Made by a program: the position numbers and the translations under genes. From IMG/VR virus record IMGVR_UViG_3300020034_000017, positions 1-57,341 of that record: a stretch of 57,341 nucleotides of DNA; one strand, written 5' to 3'. The DNA comes from a virus. The notes beneath the pieces were generated by a model. The model ran no database searches. It was not told the origin of the DNA and saw only the letters and a program-made list of their open reading frames with translations. Shown here in pieces: positions 1 to 57,341 of this stretch (positions are counted from its first letter, which is position 1; the number at the start of each line of letters is the position of its first letter).

Positions 1-99
1 CCCAAATATAGCTCCGGGGGAATTTTGGGGCAAACAATTTGCCTTTTGATTGCCCTGGGAGAGTCCATCCAACAACCAACTTTGAAAGAGGTAAACCAA

Positions 100-309
100 A
101 TGGGTGATGTAACCATTCCGCATGAGGACAAGGTTGAGGGCGTCATTCGTGACGAGCTCGATGGTGGCGAAGGCGGTACGAACGTTGGCCTCCCCAATCT
201 TGCTATTGTTCAAGATGCCCCTATTGCGCAAGATCACAACGCTGTTGTTAATAAGGTCAATGCAATTCTCGCAGCGCTTCGTAAGTCGAACATCATTCCC
301 GACGCGTGA
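100..309 (+). CDS. Small head-fibre-like virion protein (putative)
   Basis: This 69-residue acidic protein ends in a short amphipathic helix (VNKVNAILAALRKSNII) that resembles the C-terminal ends of small phage head-fibre or tail-accessory proteins, where it helps oligomerisation. An earlier in-frame ATG at 25 exists, but the ATG at 100 has a GAAAGAGGT ribosome site at good spacing and begins a sensible protein, so it is preferred. It leads a run of tail-accessory genes. The structural role is inferred from the helix and the neighbourhood; no enzymatic motif is visible. Confidence 0.5.
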   Translation: MGDVTIPHEDKVEGVIRDELDGGEGGTNVGLPNLAIVQDAPIAQDHNAVVNKVNAILAALRKSNIIPDA

Positions 310-393
310 TCAGCGTTACTTAGTTCTCCACTAGCGATAGTGGATGAGCTGTCACTCAACCGAGTGGCACCGACAGATAGAAAGAGAGATGGT

Positions 394-747
394 ATGTACA
401 CGTTGAAGATCAAATGGATGCGTTACGAGCAGGTTGACTCAAGGGATCCGGATTACATCCCCGAAGCATCGCCTCAGTTCAAACTTGTCGACGAGTCCAC
501 GTTGTTCATTGCTGCAGATCAAGTAGTTGTCGGCAGCGAGATCAAGTCTGTGGATGAGATGAAGGCATGGGAGTCAGGTTCGTATCTAAACTACAGCATG
601 CCGTTCATGAGCGATGATCCAGTTCAGAAACTCATGAAGGGAACTCGTCTGGTCCAGGTGATCAAGGACAACAAAGACACTTGGTACCTCGTTTCCAACG
701 CTTGGCTTCTCGGCCCAGACGGTAAGACCATTGAGCGTTTGACCTAG
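394..747 (+). CDS. Hypothetical protein in the tail/lysis cluster
   Basis: 117 residues. The ATG at 394 follows AGAAAGAGAG and is preferred to an upstream in-frame ATG at 340. The protein is a mixed alpha/beta sequence rich in Trp and Tyr, with no signal peptide, membrane span or recognised catalytic motif. It lies between a small virion-like protein and a DUF6527-like protein, so an accessory role is possible, but I do not recognise the family. Confidence 0.6.
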   Translation: MYTLKIKWMRYEQVDSRDPDYIPEASPQFKLVDESTLFIAADQVVVGSEIKSVDEMKAWESGSYLNYSMPFMSDDPVQKLMKGTRLVQVIKDNKDTWYLVSNAWLLGPDGKTIERLT

Positions 748-852
748 GTGCTGTTGGCGGTCTGATTGGTAATGCGACAATCGGTAAGATCCTTTCTGCA
801 GAAGAGAGGGCACCGCCACATCACTACAACTCTCGACAAGGAGGTGAGAAAG

Positions 853-1218
853 TTGAAGTCAATGATCAGAGATGTGACTGCGTTTGGGGTTACCTATCAG
901 TGTCTCATGTTCTGCTGCCCTGGTTGTATTGAAGCCGGCAAGGCTAAGGGCGCAACTGAGTACCAAGGTCTGCACACGCTACCGGTCAACGTAACTGTTA
1001 AGATCGACAAGCCGTCCTGGACCTTTGACGGAAACACGGATTGTCCAACTCTCTCACCGTCCATCCTCACACAAGGTGGTTACGGTAGGTGCCATTCGTA
1101 TCTTGAGAACGGTGTCTTCAGATTCTTGGATGACTGCGACCACTCACTAGCTGGACAAACCAATGTGCCTATGCCGGATCTTCCCGACTGGGCAATCAAG
1201 GAGATCACCGATGGATGA
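853..1218 (+). CDS. DUF6527-like zinc-binding protein
   Basis: 121 residues. The family pattern is visible in order: a CCPGC cysteine pair near residue 20, a W-x-F-DGN segment, a PTLSPSIL segment, a RCHSY segment and a C-terminal DCDHSLAGQT segment. The Cys and His residues probably hold a metal ion. This layout is the one I know from DUF6527, a family of small phage proteins of unknown function. The start is taken as TTG at 853, directly after AAGGAGGTGAG; ATG at 862 is an alternative. The gene overlaps the next one by 8 bases. Confidence 0.7.
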   Translation: MKSMIRDVTAFGVTYQCLMFCCPGCIEAGKAKGATEYQGLHTLPVNVTVKIDKPSWTFDGNTDCPTLSPSILTQGGYGRCHSYLENGVFRFLDDCDHSLAGQTNVPMPDLPDWAIKEITDG

Positions 1219-1672
1219 CAATGAACAAGAGCACGACAAGTCCGTGATGATCGCGCTTCTGCCGACCAGTTCGGAGTGGTGTCACATCGAGCTTCCTCAC
1301 ATGACACTCGTGTTCTGTGGCAAGGTGACAGACCACGATGACAACCCGCTGGCCTTCAATGAGATGTGCAAGGATGCATGCACCATCGCGATGCTCGGTC
1401 GTCCGCCAACTCTCCAGGTCACGACCCGTGAGAAGTTTGGCAACTGGGGTGATGGAGAGGTCGATGTCTTCAGACTGCGCAACACCCCTGAGCTTCAGGC
1501 CATGCGCAACATTGTCGAGAAGTGGGACGCTAGTGAGTTCCCGTTCAACCCACACGTGACGATCGGTCCTGTTGGATCATCCGTCCCCGAACCACCCAGA
1601 TACATCACCTTCCGTCGTATCGGTGTGTTCTGGGGTCGCGACCAAGAGCTGACCTTCAACATGGGCCCATAG
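1211..1672 (+). CDS. 2H phosphoesterase (2'-5' RNA ligase / cyclic phosphodiesterase-like)
   Basis: 153 residues with the two H-x-T motifs that define the 2H fold: HMT at residues 30-32 in a hydrophobic strand (HMTLVFCG) and HVT at 115-117 (NPHVTIGP), about 83 residues apart as expected. Members cleave cyclic nucleotides or 2'-5' linked oligonucleotides. Phage members include RNA-repair enzymes and, in the T4 Acb1 group, enzymes that destroy CBASS signal nucleotides. Which substrate this one uses cannot be told from sequence. The ATG at 1211 overlaps the end of the upstream gene, which suggests translational coupling. Confidence 0.75.
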   Translation: MDDNEQEHDKSVMIALLPTSSEWCHIELPHMTLVFCGKVTDHDDNPLAFNEMCKDACTIAMLGRPPTLQVTTREKFGNWGDGEVDVFRLRNTPELQAMRNIVEKWDASEFPFNPHVTIGPVGSSVPEPPRYITFRRIGVFWGRDQELTFNMGP

Positions 1673-1686
1673 TCTAAGGAGACACG

Positions 1687-2394
1687 ATGGCTGAAGTAAC
1701 TGTTTACGATGCCGAGCGAATGAAGGCAATCGAGGATGCCAGCATTGTCAACGGTGAGATCGATGGCGCCGGTCATCTCATCCTTGTTCGATTCGATGGT
1801 TCGGAGATCGACGCGGGGGTTGCTGTTCAGGATCTTAGTGCTCTTCCTGGCGGTGGATTGTTCAAGATTGCTGCTGTGGATCTTGCCTCGCCAGCGGCCA
1901 CGATAGATATCCAGAACATTCCGCAGACGTACGAATCTCTTCGGCTTGTCGCTCATTTGAGAACAAATTTCAATCCTGGAGTCACTTATGAAAAAACATA
2001 TCTGTCGTTCAACAACGACACAGACAGTACACATTATGCCTATAGAGCACTTGAGAATTACGCGGCCACAGATGCCGCGGTTGGTAGTGGTGGAAGTCGG
2101 AATGGAATTCTAGTTGCTGGACTAGCAGCAGGGGCTGATATATTCGCTAATCCAATTATCGACATTCCGTTCTATAGGAAAGCGCACGCAAAGTCCTGGC
2201 ATGCACAGAATGGTCGGTTCGAGTATCCCCTTCCAAGTGGGAATCTTGCCGATGCGATTGTTCGTCCCGTTTTTGGTATGTGGAATGGTCTTGCAGCAAT
2301 CAATCGTATTACGATTTCAACATTTAATGGTGGTAGCAGTTTTGTTGTTGGCAGTTCGCTAAGTCTTTATGGCATCAAGAGCGGTACACCGTAA
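1687..2394 (+). CDS. Minor tail protein, probable receptor-binding domain
   Basis: 235 residues after a clear RBS (taaggagacacg, ATG). The first 65 residues form a conserved-looking attachment module starting MAEVTVYDAERMKAIEDAS, with alternating short strands. The remainder is a glycine- and asparagine-rich beta sequence (GGGLFKIAAVDL, then a jelly-roll-like body ending SLSLYGIKSGT), a type often seen in phage tail tip proteins that bind the cell surface. It is followed by other tail-like genes. The binding role is inferred from composition and position; no glycan-cleaving motif is visible. Confidence 0.6.
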   Translation: MAEVTVYDAERMKAIEDASIVNGEIDGAGHLILVRFDGSEIDAGVAVQDLSALPGGGLFKIAAVDLASPAATIDIQNIPQTYESLRLVAHLRTNFNPGVTYEKTYLSFNNDTDSTHYAYRALENYAATDAAVGSGGSRNGILVAGLAAGADIFANPIIDIPFYRKAHAKSWHAQNGRFEYPLPSGNLADAIVRPVFGMWNGLAAINRITISTFNGGSSFVVGSSLSLYGIKSGTP

Positions 2395-2413
2395 ACCTAA
2401 GAAAGGAGGAGCC

Positions 2414-2545
2414 ATGCACGGTGATGGTGGAAACATTTTGGAGATCGGACAAGTTCAGTCGACCGCGGAAAGGCTTGTGGTCGGTTCACAGCAGCGAATC
2501 GAAGTTGAAGCTCGTACAGCACGAGTTATTCAGAATACTCTATAA
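2414..2545 (+). CDS. Small hypothetical protein (43 aa)
   Basis: A 43-residue frame that begins at an ATG 9 bases after AAAGGAGGAG, one of the strongest ribosome sites in this region, and ends 16 bases before the next start. The protein is predicted to be largely one amphipathic helix (QVQSTAERLVVGSQQRIEVE), which would suit a coiled-coil chaperone or linker next to tail fibre genes. No family is recognised. RBS and spacing make it likely to be real. Confidence 0.55.
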   Translation: MHGDGGNILEIGQVQSTAERLVVGSQQRIEVEARTARVIQNTL

Positions 2546-2561
2546 ACACTAAGGAGAAATC

Positions 2562-3149
2562 GTGGCGACTGTAGATCGATGGAAAAACATAAAAGAAAAC
2601 TACATCACAAACGCTAGAGTAGTTGGTGGAGTTCTTAGCTTTAAACGATACGATCAAAGTGTTCTTACTTTCGATCCGACAGAAATGCAACCATCTACAA
2701 ATCCTGTCCAAGCTTCTCGTGTTTCTGGAAATATTGTGCTCGCCGTTTCGGCGATTTGGGCGGATGTTGATCCTGGTGGAACAGCTGCTGCTCGTCCGCT
2801 TGACATTGTGCTTCCAGAGATGGAAGTTGGCGACGGTTTTGACTTTAGACCATTCTTCTCCGTAGGAGCATCAGCTGGCGGGTTGCTTTGCAATCTAGCA
2901 GTGATCAAAGATGGTGACGTAGAACGTTTGTGTTTTGACGAGACGTATGGGTTGTTTCCTTGGGCGGTAGGAGGTGAAGCTTCTAAAGACATTAATGTTC
3001 GTACACCTCGTCTAACTGTGTTGGAAGGTGACCTCGAGGATGGAAGTCTTCGTCTTCGTCTCAAATACATTCAAGCAACGGCTACTCGAGACGTCAATGC
3101 GGTTTCTCTCATTCCGTTCTGGGTGGAGGGCAGAGGCCCTTTCCGCTGA
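2562..3149 (+). CDS. Tail protein, N-terminal part of a predicted frameshift fusion
   Basis: 195 residues from GTG at 2562 (RBS AAGGAGAAATC). A beta-rich protein with a short attachment-like start (VDRWKNIKENYITNARVVGG) similar in style to the start of the protein at 1687, then a probable jelly-roll domain. It ends 5'-...GGC CCT TTC CGC TGA. The sequence CCCTTTC at 3137-3143 is a canonical XXXYYYZ slippery heptamer in the correct phase, and a -1 shift there enters the SGNH hydrolase frame that follows. The likely products are this short protein and a longer fusion. Confidence 0.65.
   Translation: MATVDRWKNIKENYITNARVVGGVLSFKRYDQSVLTFDPTEMQPSTNPVQASRVSGNIVLAVSAIWADVDPGGTAAARPLDIVLPEMEVGDGFDFRPFFSVGASAGGLLCNLAVIKDGDVERLCFDETYGLFPWAVGGEASKDINVRTPRLTVLEGDLEDGSLRLRLKYIQATATRDVNAVSLIPFWVEGRGPFR
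3137..3143 (+). promoter_or_regulatory. Putative -1 ribosomal frameshift site CCCTTTC
   Basis: The zero-frame reading is C-CCT-TTC, two codons before a TGA stop. Slippage by one base gives CCC-TTT and continues without a stop to 3706. The downstream frame has no ATG, GTG or TTG before its catalytic GQS motif, so independent initiation would lose that motif (CTG at 3146 is the only near-cognate start). A one-base sequencing error in the run of C and T would look the same. Confidence 0.55.
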
Positions 3150-3706
3150 GGCCTGTCGTTGAATTAATCTTCGACGGGCAATCGTTTGTCCATTCTCCAC
3201 CATTGGAGAAAACGATTCCTCTTCTTGTCGCCGATCGTCTGCCTTATTCAGTGGGAATGCATGTTGTCGGGATCTCGAGCACTTCCTACACCACACGAAC
3301 CACTGATCAGCAAACCAGATCGTTTAGTAGATTTTCTGGTTGTCGTGAACCAATTCTAATAGACATCGGAGGGCAATCGGATCTCCTTGATGGTCTTACT
3401 GCTGAACAAATTCTTACAGCAATGGAATCATATCACAATGCAGCTAAAACGTCTGGCGCAGTTAGAACAATTGTTTCTACTATTCCACCAATGACAGAAG
3501 CGTGGGATTATACAACCCTAATGGAGACGCAACGTTTGGTGTTGAATGATCTTATTCTTGCTTCAGATGTTTGGGATGCTGTTGCAGATTTGGCGAGTCT
3601 TCCTGAATCAGAAGATCCTGATGACACGGATTACTTTGCTGACGGATTGCATCCAACGGGGGTTCTTGCGGCGTTGTTTGCCGATGAAATTGTGTCGCGT
3701 ATCTAA
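3143..3706 (+). CDS. SGNH/GDSL-type hydrolase domain reached by -1 frameshift
   Basis: About 187 residues in the -1 frame. Block I of the SGNH fold is visible as IFDGQSF (nucleophile Ser in GQS near 3182-3184), an IDIGGQSD segment lies near the middle, and block V is DGLHPTG near 3645, giving the Asp and His of the triad. Such esterases on phage tails usually deacetylate or trim cell-surface glycans. The only start codon in this frame (TTG at 3203) lies after the nucleophile, so the active enzyme needs the frameshift from the upstream tail gene or a rare CTG start. Fusion would fix the esterase to the virion. Confidence 0.65.
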   Translation, partial: PLRPVVELIFDGQSFVHSPPLEKTIPLLVADRLPYSVGMHVVGISSTSYTTRTTDQQTRSFSRFSGCREPILIDIGGQSDLLDGLTAEQILTAMESYHNAAKTSGAVRTIVSTIPPMTEAWDYTTLMETQRLVLNDLILASDVWDAVADLASLPESEDPDDTDYFADGLHPTGVLAALFADEIVSRI

Positions 3707-3794
3707 TTTTGAAACGTAGAAAGAGGTGACACGGCAACATAACCGTTCTAACAGAAGAAAGAATGCTGGAGATTGAGACAGCATAGCAGTAAGA

Positions 3795-3817
3795 GATAAT
3801 CTAAGAGTTAGATTATC
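3795..3817 (+). terminator. Perfect 10-bp hairpin before the lysis genes
   Basis: GATAATCTAA and TTAGATTATC flank a GAG loop. A smaller hairpin (TGCTG, CAGCA) lies just upstream at about 3761-3785. There is no T-run after it, so it may be an mRNA processing or stability element rather than a strict intrinsic terminator. It sits in the 129-base gap between tail and lysis genes; the gap holds no other gene. Confidence 0.4.
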
Positions 3818-3835
3818 GCGGGCAGATAGGAAAAC

Positions 3836-4360
3836 ATGAGACCCAAAACTAGAACCGTCGTGATTATTATTTTGTTCTTGTTTCTACTTGTCCTTCTTAT
3901 TGGAGGAATAAGGGAGAACAAAGATAGCGATGAAACTAGTAGAGTCAACACTGATCAACTATCACAGCAATCGGTGGACAAGAAATTTTTGATGTTAACA
4001 TCAACTACAACGATTCCACCTACGACTACAACTACTACAACTACTACTCCTCCCCAACCACCAACCACGACGACAGCTCCTCCCACACCGGTGTCAGCAG
4101 CCGCGCAACCACCGAGGGACGGAGTTGATTGGTATGCAATTGCGATGTGCGAGTCGAGCTTAGGCACTGGCGCTCCGCAGTGGCATATCAACACAGGGAA
4201 TGGTTACTACGGTGGATTGCAGTTCAGTCATTCGACTTGGATTGCCTATGGTGGTGGACAGTACGCAGACAACGCGCATTTGACAAGCCCTGAGAATCAG
4301 ATCGCGATTGCGTCTGGTATGAGTTTGAGCCATTGGCCAACTTGCGGGAGGTACGGATAA
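3836..4360 (+). CDS. Membrane-anchored Rpf-like transglycosylase (lysis)
   Basis: 174 residues: an uncleaved-looking N-terminal membrane anchor (about residues 8-25), a Thr/Pro linker (about 54-92) and a C-terminal resuscitation-promoting-factor-like domain. The domain shows DWYAIAMCESS with Glu106 as the probable catalytic acid, then GYYGGLQFSHSTW and a final QIAIASGM helix. This fold cleaves the glycan strands of peptidoglycan in actinobacteria. The Thr/Pro spacer would let it reach the wall from the membrane. It could act in lysis beside the endolysin at 5349, or locally during DNA entry. Confidence 0.75.
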   Translation: MRPKTRTVVIIILFLFLLVLLIGGIRENKDSDETSRVNTDQLSQQSVDKKFLMLTSTTTIPPTTTTTTTTTPPQPPTTTTAPPTPVSAAAQPPRDGVDWYAIAMCESSLGTGAPQWHINTGNGYYGGLQFSHSTWIAYGGGQYADNAHLTSPENQIAIASGMSLSHWPTCGRYG

Positions 4361-4491
4361 TGAAAGCACATCTAGCAATCGCAACACTTAGCTTCTTTGC
4401 GGGGTTTGGGATTAGAGACGTAGTTGATCACGTTAAACTTGTTCTACGAAAGCGAGGCAATAATCGACATGTCTCTTCATGTGGACAATGA
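4360..4491 (+). CDS. Small membrane protein (43 aa)
   Basis: Starts at an ATG overlapping the TAA of the transglycosylase gene (TAATG) and encodes 43 residues with one hydrophobic segment (HLAIATLSFFAGFGI) followed by a basic tail. It overlaps the next gene by 23 bases in another frame. A role as a holin partner is possible from position, but not demonstrable. Confidence 0.5.
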   Translation: MKAHLAIATLSFFAGFGIRDVVDHVKLVLRKRGNNRHVSSCGQ

Positions 4492-4672
4492 TAACCTTGG
4501 TTTCTGGTTAGCCATTATCATTACAGCACTTTGGGCCATCAGTTTCTTCGTTGATATTGTGGTCAAGTCCTACGAGGCAAATCCAAGTGTTCACGCGTTG
4601 ATGCTATTGGCGGCCGGCTATGGTTTTCGAGGAGCCCTTCCCGGAAGCAACAAAAACAAGGAGAATGAATGA
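4469..4672 (+). CDS. Small membrane protein, possible holin component
   Basis: 67 residues. Two hydrophobic stretches (LGFWLAIIITALWAISFFV and HALMLLAAGYGF) with a short charged tail (SNKNKENE) fit a two-span holin-like protein. The ATG at 4469 has GCGAGG upstream; an earlier ATG at 4424 would add residues that interrupt the pattern. It lies between the transglycosylase and the endolysin, where holins commonly occur. A second holin candidate is at 25019. Confidence 0.5.
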   Translation: MSLHVDNDNLGFWLAIIITALWAISFFVDIVVKSYEANPSVHALMLLAAGYGFRGALPGSNKNKENE

Positions 4673-5022
4673 TGGGTGATGACACCCAAACAGATGAGAA
4701 ACAAAAGAACTTCATTGGGTGGATGTGTGTCCTTCTTGCGGTCCTCATGGCTGGAAATTTCATTCGCTCTTTCTATGTCGAAGACGCAGCCGACAAAGCA
4801 ACATCTTCTGCTGAATCGGTGAGTAATGTGGCTGTGGAAGGCCGAGATGCATCCATTGATGTTCAAGCCACACTTCACGATATTCTGGATGAGCTGGAAA
4901 CTGCTAGTGAAACAAGTCAACCAGATTTGAACAATCAAGCCATCATTGATTCACTTCAAGCAATTGCACGAATTGAAGGGTATCTATGTAGTGGTCCATG
5001 TCCGGAAGTTCCAATCGAGTAA
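4669..5022 (+). CDS. Single-span membrane protein with extracytoplasmic helix
   Basis: 117 residues. One membrane span (FIGWMCVLLAVLMAGNFIR) follows a short cytoplasmic start, then a long acidic helical domain ending in a CSGPCP cysteine pair. This layout matches the spanin-like or antiholin-like accessory proteins of lysis clusters, although actinobacterial phages more often use other accessory factors. The start overlaps the stop of the preceding gene (ATGA), showing operon coupling. Confidence 0.5.
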   Translation: MMGDDTQTDEKQKNFIGWMCVLLAVLMAGNFIRSFYVEDAADKATSSAESVSNVAVEGRDASIDVQATLHDILDELETASETSQPDLNNQAIIDSLQAIARIEGYLCSGPCPEVPIE

Positions 5023-5033
5023 AGGAGAAACCA

Positions 5034-5171
5034 ATGGGAGACATTCCCACTGCAGAAGAGCAAGAGGGCAAGATTGTCGCAAGGAAGCGCCAGGAAGCAG
5101 AAGAGCGAGTCGCACGCCGGGAGAAGCTTGGACAGCAAGCTGTATCCGAGCCGGTTCTCAATCAGGACTAG
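5034..5171 (+). CDS. Small charged helical protein (45 aa)
   Basis: 45 residues after AAAGGAGAAACC. Almost entirely Arg, Lys, Glu and Ala, so probably one long helix or coiled coil. No family recognised. RBS, spacing (11 bases after the previous stop) and codon content support expression. Confidence 0.5.
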   Translation: MGDIPTAEEQEGKIVARKRQEAEERVARREKLGQQAVSEPVLNQD

Positions 5172-5187
5172 TTAGAAGGAGAAAGCG

Positions 5188-5352
5188 ATGGGTGTTGAAG
5201 GCATCGACCATCTCAAAGGTGGAGACGACGAGCAGCCGAAGGAAGAGCTTGGTTCCATTGCTGATGGTGACCAGATTCCTGATTCCGAGGAGGAGATCAC
5301 TCAAACGGAGGAGCCAATCAATCCTGACGAGGCTGCAGAGGAGGAAGCATGA
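5188..5352 (+). CDS. Small acidic protein (54 aa)
   Basis: 54 residues after AGAAGGAGAAAGCG. Strongly acidic (over a third Asp and Glu) and probably disordered. The stop overlaps the start of the endolysin gene (ATGA), so translation is likely coupled. No family recognised; an inhibitory or scaffolding partner role would be speculation. Confidence 0.5.
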   Translation: MGVEGIDHLKGGDDEQPKEELGSIADGDQIPDSEEEITQTEEPINPDEAAEEEA

Positions 5353-6071
5353 CACCCACCGCGCAACAGTTTCTGACTGCATTCCGGTCATATCTGGGTG
5401 TTGCTGAGTTTCCGTCAGGAAGTAATCGGACTCGAGTTGGTGTTGAGTTTGGTTGGAATGGTGTGGCTTGGTGTGCAATGACCGTCAGTGTATCCCTTCA
5501 GAAGGCTGGCTGGGGTCGTGAGTTCTGGTCCGCTTCAACTGATCAGTGGGAAGCACGTGCTCGCGCTGGTTACAAGGGGTCCAAGTGGATTTCCAGGACA
5601 GAGAAGCCGCGACCCGGCGATCTTCCTATTTGGGACTACGCTGGCGATGGAACAGCCAACCACATTTCCGCCATCGAGACAGTTCGACCCGACGGCATGT
5701 TTGTCACTCTTGGTGGCAACGAAAGTAATCGATGCCAACGCGCAGTTCGTAGTCGGTCGCATCTTCGTGGTTTTATTCGGCTTCCGTTCCGGACAGCAGT
5801 TGCTCAACCGAAGCCACCGCCCACAAACCAGTTCGGCAACTGGCCAAACACAACGAAGCAGACCATCAAGCAAGGTGCTCGTGGCCCTGTTGTTGGTTAT
5901 CTTCAGAGTGTGATCAATCGTAAGGCTGGTGGGGACATAATTGTTGACAATGACTTTGGTCCGAAGACTGAAGAGCGAGTCAAGGATGTTCAGCGCTTCT
6001 TCAAGCTAGCTGCTGATGGTGTTGTTGGTCCGAAGACCTGGGGCATCATCGATTACCTGGCCAAGAAGTAG
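5349..6071 (+). CDS. Endolysin: CHAP-like amidase/peptidase with peptidoglycan-binding domain
   Basis: 240 residues. The N-terminal 135 residues show a CHAP/NlpC-type papain fold: NGVAWCAMTV carries the nucleophile Cys42, GTANHISAIE the catalytic His105, and a GNES segment follows. A Pro-rich linker (KPPPTNQ) leads to a peptidoglycan_binding_1 domain from about residue 165, with the typical GARGPVVGYLQ, DNDFGPKT and DGVVGPKTW blocks. The enzyme should cut peptide or amide bonds in the host wall at the end of infection. There is no signal peptide, so export would need a holin. Confidence 0.85.
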   Translation: MTPTAQQFLTAFRSYLGVAEFPSGSNRTRVGVEFGWNGVAWCAMTVSVSLQKAGWGREFWSASTDQWEARARAGYKGSKWISRTEKPRPGDLPIWDYAGDGTANHISAIETVRPDGMFVTLGGNESNRCQRAVRSRSHLRGFIRLPFRTAVAQPKPPPTNQFGNWPNTTKQTIKQGARGPVVGYLQSVINRKAGGDIIVDNDFGPKTEERVKDVQRFFKLAADGVVGPKTWGIIDYLAKK

Positions 6072-6103
6072 CCTTATTCTCTAACCGTTAGAAAGGAGGG
6101 AAA

Positions 6104-6445
6104 TTGGCTCCACGATCTGGCCGCAAAACTCGTCCTGCAATGACGCCAGAAGGTAGAGAGAACCAGTTGATTTCCCTTGCTTATGATCTAGCGGAAAAAC
6201 AACTCAGAGATGGAACAGCTTCCTCTCAAGTCACAACGCAGCTTCTGAAGTACGGAAGCCAGCGGGAAAGGCTTGAACGAGCGCAAATCGAGAACCAAAA
6301 CCTTCTCTTGAGTGCAAAGGTGGATCAACTTACTTCAGCTCAACGAGTTGAGGAACTCTACACAGAGGCCATGGCAGCTTTCCGAGAGTACAAAGGAGAG
6401 ATTGTCGAGGACGATTACAAGGATGGGTACTATGACGATCGCTAG
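6104..6445 (+). CDS. Putative small terminase subunit
   Basis: 113 residues, TTG start after AAAGGAGGGAAA. A basic start (MAPRSGRKTRP) is followed by two long helices, one with a LISLAYDLAEKQLRDG segment and one highly charged coiled coil (residues 55-95), ending in an acidic Tyr-rich tail. This arrangement is common in small terminase or DNA-recognition proteins placed a few genes before the large terminase, which is at 8652. The assignment is from layout, not a defining motif. Confidence 0.5.
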   Translation: MAPRSGRKTRPAMTPEGRENQLISLAYDLAEKQLRDGTASSQVTTQLLKYGSQRERLERAQIENQNLLLSAKVDQLTSAQRVEELYTEAMAAFREYKGEIVEDDYKDGYYDDR

Positions 6446-6845
6446 GTGTTATTCAGAGTTGAAAAGGCTTGATTCGTTCGATGAACGATACGAGTACTTG
6501 AAGCTCGAAGGTGGTGTCGGTCGTTCCACGTTTGGATTCGATCGACACATCAACCAAGCGTTCTATCGATCTCGTCAGTGGCGTGATGTACGCAACTTCG
6601 TGTTGTACAGAGATGATGGTTGTGATCTAGGCGTTCTGGGCCATGAAATTCATGTCAACCCTTTGATTCATCACATGAATCCTATGGGAATTGACGATAT
6701 TCTGCATGGAGACGAGTCCATCTTGGATCCGGAATTCCTGATCACAACCACTCATCACACCCACAACGCGATTCATTTTGGTGTAGAGAACAACGGTCCA
6801 AAGGTAGTCACAGAGAGGTCCCCAGGAGACACCAAACTTTGGTAA
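6432..6845 (+). CDS. HNH endonuclease of the packaging region
   Basis: 137 residues. The core reads HINQAFYRSRQWRDVRNFVLYRDDGCDL, then HVNPLIHHMNP, and HHTHNAIHFG near the end, giving the His-Asn-His metal site. The cysteine knuckles of many HNH proteins are absent. HNH nucleases encoded beside terminase are required for genome packaging or termination in several siphoviruses. ATG at 6432 follows AAGGA and overlaps the upstream gene by 14 bases; ATG at 6423 is also in frame. Confidence 0.7.
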   Translation: MTIARCYSELKRLDSFDERYEYLKLEGGVGRSTFGFDRHINQAFYRSRQWRDVRNFVLYRDDGCDLGVLGHEIHVNPLIHHMNPMGIDDILHGDESILDPEFLITTTHHTHNAIHFGVENNGPKVVTERSPGDTKLW

Positions 6846-6857
6846 GGAGGTGTATTA

Positions 6858-7223
6858 GTGGAAGAAAGCATTCTAAAGAGCATTCGAGCAATGCTTAACA
6901 TCGGCGCTGACGATGCGACTTTTGATGGTGAGATCATTCCACACATCAACGCGACATTTTCAACGTTGAGCCAGATTGGCGTCGGTAACGCGACACCCAT
7001 CACTAGTGATGAGCTGACGTGGTCAGATCTTGCTCTTCCGGATGAACAATTGAACCTCGTCAAGACTCTCATGCAGATGAAAGTGAAGCTTGGGTTTGAT
7101 CCTCCTGGCACCTCCTATCTCATCGACGTGATCAAAGAGATGATCAGGGAGCAAGAGTATCGACTTCAGACGTTCGCAGAGTGCACGGATACTTGGCCGA
7201 TCGAGGAGGTGATAACGCCATGA
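6858..7223 (+). CDS. Head-tail connector / adaptor-like protein
   Basis: 121 residues, GTG start after TAAGGAGGTG. An alpha-helical sequence beginning EESILKSIRAMLNIG, with IIPHINATFSTLSQIGVG in the middle and a C-terminal helical hairpin. It resembles the phage connector proteins (YqbG/gp6-like) that bind under the portal. Its location before terminase and portal, not after the capsid, is slightly unusual. The stop overlaps the next start (ATGA). Confidence 0.6.
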   Translation: MEESILKSIRAMLNIGADDATFDGEIIPHINATFSTLSQIGVGNATPITSDELTWSDLALPDEQLNLVKTLMQMKVKLGFDPPGTSYLIDVIKEMIREQEYRLQTFAECTDTWPIEEVITP

Positions 7224-8098
7224 GCGATCCAGTTCTTGAGCATCTAGAACACCATGGAATCAAAGGAATGAAGTGGGGTCAACGTAAAGACAAGAAGTGG
7301 CAAGCGAACATTTACAGCGTTCGTGGCGCTGTTGCTGTTCATAACGCCGTGGCTGAGAGAATGAACAACGGTGGTCTTGACAAACTGAACAACCAGCCGA
7401 AGTACAAGAATGCGACGAAGCTAATCGACCTCGATACTGGTCAGCCTGTTGGCGCACTCGGTAAGCAGTACATGCGCGACTACAACAAGATGGCTGAGCG
7501 GTTCTCTCACGAAGCCGTTGCCGAAGTGCACGGTACTAGTCCGTCGGGCGGCTTCAAGGCGACTATGGACACCTCGAATCCTAATCAGTGGAGCGTCAAG
7601 GTTGTAAAGACTGAGGCCGCGCATGCGGTACTGGCCAATGAAGACTTCATTTTCGAGGTGGATCACGACCGGCGCGGTATGATCACGTCGACCAAACTGA
7701 TCAAGGATGGCCTAAAGCAGGACAATCTGGAACATCACGGAGTCAAAGGAATGAAGTGGGGTGTCCGCCGAAAGGTTGGCTCAAATGGACGGGTCTCCTC
7801 TAAGAAACAACCAAGTGTTGATTTCAAAACAACGGCGCCTCTTCGTAAACGACCGCCTCACACGCTCAGTAACATGCAGCTCAAGAAGGTTACTGAGAGA
7901 ATGAATCTAGAGAAGAAGTTTTCCGACATGAATCCAAGCAGAGCGGCAAAAGGTAAAGAAGCTGTGAATAAAATGCTTCAACTTGGTACTGGTGCGGTCG
8001 GTGTTGGTGGTTTGGTTAAACTGGCTACTCATGAAAAGACACGTGAGTTGGGCAGGAAGGCTCTTACCATCGATTATACAAAAAAGTGGTCTGGATGA
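7220..8098 (+). CDS. Virion-associated protein with two LEHHG-GMKWG tags
   Basis: 292 residues. Two copies of the motif LEHHG-(I/V)KGMKWG-(Q/V)R occur, at residues 9-22 and about 169-182. The segment between them (NIYSVRGAVAVHNAVAER, later EVHGTSPSGGFKA) resembles the uncharacterised DUF7211-type domain seen in phages. After the second tag the protein is basic and helical. The two-tag layout suggests a fusion of two tagged proteins. The gene lies just before terminase and portal, so a role in head assembly or as ejected cargo is plausible but inferred. Start ATG 7220 has GGAGGTG upstream. Confidence 0.6.
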   Translation: MSDPVLEHLEHHGIKGMKWGQRKDKKWQANIYSVRGAVAVHNAVAERMNNGGLDKLNNQPKYKNATKLIDLDTGQPVGALGKQYMRDYNKMAERFSHEAVAEVHGTSPSGGFKATMDTSNPNQWSVKVVKTEAAHAVLANEDFIFEVDHDRRGMITSTKLIKDGLKQDNLEHHGVKGMKWGVRRKVGSNGRVSSKKQPSVDFKTTAPLRKRPPHTLSNMQLKKVTERMNLEKKFSDMNPSRAAKGKEAVNKMLQLGTGAVGVGGLVKLATHEKTRELGRKALTIDYTKKWSG

Positions 8099-8616
8099 TC
8101 ATCGACGAGAGCACCTACCTTGAGCACTATGGCCAGAAAGGCATGAAGTGGGGTGTTCGTAAGCAGAAACACCTAGTCAATAGGGCTAAAAGGGCTCAAA
8201 AAGCGGCCAACTTCAACAAAAGAATGGCCAAGGTGAACCCAAACGCCATAAACGACCAAGCTGCTAAAAGATCTCAGGTTAAAGCTGATAGGTTCAAGCG
8301 GCGTGCCCAAGGGAAAGAAACTGGCGCCGATAAAGCTATTCGAGCAGTACATGGAGCTGTTTACGTTAGTGCTGGTGCGCTTGTTGTTGCGTCAATAATG
8401 TCTAGTCATGGTAAGACACCGGTTAACCGGATTCCAAAGAAGCCTGTTTCTGGTGTAGAGGCGACTATTAGGCAAGCACATGCTGTAAAGCTTAGTTCTT
8501 TGACTAGGATGCATGCTGAAGGGAAGATGGATGCAGCTCAGTTCAAGAACTTCAGCGAAGCCCTTGCCGCTAGATACGACAGGAAAGTGGTTGACGCTTT
8601 GAAGGTGGTTCTGTAA
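8095..8616 (+). CDS. Tagged basic protein with membrane segment
   Basis: 173 residues starting MIIDESTYLEHYGQKGMKWG, so the tag occupies residues 9-22. A very basic helical region follows (NRAKRAQKAANFNKRMAK), then a hydrophobic segment (AVYVSAGALVVASIM) that could cross a membrane, and a C-terminal helical domain. ATG 8095 overlaps the stop of the preceding gene; a GTG-coded upstream start would only add three residues. Basic charge plus a membrane segment would fit a DNA-associated protein injected with the genome, which is inference only. Confidence 0.6.
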   Translation: MIIDESTYLEHYGQKGMKWGVRKQKHLVNRAKRAQKAANFNKRMAKVNPNAINDQAAKRSQVKADRFKRRAQGKETGADKAIRAVHGAVYVSAGALVVASIMSSHGKTPVNRIPKKPVSGVEATIRQAHAVKLSSLTRMHAEGKMDAAQFKNFSEALAARYDRKVVDALKVVL

Positions 8617-8651
8617 GAAGAGGCCAAGATAGTTGAGAGGAGGTTGTCAAA

Positions 8652-10391
8652 ATGGTACTAGCTTTGGCCAACAGGGCAACCCCTCGATACTACGGTGAGT
8701 TTCGTGAGCGTGTCCTGGCGGGTGAAATTCCCGTAAACAGACACATTTCGTCGGAGATGAACAGGATTGACGATCTAATCGCCAACTCAAACATCTATTA
8801 CGACGAAAACGCAGTCGAAGGGTTCGTCAAGTACTGCGAGAAAGAACTCACACTCACCGATGGTAGTGATCTTCACCTTCTTGACTCGTTCAAGTTGTGG
8901 GCTGAGCAGATTTTCTGTTGGTACTACTTCGTAGATCGAAGTGTGTACGATCCAGAGACTCAAACCTATGTAACGAAGACAATCAAGAAGCGTCTCACCA
9001 CCAAACAGTACTTGATCGTGGCTCGAGGCGCGGCAAAGTCGATGTATGCCTATTGCATTCATGCTTATTTCTTGAACATCGACACGTCGACGACTCACCA
9101 GATCAATACTGCTCCTACCATGAAGCAGGCAGAAGAGGTTCTCTCTCCCTTCCGTACTTCAATCACTCGAGCACGCGGCCCATTGTTTAGATTCCTCACT
9201 GAGGGGTCAATTCGCAACACTACAGGCCCTGCGGCTCAAAGACAGAAGTTGGTTTCGACCAAGAAGGGTATCGAGAACTTCCTTACCGGATCGCTGCTAG
9301 AGATTCGTCCGATGACGATCAACAAACTACAGGGTCTTCGACCCAAGATCTCATCTGTGGACGAATGGTTGTCCGGTGACATTCGGGAAGATGTTGTGGG
9401 TGCTATCGAACAGGGCGCTTCGAAGATGGATGACTATTTGATCGTCGCGATCAGTTCGGAAGGTACTGTCCGTAATGGTTCCGGCGATACGATTAAGATG
9501 GAGCTCGAGAACATCCTCAAGGGTGAGTATGAAGCTCCTCATATTTCCATCTTCTACTATCGTTTGGACGACATCGAAGAAGTCAATCAACCTGAGATGT
9601 GGTTGAAGGCTAACCCGAACCTTGGAAAGACCGTTACGTATGACGCCTATCATTTGGATGTGGAACGAGCCGAGAAAGCTCCTGCATCTCGCAACGATAT
9701 TCTGGCGAAGCGCTTCGGCATTCCGATGGAGGGTTACACCTACTACTTCACATACGAAGAGACCATCCCGCATTCTCCTCGCAGCTTTGCGGGAATGGCG
9801 GCGTCTCTTGGCGTGGATCTTTCACAAGGCGATGACTTCTGCGCATTTACTTTCTTGTTCCCTCTTGGGAATGGAGACTTTGGTATCAAAACACGAAGCT
9901 ACATCACGACATTGACTCTGATGAAGCTACCGGGAGCCATGCGCCACAAGTACGACGAGTTCATGAATGAGGACAGCCTTCAGATCATGGAGGGCAACAT
10001 CATTGACACCATGGAAGTCTATGACGACCTTGAGGCTTTCATGATTGCCAACGATTACGAAGTCAACTCGCTTGGGTTCGACCCGTACAACGCAAAAGAG
10101 TTCATTACTAGATGGGAACTCGAGAACGGTCCGTTCGGGATCGAGAAGGTTATTCAGGGAGCTAAGACGGAGTCGGTCCCTCTTGGTGAGTTGAAGAACC
10201 TGGCAGAACAGCAAGCTCTTATTTTCGATCAGTCGCTCATGTCGTTTGCTATGGGCAACGCGATCACACTTGAAGACACAAACGGAAACCGTAAGCTTCT
10301 CAAGAAGCGAGCGGAAGAGAAGATCGACAACGTATCCGCCATGTTGGACGCCTTCGTGGCGTACAAACTACACAAGGAGAACTTCGAATGA
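8652..10391 (+). CDS. Terminase large subunit (ATPase and nuclease)
   Basis: 579 residues, the usual size. The ATPase half shows a P-loop variant VARGAAKSM near residue 122-130 and a Walker B segment SSVDEWL near 235, followed by a coupling segment VAISSEGT. The nuclease half begins about residue 380 with GVDLSQGDDFCAFTF, the first acidic metal site, and has LGFDPYNAKEF near 475. It powers DNA translocation into the prohead through the portal and cuts the concatemer. RBS AGAGGAGGTTG precedes ATG 8652. Its stop overlaps the next start. Confidence 0.9.
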   Translation: MVLALANRATPRYYGEFRERVLAGEIPVNRHISSEMNRIDDLIANSNIYYDENAVEGFVKYCEKELTLTDGSDLHLLDSFKLWAEQIFCWYYFVDRSVYDPETQTYVTKTIKKRLTTKQYLIVARGAAKSMYAYCIHAYFLNIDTSTTHQINTAPTMKQAEEVLSPFRTSITRARGPLFRFLTEGSIRNTTGPAAQRQKLVSTKKGIENFLTGSLLEIRPMTINKLQGLRPKISSVDEWLSGDIREDVVGAIEQGASKMDDYLIVAISSEGTVRNGSGDTIKMELENILKGEYEAPHISIFYYRLDDIEEVNQPEMWLKANPNLGKTVTYDAYHLDVERAEKAPASRNDILAKRFGIPMEGYTYYFTYEETIPHSPRSFAGMAASLGVDLSQGDDFCAFTFLFPLGNGDFGIKTRSYITTLTLMKLPGAMRHKYDEFMNEDSLQIMEGNIIDTMEVYDDLEAFMIANDYEVNSLGFDPYNAKEFITRWELENGPFGIEKVIQGAKTESVPLGELKNLAEQQALIFDQSLMSFAMGNAITLEDTNGNRKLLKKRAEEKIDNVSAMLDAFVAYKLHKENFE

Positions 10392-10615
10392 ATCCTGAAG
10401 ACGAAGCTGTGCAGGATGTGGATCTTCCGGTTGAGGATGATCGTCCTGTCAACGAAGAGGGACTGGTTGAGCCTGTTGTCACTGTGGATGCTGGCGGTGA
10501 TCCTGCTCCGGAGCCGGTTGAAGAGCCTTCTGAGCCTCTCGATGATGTTGCCACGCCTACCTCAGATCCAGTTCAGCCGACCGAGCCGTCGGCCGATCCC
10601 GAAGACAACGAGTAG
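10388..10615 (+). CDS. Acidic, proline-rich protein (75 aa)
   Basis: 75 residues, nearly all Asp, Glu, Pro, Val and Ser, with no hydrophobic core, so intrinsically disordered. The start overlaps the terminase stop (ATGA). Acidic disordered proteins in this position could neutralise DNA- or capsid-binding surfaces during assembly, but no family is recognised. Confidence 0.6.
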   Translation: MNPEDEAVQDVDLPVEDDRPVNEEGLVEPVVTVDAGGDPAPEPVEEPSEPLDDVATPTSDPVQPTEPSADPEDNE

Positions 10616-10647
10616 TCCGTATTTCGGGCTTCGAAAGGAGGTAACAA

Positions 10648-10983
10648 GTGATCATCGATGAGAGCACATACCTTGAGCATTTTGGTAAGAAGGGTATGAA
10701 GTGGGGCGTTCGTCAAACTCGCAAAGCCCAAGGCAGAGTAGATCAGTTCAAACGTGTTGCTGAGGGAAAAGGCACTGGAAGAGATCGTCGTGCAGTTAAG
10801 GCCCAAACGAACTTTAGGGATCGTAAAAAGAGCAAAGGTGGCATTGAAAACGCCGCCAAAAAGCGTTTGGACTCGTTGGCTAACTCTCAAGCGAAGATGG
10901 CAGTTGGAAAGAACAAAGTTTCCAACATGTTGATGAAGCTTGAAGGAATCAACATGAAAGATCTCGATTTCAGTCATTCCTAG
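10648..10983 (+). CDS. Tagged basic protein (LEHFG-GMKWG)
   Basis: 111 residues, GTG start after AAAGGAGGTAACAA. The first 13 residues (MIIDESTYLEHFG) are nearly identical to those of the protein at 8095, and GMKWGVR follows at 16-22. The rest is highly basic and helical (DRRAVKAQTNFRDRKKSKGG). It stands directly before the portal gene. I infer that the N-terminus is a sorting or docking signal and the basic body the cargo, possibly DNA-binding. Confidence 0.6.
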   Translation: MIIDESTYLEHFGKKGMKWGVRQTRKAQGRVDQFKRVAEGKGTGRDRRAVKAQTNFRDRKKSKGGIENAAKKRLDSLANSQAKMAVGKNKVSNMLMKLEGINMKDLDFSHS

Positions 10984-11021
10984 AACCAACGAGACCGACA
11001 AGTCAAAGGAGGTGATGATAT

Positions 11022-12332
11022 TTGGCCATCCGCGATAGAATGAAGAAAGCATGGAACGCGTTTCTTAATGTTGGACAGCAATCTACTGTCGAGTATGGCA
11101 CTAGCAGCTCATATTCTTCGAGTTCTCCGTCTCGGACCAGTAGGATGAGGAGTTACAACGATCGTTCCATTCTTACGTCGATCACGACTCGAATCGGTAT
11201 CGACGTCGCTGACGTTCTTATTCGTCACGTCAAACTCGACGAACAAGATCGATATTTGGAAGACGTGGATAGCAAACTCAACGCCTGCTTGACTTGGGAA
11301 GCCAATCTCGACCAATCACCACGAGCATTTCGTCAGGACATTGCACAGACCATTCTCGATCGAGGAGTTTGTGCTCTTGTTCCTGTCGACACTACGGTTG
11401 ACCCACAGACGCAAGAGATTTTCGATGTCATCACACTTCGTGTTGGCACAGTCAGTACTTGGTCAGCCAAACATATTCGTGTAGATGTTTGGAACGAGGC
11501 AAAGGGACGAAGGCAAGAGATCACTCTTGAAAAGCGATACGTGGCCATCATTGAGAATCCGCTTTTCGCTGTGATGAATGAGCACAACTCTACGTTCCAA
11601 CGTCTTTGTCGGAAGCTCACGCTGCTTGATGCTGTTGATGAGCAGGCAAGCTCTGGTAAGTTGGACATCATTATCCAGCTGCCATATGCCATCAAGACAG
11701 AGGCAAAGCGAGAAGCTGCAGAGATGCGTCGCACAGATATTGAAATGCAGCTGACGGGAAGTAAGTACGGAATTGCTTACGTCGATGGTACCGAAAAGAT
11801 CATCCAGCTGAATCGTCCTGCTGAGAACAACCTCATGAAGGCCATTGAGTTCCTTACAACCATGTTGTATGGACAGCTTGGTATCACAGAGGAAGTAATG
11901 AATGGTACAGCAGACGAAAAGACCATGCTCAATTATCAGAATCGAACAATCAAACCGATTGTTGATTCTATTGTCGAAAGCATGCAGAGATCGTTCCTTG
12001 GGCCTGCTGGAAAGCGGCGTAATGAACGTATTCTCTACTTCATCGACCCGTTCAAGCTGGTTACCATGAAGGATCTTGCCGAAATTGCTGACAAACTGAC
12101 TCGTAACGAGGTCATCACTTCTAATGAGATCAGAGGTGGCATCGGCATGAAGCCTTCGCCGGATCCAAAGGCAGATAAGCTTGGTAATCCCAACATGCCT
12201 GATGGTACAACCACGGTTAATGTTGGGACTTCTGCGGAAGATGACGCTGGTACCACAGCTGCTTTGGATGATCTAGATTCAACAATCGGCGACATTCTTA
12301 CTGAGTTTGGGGGTGAGCCGCCTAATGAATGA
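11022..12332 (+). CDS. Portal protein
   Basis: 436 residues, TTG start after AAAGGAGGTGATGA. The sequence follows the HK97-type phage_portal pattern: a disordered Ser-rich start, IGIDVADVLIRHVKLD, a strand-rich crown region, a long helical stem segment with FLTTMLYGQLGITEEVMNGTADEKTMLNY, and a RSFLGPAGKRRNERILYFIDPF segment. The C-terminus is acidic. Twelve copies should form the ring through which terminase pumps DNA. Position between terminase and protease/capsid is typical. Confidence 0.85.
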   Translation: MAIRDRMKKAWNAFLNVGQQSTVEYGTSSSYSSSSPSRTSRMRSYNDRSILTSITTRIGIDVADVLIRHVKLDEQDRYLEDVDSKLNACLTWEANLDQSPRAFRQDIAQTILDRGVCALVPVDTTVDPQTQEIFDVITLRVGTVSTWSAKHIRVDVWNEAKGRRQEITLEKRYVAIIENPLFAVMNEHNSTFQRLCRKLTLLDAVDEQASSGKLDIIIQLPYAIKTEAKREAAEMRRTDIEMQLTGSKYGIAYVDGTEKIIQLNRPAENNLMKAIEFLTTMLYGQLGITEEVMNGTADEKTMLNYQNRTIKPIVDSIVESMQRSFLGPAGKRRNERILYFIDPFKLVTMKDLAEIADKLTRNEVITSNEIRGGIGMKPSPDPKADKLGNPNMPDGTTTVNVGTSAEDDAGTTAALDDLDSTIGDILTEFGGEPPNE

Positions 12333-12846
12333 GCTTGGAAAAGAGTTCGTTCTTGACCACGGCAATATTCCTTTGTCTCATGTGGAGGAAGTCGTCGCGC
12401 ACTATGCTGAAGGCTATAATCCAGTTAAAGCACGCGAATACTACCTGAAAACAAGAAAGCTAAAGGGAAGAACTGCTGGAATAAAACCAGTTGCCAAAGG
12501 TAGATCGCTTGGCTCTAAGAAACCAGTCGCGTCTGGGATAAAAAACCCAGCACAACATCGAAAGGAGACGCAGGCTAAAGTTGCAGCTCTGAAGCTTCGA
12601 CTTGAAACGCTTCGTGTTGTTCTCGTTAAACTTACGGAGCAGTCAAAAGCTAGTGGCGGTATGGATTTTCCATTGGAGAGACGAATCAACGATGTGTTGG
12701 ATAGACTCGCCGCCACTCGTGATTCTTTGAAGAGATCCGAAACTAGCGCTCGAATCGCTGTTGCTCGTGATTCTTTGAAGAAATCCGAAACTAGCGCTCG
12801 AAAAGAAGCATCGAAACCCACGGCTGCAAAAGGCCGCCGATCCTAA
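12325..12846 (+). CDS. Head morphogenesis/scaffold-like basic protein with internal repeat
   Basis: 173 residues; ATG 12325 overlaps the portal stop (upstream TTG/GTG starts would only add six residues). It contains KAREYYLKTRKLKGRTAG near residue 34, a sequence type that recurs in phages carrying the GMKWG tag. A helical region follows. Two copies of a repeat (A-RDSLK-SETSAR) lie near the C-terminus, followed by a basic tail. A scaffold or portal-associated role is inferred from the gene order portal, this protein, protease/capsid. Confidence 0.55.
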   Translation: MNELGKEFVLDHGNIPLSHVEEVVAHYAEGYNPVKAREYYLKTRKLKGRTAGIKPVAKGRSLGSKKPVASGIKNPAQHRKETQAKVAALKLRLETLRVVLVKLTEQSKASGGMDFPLERRINDVLDRLAATRDSLKRSETSARIAVARDSLKKSETSARKEASKPTAAKGRRS

Positions 12847-12861
12847 GAAAGGAACGTCAAC

Positions 12862-14883
12862 ATGAAATGCGATTTCAGCGGCTGGGCAACCAAAGCCGAC
12901 GTGAAATGCACTGACGGACGAACCATCAATCCTAATGCTTTCGAGCATCAGGACACGATGCAGGTTCCGCTCGTTTGGCAGCATGGGCACAAGGACGTTG
13001 AGAACGTTCTCGGTCATGTGCTTCTCGAGAACCGAGACGAGGGTGTGTACTGCTATGCCTTCTTCAACGATACACCGAAGGCGAAGCATGCCAAGCAGGC
13101 AGTAGAGCACAAGGATATCAATCAGATGTCCATCTGGGCCAACGATCTCATCGAGCGGTCCAAGAGGGTGATGCACGGAGCAATTCGTGAGGTCAGCCTC
13201 GTGCTCTCTGGCGCTAACCCTGGCGCAGTCATCAAGAACATTCAACTTCGTCATTCTGAAGATGATGAGCTGGAGACGCTTGAGGATGAGGCAATCATCA
13301 CCACCGGTTTGAAGCTCGAGCATGCGGAGCTTCCGAAGGATCTGGAAGATGATGCTGCTGCAGGCGACGCTGGTGACGATGACCTCGACGGTCGCGTTGC
13401 TACCGAGGTTGAGCGTCAGCTTCAGCTTGCGCACGCAGCCGAAGATCCTACCATTCAGGACGTTTTCGAGTCCATGAGTGATGATCAGAAGGATGTGGTG
13501 TATTTCATGGTCGGCACGGCCCTCGAGTCGACCTCGGCAGAGCACAGCAACCTCGGTGACGAGGCCAACGACGACAAGAAAGGCAAAGAATCAATGGGAC
13601 ACAACGTGTTCGAGAAAGATGCTAAGGGGGGTACTGGTAGCAAGAACACCCTTGCTCATTCCGACCTTGAAGCCATCAAGGCTGAGGCAAAGCGGGGTGG
13701 TTCGCTCAAGCACGCTGTCGAGGCTTACGCCGAGGAGCACCTTGAGCATGGTATCCAGGACATCGACACGTTGTTCCCGGACGCCAAGGCCATTTCCAAC
13801 ACTCCCGAGATGCTCAGCCGTCGTGTTGAGTGGGTTGGCAAGCTGATGGGTGGCATCACCAAGCGCCCGTTTGCCCGGATCAAGACCCTCTCGGCGGACA
13901 TCACGGTGCCTGAGGCTCGCGCCAAGGGTTACATTACCGGCAGCCTGAAGAAGGAAGAGTTCTTCAAGGTTCTGAAGCGGGTCACTGAGCCCACCACCGT
14001 GTACAAGAAGCAGAAGCTCGATCGCGATGACATGATCGACATCACTGACTTCGACGTGGTGGCCTGGCTCAAGGCTGAGATGCGTCAGATGCTCGACGAG
14101 GAAATCGCCCGTGCGATCCTCCTTGGTGATGGCCGCGCCGGCGATCACGAGGACAAGATCAACGAAGAGAAGATCCGCCCAATCGTCTCTGATCACGAGC
14201 TGTACACCACCACAGTCAACGTCAATATCAACGATGCAAGCTCCAACATGAGCGAGGTTTCGGACAAGATCGCGCTGAGCAGGAAGCACCTGCGTGGCTC
14301 CGGTCTGCCGACCATGTTCACCACGGAGACTTACATCGCGATGTTCCTCACCCAGCGTGACTCGCTTGGTCGCCGGCTCTACACGAGCCTTGATCAGCTG
14401 GCCACGGAGCTTCGGGTGTCGGAGATCGTGGCTGTTGAGGTCATGGAGGAGTATGAGGACATCGTCGCGGTTCTTGTGAACCCGGCTGACTACGCGGTTG
14501 GCTCCAACGCCGGCGGCGAGGTCTCGATGTTTGACGACTTCGACATCGACTACAACGAGTACAAGTATCTCATCGAGGGTCGGTGCTCTGGTGCGCTCAC
14601 CAAGCTGAAGTCGGCTCTCGTGGTCAAGAAGGTTGCCGGTACGGACGTGCTCGTTGAGCCGGCCTCGCCGACCTTCGATCCGGAGTCCGGTGAAGTCACG
14701 ATCGTCAACACCACTGGTGTTGTGTACCGCAACCTCGACACGGACGCTGTGATCGACAACGCTGGCTCGCCGTACGAGCTGGCCGAGGGTGAGACCCTGA
14801 ACGTCCACGCAACGCCCGCCAGCGGCAAGTACTTCGCCGACAGCACCGTCGATGACTGGAGCTTCACCCGTCCCGAAGCGTGA
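12862..14883 (+). CDS. Prohead protease fused to major capsid protein
   Basis: 673 residues in one frame. Residues 1-130 form a prohead protease of the S78-like herpesvirus-assemblin fold: WQHGH carries His41 and EVSLVLSGANPGA carries Ser112. Residues about 130-245 are acidic and helical, like a scaffolding delta domain. The HK97-fold capsid follows, with FARIKTLSADI, RGSGLPTMFTTE, and IVAVEVMEEYEDI segments. An internal ATG at 13594 (MGHNVFEKD, residue 245) could start a separate 429-residue capsid protein. The last 75 residues look like an added beta-sandwich domain. Self-cleavage during maturation is expected. Confidence 0.85.
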   Translation: MKCDFSGWATKADVKCTDGRTINPNAFEHQDTMQVPLVWQHGHKDVENVLGHVLLENRDEGVYCYAFFNDTPKAKHAKQAVEHKDINQMSIWANDLIERSKRVMHGAIREVSLVLSGANPGAVIKNIQLRHSEDDELETLEDEAIITTGLKLEHAELPKDLEDDAAAGDAGDDDLDGRVATEVERQLQLAHAAEDPTIQDVFESMSDDQKDVVYFMVGTALESTSAEHSNLGDEANDDKKGKESMGHNVFEKDAKGGTGSKNTLAHSDLEAIKAEAKRGGSLKHAVEAYAEEHLEHGIQDIDTLFPDAKAISNTPEMLSRRVEWVGKLMGGITKRPFARIKTLSADITVPEARAKGYITGSLKKEEFFKVLKRVTEPTTVYKKQKLDRDDMIDITDFDVVAWLKAEMRQMLDEEIARAILLGDGRAGDHEDKINEEKIRPIVSDHELYTTTVNVNINDASSNMSEVSDKIALSRKHLRGSGLPTMFTTETYIAMFLTQRDSLGRRLYTSLDQLATELRVSEIVAVEVMEEYEDIVAVLVNPADYAVGSNAGGEVSMFDDFDIDYNEYKYLIEGRCSGALTKLKSALVVKKVAGTDVLVEPASPTFDPESGEVTIVNTTGVVYRNLDTDAVIDNAGSPYELAEGETLNVHATPASGKYFADSTVDDWSFTRPEA

Positions 14884-14899
14884 GCATTAAGGAGTTAAG

Positions 14900-15229
14900 A
14901 TGGCACGGTTCCACGGAGTAGTCGGTTATGGGAAATCCGTAGAGACACCTCCGGGATCCGGAAAGTGGTCGGACCAAATCACGGAGAAAACATACACCGG
15001 CGATGTTATTCGCAATACACGAAACCTTGAGCCTGGCGATCAAGTCAATTCTGACATCACTGTCGCCAACTCGATTAGCATCGTGGCCGATCAATTTGCC
15101 GTCGAACACTTCGCCCTAATCAAGTACGTGCGATGGGGCGGGGTGTACTGGACTGTTCCCACTGTGGAAGTTCGGCACCCCCGCCTCATCTTGAACATTG
15201 GGAAGGTGTATAATGGACCCAAAGCGTGA
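14900..15229 (+). CDS. Head closure / head-tail stopper-like protein
   Basis: 109 residues with a small beta-barrel pattern (KWSDQITEKTYTGDVIRNTR, VNSDITVANSISIVAD, YVRWGGVYWTVPTVEVRHPRL). Such strand-rich proteins directly after the capsid gene usually form the ring that closes the portal or joins it to the tail. Start ATG 14900 has AAGGAGTTAAG. The end overlaps the next gene by 17 bases. Confidence 0.65.
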   Translation: MARFHGVVGYGKSVETPPGSGKWSDQITEKTYTGDVIRNTRNLEPGDQVNSDITVANSISIVADQFAVEHFALIKYVRWGGVYWTVPTVEVRHPRLILNIGKVYNGPKA

Positions 15230-15527
15230 TGCTCTGCATGAACTCTTGCTGAGTCTTATGCCAGAAGGCTCCAAGAACGTCTATTTTCAACCACCTCCTA
15301 GTCTTCAAATGCTGTATCCATGCATTCGCTATCAAAGGGATGACATTCGGGTTCAGTATGCGGATAATGTACAGTATAAGGGAAAGAAACGCTATCTTCT
15401 GACGATAATCACCAAAGATGTTGATAGTGAGATTCCCTCTACAGTGGCGAAGCTTCCTTACTGTTCTTTTGATCGCTTCTTCACGACCGAAAGCCTCAAT
15501 CACGACGTGTTCAATCTCTACTTCTAA
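15213..15527 (+). CDS. Tail terminator / neck protein
   Basis: 104 residues. A helix (MDPKRDALHELLLSLMP), then a strand-turn pattern (VYFQPPPSLQMLYPCIRYQRDD, KKRYLLTIITKD) and a final helix-strand. The YPCIRY strand-turn and the following hairpin match small tail terminator proteins that cap the tail tube below the head. ATG 15213 with GGAAGG upstream is preferred to an earlier GTG at 15198. Confidence 0.6.
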   Translation: MDPKRDALHELLLSLMPEGSKNVYFQPPPSLQMLYPCIRYQRDDIRVQYADNVQYKGKKRYLLTIITKDVDSEIPSTVAKLPYCSFDRFFTTESLNHDVFNLYF

Positions 15528-15542
15528 AAGGAGAACAAGCAA

Positions 15543-16439
15543 ATGGTCAAACTCGCTTGGGACCTGGTTGGCGAACGGACTTACGAGACCGGCGTTGATC
15601 ATGGTGTCCTCTACGAGCCGGATGAGTCAGGGGCTTACGTCGATGGCGTAGCCTGGAATGGTCTTGTGACCGTCTCTGAGACTCCATCTGGTGCTGAGGC
15701 AAACCCGCAATATGCAGACAATATGAAGTACCTGAACCTGATCTCGGCTGAGCAGTTCGCTGCTACAATCGAGGCGTTCACGTACCCCGACGAGTTCCAG
15801 AAGTACGATGGACTTGCGGTGCCCACTCCGGGTGTCACGGTGGGACAACAGAGCCGCAAGGGCTTTGGTTTGTCCTATCGTACTCTGAAGGGCAATGACC
15901 TCCAAGGTGATGACTACGGATACAAGCTGAAGCTCGTGTATGGCTGCACTGCTAGTCCTTCCGAGAAGGCTTTCTCCAGCATCAACGAGTCGCCTGAGGC
16001 CATCCAGTTCAGCTGGGAGGTCGCCACCATTCCGGTGCCGGTTCCTGGTGTGATGATTGGTGGGAAGCCGTTGCGGCCGACATCGATCCTCACGATTGAT
16101 TCGACTGAGGTCGGTGCTGATGAGCTTGCTGCTCTTGAGCTGATTCTCTATGGGGATGATGCTGTCGCACCTCGGCTGCCTCTCCCCGCTGAGGTCATTG
16201 CCATCATCTCCGAGGGTGTTACGGAGTCCAGTATGCCGACTGAGCCTGCTTACAACGCAAGCACCGACATCATCACCATCCCGACCACCACTGGCGTCGA
16301 GTACCTCGTCGACGGTGAGGTTGTGCCGGCCGGTGCCTATGGCCCGATCACTGAGACGACAGTCGTTACCGCTCGACCGTTGGAAGGCTTTGTCTTCCCG
16401 CCGAACAGCGATGATGATTGGACGATCGTCTTCGCCTGA
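15543..16439 (+). CDS. Major tail tube protein with C-terminal Ig-like domain
   Basis: 298 residues after AAAGGAGAACAAGCAA. The core (residues 1-205) is a tail tube fold with blocks ERTYETGVDHGVLYEP, TYPDEFQKYDG, GFGLSYRT and YKLKLVYGC. From about 215 a separate beta domain begins, ending VFPPNSDDDWTIVF; a similar ending is seen on the capsid protein at 12862. Hexameric rings should stack around the tape measure. A clear paralogue without the same C-terminal domain is at 17017. Confidence 0.8.
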   Translation: MVKLAWDLVGERTYETGVDHGVLYEPDESGAYVDGVAWNGLVTVSETPSGAEANPQYADNMKYLNLISAEQFAATIEAFTYPDEFQKYDGLAVPTPGVTVGQQSRKGFGLSYRTLKGNDLQGDDYGYKLKLVYGCTASPSEKAFSSINESPEAIQFSWEVATIPVPVPGVMIGGKPLRPTSILTIDSTEVGADELAALELILYGDDAVAPRLPLPAEVIAIISEGVTESSMPTEPAYNASTDIITIPTTTGVEYLVDGEVVPAGAYGPITETTVVTARPLEGFVFPPNSDDDWTIVFA

Positions 16440-16460
16440 TCTTTTGAATGGAGGTAGAGA

Positions 16461-17006
16461 ATGCTTAGAGTGGTCATCAAAGGAGAAGAATTGTGGAATG
16501 AAGGTAAGAACGAATTCATTCCGCCGAAGCCGGATGTCACTCTAGAACTCGAGCATTCTTTGCTCTCTGTGTCAAAATGGGAGTCGAAATACGAAAAGCC
16601 GTTCCTTCTCCCAGGTCGTAAAACAGTCGATGAGGTATACGATTACATCAGAGCAATGGTGATAACGCCCAACTTTGACCCCGGCGTTCTGGATGACTTG
16701 TCTCAAGAGTTTCTTAGTTCGGTTCAAGCCTACATTGACTCGAACCAAACGGCGACAACTTTTGGACATATGCCAGAGCGTCGGGGTCAGGGCGAAATCA
16801 TCACAGCAGAGCTAGTTTATTGGTGGATGGTGAATTTCAACATTCCGTTCACTTGTGAAACTTGGCATTTGAATCGACTCTTTGCTCTCATTCGAATTGC
16901 CAACGTCAAGACCTCGAAGCCAAAGCGCATGTCCAGGAATGAGATGGCTCAGAGGAACAAGGAGATTAACGATCGTAGAAGAGCCGAACTAGGCACCAAG
17001 GGATGA
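16461..17006 (+). CDS. Putative tail assembly chaperone
   Basis: 181 residues, start after GGAGGTAGAGA. Short strands (LRVVIKGEELWNE, VTLELEHSLLSVSKWESKY) are followed by helices and a very basic tail (PKRMSRNEMAQRNKEINDRRRAE). The block LLSVSKWESKYEKPF and a later WWMVNFNIPF segment match a family common between tail tube and tape measure genes in siphoviruses, where chaperones hold the tape measure. No obvious frameshift extension is seen; a second tail tube gene follows instead. Confidence 0.6.
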   Translation: MLRVVIKGEELWNEGKNEFIPPKPDVTLELEHSLLSVSKWESKYEKPFLLPGRKTVDEVYDYIRAMVITPNFDPGVLDDLSQEFLSSVQAYIDSNQTATTFGHMPERRGQGEIITAELVYWWMVNFNIPFTCETWHLNRLFALIRIANVKTSKPKRMSRNEMAQRNKEINDRRRAELGTKG

Positions 17007-17016
17007 AAGGAGGGTC

Positions 17017-17814
17017 ATGTCCACGCTTATTTGGGATGAAGTAGGAAGTCGTACGTACGAGTCCGGTCTAGACAAAGGTGTCTTGTACCTTCCGGAAGGT
17101 GGAGCAGTTCCTTGGAACGGTCTTGTCGAGGTTATCGAAAAGCACGACGGTGAATCTAACCCGGTGTACTTCGATGGCTCCAAGATCAACGATCTTGTTT
17201 CAGTTGGTTCCTTTCTCGGGACTGTGAAAGCAATCACTTATCCCGATGAGATGAGCAAACTTGAAGGAATGGGTGAAGCTAGCGCTGGTGTTTTCCTTGG
17301 TCATCAACGACCGAAGTTGTTTGGCTTGTGTTGGCGTACGAGAATTGCTGACGATCTAGATGAAGATTCCGGTTACAAACTCCATCTTCTGTACAATGTT
17401 TCGGCTGTGCCAAGCGACAAGACATATTCCACACTCGCAGACGCACCGAACATTGCCAACTTCGAATGGGGCATTGGCGCTGTCCCAGAACATGCTCCTG
17501 GTGTAAAGCCGACGGCGTACGTTGTGCTGGATTCAAGAGCTGTAAACCCCGATCTTCTCGCGGAATATGAAGCAATTCTCTACGGAACCGATTTGACTAT
17601 TCCTGCGATGATTCCCTTGATTGACTTTGTCAACAGCCTGTACTACGGCTACAAGTGGAAGATCATTGACAATGGCGACGGCACGTTCACTGCGATCACC
17701 CCAATCGAAGGCCTTCTTGAGGAAGGTGATGAACCCGGTAAGTGGATCCTGGATGATGTCAACATTACATATTTGACTGATGATCTGTACACTATGCGCG
17801 ATCAGTTGGTTTGA
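17017..17814 (+). CDS. Second tail tube protein paralogue
   Basis: 265 residues, start ATG after AAAGGAGGGTC. Residues 1-195 align block by block with the tail tube protein at 15543: RTYESGLDKGVLYLPEG, AITYPDEMSKLEGMG, LFGLCWRTRI, GYKLHLLYN. The C-terminal 65 residues are different from the Ig-like end of the first copy. It may form a minor ring, such as the tail tip or neck end of the tube, or replace the first copy in part of the tube. Two tube genes around a chaperone is an unusual order. Confidence 0.75.
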   Translation: MSTLIWDEVGSRTYESGLDKGVLYLPEGGAVPWNGLVEVIEKHDGESNPVYFDGSKINDLVSVGSFLGTVKAITYPDEMSKLEGMGEASAGVFLGHQRPKLFGLCWRTRIADDLDEDSGYKLHLLYNVSAVPSDKTYSTLADAPNIANFEWGIGAVPEHAPGVKPTAYVVLDSRAVNPDLLAEYEAILYGTDLTIPAMIPLIDFVNSLYYGYKWKIIDNGDGTFTAITPIEGLLEEGDEPGKWILDDVNITYLTDDLYTMRDQLV

Positions 17815-17816
17815 TC

Positions 17817-18197
17817 ATGTTTGCCATCGAGCACAAGGGAAACTTCAAACGAACTAGGGAATGGCTAGAAAGCCTTCATAACCGGGAGTTGTTCAGAGAC
17901 CTGGAACGGTGGGGCCAGATGGGTGTCGATGCTCTCAATGCAGCAACACCAATAGACTCTGGAGTGAGCGCTGGTTCTTGGCAGTATCGGGTTATTCGTA
18001 ACCACAGATGGCCAGGAATCGAATGGTATAATACTAATCCAGCCGGCGTGTCTAACGTGCCTGTTGTGATCCTCATTCAGTACGGTCATGCAACTAGAAA
18101 TGGCGGTTATATTCAGGGTAGAGACTTTATCAACCCTGCAATGAAGCCGGTGTTTGAGACAATCCAACGAGAGCTATGGAAGAAGGTGAGATCATGA
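17817..18197 (+). CDS. Tail completion / HK97 gp10-like protein
   Basis: 126 residues. The sequence has a helix (WLESLHNRELFRDLERWGQMGVDALNAATPIDSG), then WQYRVIRNHRWPGIEWYN and a strand ending VVILIQYGHATRNGGYIQGRDFINPAM. The 'TPIDSG...W' and 'QYG..TRNGGYI.G.DFI.PA' blocks are typical of HK97 gp10-like neck proteins. The gene sits after the tail tube rather than before it. ATG 17817 follows the previous stop directly; it overlaps the tape measure start by 4 bases. Confidence 0.7.
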   Translation: MFAIEHKGNFKRTREWLESLHNRELFRDLERWGQMGVDALNAATPIDSGVSAGSWQYRVIRNHRWPGIEWYNTNPAGVSNVPVVILIQYGHATRNGGYIQGRDFINPAMKPVFETIQRELWKKVRS

Positions 18198-21100
18198 GCA
18201 GTGTAGACGATAGCATTGTCGAAATGAAGTTTGACAACGTCAAGTTCCAACAGAAGATGGAAGAGACGATTCGAAGCCTCGACAAGCTTCGCGTTAGCCT
18301 TGATTTCGCTGCTGGTCAGAAGAGCATGGGCGATCTCTCCAAGGCAGCCAAGGATTTCAATGTAAATCCTATGGGGACCAGCCTTGAAGATGTCAGCCGA
18401 AAGTTCCTGGCGCTCTCTACCGTGGCTCTCACCGTTCTTTCGCAGATCACTCAAGCAGCGTTCACATCCGGTTTGTCAGTTGTCAAAGCGTTCACATTGG
18501 CTCCGATTACTTCTGGCTTCCAAGAGTTTGAAACGAACATGAACTCGATCCAGACGATCTTGGCTAACACCAAATCTGACGGGTCGAACCTGCGAGACGT
18601 TAACGCGGCTCTTGATGAGATGAATCATTATTCGGACAAGACCATCTACAACTTCTCGCAGATGGCTAGAAACGTCGGTACCTTCACGGCCGCTGGTGTG
18701 AATCTTCAGGATTCAACCAACGCGATCAAGGGCATTGCCAACCTGGCTGCCATTTCTGGTTCAAGTGCAGATCAGGCTTCTACAGCCATGTACCAGCTTT
18801 CTCAGGCCCTTGCTGCAGGCAAGGTGAGCCTCATGGACTGGAACTCGGTGGTCAACGCCGGTATGGGTGGTGAGGTCTTCAAGAAGGCTTTGTTCGAGAC
18901 AGGTAAAGCGATGGGTACCATCACAGATGTTCCTCTTGGTGCCTCGTTTGAGGAGTGGGAGAAGAAGGGTGGTACCTTCCGTGAGCAGATGCAGAAGGGT
19001 TGGATCACCGCCGACGTTCTCAAGACGTCGTTGGGTGCCTTCTCTGGCGAGCTTGATGCATCAGCACTCTCCGCACTTGGCTTCAGTGATGCTGCTGCCC
19101 AGGAGATGGTTGACCTAGGTAAGCTCGGTGTTGCTGCCGCGACTGAGGTCAAGACCTTGACTCAGCTTATCGGCACTGTCAAAGAGGCTGTTGGTTCAGG
19201 TTGGTCAATGACCTTCCGTACGGTTATCGGCGACTTTGCAGAGTCAAAGAAGCTCTTCACCGAGATCAACAATGCCATTGGTGGCTTTGTTTCCAAGTCG
19301 GCAGACGCTCGTAACCAGCTTCTGGCTGAGTGGAAGTTCATGGGTGGGCGTACACTGCTCATCGAAGGACTTAAGAACGCTTTCGGGGCGTTGGGTAACG
19401 TTTTCACAGCGGTCAAGGACGCGTTCCGAAACATTTTCCCCAAGACCACTTCGGCTGAGTTGTTCAGCATGACTGAAAGCTTTGCAAATTTCACTGAGAG
19501 GCTTCGGGAGCTGACTGAGAACTGGATGCCAAAGATCATGCAGGGTTTTCAGGGTTTCTTCTCGGTTATTTCAATTGGCTGGGAGATCATCAAGGGTCTT
19601 GCTCGTGTTATCAAGGCAATCTTTGGAGAAATTGTGGATGCTCTTGGTGGCCCAAGTGCAGGACTCATCTCAAAGGTTGCTGGTGGTCTTAGCGACCTTC
19701 GAAAGACGCTTGTTGTTGATGGAGGCATAAAGGATTTCTTCGATACACTCATTGAAGGTATTAGAAAGCCAGCCGAATTCATCGATAAGCTCGTCGAAGG
19801 AATCGGTGGTCTCATGGATGCCCTTCGTGGCGGCGGTGAGACAGACGCTCTTGACGGTGTAAACGATCGTCTGGGACGTGTAGGTGAAATGGTCAAGTCA
19901 ATTGGTGATGCATGGGACTGGTTGGTCGAGAAGACCGAAGGTGTGCGTCAAGCAATTGGCGATCTTTGGAATTACATCACTCAGTTCTTCCGTGAACTTG
20001 GTGACAGCATGAAGTCCGAGATGAATCAAAATGACTTCGAGGGTGCGTTAGATATTTTCAACGTAGCTTTCCTTGGTGGTATCGCTTTGATGATCCGGAA
20101 TTTCTTCAAGAACGGGTTCGGTAACCTGGGCGGCAACATCATTGAGAAGATCAATGGTATTCTCACCCAGACAACCGGTGTTCTTAAGGCTATGCAGACA
20201 GAGTTGAAGGCTAAGGCTCTAATGGAGATTGCCATCGCGATGGGAGTTTTAACTCTCGCGCTTGTTGGTCTTTCTATGATCAACTCTGCCGATCTCACCA
20301 AAGCGTTGGTAGCTATGTCTGTTGGGTTTGCTCAGCTGATTGGCGCTATGGTAGCCATTGAGAAACTGACATCCATGACCGGTGCATTCAGATTCAGCGT
20401 CGTCGCGGCTGGAATGATCCTTCTGGCAGGAGCTATGGTTATTCTGGCTGCAGCTATGAAGATCATGGCCACGATGAGTTGGAGTGAGCTGGCCAAGGGG
20501 CTTATCGGTGTCGCCGGTGGTTTGGCAATCATGATTACAGGGATCAACCTGTTGACCAGCGACACTTCTGGACTCATCAGAGCCGGTATTTCTATGATCG
20601 CTATTGCGGTAGCTCTTCGTATTCTTGCCAATGCTATGCAAGCGTTTGCAACCATGGGTTGGGAAGAGCTTGCCAAGGGGCTTATCGGCGTTGCCGGTGG
20701 TCTCACAGCGTTGGTTACCGCAATGAATTTCATGCCGGTTGAAGGTATGGTTCAAGCTGGTATTAGCATCATCGCCATCGCGGTTGGTATGCGTATTCTT
20801 GCCAACGCTATGCAAGCGTTTGCAACTATGTCGTGGACAGATATCGCCAAGGGACTAACTGGCGTAGCACTTGGGCTCGGTGCCATCGTTCTAATCACGA
20901 ACACGATGCCCGCTGGCGGAATGATCGCCATTGGTGTCGGACTTATCGCGGTTAGCGCCGCTTTGCTCATCATGGCTCAGGCTGTGAAATCCATGTCCGA
21001 TTTGGACCTTGGGGAGATGGTAAAGGGTATTGGTGGTCTTGCTGCCATGATGCTCATTCTGGTAGTCGCGACAAACGCGATGACGGGGGCTATGGCTGGC

Positions 21101-23065
21101 GCGGCTGCTATGATCATTGTCGCTGGCGCAGTGTTGATCATGTCAAAGGTTCTTCAAGAAATCGGCAGGATGGACATCAAGGAACTGATCATTGGTTTGG
21201 TTGGTCTTGCTGCCGTCTTGGCCCTTCTTGGGGGCGCGGCATATCTTCTGACGCCAGTAATTCCGGCTATGCTTGGTCTAGGTATCGCCATCGGTTTGCT
21301 TGGTGCAGGCTTCGCTTTGTTCGGAGCAGGCGCATATTTGACTATCAAAGCACTCGAGCTTCTAAGCAAGGTCGGTGTTGACGCGATGAAGGTTCTCATC
21401 GAGATGATTGCCATCTTCGTTGCTCGTGCTCCTCTGATTGGCATCGCGATTGCAAGAGTCGTCGTCGCGGCCGCCACAGATCTAGCAGAAGCTGCACCAA
21501 CTCTCATCAAGGCATTGAAGGTCGTCCTTCTTGAGCTGCTCGAAGCAGTAATCGAGTTGGCTCCGAAGATTGGCGAGGCTTTCGGCGCAATCCTTACGGT
21601 GATGTTGGGGCTTCTAGAGGAGTTTGCACCACAGATCATTGAGGCTGGGTTCAATCTTCTCATGGACTTCATGCGTGGAATCCGTGATAACACTCAAGAG
21701 CTAGTGACTGTTGGTGCTGAGATCTTGGTCAATCTCATGCAAGGTCTAGCTGACAAAGCTTCAGATCTTGTCAATGCGGCCGTGGATCTTCTGCAGTCGT
21801 TCCTTGGCGTGATCGGTGAACGAGCTGGCGATGTTGTAGCTGCTGGAATCAAACTGTTGGTTGATTTTCTTGCTGGCGTTGTTCAGAACATCAGTGACGT
21901 TATCACCACAGCTACGGACATTGTCATCGAATTCGTGACCGGCATTGTTCAGAACTTGAGTAAGATCATTTCTGCTGGTGCAAATCTGCTTGTGAAGTTT
22001 CTGTTTGGCGTCACCAGAGACATTCTCAAGGTTGCTGACGCGGTTACCACGATTGTTGTTGCGTTTGTGACAAGAATGGGTGAGAATGCAAACAAGATCA
22101 TCACTGCTGGTGTTGACGCTTTGATCGACTTCCTGTCTGGTATTACAGACAACGCAATCAAGGTTGTCGAGGCTGTGAGCACGATGGTTGCTCAATTCAT
22201 CTATGGCGTTGGTGCAAACGCTAGTAAGATTGTCACAGCGGGTACAGACGCGCTGATCGACTTCCTTAGTGGTGTTCGTAGTAACTCGACCAGGGCAGTC
22301 AATGCAATCGCCACTACAGGGTTGCATGTCATGAACGCCATTGGTAATGCAATCGTGTTCACTGTCGACAAAGCGGCACAGATCCTCTTGGACTTCCTCA
22401 GGAAGCTTAGGACAGCTATCGACAGGCATGCCGAAGAGATTGGCCAAGCAGGCAGACAACTTGCCGGCGCTATCATCAACGGTATCACTGGTGGCCTTGG
22501 TGCCCGAGCAGGCGACGTCGTCAATAAGATCAGAGGCATTGCCGGCGATGCTGTTGGTGGAGCGATGGACTTCCTCGGCATTGGTGGACCGTCCAAGGTC
22601 TTCTGTGAGATTGGTAAGGCTACCATGATGGGTTGGGCTGGTGGTATCGAGTCGAAAGGCAAAGTGCCTGAAAAGAAAGCCCAGATGGTTGCCAGTAATG
22701 TGGTTGACATCTTCCAGAAGTCATTGGGGAAGGCTACCGCCTCGCTCCCTGCTCTGGATGACCTCAATCCGGTGATCACACCAGTCTTGGACCTGTCCAA
22801 AGTACGAAAAGAAGCAACAAACCTGGACAAGATGATGGATGTAGCATCTATCATTCCAGATGTCTCGATTGAACGAGCAAGGGTTCTAGCCTTTGAGTCA
22901 AACGTTCAAAATGGCAGTAGTGATGAGACGCCTGAACCAAATGGACCAGTGGAGAACACATTCATCCAGAACAACTATTCGCCACAGGCACTTTCCACTG
23001 CGGACATTTACCGTCAAACCAAGAGCCAATTCGCTTTGGCAAAGGAGGAACTGGGTGTAGCATGA
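18194..23065 (+). CDS. Tape measure protein
   Basis: 1623 residues. The N-terminal region has the phage tape_meas domain (FETNMNSIQTILANTKSDG, YSDKTIYNFSQMARNVGTFTAAG). A central region of many hydrophobic helices shows internal repeats, for example LAKGLIGVAGGL three times between about residues 760 and 880. A C-terminal set of repeats of the form (A)G-x-x-L-(L/V)-DFL-x-G(V/I) lies at about 1190-1380. The protein sets tail length; at about 0.15 nm per residue this predicts a tail near 240 nm. ATG 18194 (RBS GAAGGTGAG) is preferred to ATG 18176. Confidence 0.9.
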   Translation: MSSVDDSIVEMKFDNVKFQQKMEETIRSLDKLRVSLDFAAGQKSMGDLSKAAKDFNVNPMGTSLEDVSRKFLALSTVALTVLSQITQAAFTSGLSVVKAFTLAPITSGFQEFETNMNSIQTILANTKSDGSNLRDVNAALDEMNHYSDKTIYNFSQMARNVGTFTAAGVNLQDSTNAIKGIANLAAISGSSADQASTAMYQLSQALAAGKVSLMDWNSVVNAGMGGEVFKKALFETGKAMGTITDVPLGASFEEWEKKGGTFREQMQKGWITADVLKTSLGAFSGELDASALSALGFSDAAAQEMVDLGKLGVAAATEVKTLTQLIGTVKEAVGSGWSMTFRTVIGDFAESKKLFTEINNAIGGFVSKSADARNQLLAEWKFMGGRTLLIEGLKNAFGALGNVFTAVKDAFRNIFPKTTSAELFSMTESFANFTERLRELTENWMPKIMQGFQGFFSVISIGWEIIKGLARVIKAIFGEIVDALGGPSAGLISKVAGGLSDLRKTLVVDGGIKDFFDTLIEGIRKPAEFIDKLVEGIGGLMDALRGGGETDALDGVNDRLGRVGEMVKSIGDAWDWLVEKTEGVRQAIGDLWNYITQFFRELGDSMKSEMNQNDFEGALDIFNVAFLGGIALMIRNFFKNGFGNLGGNIIEKINGILTQTTGVLKAMQTELKAKALMEIAIAMGVLTLALVGLSMINSADLTKALVAMSVGFAQLIGAMVAIEKLTSMTGAFRFSVVAAGMILLAGAMVILAAAMKIMATMSWSELAKGLIGVAGGLAIMITGINLLTSDTSGLIRAGISMIAIAVALRILANAMQAFATMGWEELAKGLIGVAGGLTALVTAMNFMPVEGMVQAGISIIAIAVGMRILANAMQAFATMSWTDIAKGLTGVALGLGAIVLITNTMPAGGMIAIGVGLIAVSAALLIMAQAVKSMSDLDLGEMVKGIGGLAAMMLILVVATNAMTGAMAGAAAMIIVAGAVLIMSKVLQEIGRMDIKELIIGLVGLAAVLALLGGAAYLLTPVIPAMLGLGIAIGLLGAGFALFGAGAYLTIKALELLSKVGVDAMKVLIEMIAIFVARAPLIGIAIARVVVAAATDLAEAAPTLIKALKVVLLELLEAVIELAPKIGEAFGAILTVMLGLLEEFAPQIIEAGFNLLMDFMRGIRDNTQELVTVGAEILVNLMQGLADKASDLVNAAVDLLQSFLGVIGERAGDVVAAGIKLLVDFLAGVVQNISDVITTATDIVIEFVTGIVQNLSKIISAGANLLVKFLFGVTRDILKVADAVTTIVVAFVTRMGENANKIITAGVDALIDFLSGITDNAIKVVEAVSTMVAQFIYGVGANASKIVTAGTDALIDFLSGVRSNSTRAVNAIATTGLHVMNAIGNAIVFTVDKAAQILLDFLRKLRTAIDRHAEEIGQAGRQLAGAIINGITGGLGARAGDVVNKIRGIAGDAVGGAMDFLGIGGPSKVFCEIGKATMMGWAGGIESKGKVPEKKAQMVASNVVDIFQKSLGKATASLPALDDLNPVITPVLDLSKVRKEATNLDKMMDVASIIPDVSIERARVLAFESNVQNGSSDETPEPNGPVENTFIQNNYSPQALSTADIYRQTKSQFALAKEELGVA

Positions 23066-23895
23066 GAATCACCAGTGTTGAACTTCACCCCGAAGGTTCC
23101 TCCGCTGTTTGCGAGCTGAGCTTCCGGGATCCTACGAGGCAGAATCCTTACAACGTGAAAGGAATCACCGGCCTAGATGCCGATGAAATCGTTGCAAGGT
23201 CGTATGGACCCGGAAGCTCAGGTTACCGCGAATTGGTCATGGTCAAGCGGGATGTTGCCGCTCTGATCGAGTTGAACCCAGACTACGCAAACGATCAAAC
23301 TCCAGCTACTCTTCGTGACGATCTCTACAGGATGATCGCCTCGTCGAGGAAGGGTTTGATGCATATTTGGTTCAAGGAAGATGAGACCGTTGTCGCTACG
23401 ATCTCCGGTACGGTCAAGAAGCTGGAGGCGTCTCACTTCTCAAAGAGTCCAGAAGTTCAGATCACAATTGAGTGTGATGAACCAGAGCTCAAGGCTCCTG
23501 CTCCGGTGTCACTGAACGTGATTGGGTTGGATCCGACGCTTACCATCATTGAAAACGACCTGTCGACAAAGCAGCATGGCTTCAAGTTCCAGCTTTCCTA
23601 TGACGCGAACGTTGCTTCACTTGTCGTGACGGATCCAGACGATGCTGGTTGGAACTTCACCGTTTCACCAGTTGGTGGTTTCCTCACAAACGATGTTCTT
23701 TGGTTTTCAAGCGAGTACAACGACAAGTATCTGTACATCATGCGTGGAGCAACCAAAATTCAGCTTGCGGATGTGATCACTTCGGGGTCAGTTTGGCCGA
23801 TTCTATTTCCTGGCGAGAACAAGTTCGCTTTGGCTAATGGAGCTAGTGTGGATTGGGATGCCATCTCGTACTACCCGACATACTGGGGGGTATGA
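23062..23895 (+). CDS. Distal tail protein
   Basis: 277 residues, coupled to the tape measure by ATGA overlap. A strand-rich N-terminal half (ISSVEL-like MRITSVELHPEGSSAVCELSF, then NPYNVKGITGLDADEIV) matches the first domain of Dit-like proteins, which form the ring at the tail end. The C-terminal half is a second beta domain. Position directly after the tape measure is the classical Dit position. Confidence 0.75.
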   Translation: MRITSVELHPEGSSAVCELSFRDPTRQNPYNVKGITGLDADEIVARSYGPGSSGYRELVMVKRDVAALIELNPDYANDQTPATLRDDLYRMIASSRKGLMHIWFKEDETVVATISGTVKKLEASHFSKSPEVQITIECDEPELKAPAPVSLNVIGLDPTLTIIENDLSTKQHGFKFQLSYDANVASLVVTDPDDAGWNFTVSPVGGFLTNDVLWFSSEYNDKYLYIMRGATKIQLADVITSGSVWPILFPGENKFALANGASVDWDAISYYPTYWGV

Positions 23896-23896
23896 C

Positions 23897-25006
23897 ATGG
23901 ATATTTTCAAGTTCACGAACCCTACCGCGCCAACAAAGATGGAACGAGGGGTGATCATCAACGGACTCAAGAGTAAGTTGTGGGTCGAGAGATATCGACA
24001 GGCTGGAGAGTTCAAACTTGTTGGGCCTGTGAGGTTGGGGCTCCAACAGCTGCTTCCAATCGGGGCTTTCGTCTCGCATGTCGACACCAGCGAAGTGATG
24101 ATCGTCGAAGACCACGAGATCAACGAGGATCGCGACAAAGAATCGATGATCTCCATTTCCGGCCGCGGGTTCGAGGCATTCTTCGAGAACCGAGTGGTTG
24201 GAAGCAACAAGACCCTTCCGTTCAACACGGGCGTTACCGATTACACATTGACTGCCGGTTATCTCTGGATCCAAGCCCGTGATCTCATTCAGAACCACGT
24301 CTTGGCTTCTCTACTGATTGATGACGACAACGAGATTCCGTATTTACAGGTCATCGCGCAAGCGGCGACCTCCGGGACCTCGATTCAGAGATCAGTACAG
24401 CAAGGGGAGCTATATTCTCGGCTCATGGAGCTTCTAGAGATCGAGGATTTGGGAATTCGGGTCTTTCGGCCTGGTCCTCTGAATCCAGCCGGTTCTTCAA
24501 GTGTGGATATGTCCGTTGTCATCCACAAGGGCATTGACAGAAGCGCTTCGCTGGTGTTCTCCTATGACTCTGGAGAGGTCGAGAGTGCTGACTACCTCTG
24601 GAGCAGTAGACTACTGAAGAACTGCGCTCTTGTTTCTGGAAAGTGGATCCAGGTGCTTGTGGACCATGCAGCAGTAGGTATGGCTCGTAGAATGCTGTTC
24701 GTCGACGCTAATGACATCGACAACACATATTCTGTTGCGCCTACTGGCGGAGATTTGACCAATGTTCAGAACGCTATGCAGCAGCGTGGTATTCTAGCGC
24801 TTGCTGGTCAGAAAAGTGTTGATATCACCAAGATCGACGTCTCAAAGAAAGCAGGAAGAGCGGTATATCGTCGCGACTACCAAGTTGGCGACACAATCAT
24901 GGTTGACGGCGATTACAATGCGACCTCGAAGAGGGTTGTCAGCGAATACGTCGAGATCGAAGATGAAAACGGTGCAAGTGGTTATCCTACACTTGCGCCC
25001 ATCTAG
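23897..25006 (+). CDS. Siphovirus ReqiPepy6 Gp37-like tail protein
   Basis: 369 residues. Features of the Gp37-like family are visible: KLWVERYRQAGEFKLVGP near residue 33, VMIVEDHEINEDRDKES, ISGRGFEAFFENRVV, then LLEIEDLGIRVFRPG and a C-terminal YQVGDTIMVDGDYN segment. These proteins follow Dit in many actinobacterial phages and probably form the tail hub or baseplate. ATG 23897 lies just after the Dit stop; an earlier in-frame ATG at 23837 lies inside Dit and is less likely. Confidence 0.8.
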   Translation: MDIFKFTNPTAPTKMERGVIINGLKSKLWVERYRQAGEFKLVGPVRLGLQQLLPIGAFVSHVDTSEVMIVEDHEINEDRDKESMISISGRGFEAFFENRVVGSNKTLPFNTGVTDYTLTAGYLWIQARDLIQNHVLASLLIDDDNEIPYLQVIAQAATSGTSIQRSVQQGELYSRLMELLEIEDLGIRVFRPGPLNPAGSSSVDMSVVIHKGIDRSASLVFSYDSGEVESADYLWSSRLLKNCALVSGKWIQVLVDHAAVGMARRMLFVDANDIDNTYSVAPTGGDLTNVQNAMQQRGILALAGQKSVDITKIDVSKKAGRAVYRRDYQVGDTIMVDGDYNATSKRVVSEYVEIEDENGASGYPTLAPI

Positions 25007-25018
25007 AAAAGAGAGAAC

Positions 25019-25387
25019 ATGTTCGTACTAAGTCAAAAAGCGTATAACTTCCTGAAGAACTTGGTTCAGCTGATTCTTCCTGGTCTGGGAACTCTATATG
25101 TCAGTCTTGCTGGTATTTGGGGTATTCCATCCGCCGAGAAGGTATCTGCCAGTCTGGCAGCTGTTGCGCTGTTCTTGGGCATCGTCCTGAAGATCAGTGC
25201 GGCCACATTCGAGAAACTGGGCCTAGCCTTCGACGGCGAGATGATCGTTGAAGAGGGTGAAGACGGAGCAACCATCCGTTTGGCTCTCAACGAGGACTCG
25301 GATGCACTTCTGCTCAAAGACAGCGTTTCGTTCCGTAAAGTGGTCCACCGCGACCGACCTCTAGAGGCTGCCCCACCCCAAGGGTGA
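25019..25387 (+). CDS. Holin-like membrane protein
   Basis: 122 residues after AAAAGAGAGAAC. Two hydrophobic helices (FLKNLVQLILPGLGTLYVSLAG and VSASLAAVALFLGIVLKI) joined by a short GIWGIPSAEKV turn match the r1t-type phage holins, which in actinobacterial phages occur after the tail genes. A charged C-terminal tail of about 55 residues follows. It would form the membrane lesion that releases the endolysin at 5349. Confidence 0.7.
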   Translation: MFVLSQKAYNFLKNLVQLILPGLGTLYVSLAGIWGIPSAEKVSASLAAVALFLGIVLKISAATFEKLGLAFDGEMIVEEGEDGATIRLALNEDSDALLLKDSVSFRKVVHRDRPLEAAPPQG

Positions 25388-25434
25388 ACGCAGACTATAC
25401 GTCGTGTATAACGGAGACTACAGAAAGGATGGAA

Positions 25435-25731
25435 ATGCTGAATTTTTCCTGGAACAAAGAACCGGAAAAGCACATTGACAAGGAAATCACTGCTGTCACG
25501 CGGAAGATGCATGATGAAGGAGTAGATTCGGAGAAGTACCCCACGCTGTTGCGCTATCTGGAGCGTCTACACGAGCTGAAGAAGAAGAACAAGCTTCCGC
25601 CCGTTAGCCGCGACACACTCGCAATTGTCGTCGGGAACTTCCTGATCGCACTCGCCATCATCGCATATGAGCAAAAGCATGTGATGACCACGAAGGTGCC
25701 GATCCCGTTCACCAGAACAGGGAAGACCTAG
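25435..25731 (+). CDS. Small membrane protein at the end of the late operon
   Basis: 98 residues, one hydrophobic segment (TLAIVVGNFLIALAIIAY) after an amphipathic charged region (HELKKKNKLPPVSRD). It resembles a small protein commonly found beside r1t-type holins, so a lysis accessory role is suggested. ATG 25435 has AGAAAGGA upstream; a GTG at 25384 overlapping the holin gene is an alternative start. Confidence 0.6.
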   Translation: MLNFSWNKEPEKHIDKEITAVTRKMHDEGVDSEKYPTLLRYLERLHELKKKNKLPPVSRDTLAIVVGNFLIALAIIAYEQKHVMTTKVPIPFTRTGKT

Positions 25732-25752
25732 TACGACCACCAGAAGTAGATG

Positions 25753-25806
25753 AAAGCATAGAAGCCGTGTGATATTCGAGAGAGTATTACATGGCTTCTA
25801 TGCTTT
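25753..25806 (+). terminator. Terminator of the late (structural) operon
   Basis: AAAGCATAGAAGCC (25753-25766) and GGCTTCTATGCTTT (25793-25806) form a perfect 14-bp stem with a 26-base loop, ending in TTTTC. It lies 22 bases after the last late gene and before the first early-type promoter. Confidence 0.8.
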
Positions 25807-26019
25807 TCTGGCTGAAAACGCAATTTTCACGACGATTGGTCTTTTTTCTCCTCTGAAAATCCCCGGGGGGAAATTTTCGTGCAACTTTTTGAAAAAACAC
25901 CCAGCTAGATTCCTCTGTAATCGATTTGGTGATCCATTCATGAGTGTTGATCCCCGAAAGTTGCTCAAACAGCTTAGAACGCATTCTAGAGGGGTATCCG
26001 CTGATTTAACGGTTATTTC
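25807..26019 (+). other. Gene-free palindrome-rich region
   Basis: About 210 bases without a convincing gene. It contains GAAAA-CGCAA-TTTTC (25814-25828), a GC-core palindrome GAAAAT-CCCCGGGG-GGAA-ATTTTC (25855-25878) and T- and A-runs at 25841-25847 and 25886-25897. The GC-core element resembles the CCGGGGG-AATTTT string at the start of the window (about 12-26). It could be a replication or packaging-related site, or simply a terminator array; nothing decides this. Confidence 0.4.
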
Positions 26020-26049
26020 GCACGCGCAAATTCTACATGTTGTATTATG
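26020..26049 (+). promoter_or_regulatory. Repeated-type promoter P1
   Basis: CACGC-GCAAATTC-TACATG-TTG-TATTAT-GG. This is the first of about ten sites sharing a CACGCA block, a TACATG block and a TRTAAT/TATTAT hexamer. The ATG inside the -10 box is not a start codon. Confidence 0.65.
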
Positions 26050-26079
26050 GAACAAGACCGTCAATCAAAGGAGCCAACA

Positions 26080-26256
26080 ATGGAGACCCCCGAGACCAAC
26101 GAGCAGGACCAGACCAACTCGAACACCTCTGCGTTCGTCAGTGGCATCGCCTTCGTGGCGATCGTCGCTGTCAGCGTGGTGGGGTTCAGGAAGGTCCGGA
26201 ACAAGCTCGCTGCCCGGAAGGCCAGCCAGACGTTCACCCCAGTGACCGCCGAGTAA
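26080..26256 (+). CDS. Small single-span membrane protein (58 aa)
   Basis: 58 residues from ATG 26080 after AAAGGAGCCAAC. An acidic, Thr-rich start, a membrane span (AFVSGIAFVAIVAVSVVGF) and a basic tail (RKVRNKLAARKA) give an N-out, C-in topology. The upstream in-frame ATG at 26047 is part of the promoter. First of three monocistronic units of the same design. No family recognised. Confidence 0.6.
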   Translation: METPETNEQDQTNSNTSAFVSGIAFVAIVAVSVVGFRKVRNKLAARKASQTFTPVTAE

Positions 26257-26262
26257 TGATCC

Positions 26263-26295
26263 AAAGTGAGAGTGCCCACAAGCATTCTCATTTTC
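26263..26295 (+). terminator. Intrinsic terminator T1
   Basis: AAAGTGAGAGTGC and GCATTCTCATTTT (13 bp with two G-T pairs) flank CCACAA and run into a T-rich tail. Nearly the same stem recurs at 26528, 26736 and 46304. Confidence 0.8.
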
Positions 26296-26296
26296 T

Positions 26297-26326
26297 CACG
26301 CAAGTTCTACACGCTCTATTATGAGG
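26297..26326 (+). promoter_or_regulatory. Repeated-type promoter P2
   Basis: CACGCA-AGTTC-TACACG-CTC-TATTAT-GAGG, immediately after terminator T1 and 28 bases before the next start codon. Confidence 0.65.
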
Positions 26327-26354
26327 AATACCCCTCTACAACCAAGGAGCAATC

Positions 26355-26513
26355 ATGAGTGAAGTCCACGACATCACCGAGACGATCCGGGGCCGCGCCA
26401 CCAAGAGCCGCATCCGCAAGGCAATCGCCTTCGCAGGTGCCGCCCTCGTGGGCGCTGCTGCCCTGGCCGTCGTCGCGAAGAAGTCGACCAACTCGGATAC
26501 CCCCGAGCAGTAG
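26355..26513 (+). CDS. Small single-span membrane protein (52 aa)
   Basis: 52 residues after AAGGAGCAATC. A basic amphipathic start (TIRGRATKSRIRKA), a membrane span (AIAFAGAALVGAAALAVVA) and a polar tail. Same design as the gene at 26080 but no clear sequence similarity beyond the span. Own promoter and terminator. Confidence 0.6.
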   Translation: MSEVHDITETIRGRATKSRIRKAIAFAGAALVGAAALAVVAKKSTNSDTPEQ

Positions 26514-26527
26514 AAGAGCAATCCCCC

Positions 26528-26557
26528 AAAGTGAGAGTCCGCAAGGATTCTCATTTT
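26528..26557 (+). terminator. Intrinsic terminator T2
   Basis: AAAGTGAGAGTCC, loop GCAA, GGATTCTCATTTT. Relative to T1 and T3, the pair G-C next to the loop is replaced by C-G on both arms, a compensating change that supports the hairpin. Confidence 0.8.
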
Positions 26558-26559
26558 CT

Positions 26560-26587
26560 CTCGCATCTTTTACATGGTTTGTTATGG
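26560..26587 (+). promoter_or_regulatory. Repeated-type promoter P3
   Basis: CTCGCA-TCTTT-TACATG-GTT-TGTTAT-GG after terminator T2. The first block departs by one base from CACGCA. Confidence 0.6.
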
Positions 26588-26609
26588 AACCACTACAAAG
26601 GAGATTCTA

Positions 26610-26726
26610 ATGGCAAAGAGGAAGAAGTACAGGATCCGGAGCTTTCTGTTCGACATCATCATGGTGTGCGCAACAGGAGGCCTCTGGCTTATCTGGATTT
26701 TCTGCCGCGAGTCAAGGAACAAGTAG
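26610..26726 (+). CDS. Very small membrane protein (38 aa)
   Basis: 38 residues after AAAGGAGATTCTA. Basic start (MAKRKKYRIRS), one membrane span (FLFDIIMVCATGGLWLIWIF) and a short charged end. The Cys and Trp content of the span differs from the two preceding small membrane proteins. It has its own promoter and terminator, which supports real expression. Confidence 0.6.
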   Translation: MAKRKKYRIRSFLFDIIMVCATGGLWLIWIFCRESRNK

Positions 26727-26735
26727 AAGTGATCC

Positions 26736-26765
26736 AAAGTGAGAGTGCGCAAGCATTCTCATTTT
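26736..26765 (+). terminator. Intrinsic terminator T3
   Basis: AAAGTGAGAGTGC, loop GCAA, GCATTCTCATTTT. Almost identical to T1 with a different loop. Confidence 0.8.
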
Positions 26766-26795
26766 CACGCAGAAAATACATGCACTGTAATGAGA
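26766..26795 (+). promoter_or_regulatory. Repeated-type promoter P4
   Basis: CACGCA-GAAAA-TACATG-CAC-TGTAAT-GAGA, abutting terminator T3. Confidence 0.7.
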
Positions 26796-26796
26796 A

Positions 26797-26831
26797 GAAG
26801 ATCTGTCTGTATAGACAGCGCTTCTCTTTTT
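26797..26831 (+). terminator. Leader hairpin with T-run (possible attenuator)
   Basis: Directly after P4: GAAG-AT-CTGTCT, loop GTAT, AGACAG-CG-CTTC, then TCTTTTT. It lies between the promoter and the gene at 26852 and looks like an intrinsic terminator in the leader, so transcription of the gene may be attenuated or a roughly 35-base RNA released. Confidence 0.5.
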
Positions 26832-26851
26832 GTCTCATATTTGGAGGACTA

Positions 26852-27094
26852 ATGACAAACGCACAAAAAGAAGAGCTAGCACAAGAAGCCGTCGAGATGT
26901 ACAAGGATGGGATCTCGATTCATATTCCGAAGAAGGTTGCCGTCGGTCTCTTCGGAGCTGTTATCGCCGCCAACGTCGCGACCGTGTTCGTGATGCAGGC
27001 AATGGTTATCGTGGCGAAGCGATTCAAGAAGGATGAAGACGATGCGGACGTTGTGGTGGTCCAAACACAACGTGATGGAAATACTAAGGAGTAA
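26852..27094 (+). CDS. Single-span membrane protein (80 aa)
   Basis: 80 residues after TTGGAGGACTA. Amphipathic helical start, then a span (VAVGLFGAVIAANVATVFVMQAMVIVA) and a charged tail (KRFKKDEDDADVVVVQ). The leader string CTCATATTTGGAGGACTAATGA is shared with the gene at 39963. No family is recognised. It has a dedicated promoter P4. Confidence 0.65.
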   Translation: MTNAQKEELAQEAVEMYKDGISIHIPKKVAVGLFGAVIAANVATVFVMQAMVIVAKRFKKDEDDADVVVVQTQRDGNTKE

Positions 27095-27122
27095 CGCAGG
27101 ATCTACATCCACTGTAATGAGA
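27093..27122 (+). promoter_or_regulatory. Repeated-type promoter P5
   Basis: ACGCA-GGATC-TACATC-CAC-TGTAAT-GAGA, beginning at the stop codon of the preceding gene with no terminator before it. It leads into a 150-base structured leader. Confidence 0.65.
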
Positions 27123-27125
27123 AGA

Positions 27126-27240
27126 GGACGAGACACGCAGGTGTAGCACCAACAAACCAAAAGTTGCTACCCGTCCGGTGCGATCGAGAGATCGCTAATC
27201 ACGGTTTGCGCTGGGCTGTGAACCCTAGACTTCTCATTTC
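27126..27240 (+). ncRNA. Structured 5' leader of the DUF6353-like operon
   Basis: Three stem-loops can be drawn. GGACG/CGTCC (27126-27130, 27172-27176) encloses GTAGC/GCTAC (27143-27147, 27166-27170). GCGATC-GAGA-GATCGC follows at 27180-27195, and GGTT/AACC at 27203-27224. The leader ends with CTTCTCATTT, complementary to GAGAAG at its start. A regulatory leader or a released small RNA is inferred; no known riboswitch is recognised. Confidence 0.4.
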
Positions 27241-27269
27241 ATTTTGTCTGATGAAAGGACGGAAGCCCG

Positions 27270-28016
27270 TTGACAACACCAGCTATTTTTGACAGAACAA
27301 TCAAAACGCTCAAATCGCATTCACCTGAAATCCTGACCGCCTTCGGGATCACAGGTGTTGCTACAACCGCATATTTGACTGGAAAGGCAACCGTCACTGC
27401 CACGAGACTTGTGGATGAGAGTGAGAGCCGAGGCGGCATCTCTAATGTTCGCAAGCAACGAATCAAGGAGCGTGTACAACTTGTCTGGAAGCTCTACATC
27501 CCAGCAGCCTCTTCGGGTGCCATCACGATTGCTTGCATTTTTGGTGCTCAAAGGGTTAATACTCGTCGGACTACGGCTGCTGTCACGGCGTATACGGTCG
27601 CTGAACGAGCTTTCTCAGAATACCGAGAAAAGGTCGTAGAGCAGATCGGAAAGGGGCCAGAACAGAAAGTTCGTGACAAGATTGCTCAAGATAGGGTAGA
27701 CAAATTTCCGCCTTCTGGGCTAGTTGTCATGGGCACGGGTCATGTTCTGTGCTGTGAGCTGTACACCGGGCGATATTTCCAGAGCGAGATGGAAACGCTC
27801 AAGCAAGCCAGGAACGACATCAATGCAAGAGTCAATCAAGAACGTTGGGTAACGCTGAGTGAGTTCTATGACATCATCGGTCTAGATCACACGTCAGTAT
27901 CTTCCAGCCTTGGGTGGGATGCAGACAAGCTGATGGATATTCAGTTCACGTCTGTTCTTGCTGAGGGTAAGGACCCATGCCTAGCGTTCGACTACAACTA
28001 CGTGAAGCCACTCTAG
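27270..28016 (+). CDS. DUF6353-like membrane protein (copy 1)
   Basis: 248 residues, TTG start after GAAAGGACGGAAGCCC. Two hydrophobic segments (EILTAFGITGVATTAYLTG and LYIPAASSGAITIACIFGA) anchor it, followed by a helical region and a C-terminal globular domain (RWVTLSEFYDIIGLDHTS...LGW). This matches proteins I know as DUF6353 from actinobacterial phages; function unknown. Paralogous C-terminal domains occur at 29817, 44425 and probably 28955. Confidence 0.6.
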   Translation: MTTPAIFDRTIKTLKSHSPEILTAFGITGVATTAYLTGKATVTATRLVDESESRGGISNVRKQRIKERVQLVWKLYIPAASSGAITIACIFGAQRVNTRRTTAAVTAYTVAERAFSEYREKVVEQIGKGPEQKVRDKIAQDRVDKFPPSGLVVMGTGHVLCCELYTGRYFQSEMETLKQARNDINARVNQERWVTLSEFYDIIGLDHTSVSSSLGWDADKLMDIQFTSVLAEGKDPCLAFDYNYVKPL

Positions 28017-28029
28017 AGGAGATATTTGA

Positions 28030-28170
28030 ATGGATGAAACCACAATCGCTGCCATCGAGCTTCCGCCCATGCAGAAGCTGGGTGTGCTCGTGTTGGGCAC
28101 AATCGCAGGATTCGCTGCCGACCATTTCACCAGAAAGGGTGTCACGAAGTTCCTTCTGAACCGACAGTAA
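28030..28170 (+). CDS. Small protein with hydrophobic segment (46 aa)
   Basis: 46 residues after GAGGAGATATTTGA. A hydrophobic stretch (KLGVLVLGTIAGFAADHF) lies in the middle and the C-terminus is basic. Located 14 bases after the DUF6353-like gene and before another small gene. No family recognised. Confidence 0.55.
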   Translation: MDETTIAAIELPPMQKLGVLVLGTIAGFAADHFTRKGVTKFLLNRQ

Positions 28171-28233
28171 ACCATTACCAGAGTGTGTGCTTTGGCATGC
28201 ACTCTGGTTTTGCCAGATGAAAGGACGGCATAT

Positions 28234-28488
28234 TTGACTTGGTTCGTATTAGCTGCAGCCGTTCCAGACGGCACACAGATCTTGGCAGTAGATGCTCCAG
28301 TTCGTCGGGACGCCATGATATTTGCTGAGAAGCAGATTCGTGAGGTGTACAAACTTCCGACCAGCTACGAGATCATGGGACAAGTTCTCGAAGAGTGCAC
28401 CACAGAAGAGGAAGCCCGATCGTTTATGGAACGTCTTCGTGACGTCATGGAGAAAGCAAAGGAAAAAGATGCTCAAGCGACCGATTAA
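28234..28488 (+). CDS. Hypothetical protein (84 aa)
   Basis: 84 residues from TTG 28234, chosen because GAAAGGACGGCATAT precedes it just as GAAAGGACGG precedes the TTG start at 27270. The protein begins with a short strand pair (WFVLAAAVPDGTQILAVD) and continues as charged helices ending in a Lys/Asp-rich tail. It overlaps the next gene by 20 bases. No family recognised. Confidence 0.55.
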   Translation: MTWFVLAAAVPDGTQILAVDAPVRRDAMIFAEKQIREVYKLPTSYEIMGQVLEECTTEEEARSFMERLRDVMEKAKEKDAQATD

Positions 28489-28945
28489 GTACAAGGATTT
28501 TGATGACCAGGATGTTGAAGAGGAGTTCTACTTCAACATCTCAGAAGCAGAGATCATTGAGCTAGAGCACGAGCACAAGGGCGGAATGTCCGGGTGGTTG
28601 GAAGAGCTTGTCAAAATTGAAGACAACAAAAGACTGTTTGCGGAGTTGAAGAACATTGTCTTGCTTTCGTATGGCGAGAAGTCTCCTGACGGAAAGCAGT
28701 TTGTCAAGAGTCCTGAGATTCGCGCTGGTTTCGAATCCCATGCTGCATACAATGCGCTAATGTACGAGATCTTCTCGGATGAAGGCAATGCGGCCGCTTT
28801 CTTGACTGGCGTCTTCCCAGAGCGAGTTCGCAAAGAAATCGCAGAGAATGCCGCTAAGAGAGCAGCGAAGGATGCCGGTGCTGATTCCCCAGCAGAACCG
28901 AAGCCTCCGCTTCCTCCTACTCCCCCGACTCCACCTACGACTTAA
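28469..28945 (+). CDS. Tail-assembly-chaperone-like protein outside the tail module
   Basis: 158 residues, ATG after AAAGGAAAAAG. It begins KRPIKYKDFDDQDVEEEFYFN, with the helix-rich pattern SEAEIIELE...EDNKRLFAELKNIVLLSYGEKSPDGK...F-KSPE. This resembles a family of small proteins annotated as tail assembly chaperones in siphoviruses. A Pro/Thr tail ends the protein. If so, it is 10 kb from the tape measure gene and in an early-type operon, which is odd; a different role for the fold is equally possible. Confidence 0.5.
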   Translation: MLKRPIKYKDFDDQDVEEEFYFNISEAEIIELEHEHKGGMSGWLEELVKIEDNKRLFAELKNIVLLSYGEKSPDGKQFVKSPEIRAGFESHAAYNALMYEIFSDEGNAAAFLTGVFPERVRKEIAENAAKRAAKDAGADSPAEPKPPLPPTPPTPPTT

Positions 28946-28954
28946 GGAGCCTTT

Positions 28955-29668
28955 ATGGCAGACGAAGAAGAACCGAAGGAAGATGAGCCAAAAGGGAAGG
29001 CCGTCGATCCAAGAGAACCTAAGCCGACTAAGGGCACGGATTACTCCAACGCTCAAAAGAAAGGCGGACGGCAGAAGGTAGAGAAGGCTGAGAAGAACAT
29101 CAAGAAGGTCGTCTCTGGCGAAGTCAAAGTCGAGAAGCGAGGCATCGGTAAGAAGATCAAAGATCTCTTCGTCGCGGCTGATATCAGATCTGTCTGGTCA
29201 TACGTGGCCTTTGATATTCTGATTCCAGCAGCAAAGGGAATGATCGTGGACGGTGTTGCTCGTGGTGCTGATCGATTTGTCTACGGAGATAGCCGTGCAG
29301 CACGACGAAGTGGTGGTCTCGGTGAGCGTTCACGTATCACGTACGGCGGAATCGTCGATCGTGGTCGCGACGAGCGCAGAGATTCTCGTACACGTCCACC
29401 GAGCAACATCGATCGCACTCGACATCCTCGCTCGAACCGAAACGACTATATCTTCACCAGACGAGAAGATGCTGTCGATGTTCTAGACGAGATGTATCGT
29501 GTTCTCGAGGTCTGCGACGTTGTTTCTGTCGGAGACTTCAACGACATGGTTGGACTTCCTTCTCCTCACACAGATCAGAAGTGGGGTTGGGAGGAACTCC
29601 GAGGTGTTGATATTCGTGATGTACGTAGCGGATGGGTGATTGATCTTCCAGACCCCGAGCCAATCTAA
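28955..29668 (+). CDS. Basic protein with DUF6353-type C-terminal domain
   Basis: 237 residues after TAAGGAGCCTTT. Residues 1-60 are charged and disordered, residues 70-100 hold a hydrophobic segment (SYVAFDILIPAAKGMIVDGV), residues 100-155 are very Arg-rich (nucleic-acid-like), and the end (REDAVDVLDEMYRVLEVCDVVSVGDFNDMVGL...WGW) resembles the C-terminal domain of the DUF6353-like proteins nearby. The Arg-rich part could bind nucleic acid or phospholipid. Function unknown. Confidence 0.6.
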   Translation: MADEEEPKEDEPKGKAVDPREPKPTKGTDYSNAQKKGGRQKVEKAEKNIKKVVSGEVKVEKRGIGKKIKDLFVAADIRSVWSYVAFDILIPAAKGMIVDGVARGADRFVYGDSRAARRSGGLGERSRITYGGIVDRGRDERRDSRTRPPSNIDRTRHPRSNRNDYIFTRREDAVDVLDEMYRVLEVCDVVSVGDFNDMVGLPSPHTDQKWGWEELRGVDIRDVRSGWVIDLPDPEPI

Positions 29669-29685
29669 CGCAAAGGAGGTTGGGT

Positions 29686-29820
29686 GTGGATACGAATCAG
29701 CAAAGGGAAGCATTACTAAAGGTGTACCCGCACTGGACCGACAAGGTGAAGAAGATGTCTGAGGCTCAGGTCACAGCCATTTTCCTACGGCTTCAATCTC
29801 AAGGAAAGTTGGGTAAATGA
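29686..29820 (+). CDS. Small hypothetical protein (44 aa)
   Basis: 44 residues, GTG start after AAAGGAGGTTGG. One amphipathic two-helix sequence (REALLKVYPHWTDKVKKMSEAQVTAIFLRLQ). The stop overlaps the next start (ATGA). A short helix-turn-helix-like DNA contact is possible but not provable. Confidence 0.55.
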   Translation: MDTNQQREALLKVYPHWTDKVKKMSEAQVTAIFLRLQSQGKLGK

Positions 29821-30698
29821 TGAAATTCGTACCTACAGGTGTGACACGGCTAGTTGGTAAAACCATGTTGCAGACGAAGAAGAACTCGCCGCATATTTTC
29901 TTCGCTGCTGGAGTAACCGGAGTGTGTGTCAGTACGTTTCTCGCTTGTCGAGCAACTCTGAAGCTGGAGCCAGTTCTAGATCAGATGAAGGACAATCTTG
30001 ACAGAGCGAAGCGAAAGCCTGACGTTGCTGAAAGAAACGGAATCGGATATTCTGATTCTGAACATCGACGAGAGATGGCTCATGTGTACTTCCAGGGAGG
30101 CAAAGAACTAGGTAAGCTTTATGGTCCCGCTTTCGTTGTGGGAGCGGCATCCATTACTGCACTCACAGGTTCACATGTTCAGCTTTCTCGTCGCAATGCT
30201 GCTCTCACGGCTGCATACGCTGGTATCGCTCAGGCACTCGAAGAGTACCGAGGGCGTGTCAGGGCGGAGGTCGGCGATGAGAAGGAGAGTGATATTTGGC
30301 TCGGAGTCGAAGAGCAGACTATCACAGATGAAGATGGCAAGAAGCAAAAGATCAAGGTTGCAGCAAATCCGGAGCGTCATTCTCGATTCTTCGATCAGAA
30401 ATGCGGTAACTGGAAGCCAGATCCAGATTACAACCGTTTCTTCTTGCAATCTCAGCAGAACTTCTGGAATCAGCGACTCCATGCCTTCGGGTATGTCTTC
30501 CTGAACGACGTTTACGAGTCACTCGGCTATGAGCGAACCAGCGATGGTCAGCTTCTTGGTTGGACTGTGGACTCAGGGGAAGGCTATATTTCGTTCGGGC
30601 TTGAGGATCATCTGAACGTCAAGAATCGAGATGTTCTGGGATGGAGTCAGCTTCTCACGTTCAACATCGACACAACCGTAATGTACCACAAGATCTAG
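29817..30698 (+). CDS. DUF6353-like membrane protein (copy 2)
   Basis: 293 residues. Same design as 27270: hydrophobic segments HIFFAAGVTGVCVSTFLACRA and PAFVVGAASITALTG, a helix with EALEEYRGRVRAEVG, and a C-terminal domain (SQQNFWNQRLHAFGYVFLNDVYESLG...LLGWTVDSG...FGLED). The C-terminal domain is closely matched by the stand-alone protein at 44425. Function unknown; repeated copies suggest a membrane-associated complex. Confidence 0.65.
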   Translation: MMKFVPTGVTRLVGKTMLQTKKNSPHIFFAAGVTGVCVSTFLACRATLKLEPVLDQMKDNLDRAKRKPDVAERNGIGYSDSEHRREMAHVYFQGGKELGKLYGPAFVVGAASITALTGSHVQLSRRNAALTAAYAGIAQALEEYRGRVRAEVGDEKESDIWLGVEEQTITDEDGKKQKIKVAANPERHSRFFDQKCGNWKPDPDYNRFFLQSQQNFWNQRLHAFGYVFLNDVYESLGYERTSDGQLLGWTVDSGEGYISFGLEDHLNVKNRDVLGWSQLLTFNIDTTVMYHKI

Positions 30699-30710
30699 GA
30701 GGGATCCGTT

Positions 30711-31574
30711 ATGAACGAGCGCATTGCTCATATTTTCAAGAGCCCCTGGACGATTCCATCGGCTGTTGGCGTTGTTGCGTTCGGAGGAGGTGTTGGTCTA
30801 GGTTATATTCTCGGTAAGCGAAAGGCTGAGAAGGATCTGGACGCGCAGTTTACCAACGTCTCTTACGATGAGGTCAAGGATTACTTGGCAGGTGACGGAG
30901 ACGATGAAGTCCATGAGTTCTTCGACACAGAAGGAATGGCTAGGCAACGAGTGATCATCGACGAAGAGGCATACCATTCTCCAGCGGTTATTCCGGAGAC
31001 GGATGCTGAGATTGGACCAAATGGCGATACCGTCATCGTGCGACCTCAAGACTTCGGCGAGGAGCATCTGGAGGACGATATTTCCGAGAAGTCGTTCGAG
31101 GAAGAGTTGCGAGAAGGCACTCCTCACGAAGACACCGAGGAACCGGATTTCGAGCCTGTTCATGTTAACGTTTTCGATGATGGCAACTGGGATTGGGAGA
31201 TCGAAGTTGCTGCTCGAGAAGCTCTCAACCCCGGCACGCCGTATATCCTGCATCGAGACGAGTTCTACAGAAACGAGTTCGACTACACCCAGACCACACT
31301 CGCATATTACGAAGGTGATGAAACCGTGGTCGTCGAAGGAGAGCAGGAGCCTCTCTTTGATTTCCAAAGGTTGACGGGTGAGCTGAACTTTGGTCACGGA
31401 TCAGGGGATCCAAACGTCGTTCTCATTCGCAACGACGAACGACGAGCCGAGTACGAGATTTGTCGTAACGAAGGACATTTCGCAAAGGAAGTTCTCGGGT
31501 ACGAGGCTGAGCAACGAGCAGAAGCCAAAGACCTGAAGCACTCCCGAGTCGGAAGGTTCCGGGACGAGGACTAA
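30711..31574 (+). CDS. Acidic single-span membrane protein
   Basis: 287 residues after TAGGAGGGATCCGTT. One membrane span near the N-terminus (IPSAVGVVAFGGGVGLGYILG), then a strongly acidic region and a C-terminal globular part (DEFYRNEFDYTQTTLAYYEGDETVV). It follows a DUF6353-like gene by 12 bases and has the same N-terminal anchor style, so it probably acts with it. No family recognised. Confidence 0.6.
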   Translation: MNERIAHIFKSPWTIPSAVGVVAFGGGVGLGYILGKRKAEKDLDAQFTNVSYDEVKDYLAGDGDDEVHEFFDTEGMARQRVIIDEEAYHSPAVIPETDAEIGPNGDTVIVRPQDFGEEHLEDDISEKSFEEELREGTPHEDTEEPDFEPVHVNVFDDGNWDWEIEVAAREALNPGTPYILHRDEFYRNEFDYTQTTLAYYEGDETVVVEGEQEPLFDFQRLTGELNFGHGSGDPNVVLIRNDERRAEYEICRNEGHFAKEVLGYEAEQRAEAKDLKHSRVGRFRDED

Positions 31575-31576
31575 CC

Positions 31577-32095
31577 ATGGCTGAGCCTCTTGAAGAGACA
31601 TATTTCAAGTGGCTTTGCGCAAAAGTACGCAAAAACTCAGGCTCACACCACTACAACCTGTTTAGAATCCTTCACAACACCGAGTTCACTTGGGTTGTGA
31701 GTATGGACAGGAACAGAGCAGCGGATGGGCGGGAACTCCGAGAGTATTACTGCACTGCAGCATATGTTCGAAAAGATCGGATCTGGTTCGGAGAACCATG
31801 TTCGGTACTCGAGATGCTAATTGCATTTGCTGATCGGGCTTCATATCAGACAGACATGCCGCTGAGAGACTGGTTTTGGCAGTTCATGATCAATCTCAAG
31901 CTTGACGGATACAGCGGAGTAAGTAGGTCTGATGAACCGTACATCGAGGAGATTCTCTATATCTTCTTGGCTAGACAGTACGACGAGTGTGGCGACGGAG
32001 GTTTGTTTCCGTTGCGCAAGCCATGTAAACGCGATCAAAGAAGGAGGGAACTCTGGTATCAGCTGTTTGACTACTTGGACGACCAGGGCATCTGA
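31577..32095 (+). CDS. Hypothetical protein upstream of the replication polymerase
   Basis: 172 residues, starting 2 bases after the previous stop. An alpha-helical, Trp- and Tyr-rich protein with a CKRDQRRRELWYQLFDYLDD C-terminus. Reading order (this gene, then the polymerase after GGAGGGGTA) suggests a replication-related partner, but no motif shows it. Confidence 0.6.
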   Translation: MAEPLEETYFKWLCAKVRKNSGSHHYNLFRILHNTEFTWVVSMDRNRAADGRELREYYCTAAYVRKDRIWFGEPCSVLEMLIAFADRASYQTDMPLRDWFWQFMINLKLDGYSGVSRSDEPYIEEILYIFLARQYDECGDGGLFPLRKPCKRDQRRRELWYQLFDYLDDQGI

Positions 32096-32106
32096 AAGGA
32101 GGGGTA

Positions 32107-35100
32107 TTGGATTTCTATAACATCGTAATTCGAGAGAATGAGAAGAAAGGTACCCTTCAGATTCGTCCTGATTGGCGAGTAGGTCCATCAAATGATCTAA
32201 TGACTAGGTCTGGTTCGTTCTATGCTGTTTGGGACGAACAGAGAGGACTTTGGTCACAGAACATCTACGATGTGGCACGTCTGGTCGACGCAGATCTCAT
32301 GCGATATTCCAGAGAACAGCAGAAGAAGACTGGGCTACCGTACGACGTAGCTAGGTTGGAGATCAACAGCACAAAGCTGTGGGATGAGTTCCAGAGGTTC
32401 ATCCGTAACAGTGGTAGTAACAGCGTCAATCTGGATGAGCGTCTCGTATTTGCCAACACCGAGGTCAAGAAGACGGATTACGCCTCCAAGCGTCTTTCAT
32501 ATTCTCTCGCTGCTGGTCCATACGATGCATGGGACACCATTGTTGGGACTCTTTTCAATGAAGAGGAACGAGCCAAGATCGAGTGGGCCATAGGAGCAGT
32601 TGTTTCTGGTGATAGCAGGTTCATCCAGAAGTTCCTCGTTTTCTATGGTCCACCGGCCAGCGGCAAGTCCACCATTCTCAACATCATCCACAAGATGTTC
32701 AATGGCTACACAGCAGTGTTCGACGCTCGAGAACTGGCAGCTAGCGGCAACTCGTTTGCTGCATCTGCTTTCAAATCGAATCCTCTTGTAGCCATTCAAC
32801 ATGATGGTGATCTGTCCCGGATATACGACAATACAAAGCTGAACTCAATTGTTGCTCATGAGATCATCCCGATCAACGAGAAGTACAAAGCCGTGGTCGA
32901 ATCTCGATCAAATGCGTTTCTGTTTATGGGAACCAACCTACCGGTCAAGATTTCGGACGCCAAATCAGGCATCATCCGACGTCTGATCGACGTTATTCCC
33001 ACACAGCAGATGATCGAGAACAGTCACTATCATCGTTTGATGGAGCAAGTCAACGGCGAACTTGGGGCAATTGCTCAGCATTGTCTGGACGTATATTCGA
33101 CGATGGGTAGGAACTACTACAGTGGTTACCGCCCAACTGAGATGATGCTCCAGACAGACGTGTTCTACAACTTCGTCGAGGCACACTTTGATATCTTCAA
33201 GGAGCAAGACGGCGTTACCTTGAAGCAAGCTTGGGAGCTCTACAAGACATACTGCCAGGAGACAGGCATCGAGAAGATGCTTCCTCAGTACAAGATTCGG
33301 GAAGAGTTGAAAAACTACTTCTACGTGTTCGAAGAGCGAGCACGCATTGACGGGCACAATGTCCGTTCATATTACCAGGGGTTCAAGAACCTCACTTCCA
33401 CTCCAACCGCCGAGATCCCGATCAAACCAGAAGGCGTCTACGAGATCGTCTTGCAAGAACAACCATCGGTCTTCGACGTACAATATCCTGGGCTGTTGGC
33501 ACAGTACAAGCACGAAGAAGAGGATCGACCTGAGCACAAGTGGATCAATGTCACGACAACGTTGTCGGATATTGACACGTCGAAGTTGCACTATGTCAAG
33601 GTTCCTGAGCAGCATATTGTCATCGATCTTGATCTGACTGACGAAGATGGCAACAAGAGCCTTGAGGCTAATCTGAAGAAGGCAGCAGAGTTCCCACCGA
33701 CTTATGCAGAGGTAAGCAAGAGCGGACAAGGCTTGCACCTCCACTATATCTACACGGGTGACGTTCGAGAACTGGCTTCTGTGTACAACGTTGGAATCGA
33801 GGTCAAGACACTTCTTGGGGACAGTTCCCTGCGGAGAAAATTGACTCTTTGCAACAACATGAACATCACTCCTCTTGACGGAGGTTTGCCTAAGAAGGAG
33901 AAGCCCGTGATCTCGGATAAGAGCATCAAGACCGAAAGGGGGCTTCGTGAACTCATCATCAGGAATCTGCGCAAGGAGATCAATGCGGGCACCAAGCCTT
34001 CTGTCGATTTCATCCATCACATCCTCGAAGAAGCTTACAATTCGGGTATGTCTTACGACGTAAGAGACATGCGAAGTGATATTCTCACGTTCGCTGCCAG
34101 GAGTTCTAACCAAGCTGCAGCGTGTATCAAGCTGGTACAGCAAATGCAGTTTGTTGGGCAGAACTCCATGGAAGAAGTTGAACCGGGGGATGGCCCCATT
34201 GTCTTCTTTGATGTTGAGGTATACCCGAACCTGTTCGTCGTATGTTGGAAAGCTGAAGACTCGGATACGGTCGTACGAATGATCAACCCGGCTCCGAAGG
34301 AGATGGAAGGTCTGTTCGCCATGAAGCTGGTTGGCTTCAACTGCCGGCGATACGACAACCACATCATCTACGCTCGGTATCTCGGATATTCGTTGGAGCA
34401 GCTCTTCGAACTTAGCCAGAAGATCATCGCTGGCGGGAACGACAAAACGATGCTCTTTGGGGAAGCATACAACCTCTCGTATGCGGATATCTACGACTAC
34501 AGTGCCAAGAAGCAAGGGCTCAAGAAGTTCATGATCGAGTACGACGTTCCTCACATGGAACTTGATATTCCGTGGGATGAGCCTGTTCCGGAAGGAATGT
34601 GGGACAAGATTGTAGACTACTGTGTAAACGACGTTCTCGGCACAGAGACTACACACAAAGAACGTAAGCAAGACTTCGTCGCTCGGCAAATCCTTGCCGA
34701 AATTTCAGGGTTGTCTGTCAATCACACGACGCAAGCACACACTGCCAAGATCATTTTCGGTGAGGACAGGAACCCGCAGCGAGCGTTTGTTTACACGGAT
34801 CTGAGTGAAATGTTCCCAGGCTACAAGTTCGATGGAAAGGAGAGTACCTACCGTGGGGAAGTCACTGGTGAGGGTGGTTACGTCTACGCAGAACCCGGCG
34901 TGTATGAAAACGTCGCCCTTCTGGACGTTGCGTCCATGCATCCGACGAGTATCGAGCGTCTCAACCTATTCGGTCCATACACCGAGCGTTTTGCCGATCT
35001 CAAAACAGCGAGAATGGCAATTAAGCGTAAGGATGACGAGGCAGCCGCTAGGCTATTGGGAGGTAAACTCGAGAAGTTTGTGGGCGGCAGCGATGCAGAT

Positions 35101-35859
35101 CGTGAAGCTCTATCGTACGCCCTCAAAATCGTAATCAATACTGTTTACGGTTTGACGAGTGCACGATTTGAGAATGCTTTCCGAGACAATCGCAACAAGG
35201 ACAACATCGTAGCCAAGCGTGGCGCTTTGTTCATGGTCGATCTGAAGGTTGCTGTTCAAGAGAAGGGATTCCAGGTTGCGCACATCAAGACTGACTCCAT
35301 TAAGATCCCGAATGCCAACCAAGACATCATCGATTTCGTTGTCGAATTTGGTAGGCAATACGGTTACGATTTCGAGCACGAAGGAACATATGACAAATTC
35401 ATTCTCGTCAATGATGCGGTCTATATTGCTCGAACCGGAGACAAGTGGACTGCAGTGGGTGCACAGTTCCAACACCCCTACGTCTTCAAGAAGCTCTTCA
35501 CACACGAACCAGTAGTCTTCAATGATTTCTGTGAGACAAAGAACGTCATTCAGGGAGCAATGTACATGGACTTCGTTGGATCCGAGGATCTGAAGGACAT
35601 GGTTCATGTTGGGCGCACTGGTAGCTTCGTGCCAGTCACTGAAGGGGGCGGAACTCTCTGGCGTGTCAAAGACGACAAGAAGTACGCCGTCACTGGCACC
35701 AAGGGATATTCTTGGGTTGTCCGAGACGTTGCTCGAAGCATGAACGATGCTGACATGCTAAACATCGATTCTTCATATTTCGAGGATCTGAAGGCAAAAG
35801 CTATTGAAGCGATCATGCAGTTCGACACACTAGGTGACTTCGAGCAAATCATTTCCTAA
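32107..35859 (+). CDS. SF3-type helicase / AEP-like primase / family B DNA polymerase fusion
   Basis: 1250 residues, TTG start after AAAGGAGGGGTA. Three modules are visible. An SF3/D5-type ATPase has Walker A GPPASGKST (181-189) and an arginine-rich MGTNLPVKISD...RRLIDV segment near 280-300. An archaeo-eukaryotic-primase-like core shows IDLDL near 505, SGQGLHLHY near 541 and IEVKT soon after. The C-terminal half is a family B polymerase: exonuclease motifs FFDVEVYPN (about 699), FNCRRYDNHI and YCVNDV, then DVASMHPTS (about 940), KIVINTVYG (about 1008) and KTDSIKI (about 1061). It should prime, unwind and copy phage DNA. Confidence 0.85.
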   Translation: MDFYNIVIRENEKKGTLQIRPDWRVGPSNDLMTRSGSFYAVWDEQRGLWSQNIYDVARLVDADLMRYSREQQKKTGLPYDVARLEINSTKLWDEFQRFIRNSGSNSVNLDERLVFANTEVKKTDYASKRLSYSLAAGPYDAWDTIVGTLFNEEERAKIEWAIGAVVSGDSRFIQKFLVFYGPPASGKSTILNIIHKMFNGYTAVFDARELAASGNSFAASAFKSNPLVAIQHDGDLSRIYDNTKLNSIVAHEIIPINEKYKAVVESRSNAFLFMGTNLPVKISDAKSGIIRRLIDVIPTQQMIENSHYHRLMEQVNGELGAIAQHCLDVYSTMGRNYYSGYRPTEMMLQTDVFYNFVEAHFDIFKEQDGVTLKQAWELYKTYCQETGIEKMLPQYKIREELKNYFYVFEERARIDGHNVRSYYQGFKNLTSTPTAEIPIKPEGVYEIVLQEQPSVFDVQYPGLLAQYKHEEEDRPEHKWINVTTTLSDIDTSKLHYVKVPEQHIVIDLDLTDEDGNKSLEANLKKAAEFPPTYAEVSKSGQGLHLHYIYTGDVRELASVYNVGIEVKTLLGDSSLRRKLTLCNNMNITPLDGGLPKKEKPVISDKSIKTERGLRELIIRNLRKEINAGTKPSVDFIHHILEEAYNSGMSYDVRDMRSDILTFAARSSNQAAACIKLVQQMQFVGQNSMEEVEPGDGPIVFFDVEVYPNLFVVCWKAEDSDTVVRMINPAPKEMEGLFAMKLVGFNCRRYDNHIIYARYLGYSLEQLFELSQKIIAGGNDKTMLFGEAYNLSYADIYDYSAKKQGLKKFMIEYDVPHMELDIPWDEPVPEGMWDKIVDYCVNDVLGTETTHKERKQDFVARQILAEISGLSVNHTTQAHTAKIIFGEDRNPQRAFVYTDLSEMFPGYKFDGKESTYRGEVTGEGGYVYAEPGVYENVALLDVASMHPTSIERLNLFGPYTERFADLKTARMAIKRKDDEAAARLLGGKLEKFVGGSDADREALSYALKIVINTVYGLTSARFENAFRDNRNKDNIVAKRGALFMVDLKVAVQEKGFQVAHIKTDSIKIPNANQDIIDFVVEFGRQYGYDFEHEGTYDKFILVNDAVYIARTGDKWTAVGAQFQHPYVFKKLFTHEPVVFNDFCETKNVIQGAMYMDFVGSEDLKDMVHVGRTGSFVPVTEGGGTLWRVKDDKKYAVTGTKGYSWVVRDVARSMNDADMLNIDSSYFEDLKAKAIEAIMQFDTLGDFEQIIS

Positions 35860-35868
35860 AGGAGGATA

Positions 35869-36051
35869 ATGGATTCTGAAGCGTTGATTCCACCAGAGGA
35901 CTGGGTTACTCATCCAAACCCTGGGTATGATGAGTCCTGTCCTACTTGTTCGTCTCTAGTAGAAAACCGTGCTATTCATAGAGAATGGCATATTGCGATA
36001 GTTGAACGAGCAGATCGTCATGTTCCAGCTCCTAGATACGGAGGAGGATGA
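35869..36051 (+). CDS. Small zinc-motif protein (60 aa)
   Basis: 60 residues after AAAGGAGGATA. C-x2-C (CPTC) near residue 26 and H-x3-H (HREWH) near residue 38 could bind one zinc ion. It lies 10 bases after the polymerase gene. No family recognised. Confidence 0.55.
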   Translation: MDSEALIPPEDWVTHPNPGYDESCPTCSSLVENRAIHREWHIAIVERADRHVPAPRYGGG

Positions 36052-36333
36052 ATGGACGAAATTCAAGAGAAGGAGTATGCCGAAGGACTGAAACCGACGA
36101 AGTATATTCTCGGGGACAAGACGACCGACGGTCATACCCATGTCTTCTATCTGAGGACCGAGCTTCCCATTGCTACAACGACAGATGACTGGGAAGCAAC
36201 TTATCCTCATGCTCATTCTATAGAGGAAGGACCCGATTTCACAGTAATCTGCGTTGAAGAAGCTGGTCACACGCACACCAAACTCGTAATCGAAGAAGCA
36301 GGGGACTACCTTCCTCGGACGCTTCATATCTGA
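36052..36333 (+). CDS. Histidine-rich hypothetical protein (93 aa)
   Basis: 93 residues after GGAGGATGA, starting directly after the previous stop. Repeated His residues (DGHTHVFY, YPHAHSIEEG, AGHTHTKLV) suggest metal binding, with short beta strands between. The three H-x-H pairs could make a cupin-like or zinc site. Function unknown. Confidence 0.55.
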   Translation: MDEIQEKEYAEGLKPTKYILGDKTTDGHTHVFYLRTELPIATTTDDWEATYPHAHSIEEGPDFTVICVEEAGHTHTKLVIEEAGDYLPRTLHI

Positions 36334-36344
36334 AAGGAACACCA

Positions 36345-36839
36345 ATGCCGCAGCAAGACAACACCATCACAATTGAAAACGCCGAGCTTGTTTGGCCTAA
36401 CTTCAAAGGGAAAGAAGGTCGATTCAATCGAGAAGGTCAGAAGACCTTCTGCATTTTTCTGCCGGAGTCAGAGATTGATGGGCTCAAGGCAGATCGCTGG
36501 AATGTCAAATACACGAAGGAACGAGAAGACGACGAAGATCGCCTGGTTCGTGCATATCTTCCGGTAGAGGCTCGGTTCGATCCGAAGCCGCCGAAGATCG
36601 TCATGATCACCAACGAAGGGAAGACTCGTACACACCTGGATGAAGACACGGTTGAGGTCTTGGACTACGCCGATATCAAGACGGTAGATCTTATCCTGAA
36701 TCCATACGACTGGACCATGCCGAACGGAGACACTGGGCGAAAGGCTTACCTCAAGACGATGTTTGTCACGGTCAACGAGGATGTTCTGGAGCGCAAGTAC
36801 GCCAAGTTGATGGATGAGAAGGGAGCAGTTGATGATTGA
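36345..36839 (+). CDS. Putative single-stranded DNA-binding protein
   Basis: 164 residues after AAAGGAACACCA. An OB-fold-like order of strands: ITIENAELVWPNFKGKEG, KTFCIFLPE, YLPVEARFDPKPPKIVMIT, then DLILNPYDWTMPNGDTGRKAYLKTMFVTV and an acidic end. This is the pattern of phage SSB-type proteins (DUF2815-like group) found near polymerase genes. It would coat template strands for the polymerase at 32107. Confidence 0.65.
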   Translation: MPQQDNTITIENAELVWPNFKGKEGRFNREGQKTFCIFLPESEIDGLKADRWNVKYTKEREDDEDRLVRAYLPVEARFDPKPPKIVMITNEGKTRTHLDEDTVEVLDYADIKTVDLILNPYDWTMPNGDTGRKAYLKTMFVTVNEDVLERKYAKLMDEKGAVDD

Positions 36840-36999
36840 GGACAAACTTGATACGGATCAACGCATTCGACTTGAGTCTTTGAACCAAGCGAATCAATCT
36901 CTTGTTGGAAGTGGCGCTGGTGAATCTTTCATCCTGATGAGAGCAGAGAAGTTTGAGAAGTATATTCGAGAAGGGATTGATCCAGATGTCGCTAGTTGA
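36832..36999 (+). CDS. Small helical protein (55 aa)
   Basis: 55 residues from ATG 36832 (RBS GGGAGCAG), overlapping the SSB gene by 8 bases. Two helices joined by GSGAGESF, ending RAEKFEKYIREG. Small proteins with this ending are common next to phage replication genes but have no known function. Confidence 0.5.
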   Translation: MIEDKLDTDQRIRLESLNQANQSLVGSGAGESFILMRAEKFEKYIREGIDPDVAS

Positions 37000-37351
37000 G
37001 CATGCAAAGAGGGAGCTTGCTCTCCTGGACAACGATGAGCCGTTCAACGATTGCATCATCAAGGCAGTTGAGGCATTCGCTGCCTATGGTCACTCTGGCG
37101 GTTCTGCTTCGGTGGGGATTTATATTCTCAACGATCTGCTTCAGTTCAAGGAGCTTTCTCCGTTGACGAATGACCCAGAGCATTGGGTTCATCACACCGA
37201 AGAAGTATGGGGAGAACCAGGAGGCATCTGGCAAAGTTCTCGATGTGCAGAAGCGTTCTCGAACGATGGTGGTAAGACATACTACCTCATTTCTGAGAAT
37301 GATGATCCACAACATCCGACAGTTATTCATACAGCGAAAGAGGCTGCATAA
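36986..37351 (+). CDS. Hypothetical protein (121 aa)
   Basis: 121 residues; ATG 36986 overlaps the previous gene by 14 bases. An N-terminal helical half (LVEHAKRELALLD, CIIKAVEAFAAYGHSG) and a C-terminal strand-rich half with DPEHWVHHTEEVWGEPGGIWQ and NDGGKTYYLISE. The second half resembles a small domain often found in phages of soil actinobacteria. Function unknown. Confidence 0.6.
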   Translation: MSLVEHAKRELALLDNDEPFNDCIIKAVEAFAAYGHSGGSASVGIYILNDLLQFKELSPLTNDPEHWVHHTEEVWGEPGGIWQSSRCAEAFSNDGGKTYYLISENDDPQHPTVIHTAKEAA

Positions 37352-37443
37352 TGGAGTTCATCATCGGAGGGGTTTACACCCTTTTCGTCCTTGTCATTGG
37401 TGTCGCGATTGGCCAGATGAAGAACCAGAAAGGTGGTGAGTAA
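37351..37443 (+). CDS. Tiny membrane peptide (30 aa)
   Basis: 30 residues: nearly all one hydrophobic helix (FIIGGVYTLFVLVIGVAIGQ) with a short basic end. ATG overlaps the preceding TAA and its own TAA overlaps the next ATG (TAATG both times). The double overlap supports translation by coupling. Confidence 0.45.
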   Translation: MEFIIGGVYTLFVLVIGVAIGQMKNQKGGE

Positions 37444-37889
37444 TGGAATACGAAAAGTACGTTCGTAAGGCGTTTCTCGTCGACGTTGTCGTAGTAACTC
37501 AGGAGAATATCTACGAGATCTCCAAACTTGTCGGTGAGCTGCGTGAGGAAAACGGCAAGCCGTACATCCAGGTGAACAACAACGTTGTCCCTGGGATCAA
37601 GCGTGTCCATATCGGCTACTACATGACTCGTATGGGTGATAACATCCGTTGCTACAACCCTCGGGTGTTCAAGAGTCAGTTCTGTCCGAACACGCCCGAG
37701 ATCGAGCAGTGGGTTGTCTACATCAAGGATGCAATCGTCAAGCAGGAAGTTGGTGCTTTCGGTCGAGTCACGGAGGTAGTGGAGACTCCTACCGAAGAGC
37801 TTCCGCAGCCTGAAATTCAGGAATCAACCGGAAACACGGACGTCAGCGATGATGTTCTGACTAATCCCGAGGAGGTGGCCAGTGGGTGA
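37443..37889 (+). CDS. Hypothetical protein (148 aa)
   Basis: 148 residues. The first 110 residues form a small alpha/beta domain (FLVDVVVVTQENIYEISKLVG, IQVNNNVVPGIKRVHIGYYMTRMGDNIRCYNPRVF), and the tail is acidic and Pro-rich. RBS GAAAGGTGG lies inside the previous gene. No family recognised; the overlap of 8 bases with the next GTG start shows operon linkage. Confidence 0.6.
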   Translation: MEYEKYVRKAFLVDVVVVTQENIYEISKLVGELREENGKPYIQVNNNVVPGIKRVHIGYYMTRMGDNIRCYNPRVFKSQFCPNTPEIEQWVVYIKDAIVKQEVGAFGRVTEVVETPTEELPQPEIQESTGNTDVSDDVLTNPEEVASG

Positions 37890-38070
37890 TACCTACAAAT
37901 GCGACTACGTGGGGACAGTCGACTTCGGCGATGGTCCGGTACAAGTTCGTTGCACTGAGACCGGTCCTCATGATGAACACAAGTGTGAGGTGATCCTAGG
38001 AGCAACAATCCCTCCTGAAGGTTTCGTCACGAAGAACGTGTTCGATGATGACGGTGATGCTGGTGGGTAA
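37882..38070 (+). CDS. Small Cys/His protein (62 aa)
   Basis: 62 residues from GTG after GGAGGTGGCC. Residues CDYVG, CTETGPHDEHKC may bind a metal. Acidic C-terminus. No family recognised. Confidence 0.5.
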   Translation: MGDTYKCDYVGTVDFGDGPVQVRCTETGPHDEHKCEVILGATIPPEGFVTKNVFDDDGDAGG

Positions 38071-38383
38071 GGATGCATATATTCCCAATGACTACGTTCC
38101 AAAGCTGGGAAGCTGTCTCGAGGATCAAGGTGTTGTGGAGATCGTCGAGGCGGTAAAAAGGCGTCAGTCAAAGTTCCCGGACGAGCCACTTGAGCAGACT
38201 CTCCCGCTTATTCTCATGAACATCGGAGATAGGTATATTCCTCTTCGATGCGAACAGAAAGAGTGGCGAGGATACAAGAAGGATATTCTGGTTAAGCCAG
38301 GAGAAGACCCGACGTGTCCTAACGGTCATGCTCTCATCAAACAACGTGGTGTAGCACTAGGTTGGGTCATCGACAATCGATGA
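38057..38383 (+). CDS. Hypothetical protein (108 aa)
   Basis: 108 residues from ATG 38057, overlapping the previous gene by 14 bases; ATG 38045 is an alternative that would add four residues. It contains an N-terminal nucleotide-like helix-strand pattern and a CPNGHAL zinc-knuckle-like end. No family recognised. Confidence 0.5.
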   Translation: MLVGKDAYIPNDYVPKLGSCLEDQGVVEIVEAVKRRQSKFPDEPLEQTLPLILMNIGDRYIPLRCEQKEWRGYKKDILVKPGEDPTCPNGHALIKQRGVALGWVIDNR

Positions 38384-38414
38384 TGGACGCGGAGACTGAT
38401 CCGAAAGGGCTAAG

Positions 38415-38648
38415 ATGGCCTACGAGGAATTGGTTATACCAGCCATTCAGAGAAAGGATGTGAAAGGCTTTGATCATCGGTTTCGGTCGTTTGCTACTAA
38501 AGAGGAACGCGACCGAACGTTGAAGATGATCCGAGAGAACGAAAGCGCAGTGTTAGCAGCAAATATGGAACCAGTTATGCTTCGGGTTATCGTCGAGACA
38601 GACGAGAACAACCAACTAACTTTGGATCTGAAACAGAAAGGAGGATGA
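38415..38648 (+). CDS. Hypothetical protein (77 aa)
   Basis: 77 residues, 31 bases after the previous stop. A charged helical protein (KEERDRTLKMIRENESAVLAAN) followed by two strands. The start follows AAAGGGCTAAG. No family recognised. Confidence 0.5.
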   Translation: MAYEELVIPAIQRKDVKGFDHRFRSFATKEERDRTLKMIRENESAVLAANMEPVMLRVIVETDENNQLTLDLKQKGG

Positions 38649-38649
38649 T

Positions 38650-38844
38650 ATGGACGAAAGCCCAATTCTTCGTTACTTTGTGTACGACCACCTACCAGAG
38701 AAACTTCAGGACGTGAGCAAGGCGTTTTCGATCTTGGCCCATGCAATCGAGGAGACTCTTCCGGTAGGGCCTGAGAAGTCGACGGCACTCAGAAAACTCT
38801 TGGAGGCAAAGGACGCAGCTGTTCGAGCAGCACTTGACGCCTAG
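38650..38844 (+). CDS. Helical hypothetical protein (64 aa)
   Basis: 64 residues after AAAGGAGGATGAT. Mostly helical with HLPEKLQDVSKAFSILAHAIEE, and LPVGPEKSTALRKLLEAKDAAVRA, a form common in small phage proteins that may sense or bind other phage factors. This layout is seen often in actinobacterial phages; function unknown. It ends directly at a promoter. Confidence 0.55.
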   Translation: MDESPILRYFVYDHLPEKLQDVSKAFSILAHAIEETLPVGPEKSTALRKLLEAKDAAVRAALDA

Positions 38845-38874
38845 CACGCAGAAAAAACATGCAGTATAATGAGA
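38844..38874 (+). promoter_or_regulatory. Repeated-type promoter P6
   Basis: CACGCA-GAAAAA-ACATG-CAG-TATAAT-GAGA. Best match to a TATAAT -10 among the set. It drives the gene at 38954 and possibly the structured region after it. Confidence 0.75.
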
Positions 38875-38953
38875 AGGCGTCGATGTACTAACACGATAGT
38901 ACGTCACCAGACACCATCTCATCTTATTTTTGTCTCTCACGAAAGGGAGCCGA

Positions 38954-39331
38954 TTGGGAAAGAAGCGAAAGCACAGGCCCTTTGTTGGGGTTCACCACAA
39001 GCAGGTTTGGCTCAAGACACGAGGACACAACGTCGATATTCACGTTTACCCAGTCATGCAAATGCTCTGGGACGCAGGGATTCAGACGTTCTTTTCTTGT
39101 CAGGGTGGACCGGACAAGCTCTACCTCTACGGCGGGGGGAAGAAGATCAAGTCAGATCGAGCGATGGTCATCGTCTTGAAGAAAGATGTTGATCGGGTCT
39201 GCGATATCTTGGCGCATCTGAACCCGACCGTTGAGAAGTGGGACAACCGGTACCGACGAGATCATGCAGCAATCAAGTTCGACCCGTCCCAAGAGGCACA
39301 AGCAGCAAGAGTCACAGTTCAAGGAGAGTAA
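38954..39331 (+). CDS. Hypothetical protein (125 aa)
   Basis: 125 residues from TTG 38954 after GAAAGGGAGCCGA. A basic start (KKRKHRPFVG) precedes an alpha/beta domain with MLWDAGIQTFFSCQGGPDKLYLYGG and MVIVLKKDVDRVCDILAHL. The domain recurs in actinobacterial phages without known function. The leader of about 80 bases has a GTAC/GTAC pairing and a T-rich stretch like other leaders in this set. Confidence 0.6.
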   Translation: MGKKRKHRPFVGVHHKQVWLKTRGHNVDIHVYPVMQMLWDAGIQTFFSCQGGPDKLYLYGGGKKIKSDRAMVIVLKKDVDRVCDILAHLNPTVEKWDNRYRRDHAAIKFDPSQEAQAARVTVQGE

Positions 39332-39950
39332 AGACCTGGTGAAGGACACACCAAAAGACGGCTGTGCATGGTCGTAGTGAAAAAACCGCTTCGTGGACGC
39401 TTTTGCCGGTAGCCTTCGGGAGCCGGGTTGCGACAGAGCTACCGAACAACACTCAGTTTGGGATGCAATTGCTCGGCTGGAGAGCTCGAGCAGCGAAGGA
39501 CGTGGAGGAGAGCAAAATGTATTCATGTGGGCGCCCTGCGTTAAGTATCGGAAAGACCGAGGCGTTTACGTTTTACTCTTCTCCGCAATCTCTCAGTGGG
39601 GACACCATAATGTACTGACGTCGGGGGAAGTACATTATGCTGATGAGGCTTCGGCGCTTTGAGGACGAAGGTTCCTTAGACCTTATCCTTGGCGACGATC
39701 CAAATCTAACCCACTGTTCTTAGTATGGTCCGTGCTGGTCTACGGCATTCGGATAAGGAGACACCACGGGGAGTGGTTCTCTGAAGAGGGAATGATTAAA
39801 CCCGCCATACTGAGCTCTAGGGTGCTAAGAATTGGGAATGCAACCGTTTCGTCGGGTTACGGTTAGTACCAAGAGTCTTACTGTCTGCGCAGGATTACTT
39901 GACGGTCATCCTAGTCAGGCCACCCTAGTTCCTACCCACAGCTTCTCATA
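39332..39950 (+). ncRNA. Candidate large structured RNA (about 600 nt)
   Basis: A gene-free stretch with many complementary segments: 39407-39413/39438-39444, 39470-39475/39487-39492, 39606-39616/39629-39639 (11 bp), 39681-39688/39751-39758 (8 bp), 39719-39728/39805-39814 (10 bp), 39758-39767/39773-39781, 39817-39824/39921-39928 (8 bp), 39842-39847/39859-39864 and 39891-39895/39908-39912. The 39681 and 39719 helices cross, as in a pseudoknot. Two open frames here (39364, 39393) lack ribosome sites. Known giant RNAs such as GOLLD or ROOL are possible relatives, but I cannot identify one. Confidence 0.55.
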
Positions 39951-39962
39951 TTTGGAGGACTA

Positions 39963-40304
39963 ATGAATTTGCAAGAAGCTAAGACCCTACTCGACGGATG
40001 CGAACGCCTTGAGCTTCGCGACCACGCCTTTGGTGACAAGGAGGTTACATGGAAGAAAGACGGGATCGTCATCGCGATCGGATACGCCGGCAGTGCTGCG
40101 GCCTCTGTGACTATTACGGTCGACCCTACCGCGTCATTTGGAAACGACGACGCTCGCTCACTAATGTCTTGTGGCACACCGGGTTCAGTTGGTCGAAACG
40201 ACGAGACCGGACCGGAACAGTTCGTCGAGGGCCAAACCATGCCAGGCCTAACTCTTGAGGGAGTTCGTCAAGAATTGATTGACGAAAGGGTTTGGCTCAA
40301 ATAA
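39963..40304 (+). CDS. Hypothetical protein (113 aa)
   Basis: 113 residues after TTGGAGGACTA, with the same leader string as the gene at 26852. It has a strand-rich centre (DKEVTWKKDGIVIAIGYAG, VTITVDP) and a C-terminal helix with LTLEGVRQELIDER. No family recognised. It may be expressed from P6 with the structured region as its leader. Confidence 0.55.
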   Translation: MNLQEAKTLLDGCERLELRDHAFGDKEVTWKKDGIVIAIGYAGSAAASVTITVDPTASFGNDDARSLMSCGTPGSVGRNDETGPEQFVEGQTMPGLTLEGVRQELIDERVWLK

Positions 40305-40402
40305 TCTAAGTGGGGTCGGTTTGCCATGTAATGGCCCGACTTAAACGACCATCTGGTGCCCACTATTTCTACAATCCGACCATATTCAAAGGAGACAATT
40401 CT

Positions 40403-40717
40403 GTGTTGGGTTTAACGCAAGAAGAAACCGCACTCTTGATGGAAAACGGATATACTCCTGGATACATGATGGACGTCCAGGAGGGGGATCTAGTAGCTAT
40501 CGCGCCAGCCATGAGGACTAGCTTTGATGGCAAGCCAAATCCTGTCAAGACATTGGTCGTTAAGCGCATTATGAACAACGATGCGTCGTACTACAATCCG
40601 GACAAGGACGAAGTGGTTCCCCACCGGGTAATCAACTTCATCGGGTTCAACCTTGACAATCTGCCGGAACATTGCAGTTACGGCCACACATATCCGTGTT
40701 TCTACAAAAGAGAATAG
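40403..40717 (+). CDS. Hypothetical protein (104 aa)
   Basis: 104 residues from GTG 40403 after AAAGGAGACAATT. A longer frame from 40310 exists but its start has no ribosome site. The protein has a strand-rich middle (GDLVAIAPAMRTS, VKTLVVKRIM) and a Cys/His-rich end (PEHCSYGHTYPCFY). No family recognised. Confidence 0.5.
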   Translation: MLGLTQEETALLMENGYTPGYMMDVQEGDLVAIAPAMRTSFDGKPNPVKTLVVKRIMNNDASYYNPDKDEVVPHRVINFIGFNLDNLPEHCSYGHTYPCFYKRE

Positions 40718-40726
40718 GTAAGTAAG

Positions 40727-40786
40727 ATGACCGACGACAAGGTCCAGCTCGCCGACGGCATCGAGAACGGGACGCTGAACTACTAG
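40727..40786 (+). CDS. Possible 19-residue peptide
   Basis: ATG, 18 further codons and TAG, 9 bases after the previous stop, with a weak AGGTAAGT ribosome site. Could be a leader peptide or not translated at all. Confidence 0.2.
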   Translation: MTDDKVQLADGIENGTLNY

Positions 40787-40789
40787 CAG

Positions 40790-41160
40790 TGCCGAGTGGG
40801 AGATAAAGACGGAAAACGAAGCAGACCAAACTCTGAAATAGGAGACCGCTTGTGGATACAGATCGGCTGACGCAACTAAGTCAGGTAGCCCACTACATTC
40901 TAAAGCTGCACGTTATCAGCGGCGATAGACGGCGATGATATCCTAACAGTGACGCCCATCAGCTTATCGATACTGCCCCACTCAACGATGGGTAAGTCGG
41001 TAGGAACCACTGGTGAGAAAACGAGCTGAGCAGATGGAGCCGCATTACTAAGTGTAGACATTGTATGCAGTGTGGTGTGGGTGCCGGCGCGTCTACCTCG
41101 GCAGATAACGAACCCACAATACCACACTCATATTCCAAAACTCACTCAAAGGAGTTGTTG
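40790..41160 (+). other. Intergenic region with strong hairpin (possible structured RNA)
   Basis: About 370 bases with no convincing gene. A 28-codon frame from GTG 40852 (RBS ATAGGAGACCGC) to 40938 is possible. CCCAT/ATGGG pair at about 40953 and 40988. The main element is a 13-bp stem with a 3-base bulge: GTGTGG-TGTGGGT (41070-41082) and ACCCACA-ATA-CCACAC (41112-41127), 33 bases before the next gene. It could be a terminator-like or regulatory hairpin. Confidence 0.4.
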
Positions 41161-41376
41161 ATGCCCGCTAAGAAGTTCATGCTCTTCGAAGACAATGAAG
41201 ATGGCACCACCACCTTGACCATTAACATGGCCGGTGAAGAGGAACTGACTTTTGTCATTCCTTTTGGTCTCGAAGAATTTGGGAACATGATTCCCCAGTC
41301 CACGATGGACGAAACAGCGGCCTTGACCATTGCGAATGTGATCCCAATCCCGAACGATGTAACCGGCGGCTTCTGA
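41161..41376 (+). CDS. Small hypothetical protein (71 aa)
   Basis: 71 residues after AAAGGAGTTGTTG. Strand-rich, acidic (KKFMLFEDNEDGTTTLTINM, ELTFVIPFGLEEF). A preceding hairpin may regulate it. An in-frame ATG at 41065 would start inside the hairpin and is rejected. No family recognised. Confidence 0.55.
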   Translation: MPAKKFMLFEDNEDGTTTLTINMAGEEELTFVIPFGLEEFGNMIPQSTMDETAALTIANVIPIPNDVTGGF

Positions 41377-41386
41377 AAGGAGGACC

Positions 41387-41962
41387 GTGTACACCTTTCC
41401 AAGCGAAGAGATCATCAAAACGTGTCATGACGCGACTCCAAACGACATGTATCCAAACAAGCATCCGTGGATTGTCGTGTTGGAGGAGTACCTGAGCGAG
41501 CAGATCTGTGACGAGATCATTGCCCGAGGTATTACTGAGGAGGCATATCGGTTCCCACAGTGCAACGCCGCGACCAGAGAACTCGAGATGCGAGCTCATC
41601 ATGAGCTGAAGCCGATTGCCGAAGTCATCGCCGATGTGAACCGGATGTTCTGGCAGTACAAGCTGGGGAATAACTGGACCGCTTGGATGCAGACATATCG
41701 TGAGAACGACAGCTACGAACCACACTTGGATGGATCAATCGGGCAGACACGAAAGCTGACCGCGATCGCGTTGCTCACTGATTCGAGCTACTACGTCGGC
41801 GGTGATCTGCTGTTCTATATCCATCCACACACCTTTCACGCTCCTCGACTCAGAGGGACCGTCATCGTGTTTCCTCACTGGGTGATCCATGAGGTAAAGG
41901 AAGTAAAAGCAGGCAATCGACAGACGATCAACCTTGGCGTCTGGGGTCCACCTTTCCAATAG
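41387..41962 (+). CDS. 2-oxoglutarate/Fe(II)-dependent oxygenase
   Basis: 191 residues, GTG start after GAAAGGAGGACC. The prolyl-4-hydroxylase-like fold shows the iron ligands His113 and Asp115 (YEPHLDGS), His168 (HWVIHEV) and the 2-oxoglutarate-binding Arg178 (AGNRQTINLGVWG), all in proper order and spacing. It should hydroxylate a protein side chain, a nucleotide or a DNA base. Phage members can take part in base modification, but no partner enzyme such as a thymidylate synthase homologue is seen here, so the substrate is unknown. Confidence 0.8.
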   Translation: MYTFPSEEIIKTCHDATPNDMYPNKHPWIVVLEEYLSEQICDEIIARGITEEAYRFPQCNAATRELEMRAHHELKPIAEVIADVNRMFWQYKLGNNWTAWMQTYRENDSYEPHLDGSIGQTRKLTAIALLTDSSYYVGGDLLFYIHPHTFHAPRLRGTVIVFPHWVIHEVKEVKAGNRQTINLGVWGPPFQ

Positions 41963-41972
41963 GAGGAGTTAG

Positions 41973-42737
41973 ATGATCATAAAAATGGGGTTATTCGATC
42001 TGATAGATCCTCCTCCTGGTCAAGCTGATAAGGTGATCGCGGCGTACCACGCTTGCTCATATCCTTGGCAGAGACTGATCCCGAGGTTGAGAAGTGATCC
42101 GCAAGGGCGGGTTCTGGTCAAGTGGCTGAACACTGGCCAAACCGTTTCTGGTTTGTGGATCTCCGGTACCAACGAGATTCATCTCTCGAATCTGAGCTAC
42201 CACATGCCGTATGACGTCGGTTTTGTTTTCTTGCACGAGGTCGGCCATCTTATCGATTCGGCAACGCTGAACGATGCGGAGAAAGCGGAGCTCATTTCCT
42301 TGATGCACACAATGGCACCTCAGATCGGGCACATCAACCACGATCATCCAGATGCTGGACACACCAGCGAGATCTGGAACAACTCCTCAGAACCATACAT
42401 GGCTCGCATCAAGGAGGCATTTGCGGATCTGTTTGTAGCGACCTTCGCACCAACGGTCTACAATGGCACAAGCGGTGGCCCAGCCTCAGAAGAACATTTC
42501 TTCAGGTTCGTCCACTGGGTACAGAATTTAGATTTCGTTCGACAGATAGTCCTTCAAAGGAGGATCCAAGTGTTTTCAGACGTACCTGCCACACACACGC
42601 ATGTTGAAGGTATCGAGTGGGCAGCCGGTCAGGGAATCGTTTCGGGTTATCCGGACGGTACCTTCAAGCCGAACGACCCGGTGAGCCGAGGCGCATTCGC
42701 AACCATGCTCAAGCGATACGACGATCTGCAACCCTAA
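41973..42737 (+). CDS. Zinc metallopeptidase-like protein with C-terminal SLH domain
   Basis: 254 residues after AGGAGGAGTTAG. HEVGH (residues 88-92) is a zincin active site, with a second Glu in KEAFADLFVATF about 60 residues later as probable third ligand. The last 55 residues form one S-layer homology domain (FSDVPATHTHVEGIEWAAGQG, GYPDGTFKPNDPVSRGAFATML). No signal peptide is visible, so it is either released by lysis, carried in virions, or acts inside. SLH domains bind cell-wall polymers, so host-surface attack or virion attachment are options. Confidence 0.75.
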   Translation: MIIKMGLFDLIDPPPGQADKVIAAYHACSYPWQRLIPRLRSDPQGRVLVKWLNTGQTVSGLWISGTNEIHLSNLSYHMPYDVGFVFLHEVGHLIDSATLNDAEKAELISLMHTMAPQIGHINHDHPDAGHTSEIWNNSSEPYMARIKEAFADLFVATFAPTVYNGTSGGPASEEHFFRFVHWVQNLDFVRQIVLQRRIQVFSDVPATHTHVEGIEWAAGQGIVSGYPDGTFKPNDPVSRGAFATMLKRYDDLQP

Positions 42738-42752
42738 TCGAATAAGGAGATT

Positions 42753-42980
42753 TTGATGATTGATAATGAAGAACTCCAGTTCCGTAAGGACGCCCTTGCG
42801 GAAGCTCAGAAGATCGTAGACCCGGTTGTCGCCAAGTTCCCGCCAGAGGAATACCGAGTGACTCATTCCCCGGCAGTTGTCTTCTCTGTGCCGGCTGGTT
42901 CGACGGTTACGCCTGTCGAGACGGTGCTGCGCCTGTACATGGATATTGGCGAATGGCTTCTGAAGGAGCACAAGGACTGA
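42753..42980 (+). CDS. Hypothetical protein (75 aa)
   Basis: 75 residues after AAGGAGATTTTG. A helix (ELQFRKDALAEAQKIVDPVVAKF), two strands and a final helix. It ends by overlap with the next gene (TGATG). No family recognised. Confidence 0.5.
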   Translation: MMIDNEELQFRKDALAEAQKIVDPVVAKFPPEEYRVTHSPAVVFSVPAGSTVTPVETVLRLYMDIGEWLLKEHKD

Positions 42981-43141
42981 TGCCGATCATCCTCGCCATT
43001 GCTGTTGTGTTCTTTCTTATCTGCTTGTTTACTGGTGTACTCAGGCGGAACAAGTTCTACGACCTAGCTGTCGTTGTGTGGATCGGCTTTGCAGCATGGG
43101 CGATGTACATGTCGTACCTTCTGTCGCAATACCATTCGTAG
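42980..43141 (+). CDS. Two-span membrane protein (53 aa)
   Basis: 53 residues starting at ATG in the preceding stop. Two hydrophobic helices (IILAIAVVFFLICLFTGVL and LAVVVWIGFAAWAMYMSYLL) separated by RRNKFYD. Small two-span proteins are common in phages and can alter the host membrane; function unknown. Confidence 0.55.
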   Translation: MPIILAIAVVFFLICLFTGVLRRNKFYDLAVVVWIGFAAWAMYMSYLLSQYHS

Positions 43142-43177
43142 ACGCCCACCCACCACCCCATTTCAAAGGAGATAATT

Positions 43178-43471
43178 GTGGTAGATTTGTTCAACGAGAA
43201 CTCTCTCCGAGCAGACATTTCAAAAACGTGGGGAGAGCATGGGGCTCATATCGACGTGTTTGATATGATGCTCAAGAAGATGAAGGAAGTTCCAGCTCTC
43301 ATCGAAATTGATGTCCAGCCAATGACAACCGAAGAACCAGCTCGATGGTCTGTGAAGATCAACTCGAAGGAGCGCAGCGGATTTCCTGACGAAGAGTTTC
43401 CCGATCTTCCGACTTGGGCCGATGCTTTGGAGGCTGTTGCTGACTGGATGCGAAAGGAAGTAAAGTTCTGA
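43178..43471 (+). CDS. Hypothetical protein (97 aa)
   Basis: 97 residues from GTG 43178 after AAAGGAGATAATT. An N-terminal helical part, a strand pair (ALIEIDVQPMTTEEPARWSVKI) and a C-terminal helix. The stop overlaps the next start. No family recognised. Confidence 0.5.
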   Translation: MVDLFNENSLRADISKTWGEHGAHIDVFDMMLKKMKEVPALIEIDVQPMTTEEPARWSVKINSKERSGFPDEEFPDLPTWADALEAVADWMRKEVKF

Positions 43472-43704
43472 TGACAGACATGCTTCTGGAAACTCCAACA
43501 CCTCTTCTGGACGACACACCACAGGATCCAGAGGATTGCAAGCATCTCGTCGATCAGCACAAAAACCAGTGCAACGTGACAGAAGCACGGGTCCTGGGTA
43601 TCGAGGTGGTTGCTTTGTGTGGCTACAAATGGATTCCCAGCAAGGATCCAGAGCCGCTGCCGATGTGCCAAGCGTGCAGCAAGATCTTGGCGGCGATGCC
43701 CTGA
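43471..43704 (+). CDS. DUF3039-like zinc-ribbon protein
   Basis: 77 residues. The pattern CKHLV...VTEARVLGIEVVALCGYKWIPSKDPEPLPMCQACSKIL matches DUF3039, an actinobacterial family with C-x2-H and C-x2-C pairs that should bind zinc. Function is not known. This helps point to an actinobacterial host. Confidence 0.7.
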   Translation: MTDMLLETPTPLLDDTPQDPEDCKHLVDQHKNQCNVTEARVLGIEVVALCGYKWIPSKDPEPLPMCQACSKILAAMP

Positions 43705-43910
43705 TGGTGATTGTGCGAAACACCATATTGGTACTTTCTGTGGCAATCTTGTTTGTTGTTTTCACTTGGCGAATGGCTATTACACTAAGAGATGACCGTC
43801 AAGAACGTCAAACGACTGAGAAGGAGCTGGTCGACGGTGAAGAATGCATGGTCGTTCGCGACTATGCCAAAAGAATTCAAGCAATAGACTGCAACTGGGG
43901 GAATGGTTAA
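43704..43910 (+). CDS. Single-span membrane protein (68 aa)
   Basis: 68 residues. N-terminal span (TILVLSVAILFVVFTW) followed by a charged helix and a C-terminal pair of cysteines (EECMVV, IDCNW). ATG overlaps the previous stop (TGATG). No family recognised. Confidence 0.55.
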   Translation: MVIVRNTILVLSVAILFVVFTWRMAITLRDDRQERQTTEKELVDGEECMVVRDYAKRIQAIDCNWGNG

Positions 43911-44077
43911 TGGGCGCTTGCGAATACGACCACTACCATGGGGACAAGCTCAGCCAGCGTAACATCGAAGTTCGAGAAGAGGATGGATGGAAGTTGCTGA
44001 GCCATGTTGTGACGACTGGCGATGTTCACAACTACACGTTCAAGCGAATGAAGGAGGAGAATGCTGTTTCTCAATGA
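43910..44077 (+). CDS. Hypothetical protein (55 aa)
   Basis: 55 residues; ATG overlaps the TAA of the previous gene. A short alpha/beta protein with a His-rich start (CEYDHYHGDKLS) and a KLLSHVVTTGDVHNYTF strand pair. It overlaps the next gene by 17 bases. No family recognised. Confidence 0.5.
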   Translation: MGACEYDHYHGDKLSQRNIEVREEDGWKLLSHVVTTGDVHNYTFKRMKEENAVSQ

Positions 44078-44315
44078 TGAACGCGACATCGAGTACGAAT
44101 TTCACCTCCTCGATGGGCGACTTGAACGGGGTCATATCCACTTCGGTCGCCTGTATGATGGGTCTGGAATCGCCGGAACCACGTACAAAATGGACGGAAC
44201 TCCAATGGTAGTGGCTCTGGCTTCTGCAGGTAGAAACGCGTTCGAGCGATCACAAATCGAGCCAAGAATCTTCATGCCTTGGTCTTCCATCATGTCGTAC
44301 AAGAAACTCGACTGA
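44061..44315 (+). CDS. Hypothetical protein (84 aa)
   Basis: 84 residues after AAGGAGGAGA. Small beta-rich protein with one basic helix. It ends 6 bases before the tRNA gene. No family recognised. Confidence 0.5.
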   Translation: MLFLNDERDIEYEFHLLDGRLERGHIHFGRLYDGSGIAGTTYKMDGTPMVVALASAGRNAFERSQIEPRIFMPWSSIMSYKKLD

Positions 44316-44321
44316 GCCTTC

Positions 44322-44398
44322 GCCTCTGTAGCTCAGTTGGTTAGAGCAGCGGCCTTTTAAGCCGATGGTCGAAGGTTCGAATCCTTCCAGGGGCACCA
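44322..44398 (+). tRNA. tRNA-Lys (anticodon TTT)
   Basis: Full cloverleaf: acceptor GCCTCTG with CAGGGGC (one G-T pair), D arm GCTC-AGTTGGTTA-GAGC, anticodon arm with loop CTTTTAA, T arm GAAGG-TTCGAAT-CCTTC, discriminator A and an encoded CCA. The anticodon at 34-36 is TTT, reading AAA and AAG. One mismatch (G-A) at the base of the anticodon stem is unusual. An AAA-reading tRNA would help a phage with lower GC than its host. Confidence 0.9.
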
Positions 44399-44424
44399 TA
44401 TTCGACTACCTATTTGGAGGAGCA

Positions 44425-44751
44425 ATGGAAATCGAAGTTCAATACGACGAGACTAGTACCAGCTGGAACCCAAGCGGATCGTACAACCACATGTTCTTGC
44501 TGGCACAGCAGAACTACTTCAACCAAAGGCTCCAGAGCTTCGGTTTTGTGATCCTTAACGAAGTATATGAGGCTCTTGGTATTCCTCGTACGACGCAAGG
44601 ATGCATCACCGGTTGGGTCTTGCTTCACGACGACCATATTGACTTCGGTTTGGATCAGGTGGAGAACTGGTGCGCCGCGACACTGCGTCTGAACGTCAAG
44701 GGGATCATGTTCGGATACATCGACATGATCAACCGGGCGGTGACATCATGA
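44425..44751 (+). CDS. Stand-alone DUF6353-type C-terminal domain
   Basis: 108 residues after TTGGAGGAGCA. The block HMFLLAQQNYFNQRLQSFGF, then VILNEVYEALG, GWVLLHDDHIDFGLD, closely matches the end of the 29817 protein but without its membrane segments. It may be a soluble partner or a competitor of the full-length proteins. Found just after the tRNA gene. Confidence 0.65.
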   Translation: MEIEVQYDETSTSWNPSGSYNHMFLLAQQNYFNQRLQSFGFVILNEVYEALGIPRTTQGCITGWVLLHDDHIDFGLDQVENWCAATLRLNVKGIMFGYIDMINRAVTS

Positions 44752-44990
44752 GCACATATCTACGGATGTGGGAGCTCATCAAGACGTCATCCGTAAAAGA
44801 ACGCGACGACTTTCTCAGAGAACATCCTCGTGCCGAGGGTAAAGACATAGAGTTCCAGGGTCAAACTTTCTTCGACGTTGATCTGCTAGAGGCTATCCGA
44901 AGCTCGCTAAAGACCAGTGATATCGTTTGCGAGAATCCGGAGTGTCCTGACGTTGGCAGATGCGGCGGCGAATGTGCACGGAAATTCTAA
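44748..44990 (+). CDS. Hypothetical protein (80 aa)
   Basis: 80 residues, overlapping the previous gene by ATGA. Charged helical first half and a C-terminal CENPECPDVGRCGGEC cysteine cluster that may bind zinc or iron. No family recognised. Confidence 0.5.
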   Translation: MSTYLRMWELIKTSSVKERDDFLREHPRAEGKDIEFQGQTFFDVDLLEAIRSSLKTSDIVCENPECPDVGRCGGECARKF

Positions 44991-44993
44991 TCA

Positions 44994-45060
44994 GGGGAGG
45001 CTTATCCTCATAGACGAGCTCGGCCGAAGCCGAGGCTGGTGAAATAATCCGGCAAGCCCA
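44994..45060 (+). other. Small structured intergenic element
   Basis: GGCTT (44999-45003) pairs with AAGCC (45054-45058) around CTCGGC-CGAA-GCCGAG (45019-45034), a 6-bp hairpin with a tetraloop. It lies between two genes and just ahead of the start at 45078. It may be a regulatory hairpin or small RNA; it is not a tRNA. Confidence 0.35.
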
Positions 45061-45077
45061 CCACAAGGAGTACCGTA

Positions 45078-45191
45078 ATGTTCGTAATCGAGATGGAGGT
45101 AGAGAAATCCACGCTTAGTAAGAGTGCTGTGATCATTTTCATCGCTCTAACCGAGTACCTTCTCATCCGCAAGATCAAGAGCTTGGAGTAG
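45078..45191 (+). CDS. Small membrane peptide (37 aa)
   Basis: 37 residues after CAAGGAGTACCGTA. One hydrophobic helix (AVIIFIALTEYLLI) flanked by Lys and Glu residues. No family recognised; it is followed 2 bases later by the next gene. Confidence 0.5.
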   Translation: MFVIEMEVEKSTLSKSAVIIFIALTEYLLIRKIKSLE

Positions 45192-45193
45192 AC

Positions 45194-45571
45194 ATGGATG
45201 AACCTATTACCCCGGACGCGTTTCGGGATTCAATTGCGGAAACCGCCGAGCGTCTTGGAGAGCAACTCAAGAGTTCGGTCGCAGCAGAAAGCATGTCCGC
45301 CATGAAAAAAGAAGCCAAGGAGAGATTCAAGATGGTTACAGCAGACAGGGTTTGGATTGCAGTCATCGCCGGCGGAGGTCTGCTCGTTCGCGACCGTCAC
45401 CATCGCAGGAAGATCAAGGAGCTCAAGAAGCTCGCAACGGCTCTTGCCCTCGAGAACGAGTTCCTTCATGCCTTCATCAAGGGCCTCATGGATCCCAGTG
45501 CCGACAAGGCAGAGATCTTGAAAGGTCTCACCGGCAAGCTCCAGAAGCTCAATCTGGCTAGGGCTGCTTGA
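45194..45571 (+). CDS. Helical hypothetical protein (125 aa)
   Basis: 125 residues. Long amphipathic helices with RERFKM-type charge, one apolar stretch (VWIAVIAGGGLLV) and a coiled-coil segment rich in Leu and Lys. Start ATG 45194 lies 2 bases after the previous stop; the stop overlaps the next start (TGATGG). No family recognised. Confidence 0.55.
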   Translation: MDEPITPDAFRDSIAETAERLGEQLKSSVAAESMSAMKKEAKERFKMVTADRVWIAVIAGGGLLVRDRHHRRKIKELKKLATALALENEFLHAFIKGLMDPSADKAEILKGLTGKLQKLNLARAA

Positions 45572-45765
45572 TGGATCTTGACGAACTAGGACGAAAGATC
45601 AACGAAAAGGCAGCTGGACTTCAAGAAGCAATTGAAGAGTTCAGACAGGAGGGAATTGCTGATATTGAGGCTGCCAAAAACGACATGATCCTTGGAGAGA
45701 TCAGAAAGCTCAACACTCGACTCGATGGAATTGAGGCGCGACTTCCTGACCCCGAGGAGGACTGA
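45571..45765 (+). CDS. Coiled-coil hypothetical protein (64 aa)
   Basis: 64 residues, almost entirely one predicted coiled coil (LGRKINEKAAGLQEAIEEF, IRKLNTRLDGIEARL). Such short coiled coils often act as oligomerisation or anti-host factors. Overlaps the next start. No family recognised. Confidence 0.55.
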   Translation: MDLDELGRKINEKAAGLQEAIEEFRQEGIADIEAAKNDMILGEIRKLNTRLDGIEARLPDPEED

Positions 45766-45917
45766 TGAAGTTCGGTAAGAGCAAAGAGAAGAGAACTCGA
45801 CGACGAACGCGGCATTACCTTGCTAGTCCTAAGGGTATCATGCTGAAGAAGCAGATGCGCAGACGACGCGCCAAGAACAAAGTGGCACGGGCTTCGAGGC
45901 AGAAGAATCGGCCATGA
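45765..45917 (+). CDS. Very basic small protein (50 aa)
   Basis: 50 residues with over 20 Arg and Lys, for example EKRTRRRTRHY, and KKQMRRRRAKNK. It would bind nucleic acid or an acidic surface without specificity. ATG overlaps the preceding TGA (TGATG). No family recognised. Confidence 0.55.
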   Translation: MKFGKSKEKRTRRRTRHYLASPKGIMLKKQMRRRRAKNKVARASRQKNRP

Positions 45918-45925
45918 TGTTTACA

Positions 45926-45956
45926 GACCGCAGTAAATACACGCGCTATAATGAGG
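45926..45956 (+). promoter_or_regulatory. Repeated-type promoter P7
   Basis: CCGCA-GTAAA-TACACG-CGC-TATAAT-GAGG, 9 bases after the preceding gene. It drives a unit with only a 12-codon frame. Confidence 0.65.
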
Positions 45957-45970
45957 AAAGGAGGAACCAC

Positions 45971-46009
45971 ATGCGCCGTATTCGCGGAGTTGAATGGGGA
46001 GGCAAGTAG
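45971..46009 (+). CDS. 12-residue peptide MRRIRGVEWGGK
   Basis: ATG to TAG, 12 codons, preceded by AAAGGAGGAACCAC, an almost perfect ribosome site. The unit has its own promoter (P7) and its own terminator, so the predicted transcript is about 90 bases. The peptide is basic with one Trp. Possible roles are a signalling or inhibitor peptide, a toxin-like peptide, a leader peptide or an accident within a small RNA gene. Confidence 0.45.
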   Translation: MRRIRGVEWGGK

Positions 46010-46013
46010 CCTC

Positions 46014-46048
46014 AAAAGCTGGGGATCCCTACGGGGATTCTCAGTTTT
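46014..46048 (+). terminator. Intrinsic terminator T4
   Basis: AAAAGCTGGGGATCCC and GGGGATTCTCAGTTTT form an 11-bp stem with two G-T pairs and a TAC loop, flanked by A and T runs. It ends the 12-codon unit. Confidence 0.75.
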
Positions 46049-46060
46049 ACAACCATATAC

Positions 46061-46090
46061 GCTCGCAGTTCCTACATGGTGTATTATGGA
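46061..46090 (+). promoter_or_regulatory. Repeated-type promoter P8
   Basis: CTCGCA-GTTCC-TACATG-GTG-TATTAT-GG, following terminator T4 and 22 bases before the next start codon. Confidence 0.65.
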
Positions 46091-46111
46091 GACCACTATG
46101 AAAGGACTACA

Positions 46112-46297
46112 ATGCGAAAGATGCACTTGCTAAACAAGAACAACCCGCAACGTCCATTCTGTGCAGCTCGCATTGACATGATTCGAAACGGTTTCGATAC
46201 AACCGAAATCGAAGAAGAAGTTACATGCCGGCTTTGCAGGATGACGCTGGGGTTGCTCGAAGATACAAGAGGCAACTGGGACAACAGAACCAAGTAG
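46112..46297 (+). CDS. Small zinc-motif protein (61 aa)
   Basis: 61 residues after GAAAGGACTAC. A Cys pair VTCRLCRMTLG and an earlier FCAARIDM give a C-x-n-C-x2-C pattern that may bind zinc. Own promoter and terminator. No family recognised. Confidence 0.55.
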   Translation: MRKMHLLNKNNPQRPFCAARIDMIRNGFDTTEIEEEVTCRLCRMTLGLLEDTRGNWDNRTK

Positions 46298-46303
46298 AAA
46301 TCC

Positions 46304-46336
46304 AAAAGTGAGAGTGCTAACAAGCATTCTCATTTT
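46304..46336 (+). terminator. Intrinsic terminator T5
   Basis: AAAAGTGAGAGTGC, loop TAACAA, GCATTCTCATTTT: the same stem as T1 and T3, 20 kb away. Confidence 0.8.
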
Positions 46337-46338
46337 CG

Positions 46339-46368
46339 CACGCAGAGCGTACATGCTTTGTAATGAGA
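46339..46368 (+). promoter_or_regulatory. Repeated-type promoter P9
   Basis: CACGCA-GAGCG-TACATG-CTT-TGTAAT-GAGA after terminator T5. A long leader of about 115 bases precedes the gene at 46486. Confidence 0.7.
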
Positions 46369-46485
46369 AGAGGAGACCACCCCGATAGGAACCCAATGGA
46401 CAAGCGCCAATCAATGCAAATTGAGAAGGCTCGTAACAAGATCCTGGATGGTAACATCTACTCTATTTTTTCTCTAGGAGGAAAC

Positions 46486-46701
46486 ATGGTAATTATCAAG
46501 GTTAGTTTCACCAATCTTCACTTGATTACCGCATTAAATGCTGGGGTGATCCCGAACATCGATGAAGAGAACCCTATGTTTTTGATCATGGAGAGCGGAG
46601 AGGTAAATCGCATCATCTCGTCAGAGGAGCTACATGAGATTTCTACTACGAAGAAGTTGAATTTGAGAACGGTAGAGATTTTCTACGCATCTTTTACATA
46701 G
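46486..46701 (+). CDS. Hypothetical protein (71 aa)
   Basis: 71 residues from ATG 46486 after CTAGGAGGAAAC. Two earlier in-frame starts exist (46363, 46396), of which 46396 could add 30 residues, but 46486 has much the best ribosome site. The protein has a strand-helix-strand pattern (VIIKVSFTNLHLITALNAGVIP). The next promoter overlaps its stop. No family recognised. Confidence 0.5.
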   Translation: MVIIKVSFTNLHLITALNAGVIPNIDEENPMFLIMESGEVNRIISSEELHEISTTKKLNLRTVEIFYASFT

Positions 46702-46713
46702 GTTGTAATGGAG
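46684..46713 (+). promoter_or_regulatory. Repeated-type promoter P10
   Basis: ACGCA-TCTTT-TACATA-GGT-TGTAAT-GGAG, overlapping the end of the coding sequence before it. Confidence 0.6.
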
Positions 46714-46831
46714 ACTAACCCACAGAAACGACTTGTCGAGACGAAGACTCTAATCCAGTCAGAAGCGTGGCACGGATCGAATCCCGGCATTGGTAAAACA
46801 GTTGATTATCTCCAAATTGAAAAGGAGTTCG

Positions 46832-47149
46832 ATGATGGGTAATGATAGATATGAATATGTGTGGGTTGAAATCTACTCAGACCAGCTCAATAAATTAGGC
46901 AATGAAGGTTGGCGGGTTGTGCCTGGAGTTTTTAATCAGCGATCCCGAGACAACGCGCCTTCTGTTTTGATGGAGCTGACAAAGGAACCGAAAGAGACAA
47001 AAGTTATGGGTGATGACCTCGAGATCAAAGAAGAAACACCCGTCGAAACGTGTGGAGCAACAAGAGCGGCCAGGTGGGCAGCCCGTGCGACATGCTCGTT
47101 CCCTAAGCATGGTCCAGATACCCCACATTCGTGGGTAGCAACCACTTAG
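46832..47149 (+). CDS. Hypothetical protein (105 aa)
   Basis: 105 residues after AAAAGGAGTTCG. The first half is a small alpha/beta domain resembling short phage DUF1737/DUF4177-like folds (YEYVWVEIYSDQLNKLGNEGWRVV). The second half has Cys and His residues (VETCGATRAARWAARATCSFPKHG). The ATG at 46835 is an alternative. Preceded by a leader of about 120 bases from P10. Confidence 0.55.
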   Translation: MMGNDRYEYVWVEIYSDQLNKLGNEGWRVVPGVFNQRSRDNAPSVLMELTKEPKETKVMGDDLEIKEETPVETCGATRAARWAARATCSFPKHGPDTPHSWVATT

Positions 47150-47158
47150 GAGAAACCA

Positions 47159-47356
47159 ATGGAGCGATCCCAAAGATACTTGTGCCCGAGCTGCGGTTGG
47201 GGTACAACGTTACAACCGAAGGCAGATGTATCAACCGAGGAGTTCCAGCTCAACCTCAAAGAATCTGTGCCTTGCGGTAACAAAGACCAAAACTGCAAGG
47301 ACTACGCTGTGAAGCAGCGCTATATTGTGAAGGAGGTGAAAGATGCCGCCGATTGA
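47159..47356 (+). CDS. Small zinc-ribbon protein (65 aa)
   Basis: 65 residues after AGGAGAAACCA. CPSCGWG near the start and VPCGNKDQNCKDY further on give a two-pair zinc ribbon (C-x2-C, C-x6-C). It may bind nucleic acid. It overlaps the next gene by 14 bases. Confidence 0.55.
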   Translation: MERSQRYLCPSCGWGTTLQPKADVSTEEFQLNLKESVPCGNKDQNCKDYAVKQRYIVKEVKDAAD

Positions 47357-47555
47357 TCGCAACAACGCAGATGCAATCGAGACACGAGCAAAGTTTCGAT
47401 ATGATATGGATCCTGTCTTCAAGGCGACAGTGGATCTAGCTGTTAAGCTCTCGATTCCAACCACACTTAATGTCAACGTGGCTTTACGAATCGCGTTGGA
47501 GGAGCAAGCAATTGCTTCTGCTAGCATCGCTTTGGTGTTACACGACGAAACCTAA
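47343..47555 (+). CDS. Helical hypothetical protein (70 aa)
   Basis: 70 residues after GGAGGTGAAAG. Helical with one apolar half (TLNVNVALRIALEEQAIASASIALVL). Could form a ribbon-helix-helix-like dimer, but key residues are not evident. No family recognised. Confidence 0.5.
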   Translation: MPPIDRNNADAIETRAKFRYDMDPVFKATVDLAVKLSIPTTLNVNVALRIALEEQAIASASIALVLHDET

Positions 47556-47567
47556 GGAGGTTCTATT

Positions 47568-47957
47568 TTGAGACAGACTCTGTTTCTCAACGACTACGGA
47601 CGATGTGATATCACGACCGGATGCGACAAGATGGACGAGATCATCGACGAAGCGGGCGAACTGTTGAGCAATATGCCAATAGACGCTACGGTGTTCGTCA
47701 CGTCAAGCGATCTCGATCTTCTCACTGACATGATGTACGAACTTTCGGACTACGAAATCGACGACTTGACGATGGTGACTCCACAGGAGATCTTGAACGG
47801 TCGACTACGTGGTCGCATCGGGGTGTTGCTCCAGAAGGACATGCGGTTCTTGAGTGACATCGAACGGGAGCTCATCGATTTAGAGGCCCATATTCTTCAG
47901 CTTGGACCGTCGTGGTACGGTGTTTATGCTGCCAAGGATCCGGAGGAGGCACGTTGA
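47568..47957 (+). CDS. Hypothetical protein (129 aa)
   Basis: 129 residues, TTG start after AAGGAGGTTCTATT. A Rossmann-like alternation (ATVFVTSSDLDLLTDMMYEL, DDLTMVTPQEILNG, RIGVLLQKDMRFL) suggests a small alpha/beta domain. Possibly a degenerate ATPase or nucleotide-binding domain, but no P-loop is present. Its end overlaps the next gene. Confidence 0.55.
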   Translation: MRQTLFLNDYGRCDITTGCDKMDEIIDEAGELLSNMPIDATVFVTSSDLDLLTDMMYELSDYEIDDLTMVTPQEILNGRLRGRIGVLLQKDMRFLSDIERELIDLEAHILQLGPSWYGVYAAKDPEEAR

Positions 47958-48268
47958 TGCCGATGTACACAGAAGAATGCGGCATTACCTTCGCCCACAG
48001 GCATACTGGTGAGATACACGAGTCTCATTATGTTGAATACTGGTGCCCGACGATGGTCCAATGGGTAAGTCATCCTTCTTGTATGAGGGCCGATGGTGTG
48101 CACAACCACATGAAGGCTAGAACTCAAACGACTACCACTGAGACAATCGAGATCCTGGAGGATCGAAATGAATTTGTGGAGTGGCTGAAGCAAGAGCTGT
48201 TCGAACGACAACTCTGTCTGTTCTTAGAAGGCGAAGAGGCATACGAAGCCAAATACGGGAGGTCATGA
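47957..48268 (+). CDS. Hypothetical protein with Cys/His-rich start (103 aa)
   Basis: 103 residues. EECGITFAHRHTGEIHESHYVEYWCP shows several Cys and His residues in beta-hairpin form, while the second half is an acidic helix. A metal-binding function is possible. The start ATG 47957 overlaps the TGA of the upstream gene. Confidence 0.5.
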   Translation: MPMYTEECGITFAHRHTGEIHESHYVEYWCPTMVQWVSHPSCMRADGVHNHMKARTQTTTTETIEILEDRNEFVEWLKQELFERQLCLFLEGEEAYEAKYGRS

Positions 48269-48465
48269 TGTCAAAGAATCTAATCGCAAGAAACTATAAG
48301 AAGTTCACGTTTGATCTAGTTCGACAAGATCGATGGGGGCTTGGGTTCCGACGTAAGAAGTGGTTGTTCTTTCGTGATGATGTCAAAAGAGAAGTTACAT
48401 ACAATCTAACTCTCGGGCCTTTTATGATCAGTGTCTGGAAGAAGATCAAGCGTCTAAACGTTTAA
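48265..48465 (+). CDS. Basic hypothetical protein (66 aa)
   Basis: 66 residues after GGGAGGTC. Very basic and aromatic (NYKKFTFDLVRQDRWGLGFRRKKWLFF), predicted beta-rich. ATG 48268 is an alternative start. No family recognised. Confidence 0.5.
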   Translation: MMSKNLIARNYKKFTFDLVRQDRWGLGFRRKKWLFFRDDVKREVTYNLTLGPFMISVWKKIKRLNV

Positions 48466-48475
48466 GGAGATCGTG

Positions 48476-48985
48476 ATGTACGAAGGAATGCGTGATGCAA
48501 TACGAGCTGCCTGCAATGTCGATATTGTCTCGTGGGTTCAAGACGAAACACAAGAGGCCATCATCAACGTTGAGCGATACGGTCAGATGCTTCGTACGTT
48601 CAGAGCATCGAGATATGTTCTCGTCGAGGCAAATGCTGTAGACGAGTTCAAGCACAAGGCGTTTGATGCAGCTAATGAAATCGTAGACGAGATTTTGGAA
48701 GAAGTTGACTGGGACAGATTCTTTCCTGTTGGTTGGCTGGTTTTTGCTGACGGTGAAGAACGGGAAATTCCTAGACTGATGTCTCCAAAAGAGTTTATGG
48801 GATTCACAACATATCCGCTTCTCAAGACGGGAGATCAAAGGAGACAATCTTACCCATGCGCCAAAGTCATCCGATGCGAAGAGCATGCCCCACACGATTG
48901 GATGTTTCAACCAGAAGACGATTCGCCCGAGACGGTTGATGCATTCTGTCTTGGGTACTATTCATTTTCACCAAAGGAGATATGA
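48476..48985 (+). CDS. Hypothetical protein (169 aa)
   Basis: 169 residues after AAGGAGATCGTG. Mixed helix and strand with a Cys/His pair (KVIRCEEHAPHDW) and a Trp-rich middle (EEVDWDRFFPVGWLVFADGE). No family recognised. Overlaps the next gene by 4 bases. Confidence 0.55.
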   Translation: MYEGMRDAIRAACNVDIVSWVQDETQEAIINVERYGQMLRTFRASRYVLVEANAVDEFKHKAFDAANEIVDEILEEVDWDRFFPVGWLVFADGEEREIPRLMSPKEFMGFTTYPLLKTGDQRRQSYPCAKVIRCEEHAPHDWMFQPEDDSPETVDAFCLGYYSFSPKEI

Positions 48986-49293
48986 TGGAACCAGTAGATC
49001 AAGCAATCGAGGTTCTGAACCGGATTCACAAAACAGATCCGACAGTGCTACCGGAGCTTATCTTTCATCGTGTACAATGTAACAAAGCATTGGCTGACGA
49101 CGAAACAGTCCAGGTCGGTAAGAAAGAGTGGGTGGTCGAGGAAGAGGACACATACGAGGTTGGCATTCTCGGTATCATCAACGGGTTGTTCGGAGTTGAT
49201 GAGAAGAGTTGGGGCTTCATCTATGCCAACTTCGATGACAAGGGCACGCTGGTGGACTTCTCTAAGGCTCCCATTACCTACTGCAAGAGGTGA
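48982..49293 (+). CDS. Hypothetical protein (103 aa)
   Basis: 103 residues after AAAGGAGATATG. A helix-turn-helix-like start (VDQAIEVLNRIHKTDPTVLPELIFHRVQCN), then a strand-rich half. The first part resembles the small domain used by several phage proteins to bind other factors. Function unknown. Confidence 0.55.
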   Translation: MMEPVDQAIEVLNRIHKTDPTVLPELIFHRVQCNKALADDETVQVGKKEWVVEEEDTYEVGILGIINGLFGVDEKSWGFIYANFDDKGTLVDFSKAPITYCKR

Positions 49294-49296
49294 ATT

Positions 49297-49503
49297 ATGG
49301 GTATCCGAGCTAAACCATACACAGAGAAAGGTCTCAAACGTAAACGTTGTACAAGATGCCCGAACATGGCGTCTGAGCAGTGGCTCGTACGATCGTGTCG
49401 CGCCGGTGTGAACTGGGGATACCTTCCTCTCTGCTCGAGATGTGACGAGCTTCTTAACGAGATTGTGTTGAGCTTCTTTCCGATTCAACCGAGGAGAAAA
49501 TGA
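49297..49503 (+). CDS. Zinc-finger-like protein (68 aa)
   Basis: 68 residues. CTRCPNM and LCSRCDEL form two C-x2-C pairs 30 residues apart, a treble-clef or zinc-ribbon layout. It begins 3 bases after the previous stop. DNA or RNA binding is possible. Confidence 0.6.
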   Translation: MGIRAKPYTEKGLKRKRCTRCPNMASEQWLVRSCRAGVNWGYLPLCSRCDELLNEIVLSFFPIQPRRK

Positions 49504-49766
49504 TGGAAGATGAAATTGTAGAACGATCTTTTGATGGTTATACTACTCAACGCGAGTTGAAGACGGGCGACGGACGGAATAGTTTTCCAGATCGGCCGAA
49601 GTCGTGGTGGAGAACTAAGCTCGGATACGTGGCCATCATGGTCATTGATAAAGGCAAGTGGAAGGGGTTTGTTGTTACGCCTACTGGTGTTTCAGCCGAA
49701 GGCGAGATCACAAAGCTTCATTACGAATGGCAGTGGAGACCTTTCCAAAAGAGGAGGAAATCATGA
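49503..49766 (+). CDS. Hypothetical protein (87 aa)
   Basis: 87 residues after CGAGGAGAAA. A beta-rich sequence with KGFVVTPTGVSAEGEITKL and a basic end. Overlaps the next gene. No family recognised. Confidence 0.5.
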   Translation: MEDEIVERSFDGYTTQRELKTGDGRNSFPDRPKSWWRTKLGYVAIMVIDKGKWKGFVVTPTGVSAEGEITKLHYEWQWRPFQKRRKS

Positions 49767-49927
49767 ACGATGCACAATACGACATCATCTTAGCTGAACG
49801 AGCTCTACATCATCTGTCTGTGGCGGAAGGAGCTATCGGGATGATAAGTACTTGGCGCGGTTCACGCTGGGCCAAACGGAAAGTGGAGAAAGTACGGAAG
49901 CGAGTCAAGAAGGCTTTTCGATTCTAG
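49763..49927 (+). CDS. Helical basic protein (54 aa)
   Basis: 54 residues after AGAGGAGGAAATC. Helical, with a basic C-terminus (SRWAKRKVEKVRKRVKKAF) that could bind nucleic acid. No family recognised. Confidence 0.5.
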   Translation: MNDAQYDIILAERALHHLSVAEGAIGMISTWRGSRWAKRKVEKVRKRVKKAFRF

Positions 49928-49943
49928 GGAGGTGAAATCGAAC

Positions 49944-50138
49944 ATGCAGTACAGACATTGCGCAGAATCGGGATGCGAAGAGAAGTTCTTCGGTAACCGA
50001 GGCGCGATGATGAAAGCCCACTACTCTGGTTGGTATCTACAAAAAAGTGGAAAAGTGTGGTGTCCAGATCATAGACCTGCATGGGCACCTAAATTTGAAA
50101 AGAGGTCAGATGTACTGGGATCGAGCGCTGAGGATTAG
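49944..50138 (+). CDS. Zinc-finger-like protein (64 aa)
   Basis: 64 residues after GGGAGGTGAAATCGA. HCAESGCEEKFFGNRGAMMKAHYSGWYLQ, then WCPDH, fits a short C2H2-like or treble-clef finger. Overlaps the following gene by 29 bases. Confidence 0.55.
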   Translation: MQYRHCAESGCEEKFFGNRGAMMKAHYSGWYLQKSGKVWCPDHRPAWAPKFEKRSDVLGSSAED

Positions 50139-50268
50139 ACCGTGTCTATGTGGTCATGACGAATTTGATCACTCTCAAATCTTGTTCGGAGAACCATGCT
50201 TGGATTGTGACTGTCCTGGATTCATGCATCTATACCGACCAAACCCCAGCGTTAGTCCACGTCAATAG
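50110..50268 (+). CDS. Cys-rich small protein (52 aa)
   Basis: 52 residues. CLCGHDEFDHSQILFGEPCLDCDCPGF shows the compact C-x-CGH...C-x2-C-x-C metal motif common in tiny phage proteins. RBS AAAAGAGGTCAG. Metal binding is likely; function unknown. Confidence 0.6.
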   Translation: MYWDRALRIRPCLCGHDEFDHSQILFGEPCLDCDCPGFMHLYRPNPSVSPRQ

Positions 50269-50278
50269 GAGGTGAGTC

Positions 50279-50452
50279 ATGGAGTTAAAGCTAGAAGACA
50301 TTCCAGATCCAGAAACAGTTGCTAAAGTGCTGGTCCTTTTGGGTGATGTCATTCGTCCTGAGATGTTTCGTTTATATGACGGAACATTTGAAGCGCGACT
50401 GACTGTAAATCCAGACTTTGCTTTTGCTGCTCTACAACAAAAACCGGTATAA
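50279..50452 (+). CDS. Hypothetical protein (57 aa)
   Basis: 57 residues after TAGGAGGTGAGTC. Acidic helix, a strand pair and a short tail (RLTVNPDFAFAALQQK). It is 11 bases before the helicase gene, so a helicase partner is possible. No family recognised. Confidence 0.5.
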   Translation: MELKLEDIPDPETVAKVLVLLGDVIRPEMFRLYDGTFEARLTVNPDFAFAALQQKPV

Positions 50453-50463
50453 GGAGGTGATTC

Positions 50464-51672
50464 ATGGAGCTGATGGAACACCAGGAGAAGGTTGTCGACC
50501 AACTGGACAGCGGTAAGATCCTGCACGGAGGCACAGGAAGTGGGAAGTCAGCTGCAGCCATGGCTTGGTATCATCGATACGAGCGACCAAAGCATCTGTA
50601 TGTCATCACCACCGCCAAGAAGCGTGACACTCTGGACTGGGAGAAAATCGCTGCAGCTTTCGGTATCTCTGGGTCGGTCTTTCTGGAAGATGAGGAGTAC
50701 CTGAAGTACGCAGGTGTTCTGACAGTTGATAGTTGGAATAACATTGGAAACTACGTAGATGTTGAGGACGCTGTATTCATCTTCGACGAGCAGCGAGTTG
50801 TGGGATACGGTGCGTGGGTCAAGGCGTTTCTGAAGATTGCTAAGAAGAACCGCTGGATTCTGCTGACCGCTACGCCTGGTGACACGTGGACAGACTACAT
50901 GCCGGTGTTCGTCGCGAACGGTTGGTACAAGAACAAGACGGAATTCGACCGTAAGCACATTCTGTACGAGCCTTTCCGTAAGTATCCGGTGATTGCTGGG
51001 TATCTGAATGTTGGCAAGCTCGAGATGATGCGCAACGAAGTACTGGTCGAGATGCCATACGACATGCACACCGAACGGATGCTGAACTGGCTTCCTGTTG
51101 ACCACGATCTGGAGCTCTTCAAGAGAGCATACAAAGATCGTTGGCATGTGTACGAAGAGCGACCGATTCGTGATGTTGCAGAGATGTTCCGCGTACTCAG
51201 ACGCATAGTCAACTCGGATCTTAGTCGACTGGAGATGATCAGAAAGCTGTTCAAGTGTCATGATCGGTTGATCATCTTCTACAACTTCGACTACGAGCTC
51301 GACATACTGAGGGGGTTGGAAAGCTCGGTATCTGTGTACGAATGGAACGGCCATCAGAAGGATCATAACGTCACATTCGAGGACGAAGATCGCTGGGTTT
51401 ACCTGGTTCAGTACGTGGCTGGAGCTGAGGCGTGGAACTGTACGAAAACAGACGCAATGGTCCTTTATTCCCTTACATACAGCTACAAAAACTTCCTACA
51501 GGCACAGGGGCGAATTGACCGTCTTGACACGCTTTACACTTGGCTCTACTACTACATCCTGATAAGCAACTCAATAGTCGACCGAGGGATCCGAAAGAGT
51601 CTGGATGCAAAAGAGAATTTCAACGAAAGGAAGTTTGTTCAAAAGGAACTAGAAGGAGAATGGGATGATTGA
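50464..51672 (+). CDS. SF2 helicase / SNF2-like ATPase
   Basis: 402 residues after AAGGAGGTGATTC. Motif Q-like start (ELMEHQEKVVDQL), Walker A GGTGSGKS (Lys28), Walker B FIFDEQR (Asp108, Glu109; DEQR instead of DEAD/DEAH), motif III LLTATP (134-138), then LIIFYNF, YVAGAEAWN and the motif VI region QAQGRIDR. It resembles the compact phage DEAD-box/SNF2 helicases near replication genes. It probably remodels replication or recombination intermediates. The homing endonuclease gene overlaps its last 8 bases. Confidence 0.8.
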   Translation: MELMEHQEKVVDQLDSGKILHGGTGSGKSAAAMAWYHRYERPKHLYVITTAKKRDTLDWEKIAAAFGISGSVFLEDEEYLKYAGVLTVDSWNNIGNYVDVEDAVFIFDEQRVVGYGAWVKAFLKIAKKNRWILLTATPGDTWTDYMPVFVANGWYKNKTEFDRKHILYEPFRKYPVIAGYLNVGKLEMMRNEVLVEMPYDMHTERMLNWLPVDHDLELFKRAYKDRWHVYEERPIRDVAEMFRVLRRIVNSDLSRLEMIRKLFKCHDRLIIFYNFDYELDILRGLESSVSVYEWNGHQKDHNVTFEDEDRWVYLVQYVAGAEAWNCTKTDAMVLYSLTYSYKNFLQAQGRIDRLDTLYTWLYYYILISNSIVDRGIRKSLDAKENFNERKFVQKELEGEWDD

Positions 51673-52141
51673 AGAATGGGTGGTTATTGAGGAGGCATCA
51701 AACTATCTGGTAAGTAATCTAGGTAGGGTCTATAGCAAAACTACCAATAGAATTCTCAAGCCGGGTATGGGTGGTCAAGGAGCCTACCCGTTTGTTGTTC
51801 TTTCAAATGGGGGTCCACAGTTCAACCGATATGTACACGTGCTAGTCGCCGAAACTTTCGTTACGAATTGGGACAACAAACCCGAAGTTAATCACATCGA
51901 CGGCAATCATACCAACAATGAATACTGGAACCTAGAATGGGCAACCCACAAAGAAAACATGGAGCATGCGTCCATAATGGGTCTAATGGGAAAAAGGGTG
52001 AAAATTGTCGAAACTGGCGAGGTTTTCAAGAGTTTGACCGCTTGTGCGCGTGCCATAAACGGGCAGCCAGGAAACATAAGTCACTGTTTGAGTGGCCGAA
52101 GAAGGTCACATCGAGGTTTTACGTTTGAATTGATAGACTGA
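51665..52141 (+). CDS. HNH homing endonuclease with NUMOD4 module
   Basis: 158 residues. NUMOD4 start EWVVIEEASNYLVSNLGRVYS, HNH core VNHIDGNHTNNEYWNLEW (His77 to Trp92), and a C-terminal NUMOD1/helix-turn-helix-like end (FKSLTACARAINGQPGNISHCLSG, then RSHRGFTFE). Such proteins cut DNA at a specific site and spread their own gene. It begins inside the helicase gene's last codons, so its target probably lies near the helicase or in the following element. Confidence 0.85.
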   Translation: MIEEWVVIEEASNYLVSNLGRVYSKTTNRILKPGMGGQGAYPFVVLSNGGPQFNRYVHVLVAETFVTNWDNKPEVNHIDGNHTNNEYWNLEWATHKENMEHASIMGLMGKRVKIVETGEVFKSLTACARAINGQPGNISHCLSGRRRSHRGFTFELID

Positions 52142-52159
52142 AATGGAGATGAAATAGTG

Positions 52160-52255
52160 ATGTCCAATTCTTCCGACTTTGGCATACGATTCAGATTTGA
52201 CAAACGTGGCACCGATGGGATTATACTGAAGTACACTAAAAAGTCGCTGAAATAG
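52160..52255 (+). CDS. Possible small protein (31 aa)
   Basis: 31 residues after AAATGGAGATGAAATAGTG, ending TAG at 52255. Mixed basic sequence (IRFRFDKRGTDGIIL). Short enough to be chance; the ribosome site favours it slightly. It lies within the 330-base gap between 52141 and 52473 that otherwise holds the nested palindrome. Confidence 0.35.
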   Translation: MSNSSDFGIRFRFDKRGTDGIILKYTKKSLK

Positions 52256-52288
52256 GGTCTTTATGTGTACATACGGTACATTTCATAG

Positions 52289-52431
52289 ATGTGTCAAATC
52301 TGATCGATTTAGAGCTAAAAACTCTCTACTACAGAACCTACTACATACGCTCTTTTCCTGCCCGCGTAAAGGAAGTAAGCGTATGTAGTGCGATCTTCAC
52401 TAGAGAGTTTTGGATTATGGATTTGACACAT
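52289..52431 (+). repeat. Three-tier nested inverted repeat
   Basis: Outer arms ATGTGTCAAATC / GATTTGACACAT (52289-52300, 52420-52431). Middle arms AAAACTCTCTA / TAGAGAGTTTT (52318-52328, 52401-52411). Inner arms ACTACATACGCT / AGCGTATGTAGT (52340-52351, 52378-52389), with TTCCT/AGGAA near the tip. All are perfect 11- or 12-bp pairings. The spacers between middle and inner arms are 11 bases on both sides. It can form one long hairpin or cruciform. A TGTAC/GTACA hairpin lies upstream at about 52266. Function unknown: RNA, origin, recombination or homing target site. Confidence 0.7.
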
Positions 52432-52472
52432 TATTTGACACACGAGTCTAACCACACCAAATTGGAGGCGAA

Positions 52473-52772
52473 ATGGGACTTCTAAACGAATTAATCTTTA
52501 CTGAGGCAGTTGAGCAGGTTCAGGCGATTCTCACGTCTCAGAGCTCCGACGAGATTAGCGATCGTCTGGAAGCGATTGTCAAGATCGAGGATTTGGCACT
52601 GGCGTGCCTCATGTTGCTAGCTATGAAGGCTAAGGGTATTGACATATCTGATGCTAATGGAATTGAGATGGCAAACGCCCAACCAACAATCGCGGATCTC
52701 ATCATTGCTAGTCCAGGAACACCTATCGACGCATATGTGATTCTACCATCGAGAGGAGGACAACATGAGTAA
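52473..52772 (+). CDS. Hypothetical protein (99 aa)
   Basis: 99 residues after TTGGAGGCGAA. Helical first 60 residues (EQVQAILTSQSSDEISDRLEAIVKI, then LALACLMLLAMKAKGI) and a strand-rich end. It overlaps the next gene by 8 bases. No family recognised. Confidence 0.55.
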   Translation: MGLLNELIFTEAVEQVQAILTSQSSDEISDRLEAIVKIEDLALACLMLLAMKAKGIDISDANGIEMANAQPTIADLIIASPGTPIDAYVILPSRGGQHE

Positions 52773-53268
52773 TCCTTCATGGAGCAGAATTCCAGAGTTT
52801 CCAAACTACATCATCAATGACCGTGGTGAGATCTTCAATCTATCCGCAGATCAGTACATGCGTGTCTATCCAAATACGTATGGACACATGAGAATCACTT
52901 TGACCAATGTCGAAACCGGTAAGCGGTATGATCGTGGAGTTGCTAAACTCGTTGCAGAGGCCTTTGTAGAGCCACCTAACGATCTCTGCACTCGTGTCAT
53001 GATACTCGATGGGCAATTGTTCCACGTAAGTGCTCAGAACCTCGTGTGGCGGCCAATGTGGTTTGTCATGCGATACTCTCGGCAATTGAAACGAGATCAT
53101 CCAGCTCACTATAGTAATCTTCGAATCAAGAACGTCGAGACAGGTAAGCGATACGACAACATCATTGAATGTGCTATGGCCGAAGGTCTTCTCTTTGACG
53201 ATGTCTGGAGATCAACTTTCAGTGGTGCAAAGATCTTCCCATATGGTGATACCTTCGAGATTGTCTAA
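52765..53268 (+). CDS. Degenerate NUMOD4/HNH-like protein
   Basis: 167 residues. The NUMOD4-like start (WSRIPEFPNYIINDRGEIFN) and the frame of an HNH core (VMILDGQLFHVSAQNLVW, residues 78-95) align with the active enzyme at 51665, but the catalytic first His and the Asn of the core are missing. NVETGKRYD occurs twice (about 48-56 and 123-131). The DNA-binding fold may have been kept for a regulatory use, or the gene may be decaying; it is intact as a reading frame. Confidence 0.65.
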   Translation: MSNPSWSRIPEFPNYIINDRGEIFNLSADQYMRVYPNTYGHMRITLTNVETGKRYDRGVAKLVAEAFVEPPNDLCTRVMILDGQLFHVSAQNLVWRPMWFVMRYSRQLKRDHPAHYSNLRIKNVETGKRYDNIIECAMAEGLLFDDVWRSTFSGAKIFPYGDTFEIV

Positions 53269-53279
53269 GCGTATGTCCT

Positions 53280-53307
53280 GGCACGCAAAACATGTATTGT
53301 AATGAGG
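53280..53307 (+). promoter_or_regulatory. Repeated-type promoter P11
   Basis: CACGCA-AA-ACATG-TAT-TGTAAT-GAGG. The spacing between the first block and the -10-like hexamer is 4 bases shorter than in the others. A short AGAGT...ATTCT hairpin and T-rich run follow at 53309-53350 before the next start. Confidence 0.6.
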
Positions 53308-53359
53308 GAGAGTCGCAAATTGATTCTCTTCACACCCTTTCTCTTTTTTCGGAGGCTTG

Positions 53360-53662
53360 ATGGTTTGTTCGAGAGCAGAAACAGTCTATCAAGCTGACCT
53401 AATCAAGAGAATAGAGCGCCTTCTTCCTGATTGTATGGTGTTCAAGATGGATCCAGACCAGTATCAGGGAATTCCAGACCTTCTTGTTTTGTTTGAGGAC
53501 AAGTGGGCTGCGCTTGAGGTGAAAGTGAGTGCTTCAGCAGAAGTTCAACCAAATCAAGAGTGGTATATTGACAAGTTTGCGGAGATGTCGTTTGCGGCAT
53601 TTATCTATCCTGCGGTTGAGGATCAAGTACTTGAAGAGTTGGTAACTAGGCTAGCTTCGTAG
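53360..53662 (+). CDS. VRR-NUC/resolvase-like PD-(D/E)XK nuclease
   Basis: 100 residues after CGGAGGCTTG. The core GIPDLLVLFEDKWAALEVKVS carries Asp40, Glu53 and Lys55 in the PD-(D/E)XK spacing, with an upstream Glu in the first helix (AETVYQADLIKRIE). This is the size and order of phage VRR-NUC or Holliday-junction-resolvase-type nucleases, which process branched DNA before packaging. P11 drives it together with the next genes. Confidence 0.7.
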   Translation: MVCSRAETVYQADLIKRIERLLPDCMVFKMDPDQYQGIPDLLVLFEDKWAALEVKVSASAEVQPNQEWYIDKFAEMSFAAFIYPAVEDQVLEELVTRLAS

Positions 53663-53671
53663 AGGAGAGTC

Positions 53672-54232
53672 ATGGATTTTCACTCCCACCCAGAACTGGC
53701 TGGCAGACATGCTTTCCTAGGGCCAAGTAAGTCTAGCTGGTTGCGGTACAATGATCAGAAACTAGAAGCTCGTTTTTATGCTGCTCAAGCAGCTAGAATA
53801 GGAAGCGACAAACACGAGCTTGCTAGAAATGCAATTCGCCTAGGCATCAAGATAGACAGAAGATCCAATCCCTCATTGGCTGCCTATGTTGCTGATGCTC
53901 TTGCCTACAAGATGCGTTGCGAACAACCCCTCTACTACTCAGACAACTGCTTTGGGACAGCTGACGCTATTTCCTTCCGTAGAGGGAAACTCAGAATTCA
54001 CGATCTCAAAACTGGGATCACGAAAACATCATTTGAGCAGCTCGAGGTGTATGCCGCACTCTTCTGTCTAGAGTATGGCATCGATCCGTTCGACATTGAA
54101 ATCGAGCTTCGCATTTATCAAAGAGAGGACATGGATGTTGTACAACCTATTCCGGAGAAAATTCTCCAAATCATGGAAACCATCGTTGCCTTTGATCGTC
54201 AAATCAACATCATAAAGGAGGCTAACTGGTGA
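53672..54232 (+). CDS. RecB/Cas4-like PD-(D/E)XK exonuclease
   Basis: 186 residues after AGAGGAGAGTC. GSDKHELAR gives the conserved His48, GTADAISF carries Asp98 and LRIHDLKTG carries Asp111 and Lys113: the RecB-type nuclease order. No cysteine cluster for an iron-sulphur centre is visible, unlike classical Cas4. It may process ends during recombination-dependent replication. It overlaps the polymerase-like gene by 4 bases. Confidence 0.7.
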   Translation: MDFHSHPELAGRHAFLGPSKSSWLRYNDQKLEARFYAAQAARIGSDKHELARNAIRLGIKIDRRSNPSLAAYVADALAYKMRCEQPLYYSDNCFGTADAISFRRGKLRIHDLKTGITKTSFEQLEVYAALFCLEYGIDPFDIEIELRIYQREDMDVVQPIPEKILQIMETIVAFDRQINIIKEANW

Positions 54233-56982
54233 TCATCGATGAAGAAGAACATCTTGCTCACTATGGTATCCTCCGCCGTTCAGGCCGTTGGCCTTGGGGT
54301 AGTGGTGAGGGTAGTGGCACACAGTCCGGCAGGAACAAGAAGTTCCTCGATTTTGTTGAGAGCATGAAGAAGCAGGGTCTTTCGGAACAAGAAATTGCTT
54401 CCGGACAAGGGATCTCGGTTACTCAAATCAGAGCAGCCAAGACCTATGCCAAAAATGAGCAAAAGCAACAGCAGATTGCTATGGCTCAGAGACTCAAAGA
54501 CAAGGGTTTGTCCAATCCAGCCATTGCTGAGAGAATGAATCTTGCTGGAGAATCCTCGGTTCGGGCACTCCTCGAGCCAGGAGCCAAGGACAAAGCTGAC
54601 ATTCTGATCAGTGTGTCTAACATGCTGAAAGAGCACGTCGATGAGAAGACATACGTGGACATCGGTAGTGGTACCGAAACACATCTCAAGATCAGCAAAG
54701 AGAGACTTGCTGCAGCAGTCTTTGTTCTGGTCGAACAGGGATATGAAGTTCACGTTGTGCCTGTTCCTCAGATTGGTACTGGGTTCAACACAAAGACCAA
54801 GGTTCTTGTGCCTCCTGGTGTCTCTCAAAAGGACGCTTTCATCCATCGGTATGAGATCAAGCAGATCTCGACGTTCACTGAGGATGGTGGTCGACACTTC
54901 GCCAAGCAGCATCCCATCGTCTCGATTCATCCCGACCGTCTTGCGGTTCGGTATGCTGAGGATGGTGGCGGTAATGCTGATGGTGTGATCTACCTCAGGC
55001 CCGGTGTCAAAGAACTTTCCATGGGTAAGGCAAACTACGCTCAAGTTCGAATTCAGGTTGGTAAGGACAAGTACCTCAAGGGTATGGCGATGTACAAGGA
55101 TGATCTTCCTCCTGGTACAGACATCGTGTTCAACACCAACAAGTCTAAGGCCGAGTATCCGGACAAACTTGACACGTTGAAGAAACTGTCTAAGGACAAG
55201 GATCTTCCTTTTGAGTCTGTTACTCGTCCCGTTCTTCTCGATGCTCACTCACCCAAAGAAAGGGTTGAGTCTGCAATCCACAAGGTCAACGAAGAAGGCG
55301 ATTGGAACAACTGGTCGGATAGTTTGGCTAGTCAAGTTCTGGTAAAACAAAGTCCTTCTTTGATCAAACAACAGCTGGACATTAGTCATGATCGTCGTCA
55401 AAAAGACTTCGACGACATCATGAAACTTACCAACCCTGCCGTAAAGAAGAAGCTTTTAGAAGACCTTGCTGATTCTGCTGATTCTGCAGCGGTACATCTA
55501 AAAGCAGCCGCTCTTCCAAGGCAGTCGTGGAAAGTAATTCTTCCCATTGAATCGTTGAAGCCTGGAGAGATCTATGCCCCAACGTACAACAATGGCGAAA
55601 AGGTAGTTCTAATTCGGTACCCGCATGGTGGTACGTTCGAGATTCCTGAAGTGACTGTGAACAATAGACATGGTCCCTCTAGGAAGATGTTGCGGGATAC
55701 TGAGGATGCCATTGGCATCCATCCTGAGGTTGCTCAGAGGTTGTCTGGTGCAGACTTTGATGGTGATACGGTTCTTGTGATTCCCAACCCTCAGGGTAGG
55801 GTCACTAGTACACCAAAATTGGCTCAACTCAAAGGCTTTGATCCTCAGAAAGACTATGCACCTTATGATGGTATGCGTACCATTGATGGTGGTGTGTACA
55901 ACGCTAAGACTCGGAAGGTCGACTATGGGGACAAGCAACCCATGCGTAGTCCTAAAGAGATGGAGATGGGAAAGGTTTCCAATCTAATCACAGACATGAC
56001 TATTCGTGGTGCCCCTCATGATGAGATTGCTCGTGCAGTCAAACACTCCATGGTTGTGGTCGATGCAGAGAAGCATCATCTAGACTTCAGACGGTCTGCC
56101 ATTGACAACGGGATTCCTAAACTTAGGGCTACCTACCAGAGCGAGCATAAGGACAACAAGAGGCCAGGTGCCTCCACCCTCATCTCGAGACAGGGTAGTA
56201 CTGTTAGAATCCCTGAGCTTAAGGGTCAACCGAACTTTCCTCAAGGTGCACCGATTGATAGGGCTACAGGTAAGAAGCTTCAGATCCCTACAGGTAGGAC
56301 CAAGCGAGATAGGGCAGGGCAGGTAAGCGTTACTACTAGGGAGTACAAGAAGCTAGACCTTACGGATGATGCACACACATTGTCCTCTGGTACTAGGCCT
56401 GAATCTCTTTATGCTGATTACTCTAACAAGCAGAAGGCTCTTGCCAACCGCGCTAGAGTAGAAGCGTTTAAGACCCCCCCCGTCCAATGGAGTCACTCTG
56501 CCAAGAACGTTCATAAAGCAGAAGTAGCCTCCCTCGATGCTAAATTGGCCCTCGCCAAGAAGAACCGCACCCTTGAACGCCATGCACAGGTCATCGCTAA
56601 TGCTCAGATCAAGGCTAAGCGTGATGCTAATCCCAATCTTGATGGAGATTCCCTCAAGAAGATCAAGTTTCAAGCCCTTGCTGATGCACGTACCCGCACC
56701 AAAGCGGATCAGACAAAGATTGAGATCACACCTAAAGAATGGGATGCTATTCAAGCAGGCGCCATCAGTAACAACAAGCTAACCCAGCTCCTAGCTAAGG
56801 CTGACATGGAGAAGGTTAGAGAGCTTGCTACCCCCCGTCCCAAGGTGTTGATGAGTACATCTAAGACAGCCCAGGCCAAACAGCTAGCGTCATTGGGTTA
56901 CACTAGGGCCGAGATTGCAAGTCGGCTTGGTGTATCAATCAAGACGTTGGATCGAGCTATCAACGAAGAGGAAGGTGGGTGA
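54229..56982 (+). CDS. Two-barrel (YonO/crAss-like) RNA polymerase-like protein with N-terminal virion-type tag
   Basis: 917 residues, GTG start after AAAGGAGGCTAACTG. The start MIIDEEEHLAHYG matches the tagged proteins at 8095 and 10648, followed by the variant ILRRSGRWPWGSG. A helix-turn-helix region follows (about 45-110). The catalytic double-psi barrel is marked by ILPIESLKPGEIYAPTYNNGE, IRYPHGGTFEIP and SGADFDGDTV, with Asp509, Asp511 and Asp513 as metal ligands. A C-terminal helix-turn-helix (YTRAEIASRLGVSIKTLDR) ends it. Such enzymes transcribe phage DNA; the tag suggests virion packaging, which is inferred. Confidence 0.75.
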   Translation: MIIDEEEHLAHYGILRRSGRWPWGSGEGSGTQSGRNKKFLDFVESMKKQGLSEQEIASGQGISVTQIRAAKTYAKNEQKQQQIAMAQRLKDKGLSNPAIAERMNLAGESSVRALLEPGAKDKADILISVSNMLKEHVDEKTYVDIGSGTETHLKISKERLAAAVFVLVEQGYEVHVVPVPQIGTGFNTKTKVLVPPGVSQKDAFIHRYEIKQISTFTEDGGRHFAKQHPIVSIHPDRLAVRYAEDGGGNADGVIYLRPGVKELSMGKANYAQVRIQVGKDKYLKGMAMYKDDLPPGTDIVFNTNKSKAEYPDKLDTLKKLSKDKDLPFESVTRPVLLDAHSPKERVESAIHKVNEEGDWNNWSDSLASQVLVKQSPSLIKQQLDISHDRRQKDFDDIMKLTNPAVKKKLLEDLADSADSAAVHLKAAALPRQSWKVILPIESLKPGEIYAPTYNNGEKVVLIRYPHGGTFEIPEVTVNNRHGPSRKMLRDTEDAIGIHPEVAQRLSGADFDGDTVLVIPNPQGRVTSTPKLAQLKGFDPQKDYAPYDGMRTIDGGVYNAKTRKVDYGDKQPMRSPKEMEMGKVSNLITDMTIRGAPHDEIARAVKHSMVVVDAEKHHLDFRRSAIDNGIPKLRATYQSEHKDNKRPGASTLISRQGSTVRIPELKGQPNFPQGAPIDRATGKKLQIPTGRTKRDRAGQVSVTTREYKKLDLTDDAHTLSSGTRPESLYADYSNKQKALANRARVEAFKTPPVQWSHSAKNVHKAEVASLDAKLALAKKNRTLERHAQVIANAQIKAKRDANPNLDGDSLKKIKFQALADARTRTKADQTKIEITPKEWDAIQAGAISNNKLTQLLAKADMEKVRELATPRPKVLMSTSKTAQAKQLASLGYTRAEIASRLGVSIKTLDRAINEEEGG

Positions 56983-56991
56983 TGAATCAAG

Positions 56992-57285
56992 ATGATAGAG
57001 CACATGCTCACAACAGATGACAACCCCCACGATCCTTTCGTTGATTGGGATGCCTGGTATGCTTTTGATGAGCGTGCTGGGTACCACACCACCGCCTACC
57101 TGGGTAGAGTAGTTGTAACTTCAGATGAATTGTCTGAGACCGATCAGCAACTTGCAATTGAGAGAGCAATCGATGAGATTGTGGAGATGAACGTACTCGG
57201 TATCTACAAGAAGGTGTCGAGTAAAGCGGGAGTTGGATCTGAGAAACCAGAGGAAGCTCAGATGATCGAGGAAACTTCTGCTTAG
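56992..57285 (+). CDS. Hypothetical protein following the RNA polymerase-like gene
   Basis: 97 residues. The start DDNPHDPFVDWDAWYAFDERAGYHTTAYLGRVV is a pattern common in phage proteins next to structural or polymerase genes, possibly a small virion protein. Acidic C-terminus. RBS is weak (GAAGGTGGGTGATGAATC). It is 9 bases after the polymerase-like gene, so in the same operon. Confidence 0.55.
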   Translation: MIEHMLTTDDNPHDPFVDWDAWYAFDERAGYHTTAYLGRVVVTSDELSETDQQLAIERAIDEIVEMNVLGIYKKVSSKAGVGSEKPEEAQMIEETSA

Positions 57286-57290
57286 GAGGT

Positions 57291-57341
57291 ATGGCTTTAC
57301 ATAGGGGGGGAGGGGTCGCAAAGACTACCCCCCTTATGTAT
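57291..57341 (+). CDS. Start of a further gene, cut by the window end
   Basis: ATG at 57291 after TTAGGAGGT opens a frame (MALHRGGGVAKTTPLMY) with no stop before the edge. The ribosome site is excellent. The frame passes through a strong inverted repeat, so it may alternatively be non-coding. Confidence 0.4.
   Translation, partial: MALHRGGGVAKTTPLMY
57298..57340 (+). repeat. Strong inverted repeat at the window edge
   Basis: TACATA-GGGGGG and CCCCCC-T-TATGTA pair as 12 bp with one extra T, with a loop of about 18 bases. It lies just after the operon of the RNA polymerase-like gene and could be a terminator, although the T-run is only two bases. Confidence 0.5.

Follow-up and report, generated by a model that had tools for sequence, protein, structure and literature searches.

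Phages of the N4-like, phiKZ-like and crAss-like groups and Thermus phages are known to carry RNA polymerases in their virions. The Thermus siphoviruses P23-45 and P74-26 use a single-chain two-barrel fold and dedicated promoter motifs; P23-45 gp96 is a virion-delivered RNA polymerase fused to the tape measure protein, and gp64 is a non-virion RNA polymerase. Gp66 of the crAss-like phage phi14:2 is a further two-barrel polymerase that is virion-delivered (PMC10770324), and YonO of the Bacillus phage SPbeta is a ~100-kDa single-chain two-barrel DNA-dependent RNA polymerase of a phage with a Gram-positive host, with no virion role described and its promoter left undetermined (PMC5467207).

Here we describe a polymerase gene within a 57,341-nucleotide window, the whole stretch of viral DNA analyzed. 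The reading that we favor, and consider likely (probability roughly 0.72), is that the product is an RNA polymerase that a capsid-targeting tag delivers to the virion and that has its own promoter class, with both promoter use and tag-driven packaging being inferred. The polymerase family is widespread, but apparently neither its DNA signal nor its putative packaging tag has been recognized before: PHROG 4291 and its member orf75 of Lactococcus phage 1706 are known as annotation only, and the element and the tag are undescribed in the literature we found. Promoters and an RNA polymerase both go unmentioned in an article that covers Arthrobacter relatives (clusters AM and AU), and an article on Streptomyces phage Scarif gives the gene no name other than RNA-dependent RNA polymerase.

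The polymerase gene, its predicted fold and its family

The ORF at 54229-56982 is a genuine gene. Open throughout, it begins with GTG and encodes 917 amino acids, and it sits in an operon with nucleases outside the head module; the gene order VRR-exonuclease-RNAP-phrog_4303 is kept among relatives, and homology to PHROG 4291 is full-length. An earlier note, made from the sequence alone, placed the motif ADFDGDTV at residues 508-515, and this held exactly in the ORF translation; its assignment of the protein to the two-barrel RNA polymerases, with flanking barrel segments, was also upheld by invariant residues and by an AlphaFold2 model searched with Foldseek. The aspartates D509, D511 and D513 of DFDGD (the DxDGD motif) are unchanged across 58 homologues, as are K284, K305, R463, P465 and H466; by inference we assign K284 and K305 to the partner barrel as its conserved basic residues.

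The model (pLDDT 81, pTM 0.73) finds its closest solved fold in QDE-1 (E 1.6e-9, probability 1.00) and also matches P74-26 gp62 (E 2.4e-6, probability 1.00). The nearest viral models include one P23-45 protein, and phi14:2 gp66 is not among the listed matches. Whole-chain TM values for these matches are only ~0.3, and the barrel boundaries are approximate. A sub-threshold match to PF05183 (RdRP) covers residues 500-617, and a PDB sequence search with the polymerase returned no matches. We conclude that the protein belongs to the two-barrel (DPBB) RNA polymerase superfamily, the fold being predicted by the model and polymerization itself inferred. Along the chain, sequence or model places a disordered N-terminal tag, two helix-turn-helix (HTH)-like units, the two-barrel core and a C-terminal HTH.

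The family is represented in 250 sequenced phage records, 249 of which have it at nearly full length, and the hosts are mostly Gram-positive. The closest isolates are Streptomyces, Arthrobacter and Gordonia phages at ~45-53% identity, and the earlier note's description of an actinobacterial siphovirus rests, as to host, on inference from these nearest isolates; the family is not actinobacterial alone, and spans Lactococcus, Faecalibacterium and Clostridia prophages as well. No SPbeta record appears among the listed tblastn matches at E<=1e-5. Databases usually file PHROG 4291 members as 'RNA-dependent RNA polymerase' or 'HTH protein'.

Table 1. Features of the window, with positions numbered from its first nucleotide.
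Feature	Coordinates	Strand	Evidence
DUF7211 head-region protein with two tags	7181..8098	+	PF23847 E=6.8e-21 over two stretches
DUF7211 protein, 5' of TerL; MIIDESTYLEHYGQKGMKWGVR from 8095	8086..8616	+	PF23847 E=2e-9
Terminase large subunit (TerL)	8652..10391	+	PF20441 E=5.5e-38
DUF7211-type protein between TerL and portal, MIIDESTYLEHFGKKGMKWGVR	10648..10983	+	phrog_17496 E=8.8e-13
Portal protein	11022..12332	+	PF04860 E=2.9e-13
Fused prohead protease / major capsid protein	12862..14883	+	phrog_3270 E=4.5e-232; same fusion named in relatives ('major capsid and protease fusion protein')
Tape measure protein; element-free late module ends here	18176..23065	+	phrog_4372 E=0
Promoter-like element (weak)	25390..25418	+	
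Promoter-like element	26026..26054	+	
Promoter-like element	26300..26328	+	
Promoter-like element	26563..26591	+	
Promoter-like element (strongest)	26769..26797	+	
Promoter-like element	27096..27124	+	
Promoter-like element	38848..38876	+	
Promoter-like element	45930..45958	+	
Promoter-like element	46065..46093	+	
Promoter-like element	46342..46370	+	
Promoter-like element	46687..46715	+	
Promoter-like element upstream of nuclease-exonuclease-polymerase operon	53281..53309	+	PWM match; equivalent site in 121/162 loci
VRR-NUC-like nuclease, first gene of polymerase operon	53357..53662	+	PF08774 E=6e-3 (below cut-off), phrog_93 E=8e-12; syntenic in prophages
Cas4/RecB-like exonuclease, 4-nt overlap with polymerase start	53672..54232	+	phrog_3953 E=9e-69; syntenic
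Two-barrel single-chain RNA polymerase, PHROG 4291	54229..56982	+	PHROG_4291 E=0, residues 3-914
N-terminal tag, residues 9-26 (LAHYGILRRSGRWPWGSG), predicted disordered	54253..54306	+	Invariant residues, low pLDDT, profile match
Two HTH-like units, residues 32-114	54322..54570	+	AF2 helices; weak HTH matches
First barrel region, ~residues 262-350, invariant KGMA (K284), FN..K (K305)	55012..55278	+	Invariant columns, model strands; approximate boundaries
Second barrel region, ~residues 447-520, RxPH and catalytic loop	55567..55788	+	R463, P465, H466 invariant; PF05183 sub-threshold
Catalytic motif ADFDGDTV, residues 508-515	55750..55773	+	Sequence; ADFDGD invariant in 58 homologues
C-terminal HTH, residues 877-916	56857..56976	+	PF13384 HTH_23 E=1.9e-6, above cut-off; three model helices
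Small conserved protein (phrog_4303), after polymerase	56992..57285	+	E=1.5e-35; syntenic

The N-terminal tag and the DUF7211 head proteins

Residues 1-33 of the polymerase are modeled with pLDDT <50, and within the tag residues H11, G13, R16, S18, G19, R20, G24 and S25 are invariant in 58 homologues. The tag is retained by nearly all homologues in actinobacterial, Lactococcus and clostridial phages; orf75 of phage 1706, a full-length orthologue with the same neighbors, carries it as HYGTKRHSGRYPWGSG. Three window proteins match Pfam DUF7211, and the one at 7181-8098 is likely the counterpart of 1706 orf7. The DUF7211 model itself finds no match in the polymerase at E<1, whereas the head proteins reach 6.8e-21, and the relationship is seen between profiles: the polymerase-tag profile scores 28.2 against DUF7211 tags (at most 15.1 in 60 column shuffles), and the two profiles align at 94.9% probability. 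Part of this agreement is by construction, because the alignments were anchored on H-x-G. Across the whole family the shared part shrinks to L-x-H-[YHF]-G followed further on by W-G, and after HYG the polymerase tag and DUF7211 diverge (ILRRSGRYPWGSG versus VKGMKWGVR). DUF7211 is unmentioned in the literature searched.

The claim that the first 13 polymerase residues match those of two small head-region proteins held in part. The N-terminus MIIDEEEHLAHYG is identical at 9/13 positions to MIIDESTYLEHYG (start 8095, ORF 8086-8616) and at 8/13 to MIIDESTYLEHFG (10648-10983), a genuine match that had been overstated, and this closeness is peculiar to the present genome. What held is the sharing of the tag motif with head-module proteins, including a third (7181-8098) in which the motif occurs twice. 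We rejected the first 13 residues as a genome-specific common tag, since by permutation polymerases agree with head tags of their own genome at a mean of 3.98/13 and with those of other genomes at 4.01/13; this window, at 9/13, is the exception.

Downstream of the polymerase, DUF7211 tags are present by a strict pattern at 44 of 60 loci and by profile matches in most of the remaining 16; shuffled ORFs yielded none. The tagged proteins group around TerL and portal, and the DUF7211 tag is found fused to portal, glutamine-deamidase, LigT and amidase domains. At one locus (L139) that lacks the head genes, the polymerase frame is still open and the tag is decayed.

A 29-bp promoter-like element

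The earlier note's CACGCA/TACATG/TRTAAT sites held, far above chance, although it missed that the three form one conserved element. This is a 29-bp sequence with the consensus TCGCAnrwwwWACAyrscyTATAATGAGA, built of the blocks TCGCA, WACA and TATAATGAGA. Among 23 relatives of 34-59% GC, 175 sites lie on the coding strand versus 3 on the opposite strand, and 80 genome-contig loci have 153 coding and no non-coding sites. The element matrix gives 333 matches versus a median of ~10 for 12 column-shuffled matrices, and none in phiC31 and sk1, phages without the polymerase. Not one of the 175 sites falls in the TerL-to-tape-measure module, which holds 30% of the bases. Of 162 loci, 121 have an equivalent element upstream of the polymerase, at a distance of 857-1251 nt (median 926). 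We note that TATAAT within the element looks like a host -10 box, and that motif discovery in relatives also returned repeated 30-mers, some of which proved to be terminators and not promoters.

There is no conservation of a -35 box upstream of the element, and host promoter sites of the sigma-70 type are no more frequent in the early region than chance predicts. The element is present across Lactococcus, Rhodococcus, Streptomyces and Clostridia phages; in prophages the hexamer is often TTTTAT, with TCGC, ACA and ATGAAG kept. No sigma factor or further RNA polymerase appears among this phage's listed families, and a weak factor could escape notice because these lists show the top 25 only. When 2.9 million viral contigs were scanned blind for the motif, 31 long contigs came back, of which 27 encode the polymerase; the remaining four are of the same clade and miss one or more core genes. 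Dedicated promoter-like elements thus precede early genes; the site distribution is shown, and use by the polymerase is inferred. Because every carrier of the element belongs to one phage clade that has TerL, portal, exonuclease and more in common, linkage of element and polymerase is no proof of recognition.

Packaging, rival explanations and known systems

In the favored reading, a single-chain two-barrel DNA-dependent RNA polymerase would be loaded into the phage head and injected along with the DNA, with the tag (L-x-H-Y-G ... W-G), related to that of DUF7211, acting as a capsid-targeting peptide by analogy to T4 internal proteins. The injected enzyme would bind the 29-bp element, probably through its own HTH domains, and may transcribe early and middle genes without a host sigma factor. 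As the element precedes the polymerase's own operon with its nuclease and exonuclease, the enzyme would renew itself for the next virions; the element-free genes from TerL to tape measure would be transcribed otherwise, by host polymerase or read-through. Packaging, which the earlier note had marked as inference, gains independent support because GenBank (EU081845) annotates both 1706 orf75 and the DUF7211-tagged orf7 as 'structural protein'. The untagged early-region proteins orf62 and orf71 bear the identical label, however, so the 1706 structural list may be contaminated. For the window's own phage no virion or transcription data stand behind the packaging and promoter reading, and packaging there remains inferred.

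An alternative that we think unlikely is a non-virion polymerase, resembling YonO or P23-45 gp64, that is made after infection and reads the element, the tag being a leftover or serving another interaction such as portal or terminase docking. In its favor, neither of those two-barrel polymerases has a described virion role (PMC5467207, PMC10770324), the P23-45 protein is among the nearest viral models, and the gene lies in the nuclease operon and not within the head module. Against it stand the structural label of 1706 orf75 and, as a single case, the decayed tag beside an open polymerase frame in L139; moreover, an element preceding the polymerase operon means that the enzyme is needed before it is made, which packaging would solve. 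It is similarly improbable that the tag is a protease, portal or membrane docking peptide, with the polymerase entering in some other way, such as together with the tail. The P23-45 virion polymerase does enter fused to the tape measure protein (PMC10770324), and the recognition partner of the tag is unidentified, but tape measure and polymerase are separate proteins in this phage, and the tagged proteins cluster at TerL and portal, one of them fused to portal.

We give still less credence to host RNA polymerase reading the element with a phage- or host-encoded factor, leaving the two-barrel protein another job. TATAAT would make a good host -10 box, and other conserved proteins are common to the whole clade; however, the -35 is not conserved, the prophage hexamer is often altered while the remaining blocks persist, the same element recurs in phages of such different hosts, and the top 25 families of the window include no sigma factor. 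An RNA-dependent RNA polymerase with RNA templates, as PHROG and RefSeq names would have it, can be set aside almost entirely. The sub-threshold PF05183 match and the QDE-1 fold speak for it, but the database name derives from remote homology, and HTH domains are fused to the enzyme, which is linked to a DNA element. The fold itself leaves the template undecided, because PDB entries show QDE-1 solved with DNA templates too.

If the favored reading is true, a virion RNA polymerase with a defined promoter exists in hundreds of cultured Arthrobacter, Gordonia, Streptomyces, Rhodococcus and Lactococcus phages and also in gut Clostridia prophages. The small, testable and apparently sigma-independent promoter-polymerase pair could explain how these phages start transcription, and with the tag there would be a candidate peptide address by which proteins could be directed into phage heads. 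A bolder reading, which we would neither bet on nor against, makes the H-x-G ... W-G peptide a general capsid address in a large siphovirus and prophage clade of Actinobacteria and Firmicutes, with RNA polymerase and glutamine-deamidase and 2H-phosphoesterase enzymes as cargo; the polymerase would then start infection from its own promoter class, recognizable across phyla.

QDE-1 and the eukaryotic RNAi polymerases (PF05183) offer the closest solved fold, but they are cellular, function in RNAi and are related in sequence only below the Pfam cut-off. The T4 capsid-targeting sequences (IPI-III, Alt) are likewise short N-terminal peptides common to otherwise unrelated proteins, some acting on the new host (PMC9026906); no sequence relation to our tag is claimed, any cleavage of the tag or targeting by it is proposed by analogy only, and T4 packages an ADP-ribosyltransferase and not a polymerase. 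Phi14:2 gp66 belongs to a phage of other hosts, whereas the protein here is a 917-residue chain that bears HTH domains and a short tag at its N-terminus. No second polymerase, as in P23-45 and P74-26, was found among this phage's listed families. Unlike in those systems, its polymerase stands as a protein of its own, to which HTH domains are fused and whose tag is related to the one on head proteins; the promoter differs as well.

The polymerase family and its fold

The open frame and the ADFDGDTV motif at residues 508-515, both called in the earlier note from the sequence alone, were upheld by a sequence check. The 917-residue polymerase belongs to an already known annotation family, PHROG 4291 (E=0 across residues 3-914), with homologues in 250 of 50,697 phage records; 249 are near full length, all share less than 60% identity with the window polymerase, and they are labelled 'helix-turn-helix DNA-binding protein', 'RNA-dependent RNA polymerase' or 'hypothetical'. 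The closest homologue is on an IMG/VR contig (71% identity), followed by those of Streptomyces, Arthrobacter and Gordonia phage isolates (roughly 45-53%), Faecalibacterium (41%) and Lactococcus (34-39%). Since the nearest isolates infect Streptomyces, Arthrobacter and Gordonia, a probable actinobacterial host is inferred. In cultured relatives the gene is penultimate at the right genome end, as it is in the window, where 359 bp separate it from the end.

An AlphaFold2 model built from 58 homologues (pLDDT 81, pTM 0.73) has a core filled by beta strands, a disordered segment at residues 1-33, and helices at 32-114 and 877-915 that resemble helix-turn-helix units. Foldseek against the PDB places QDE-1 first (1.6e-9, probability 1.00), with P74-26 gp62 (2.4e-6) and plant RDR2 also found and bacterial beta' subunits next, slightly short of significance; against viral models it returns other phage 'RNA-dependent RNA polymerases' and one P23-45 protein. 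Whole-chain TM is only about 0.3, and what the fold assignment relies on is therefore the core, together with the DFDGD loop, the K284, K305 and RxPH residues invariant among homologues, and a C-terminal HTH_23 domain match. Fold and family are established.

A 29-bp element and its inferred link to the polymerase

The CACGCA, TACATG and TRTAAT sites named in the earlier note are real, and all three belong to a single element. CTTTTACATACACTATAGTAGAAAG emerged from motif discovery in Lactococcus phage 1706 and GCACGCAGAAAAAACATGCAGTATAATGAGAAG from a search for direct repeats in the window; the two align without gaps. Ten such sites served to build a matrix that, after refinement, yields 175 coding-strand sites and 3 opposite-strand sites across 23 records (34-59% GC), with a sharp-edged logo, TCGCAnrwwwWACAyrscyTATAATGAGA, and no conservation at the -35 box position upstream. 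The true matrix gives 333 matches versus 4-46 for column-shuffled matrices, and none in phiC31 or sk1, both of which lack the polymerase. None of the 175 sites falls in the stretch from terminase (TerL) to tape measure, which holds 30% of the bases; in annotated relatives the elements start directly past the tail or lysis genes, and some in the window lie 20-50 nt ahead of a likely ribosome-binding site and start codon. Across 80 genome-contig loci, mostly clostridial prophages, the strand count is 153 to 0, and one of the elements usually precedes the polymerase by about 0.9 kb, ahead of the nuclease gene; in these loci the hexamer is often TTTTAT, not resembling a sigma-70 box. Overall, 121 of 162 loci have an element upstream of the polymerase (median distance 926 nt).

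A blind scan of 2.9 million viral contigs with GCANNNWWWACAYNNNYTATAATGAGAMS matched at least 120 stretches, and 27 of the 31 matched contigs of at least 35 kb encode the polymerase, against a base rate of about 0.5% among phage records. The other four belong to the same clade and each is missing at least one core gene; three or more of them appear truncated at the expected operon position. Because the carriers form one clade, the scan establishes a firm link between element and clade, and one between element and polymerase by inference. That inference draws on the absence of a sigma factor or other RNA polymerase among the window's top 25 listed families, and on the precedent of P23-45, whose virion polymerase and promoter motif come and go as a pair (PMC10770324). 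The element itself is thus demonstrated, and its recognition by the polymerase as a promoter is inferred.

Coordinates of features in the window and in homologous loci
Feature	Position	Remark
Polymerase gene	54229-56982 (+)	
Element of polymerase operon	53281..53309	nuclease-exonuclease-polymerase
Short hairpin directly after element	about 53300-53335	polymerase operon leader; attenuator possible
Short hairpin directly after element	26803-26818	T-rich run follows; attenuator possible
Near-identical terminator-like hairpins	26265-26294; 46307-46336	AGTGAGAGTGC..ACAAGCATTCTCATTTT; directly upstream of elements
Three DUF6353 proteins	27270-28016; 29817-30698; one more	outside TerL-to-tape-measure module
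PF23803 tail-chaperone-like protein	28322-28945	outside TerL-to-tape-measure module
ORF matching Pfam Tad3, Thoeris inhibitor		E=2.4e-31
ORF matching LigT phosphoesterase		E=1.3e-5
Polymerase homologue, bacterial contig	L139:9893-12598	frame open
Tagged proteins, Rhodococcus phage ReqiPepy6	L083:10645-19935	eight with HYG[VI]KGMKWG around terminase gene; tag near N-terminus in 7
Frameshift between tag and polymerase	L020:2900-3200	assembly error possible

The N-terminal tag

Nearly all homologues from actinobacterial, Lactococcus and clostridial phages keep the tag L-x-H-Y-G-[IT]-[LP]-R-[RKH]-S-G-R-Y-P-W-G-S-G, and the DUF7211 tag, with the pattern L-x-H-[YHF]-G-x-K-G-M-K-W-G-[VQ]-R, occurs in three window head-region proteins placed around TerL and portal. 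With both profiles anchored on H-x-G, the two align with a local score of 28.2 (94.9%) against a best of 15.1 in 60 column-shuffled controls, and diverge after HYG. By strict pattern a DUF7211-type protein lies downstream of the polymerase in 44 of the 60 loci with at least 8 kb of downstream sequence, and most of the remaining 16 yield one by profile; the pattern had zero matches in 17,409 ORFs shuffled five times each. Among phage isolates, DUF7211 and polymerase queries recover the same genera with almost the same number of records (55 and 55 for Gordonia, 54 and 54 for Streptomyces). The 71 tagged proteins include fusions to papain-fold glutamine deamidase (5), LigT/2'-5' RNA ligase (3), DUF5662 (3), portal (1) and amidase/endolysin (1). 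A tag on head parts and enzymes alike is the pattern expected of an address tag; its conservation is clear, its function inferred.

In the single case of a decayed tag without head genes (SLIDNGMPKCSDLCTGVSS, locus L139), terminase (TerL), portal and capsid genes were not recognisable near the polymerase homologue. We note also that, in alignment A3 of the tagged proteins (loci L083-L171), DUF6883 is among the domains fused to DUF7211 tags, and that clostridial prophages L135, L151 and L159 carry a variant polymerase tag, HYGVGKLDGAPGRGSGRYPLGSG (HEGVSILDGSPGRGSGRYPLGSG in L135), whose insertion between HYG and SGRYP suggests two separable halves.

Proposed packaging and mechanism

In the phage 1706 record (EU081845) the polymerase orthologue, orf75, is labelled 'structural protein', as is orf7, which carries two tags. 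By LC-MS/MS a 2008 paper on 1706 reportedly found 15 structural proteins; the record reaches the same total, with 11 such labels and, in addition, portal, capsid and two tail proteins. Contaminants in this list are possible, because the untagged early-region proteins orf62 and orf71 bear the same label.

The capsid packaging proposed in the earlier note remains an inference for this phage. The most likely reading is that the tag draws the polymerase into the prohead; the packaged enzyme would enter the cell together with the injected DNA and begin early transcription from the 29-bp elements. The element also stands before the polymerase's own operon, so that without a packaged copy the enzyme would need to be present ahead of its own synthesis. 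What is new is the promoter class, along with the fused helix-turn-helix domains and the peptide tag; no description of these was found in the open-access literature searched. The polymerase otherwise reads as a variant of the virion two-barrel polymerases, and a parallel for its tag may be found in the internal proteins of T4, which capsid-targeting sequences bring into the prohead (PMC9026906).
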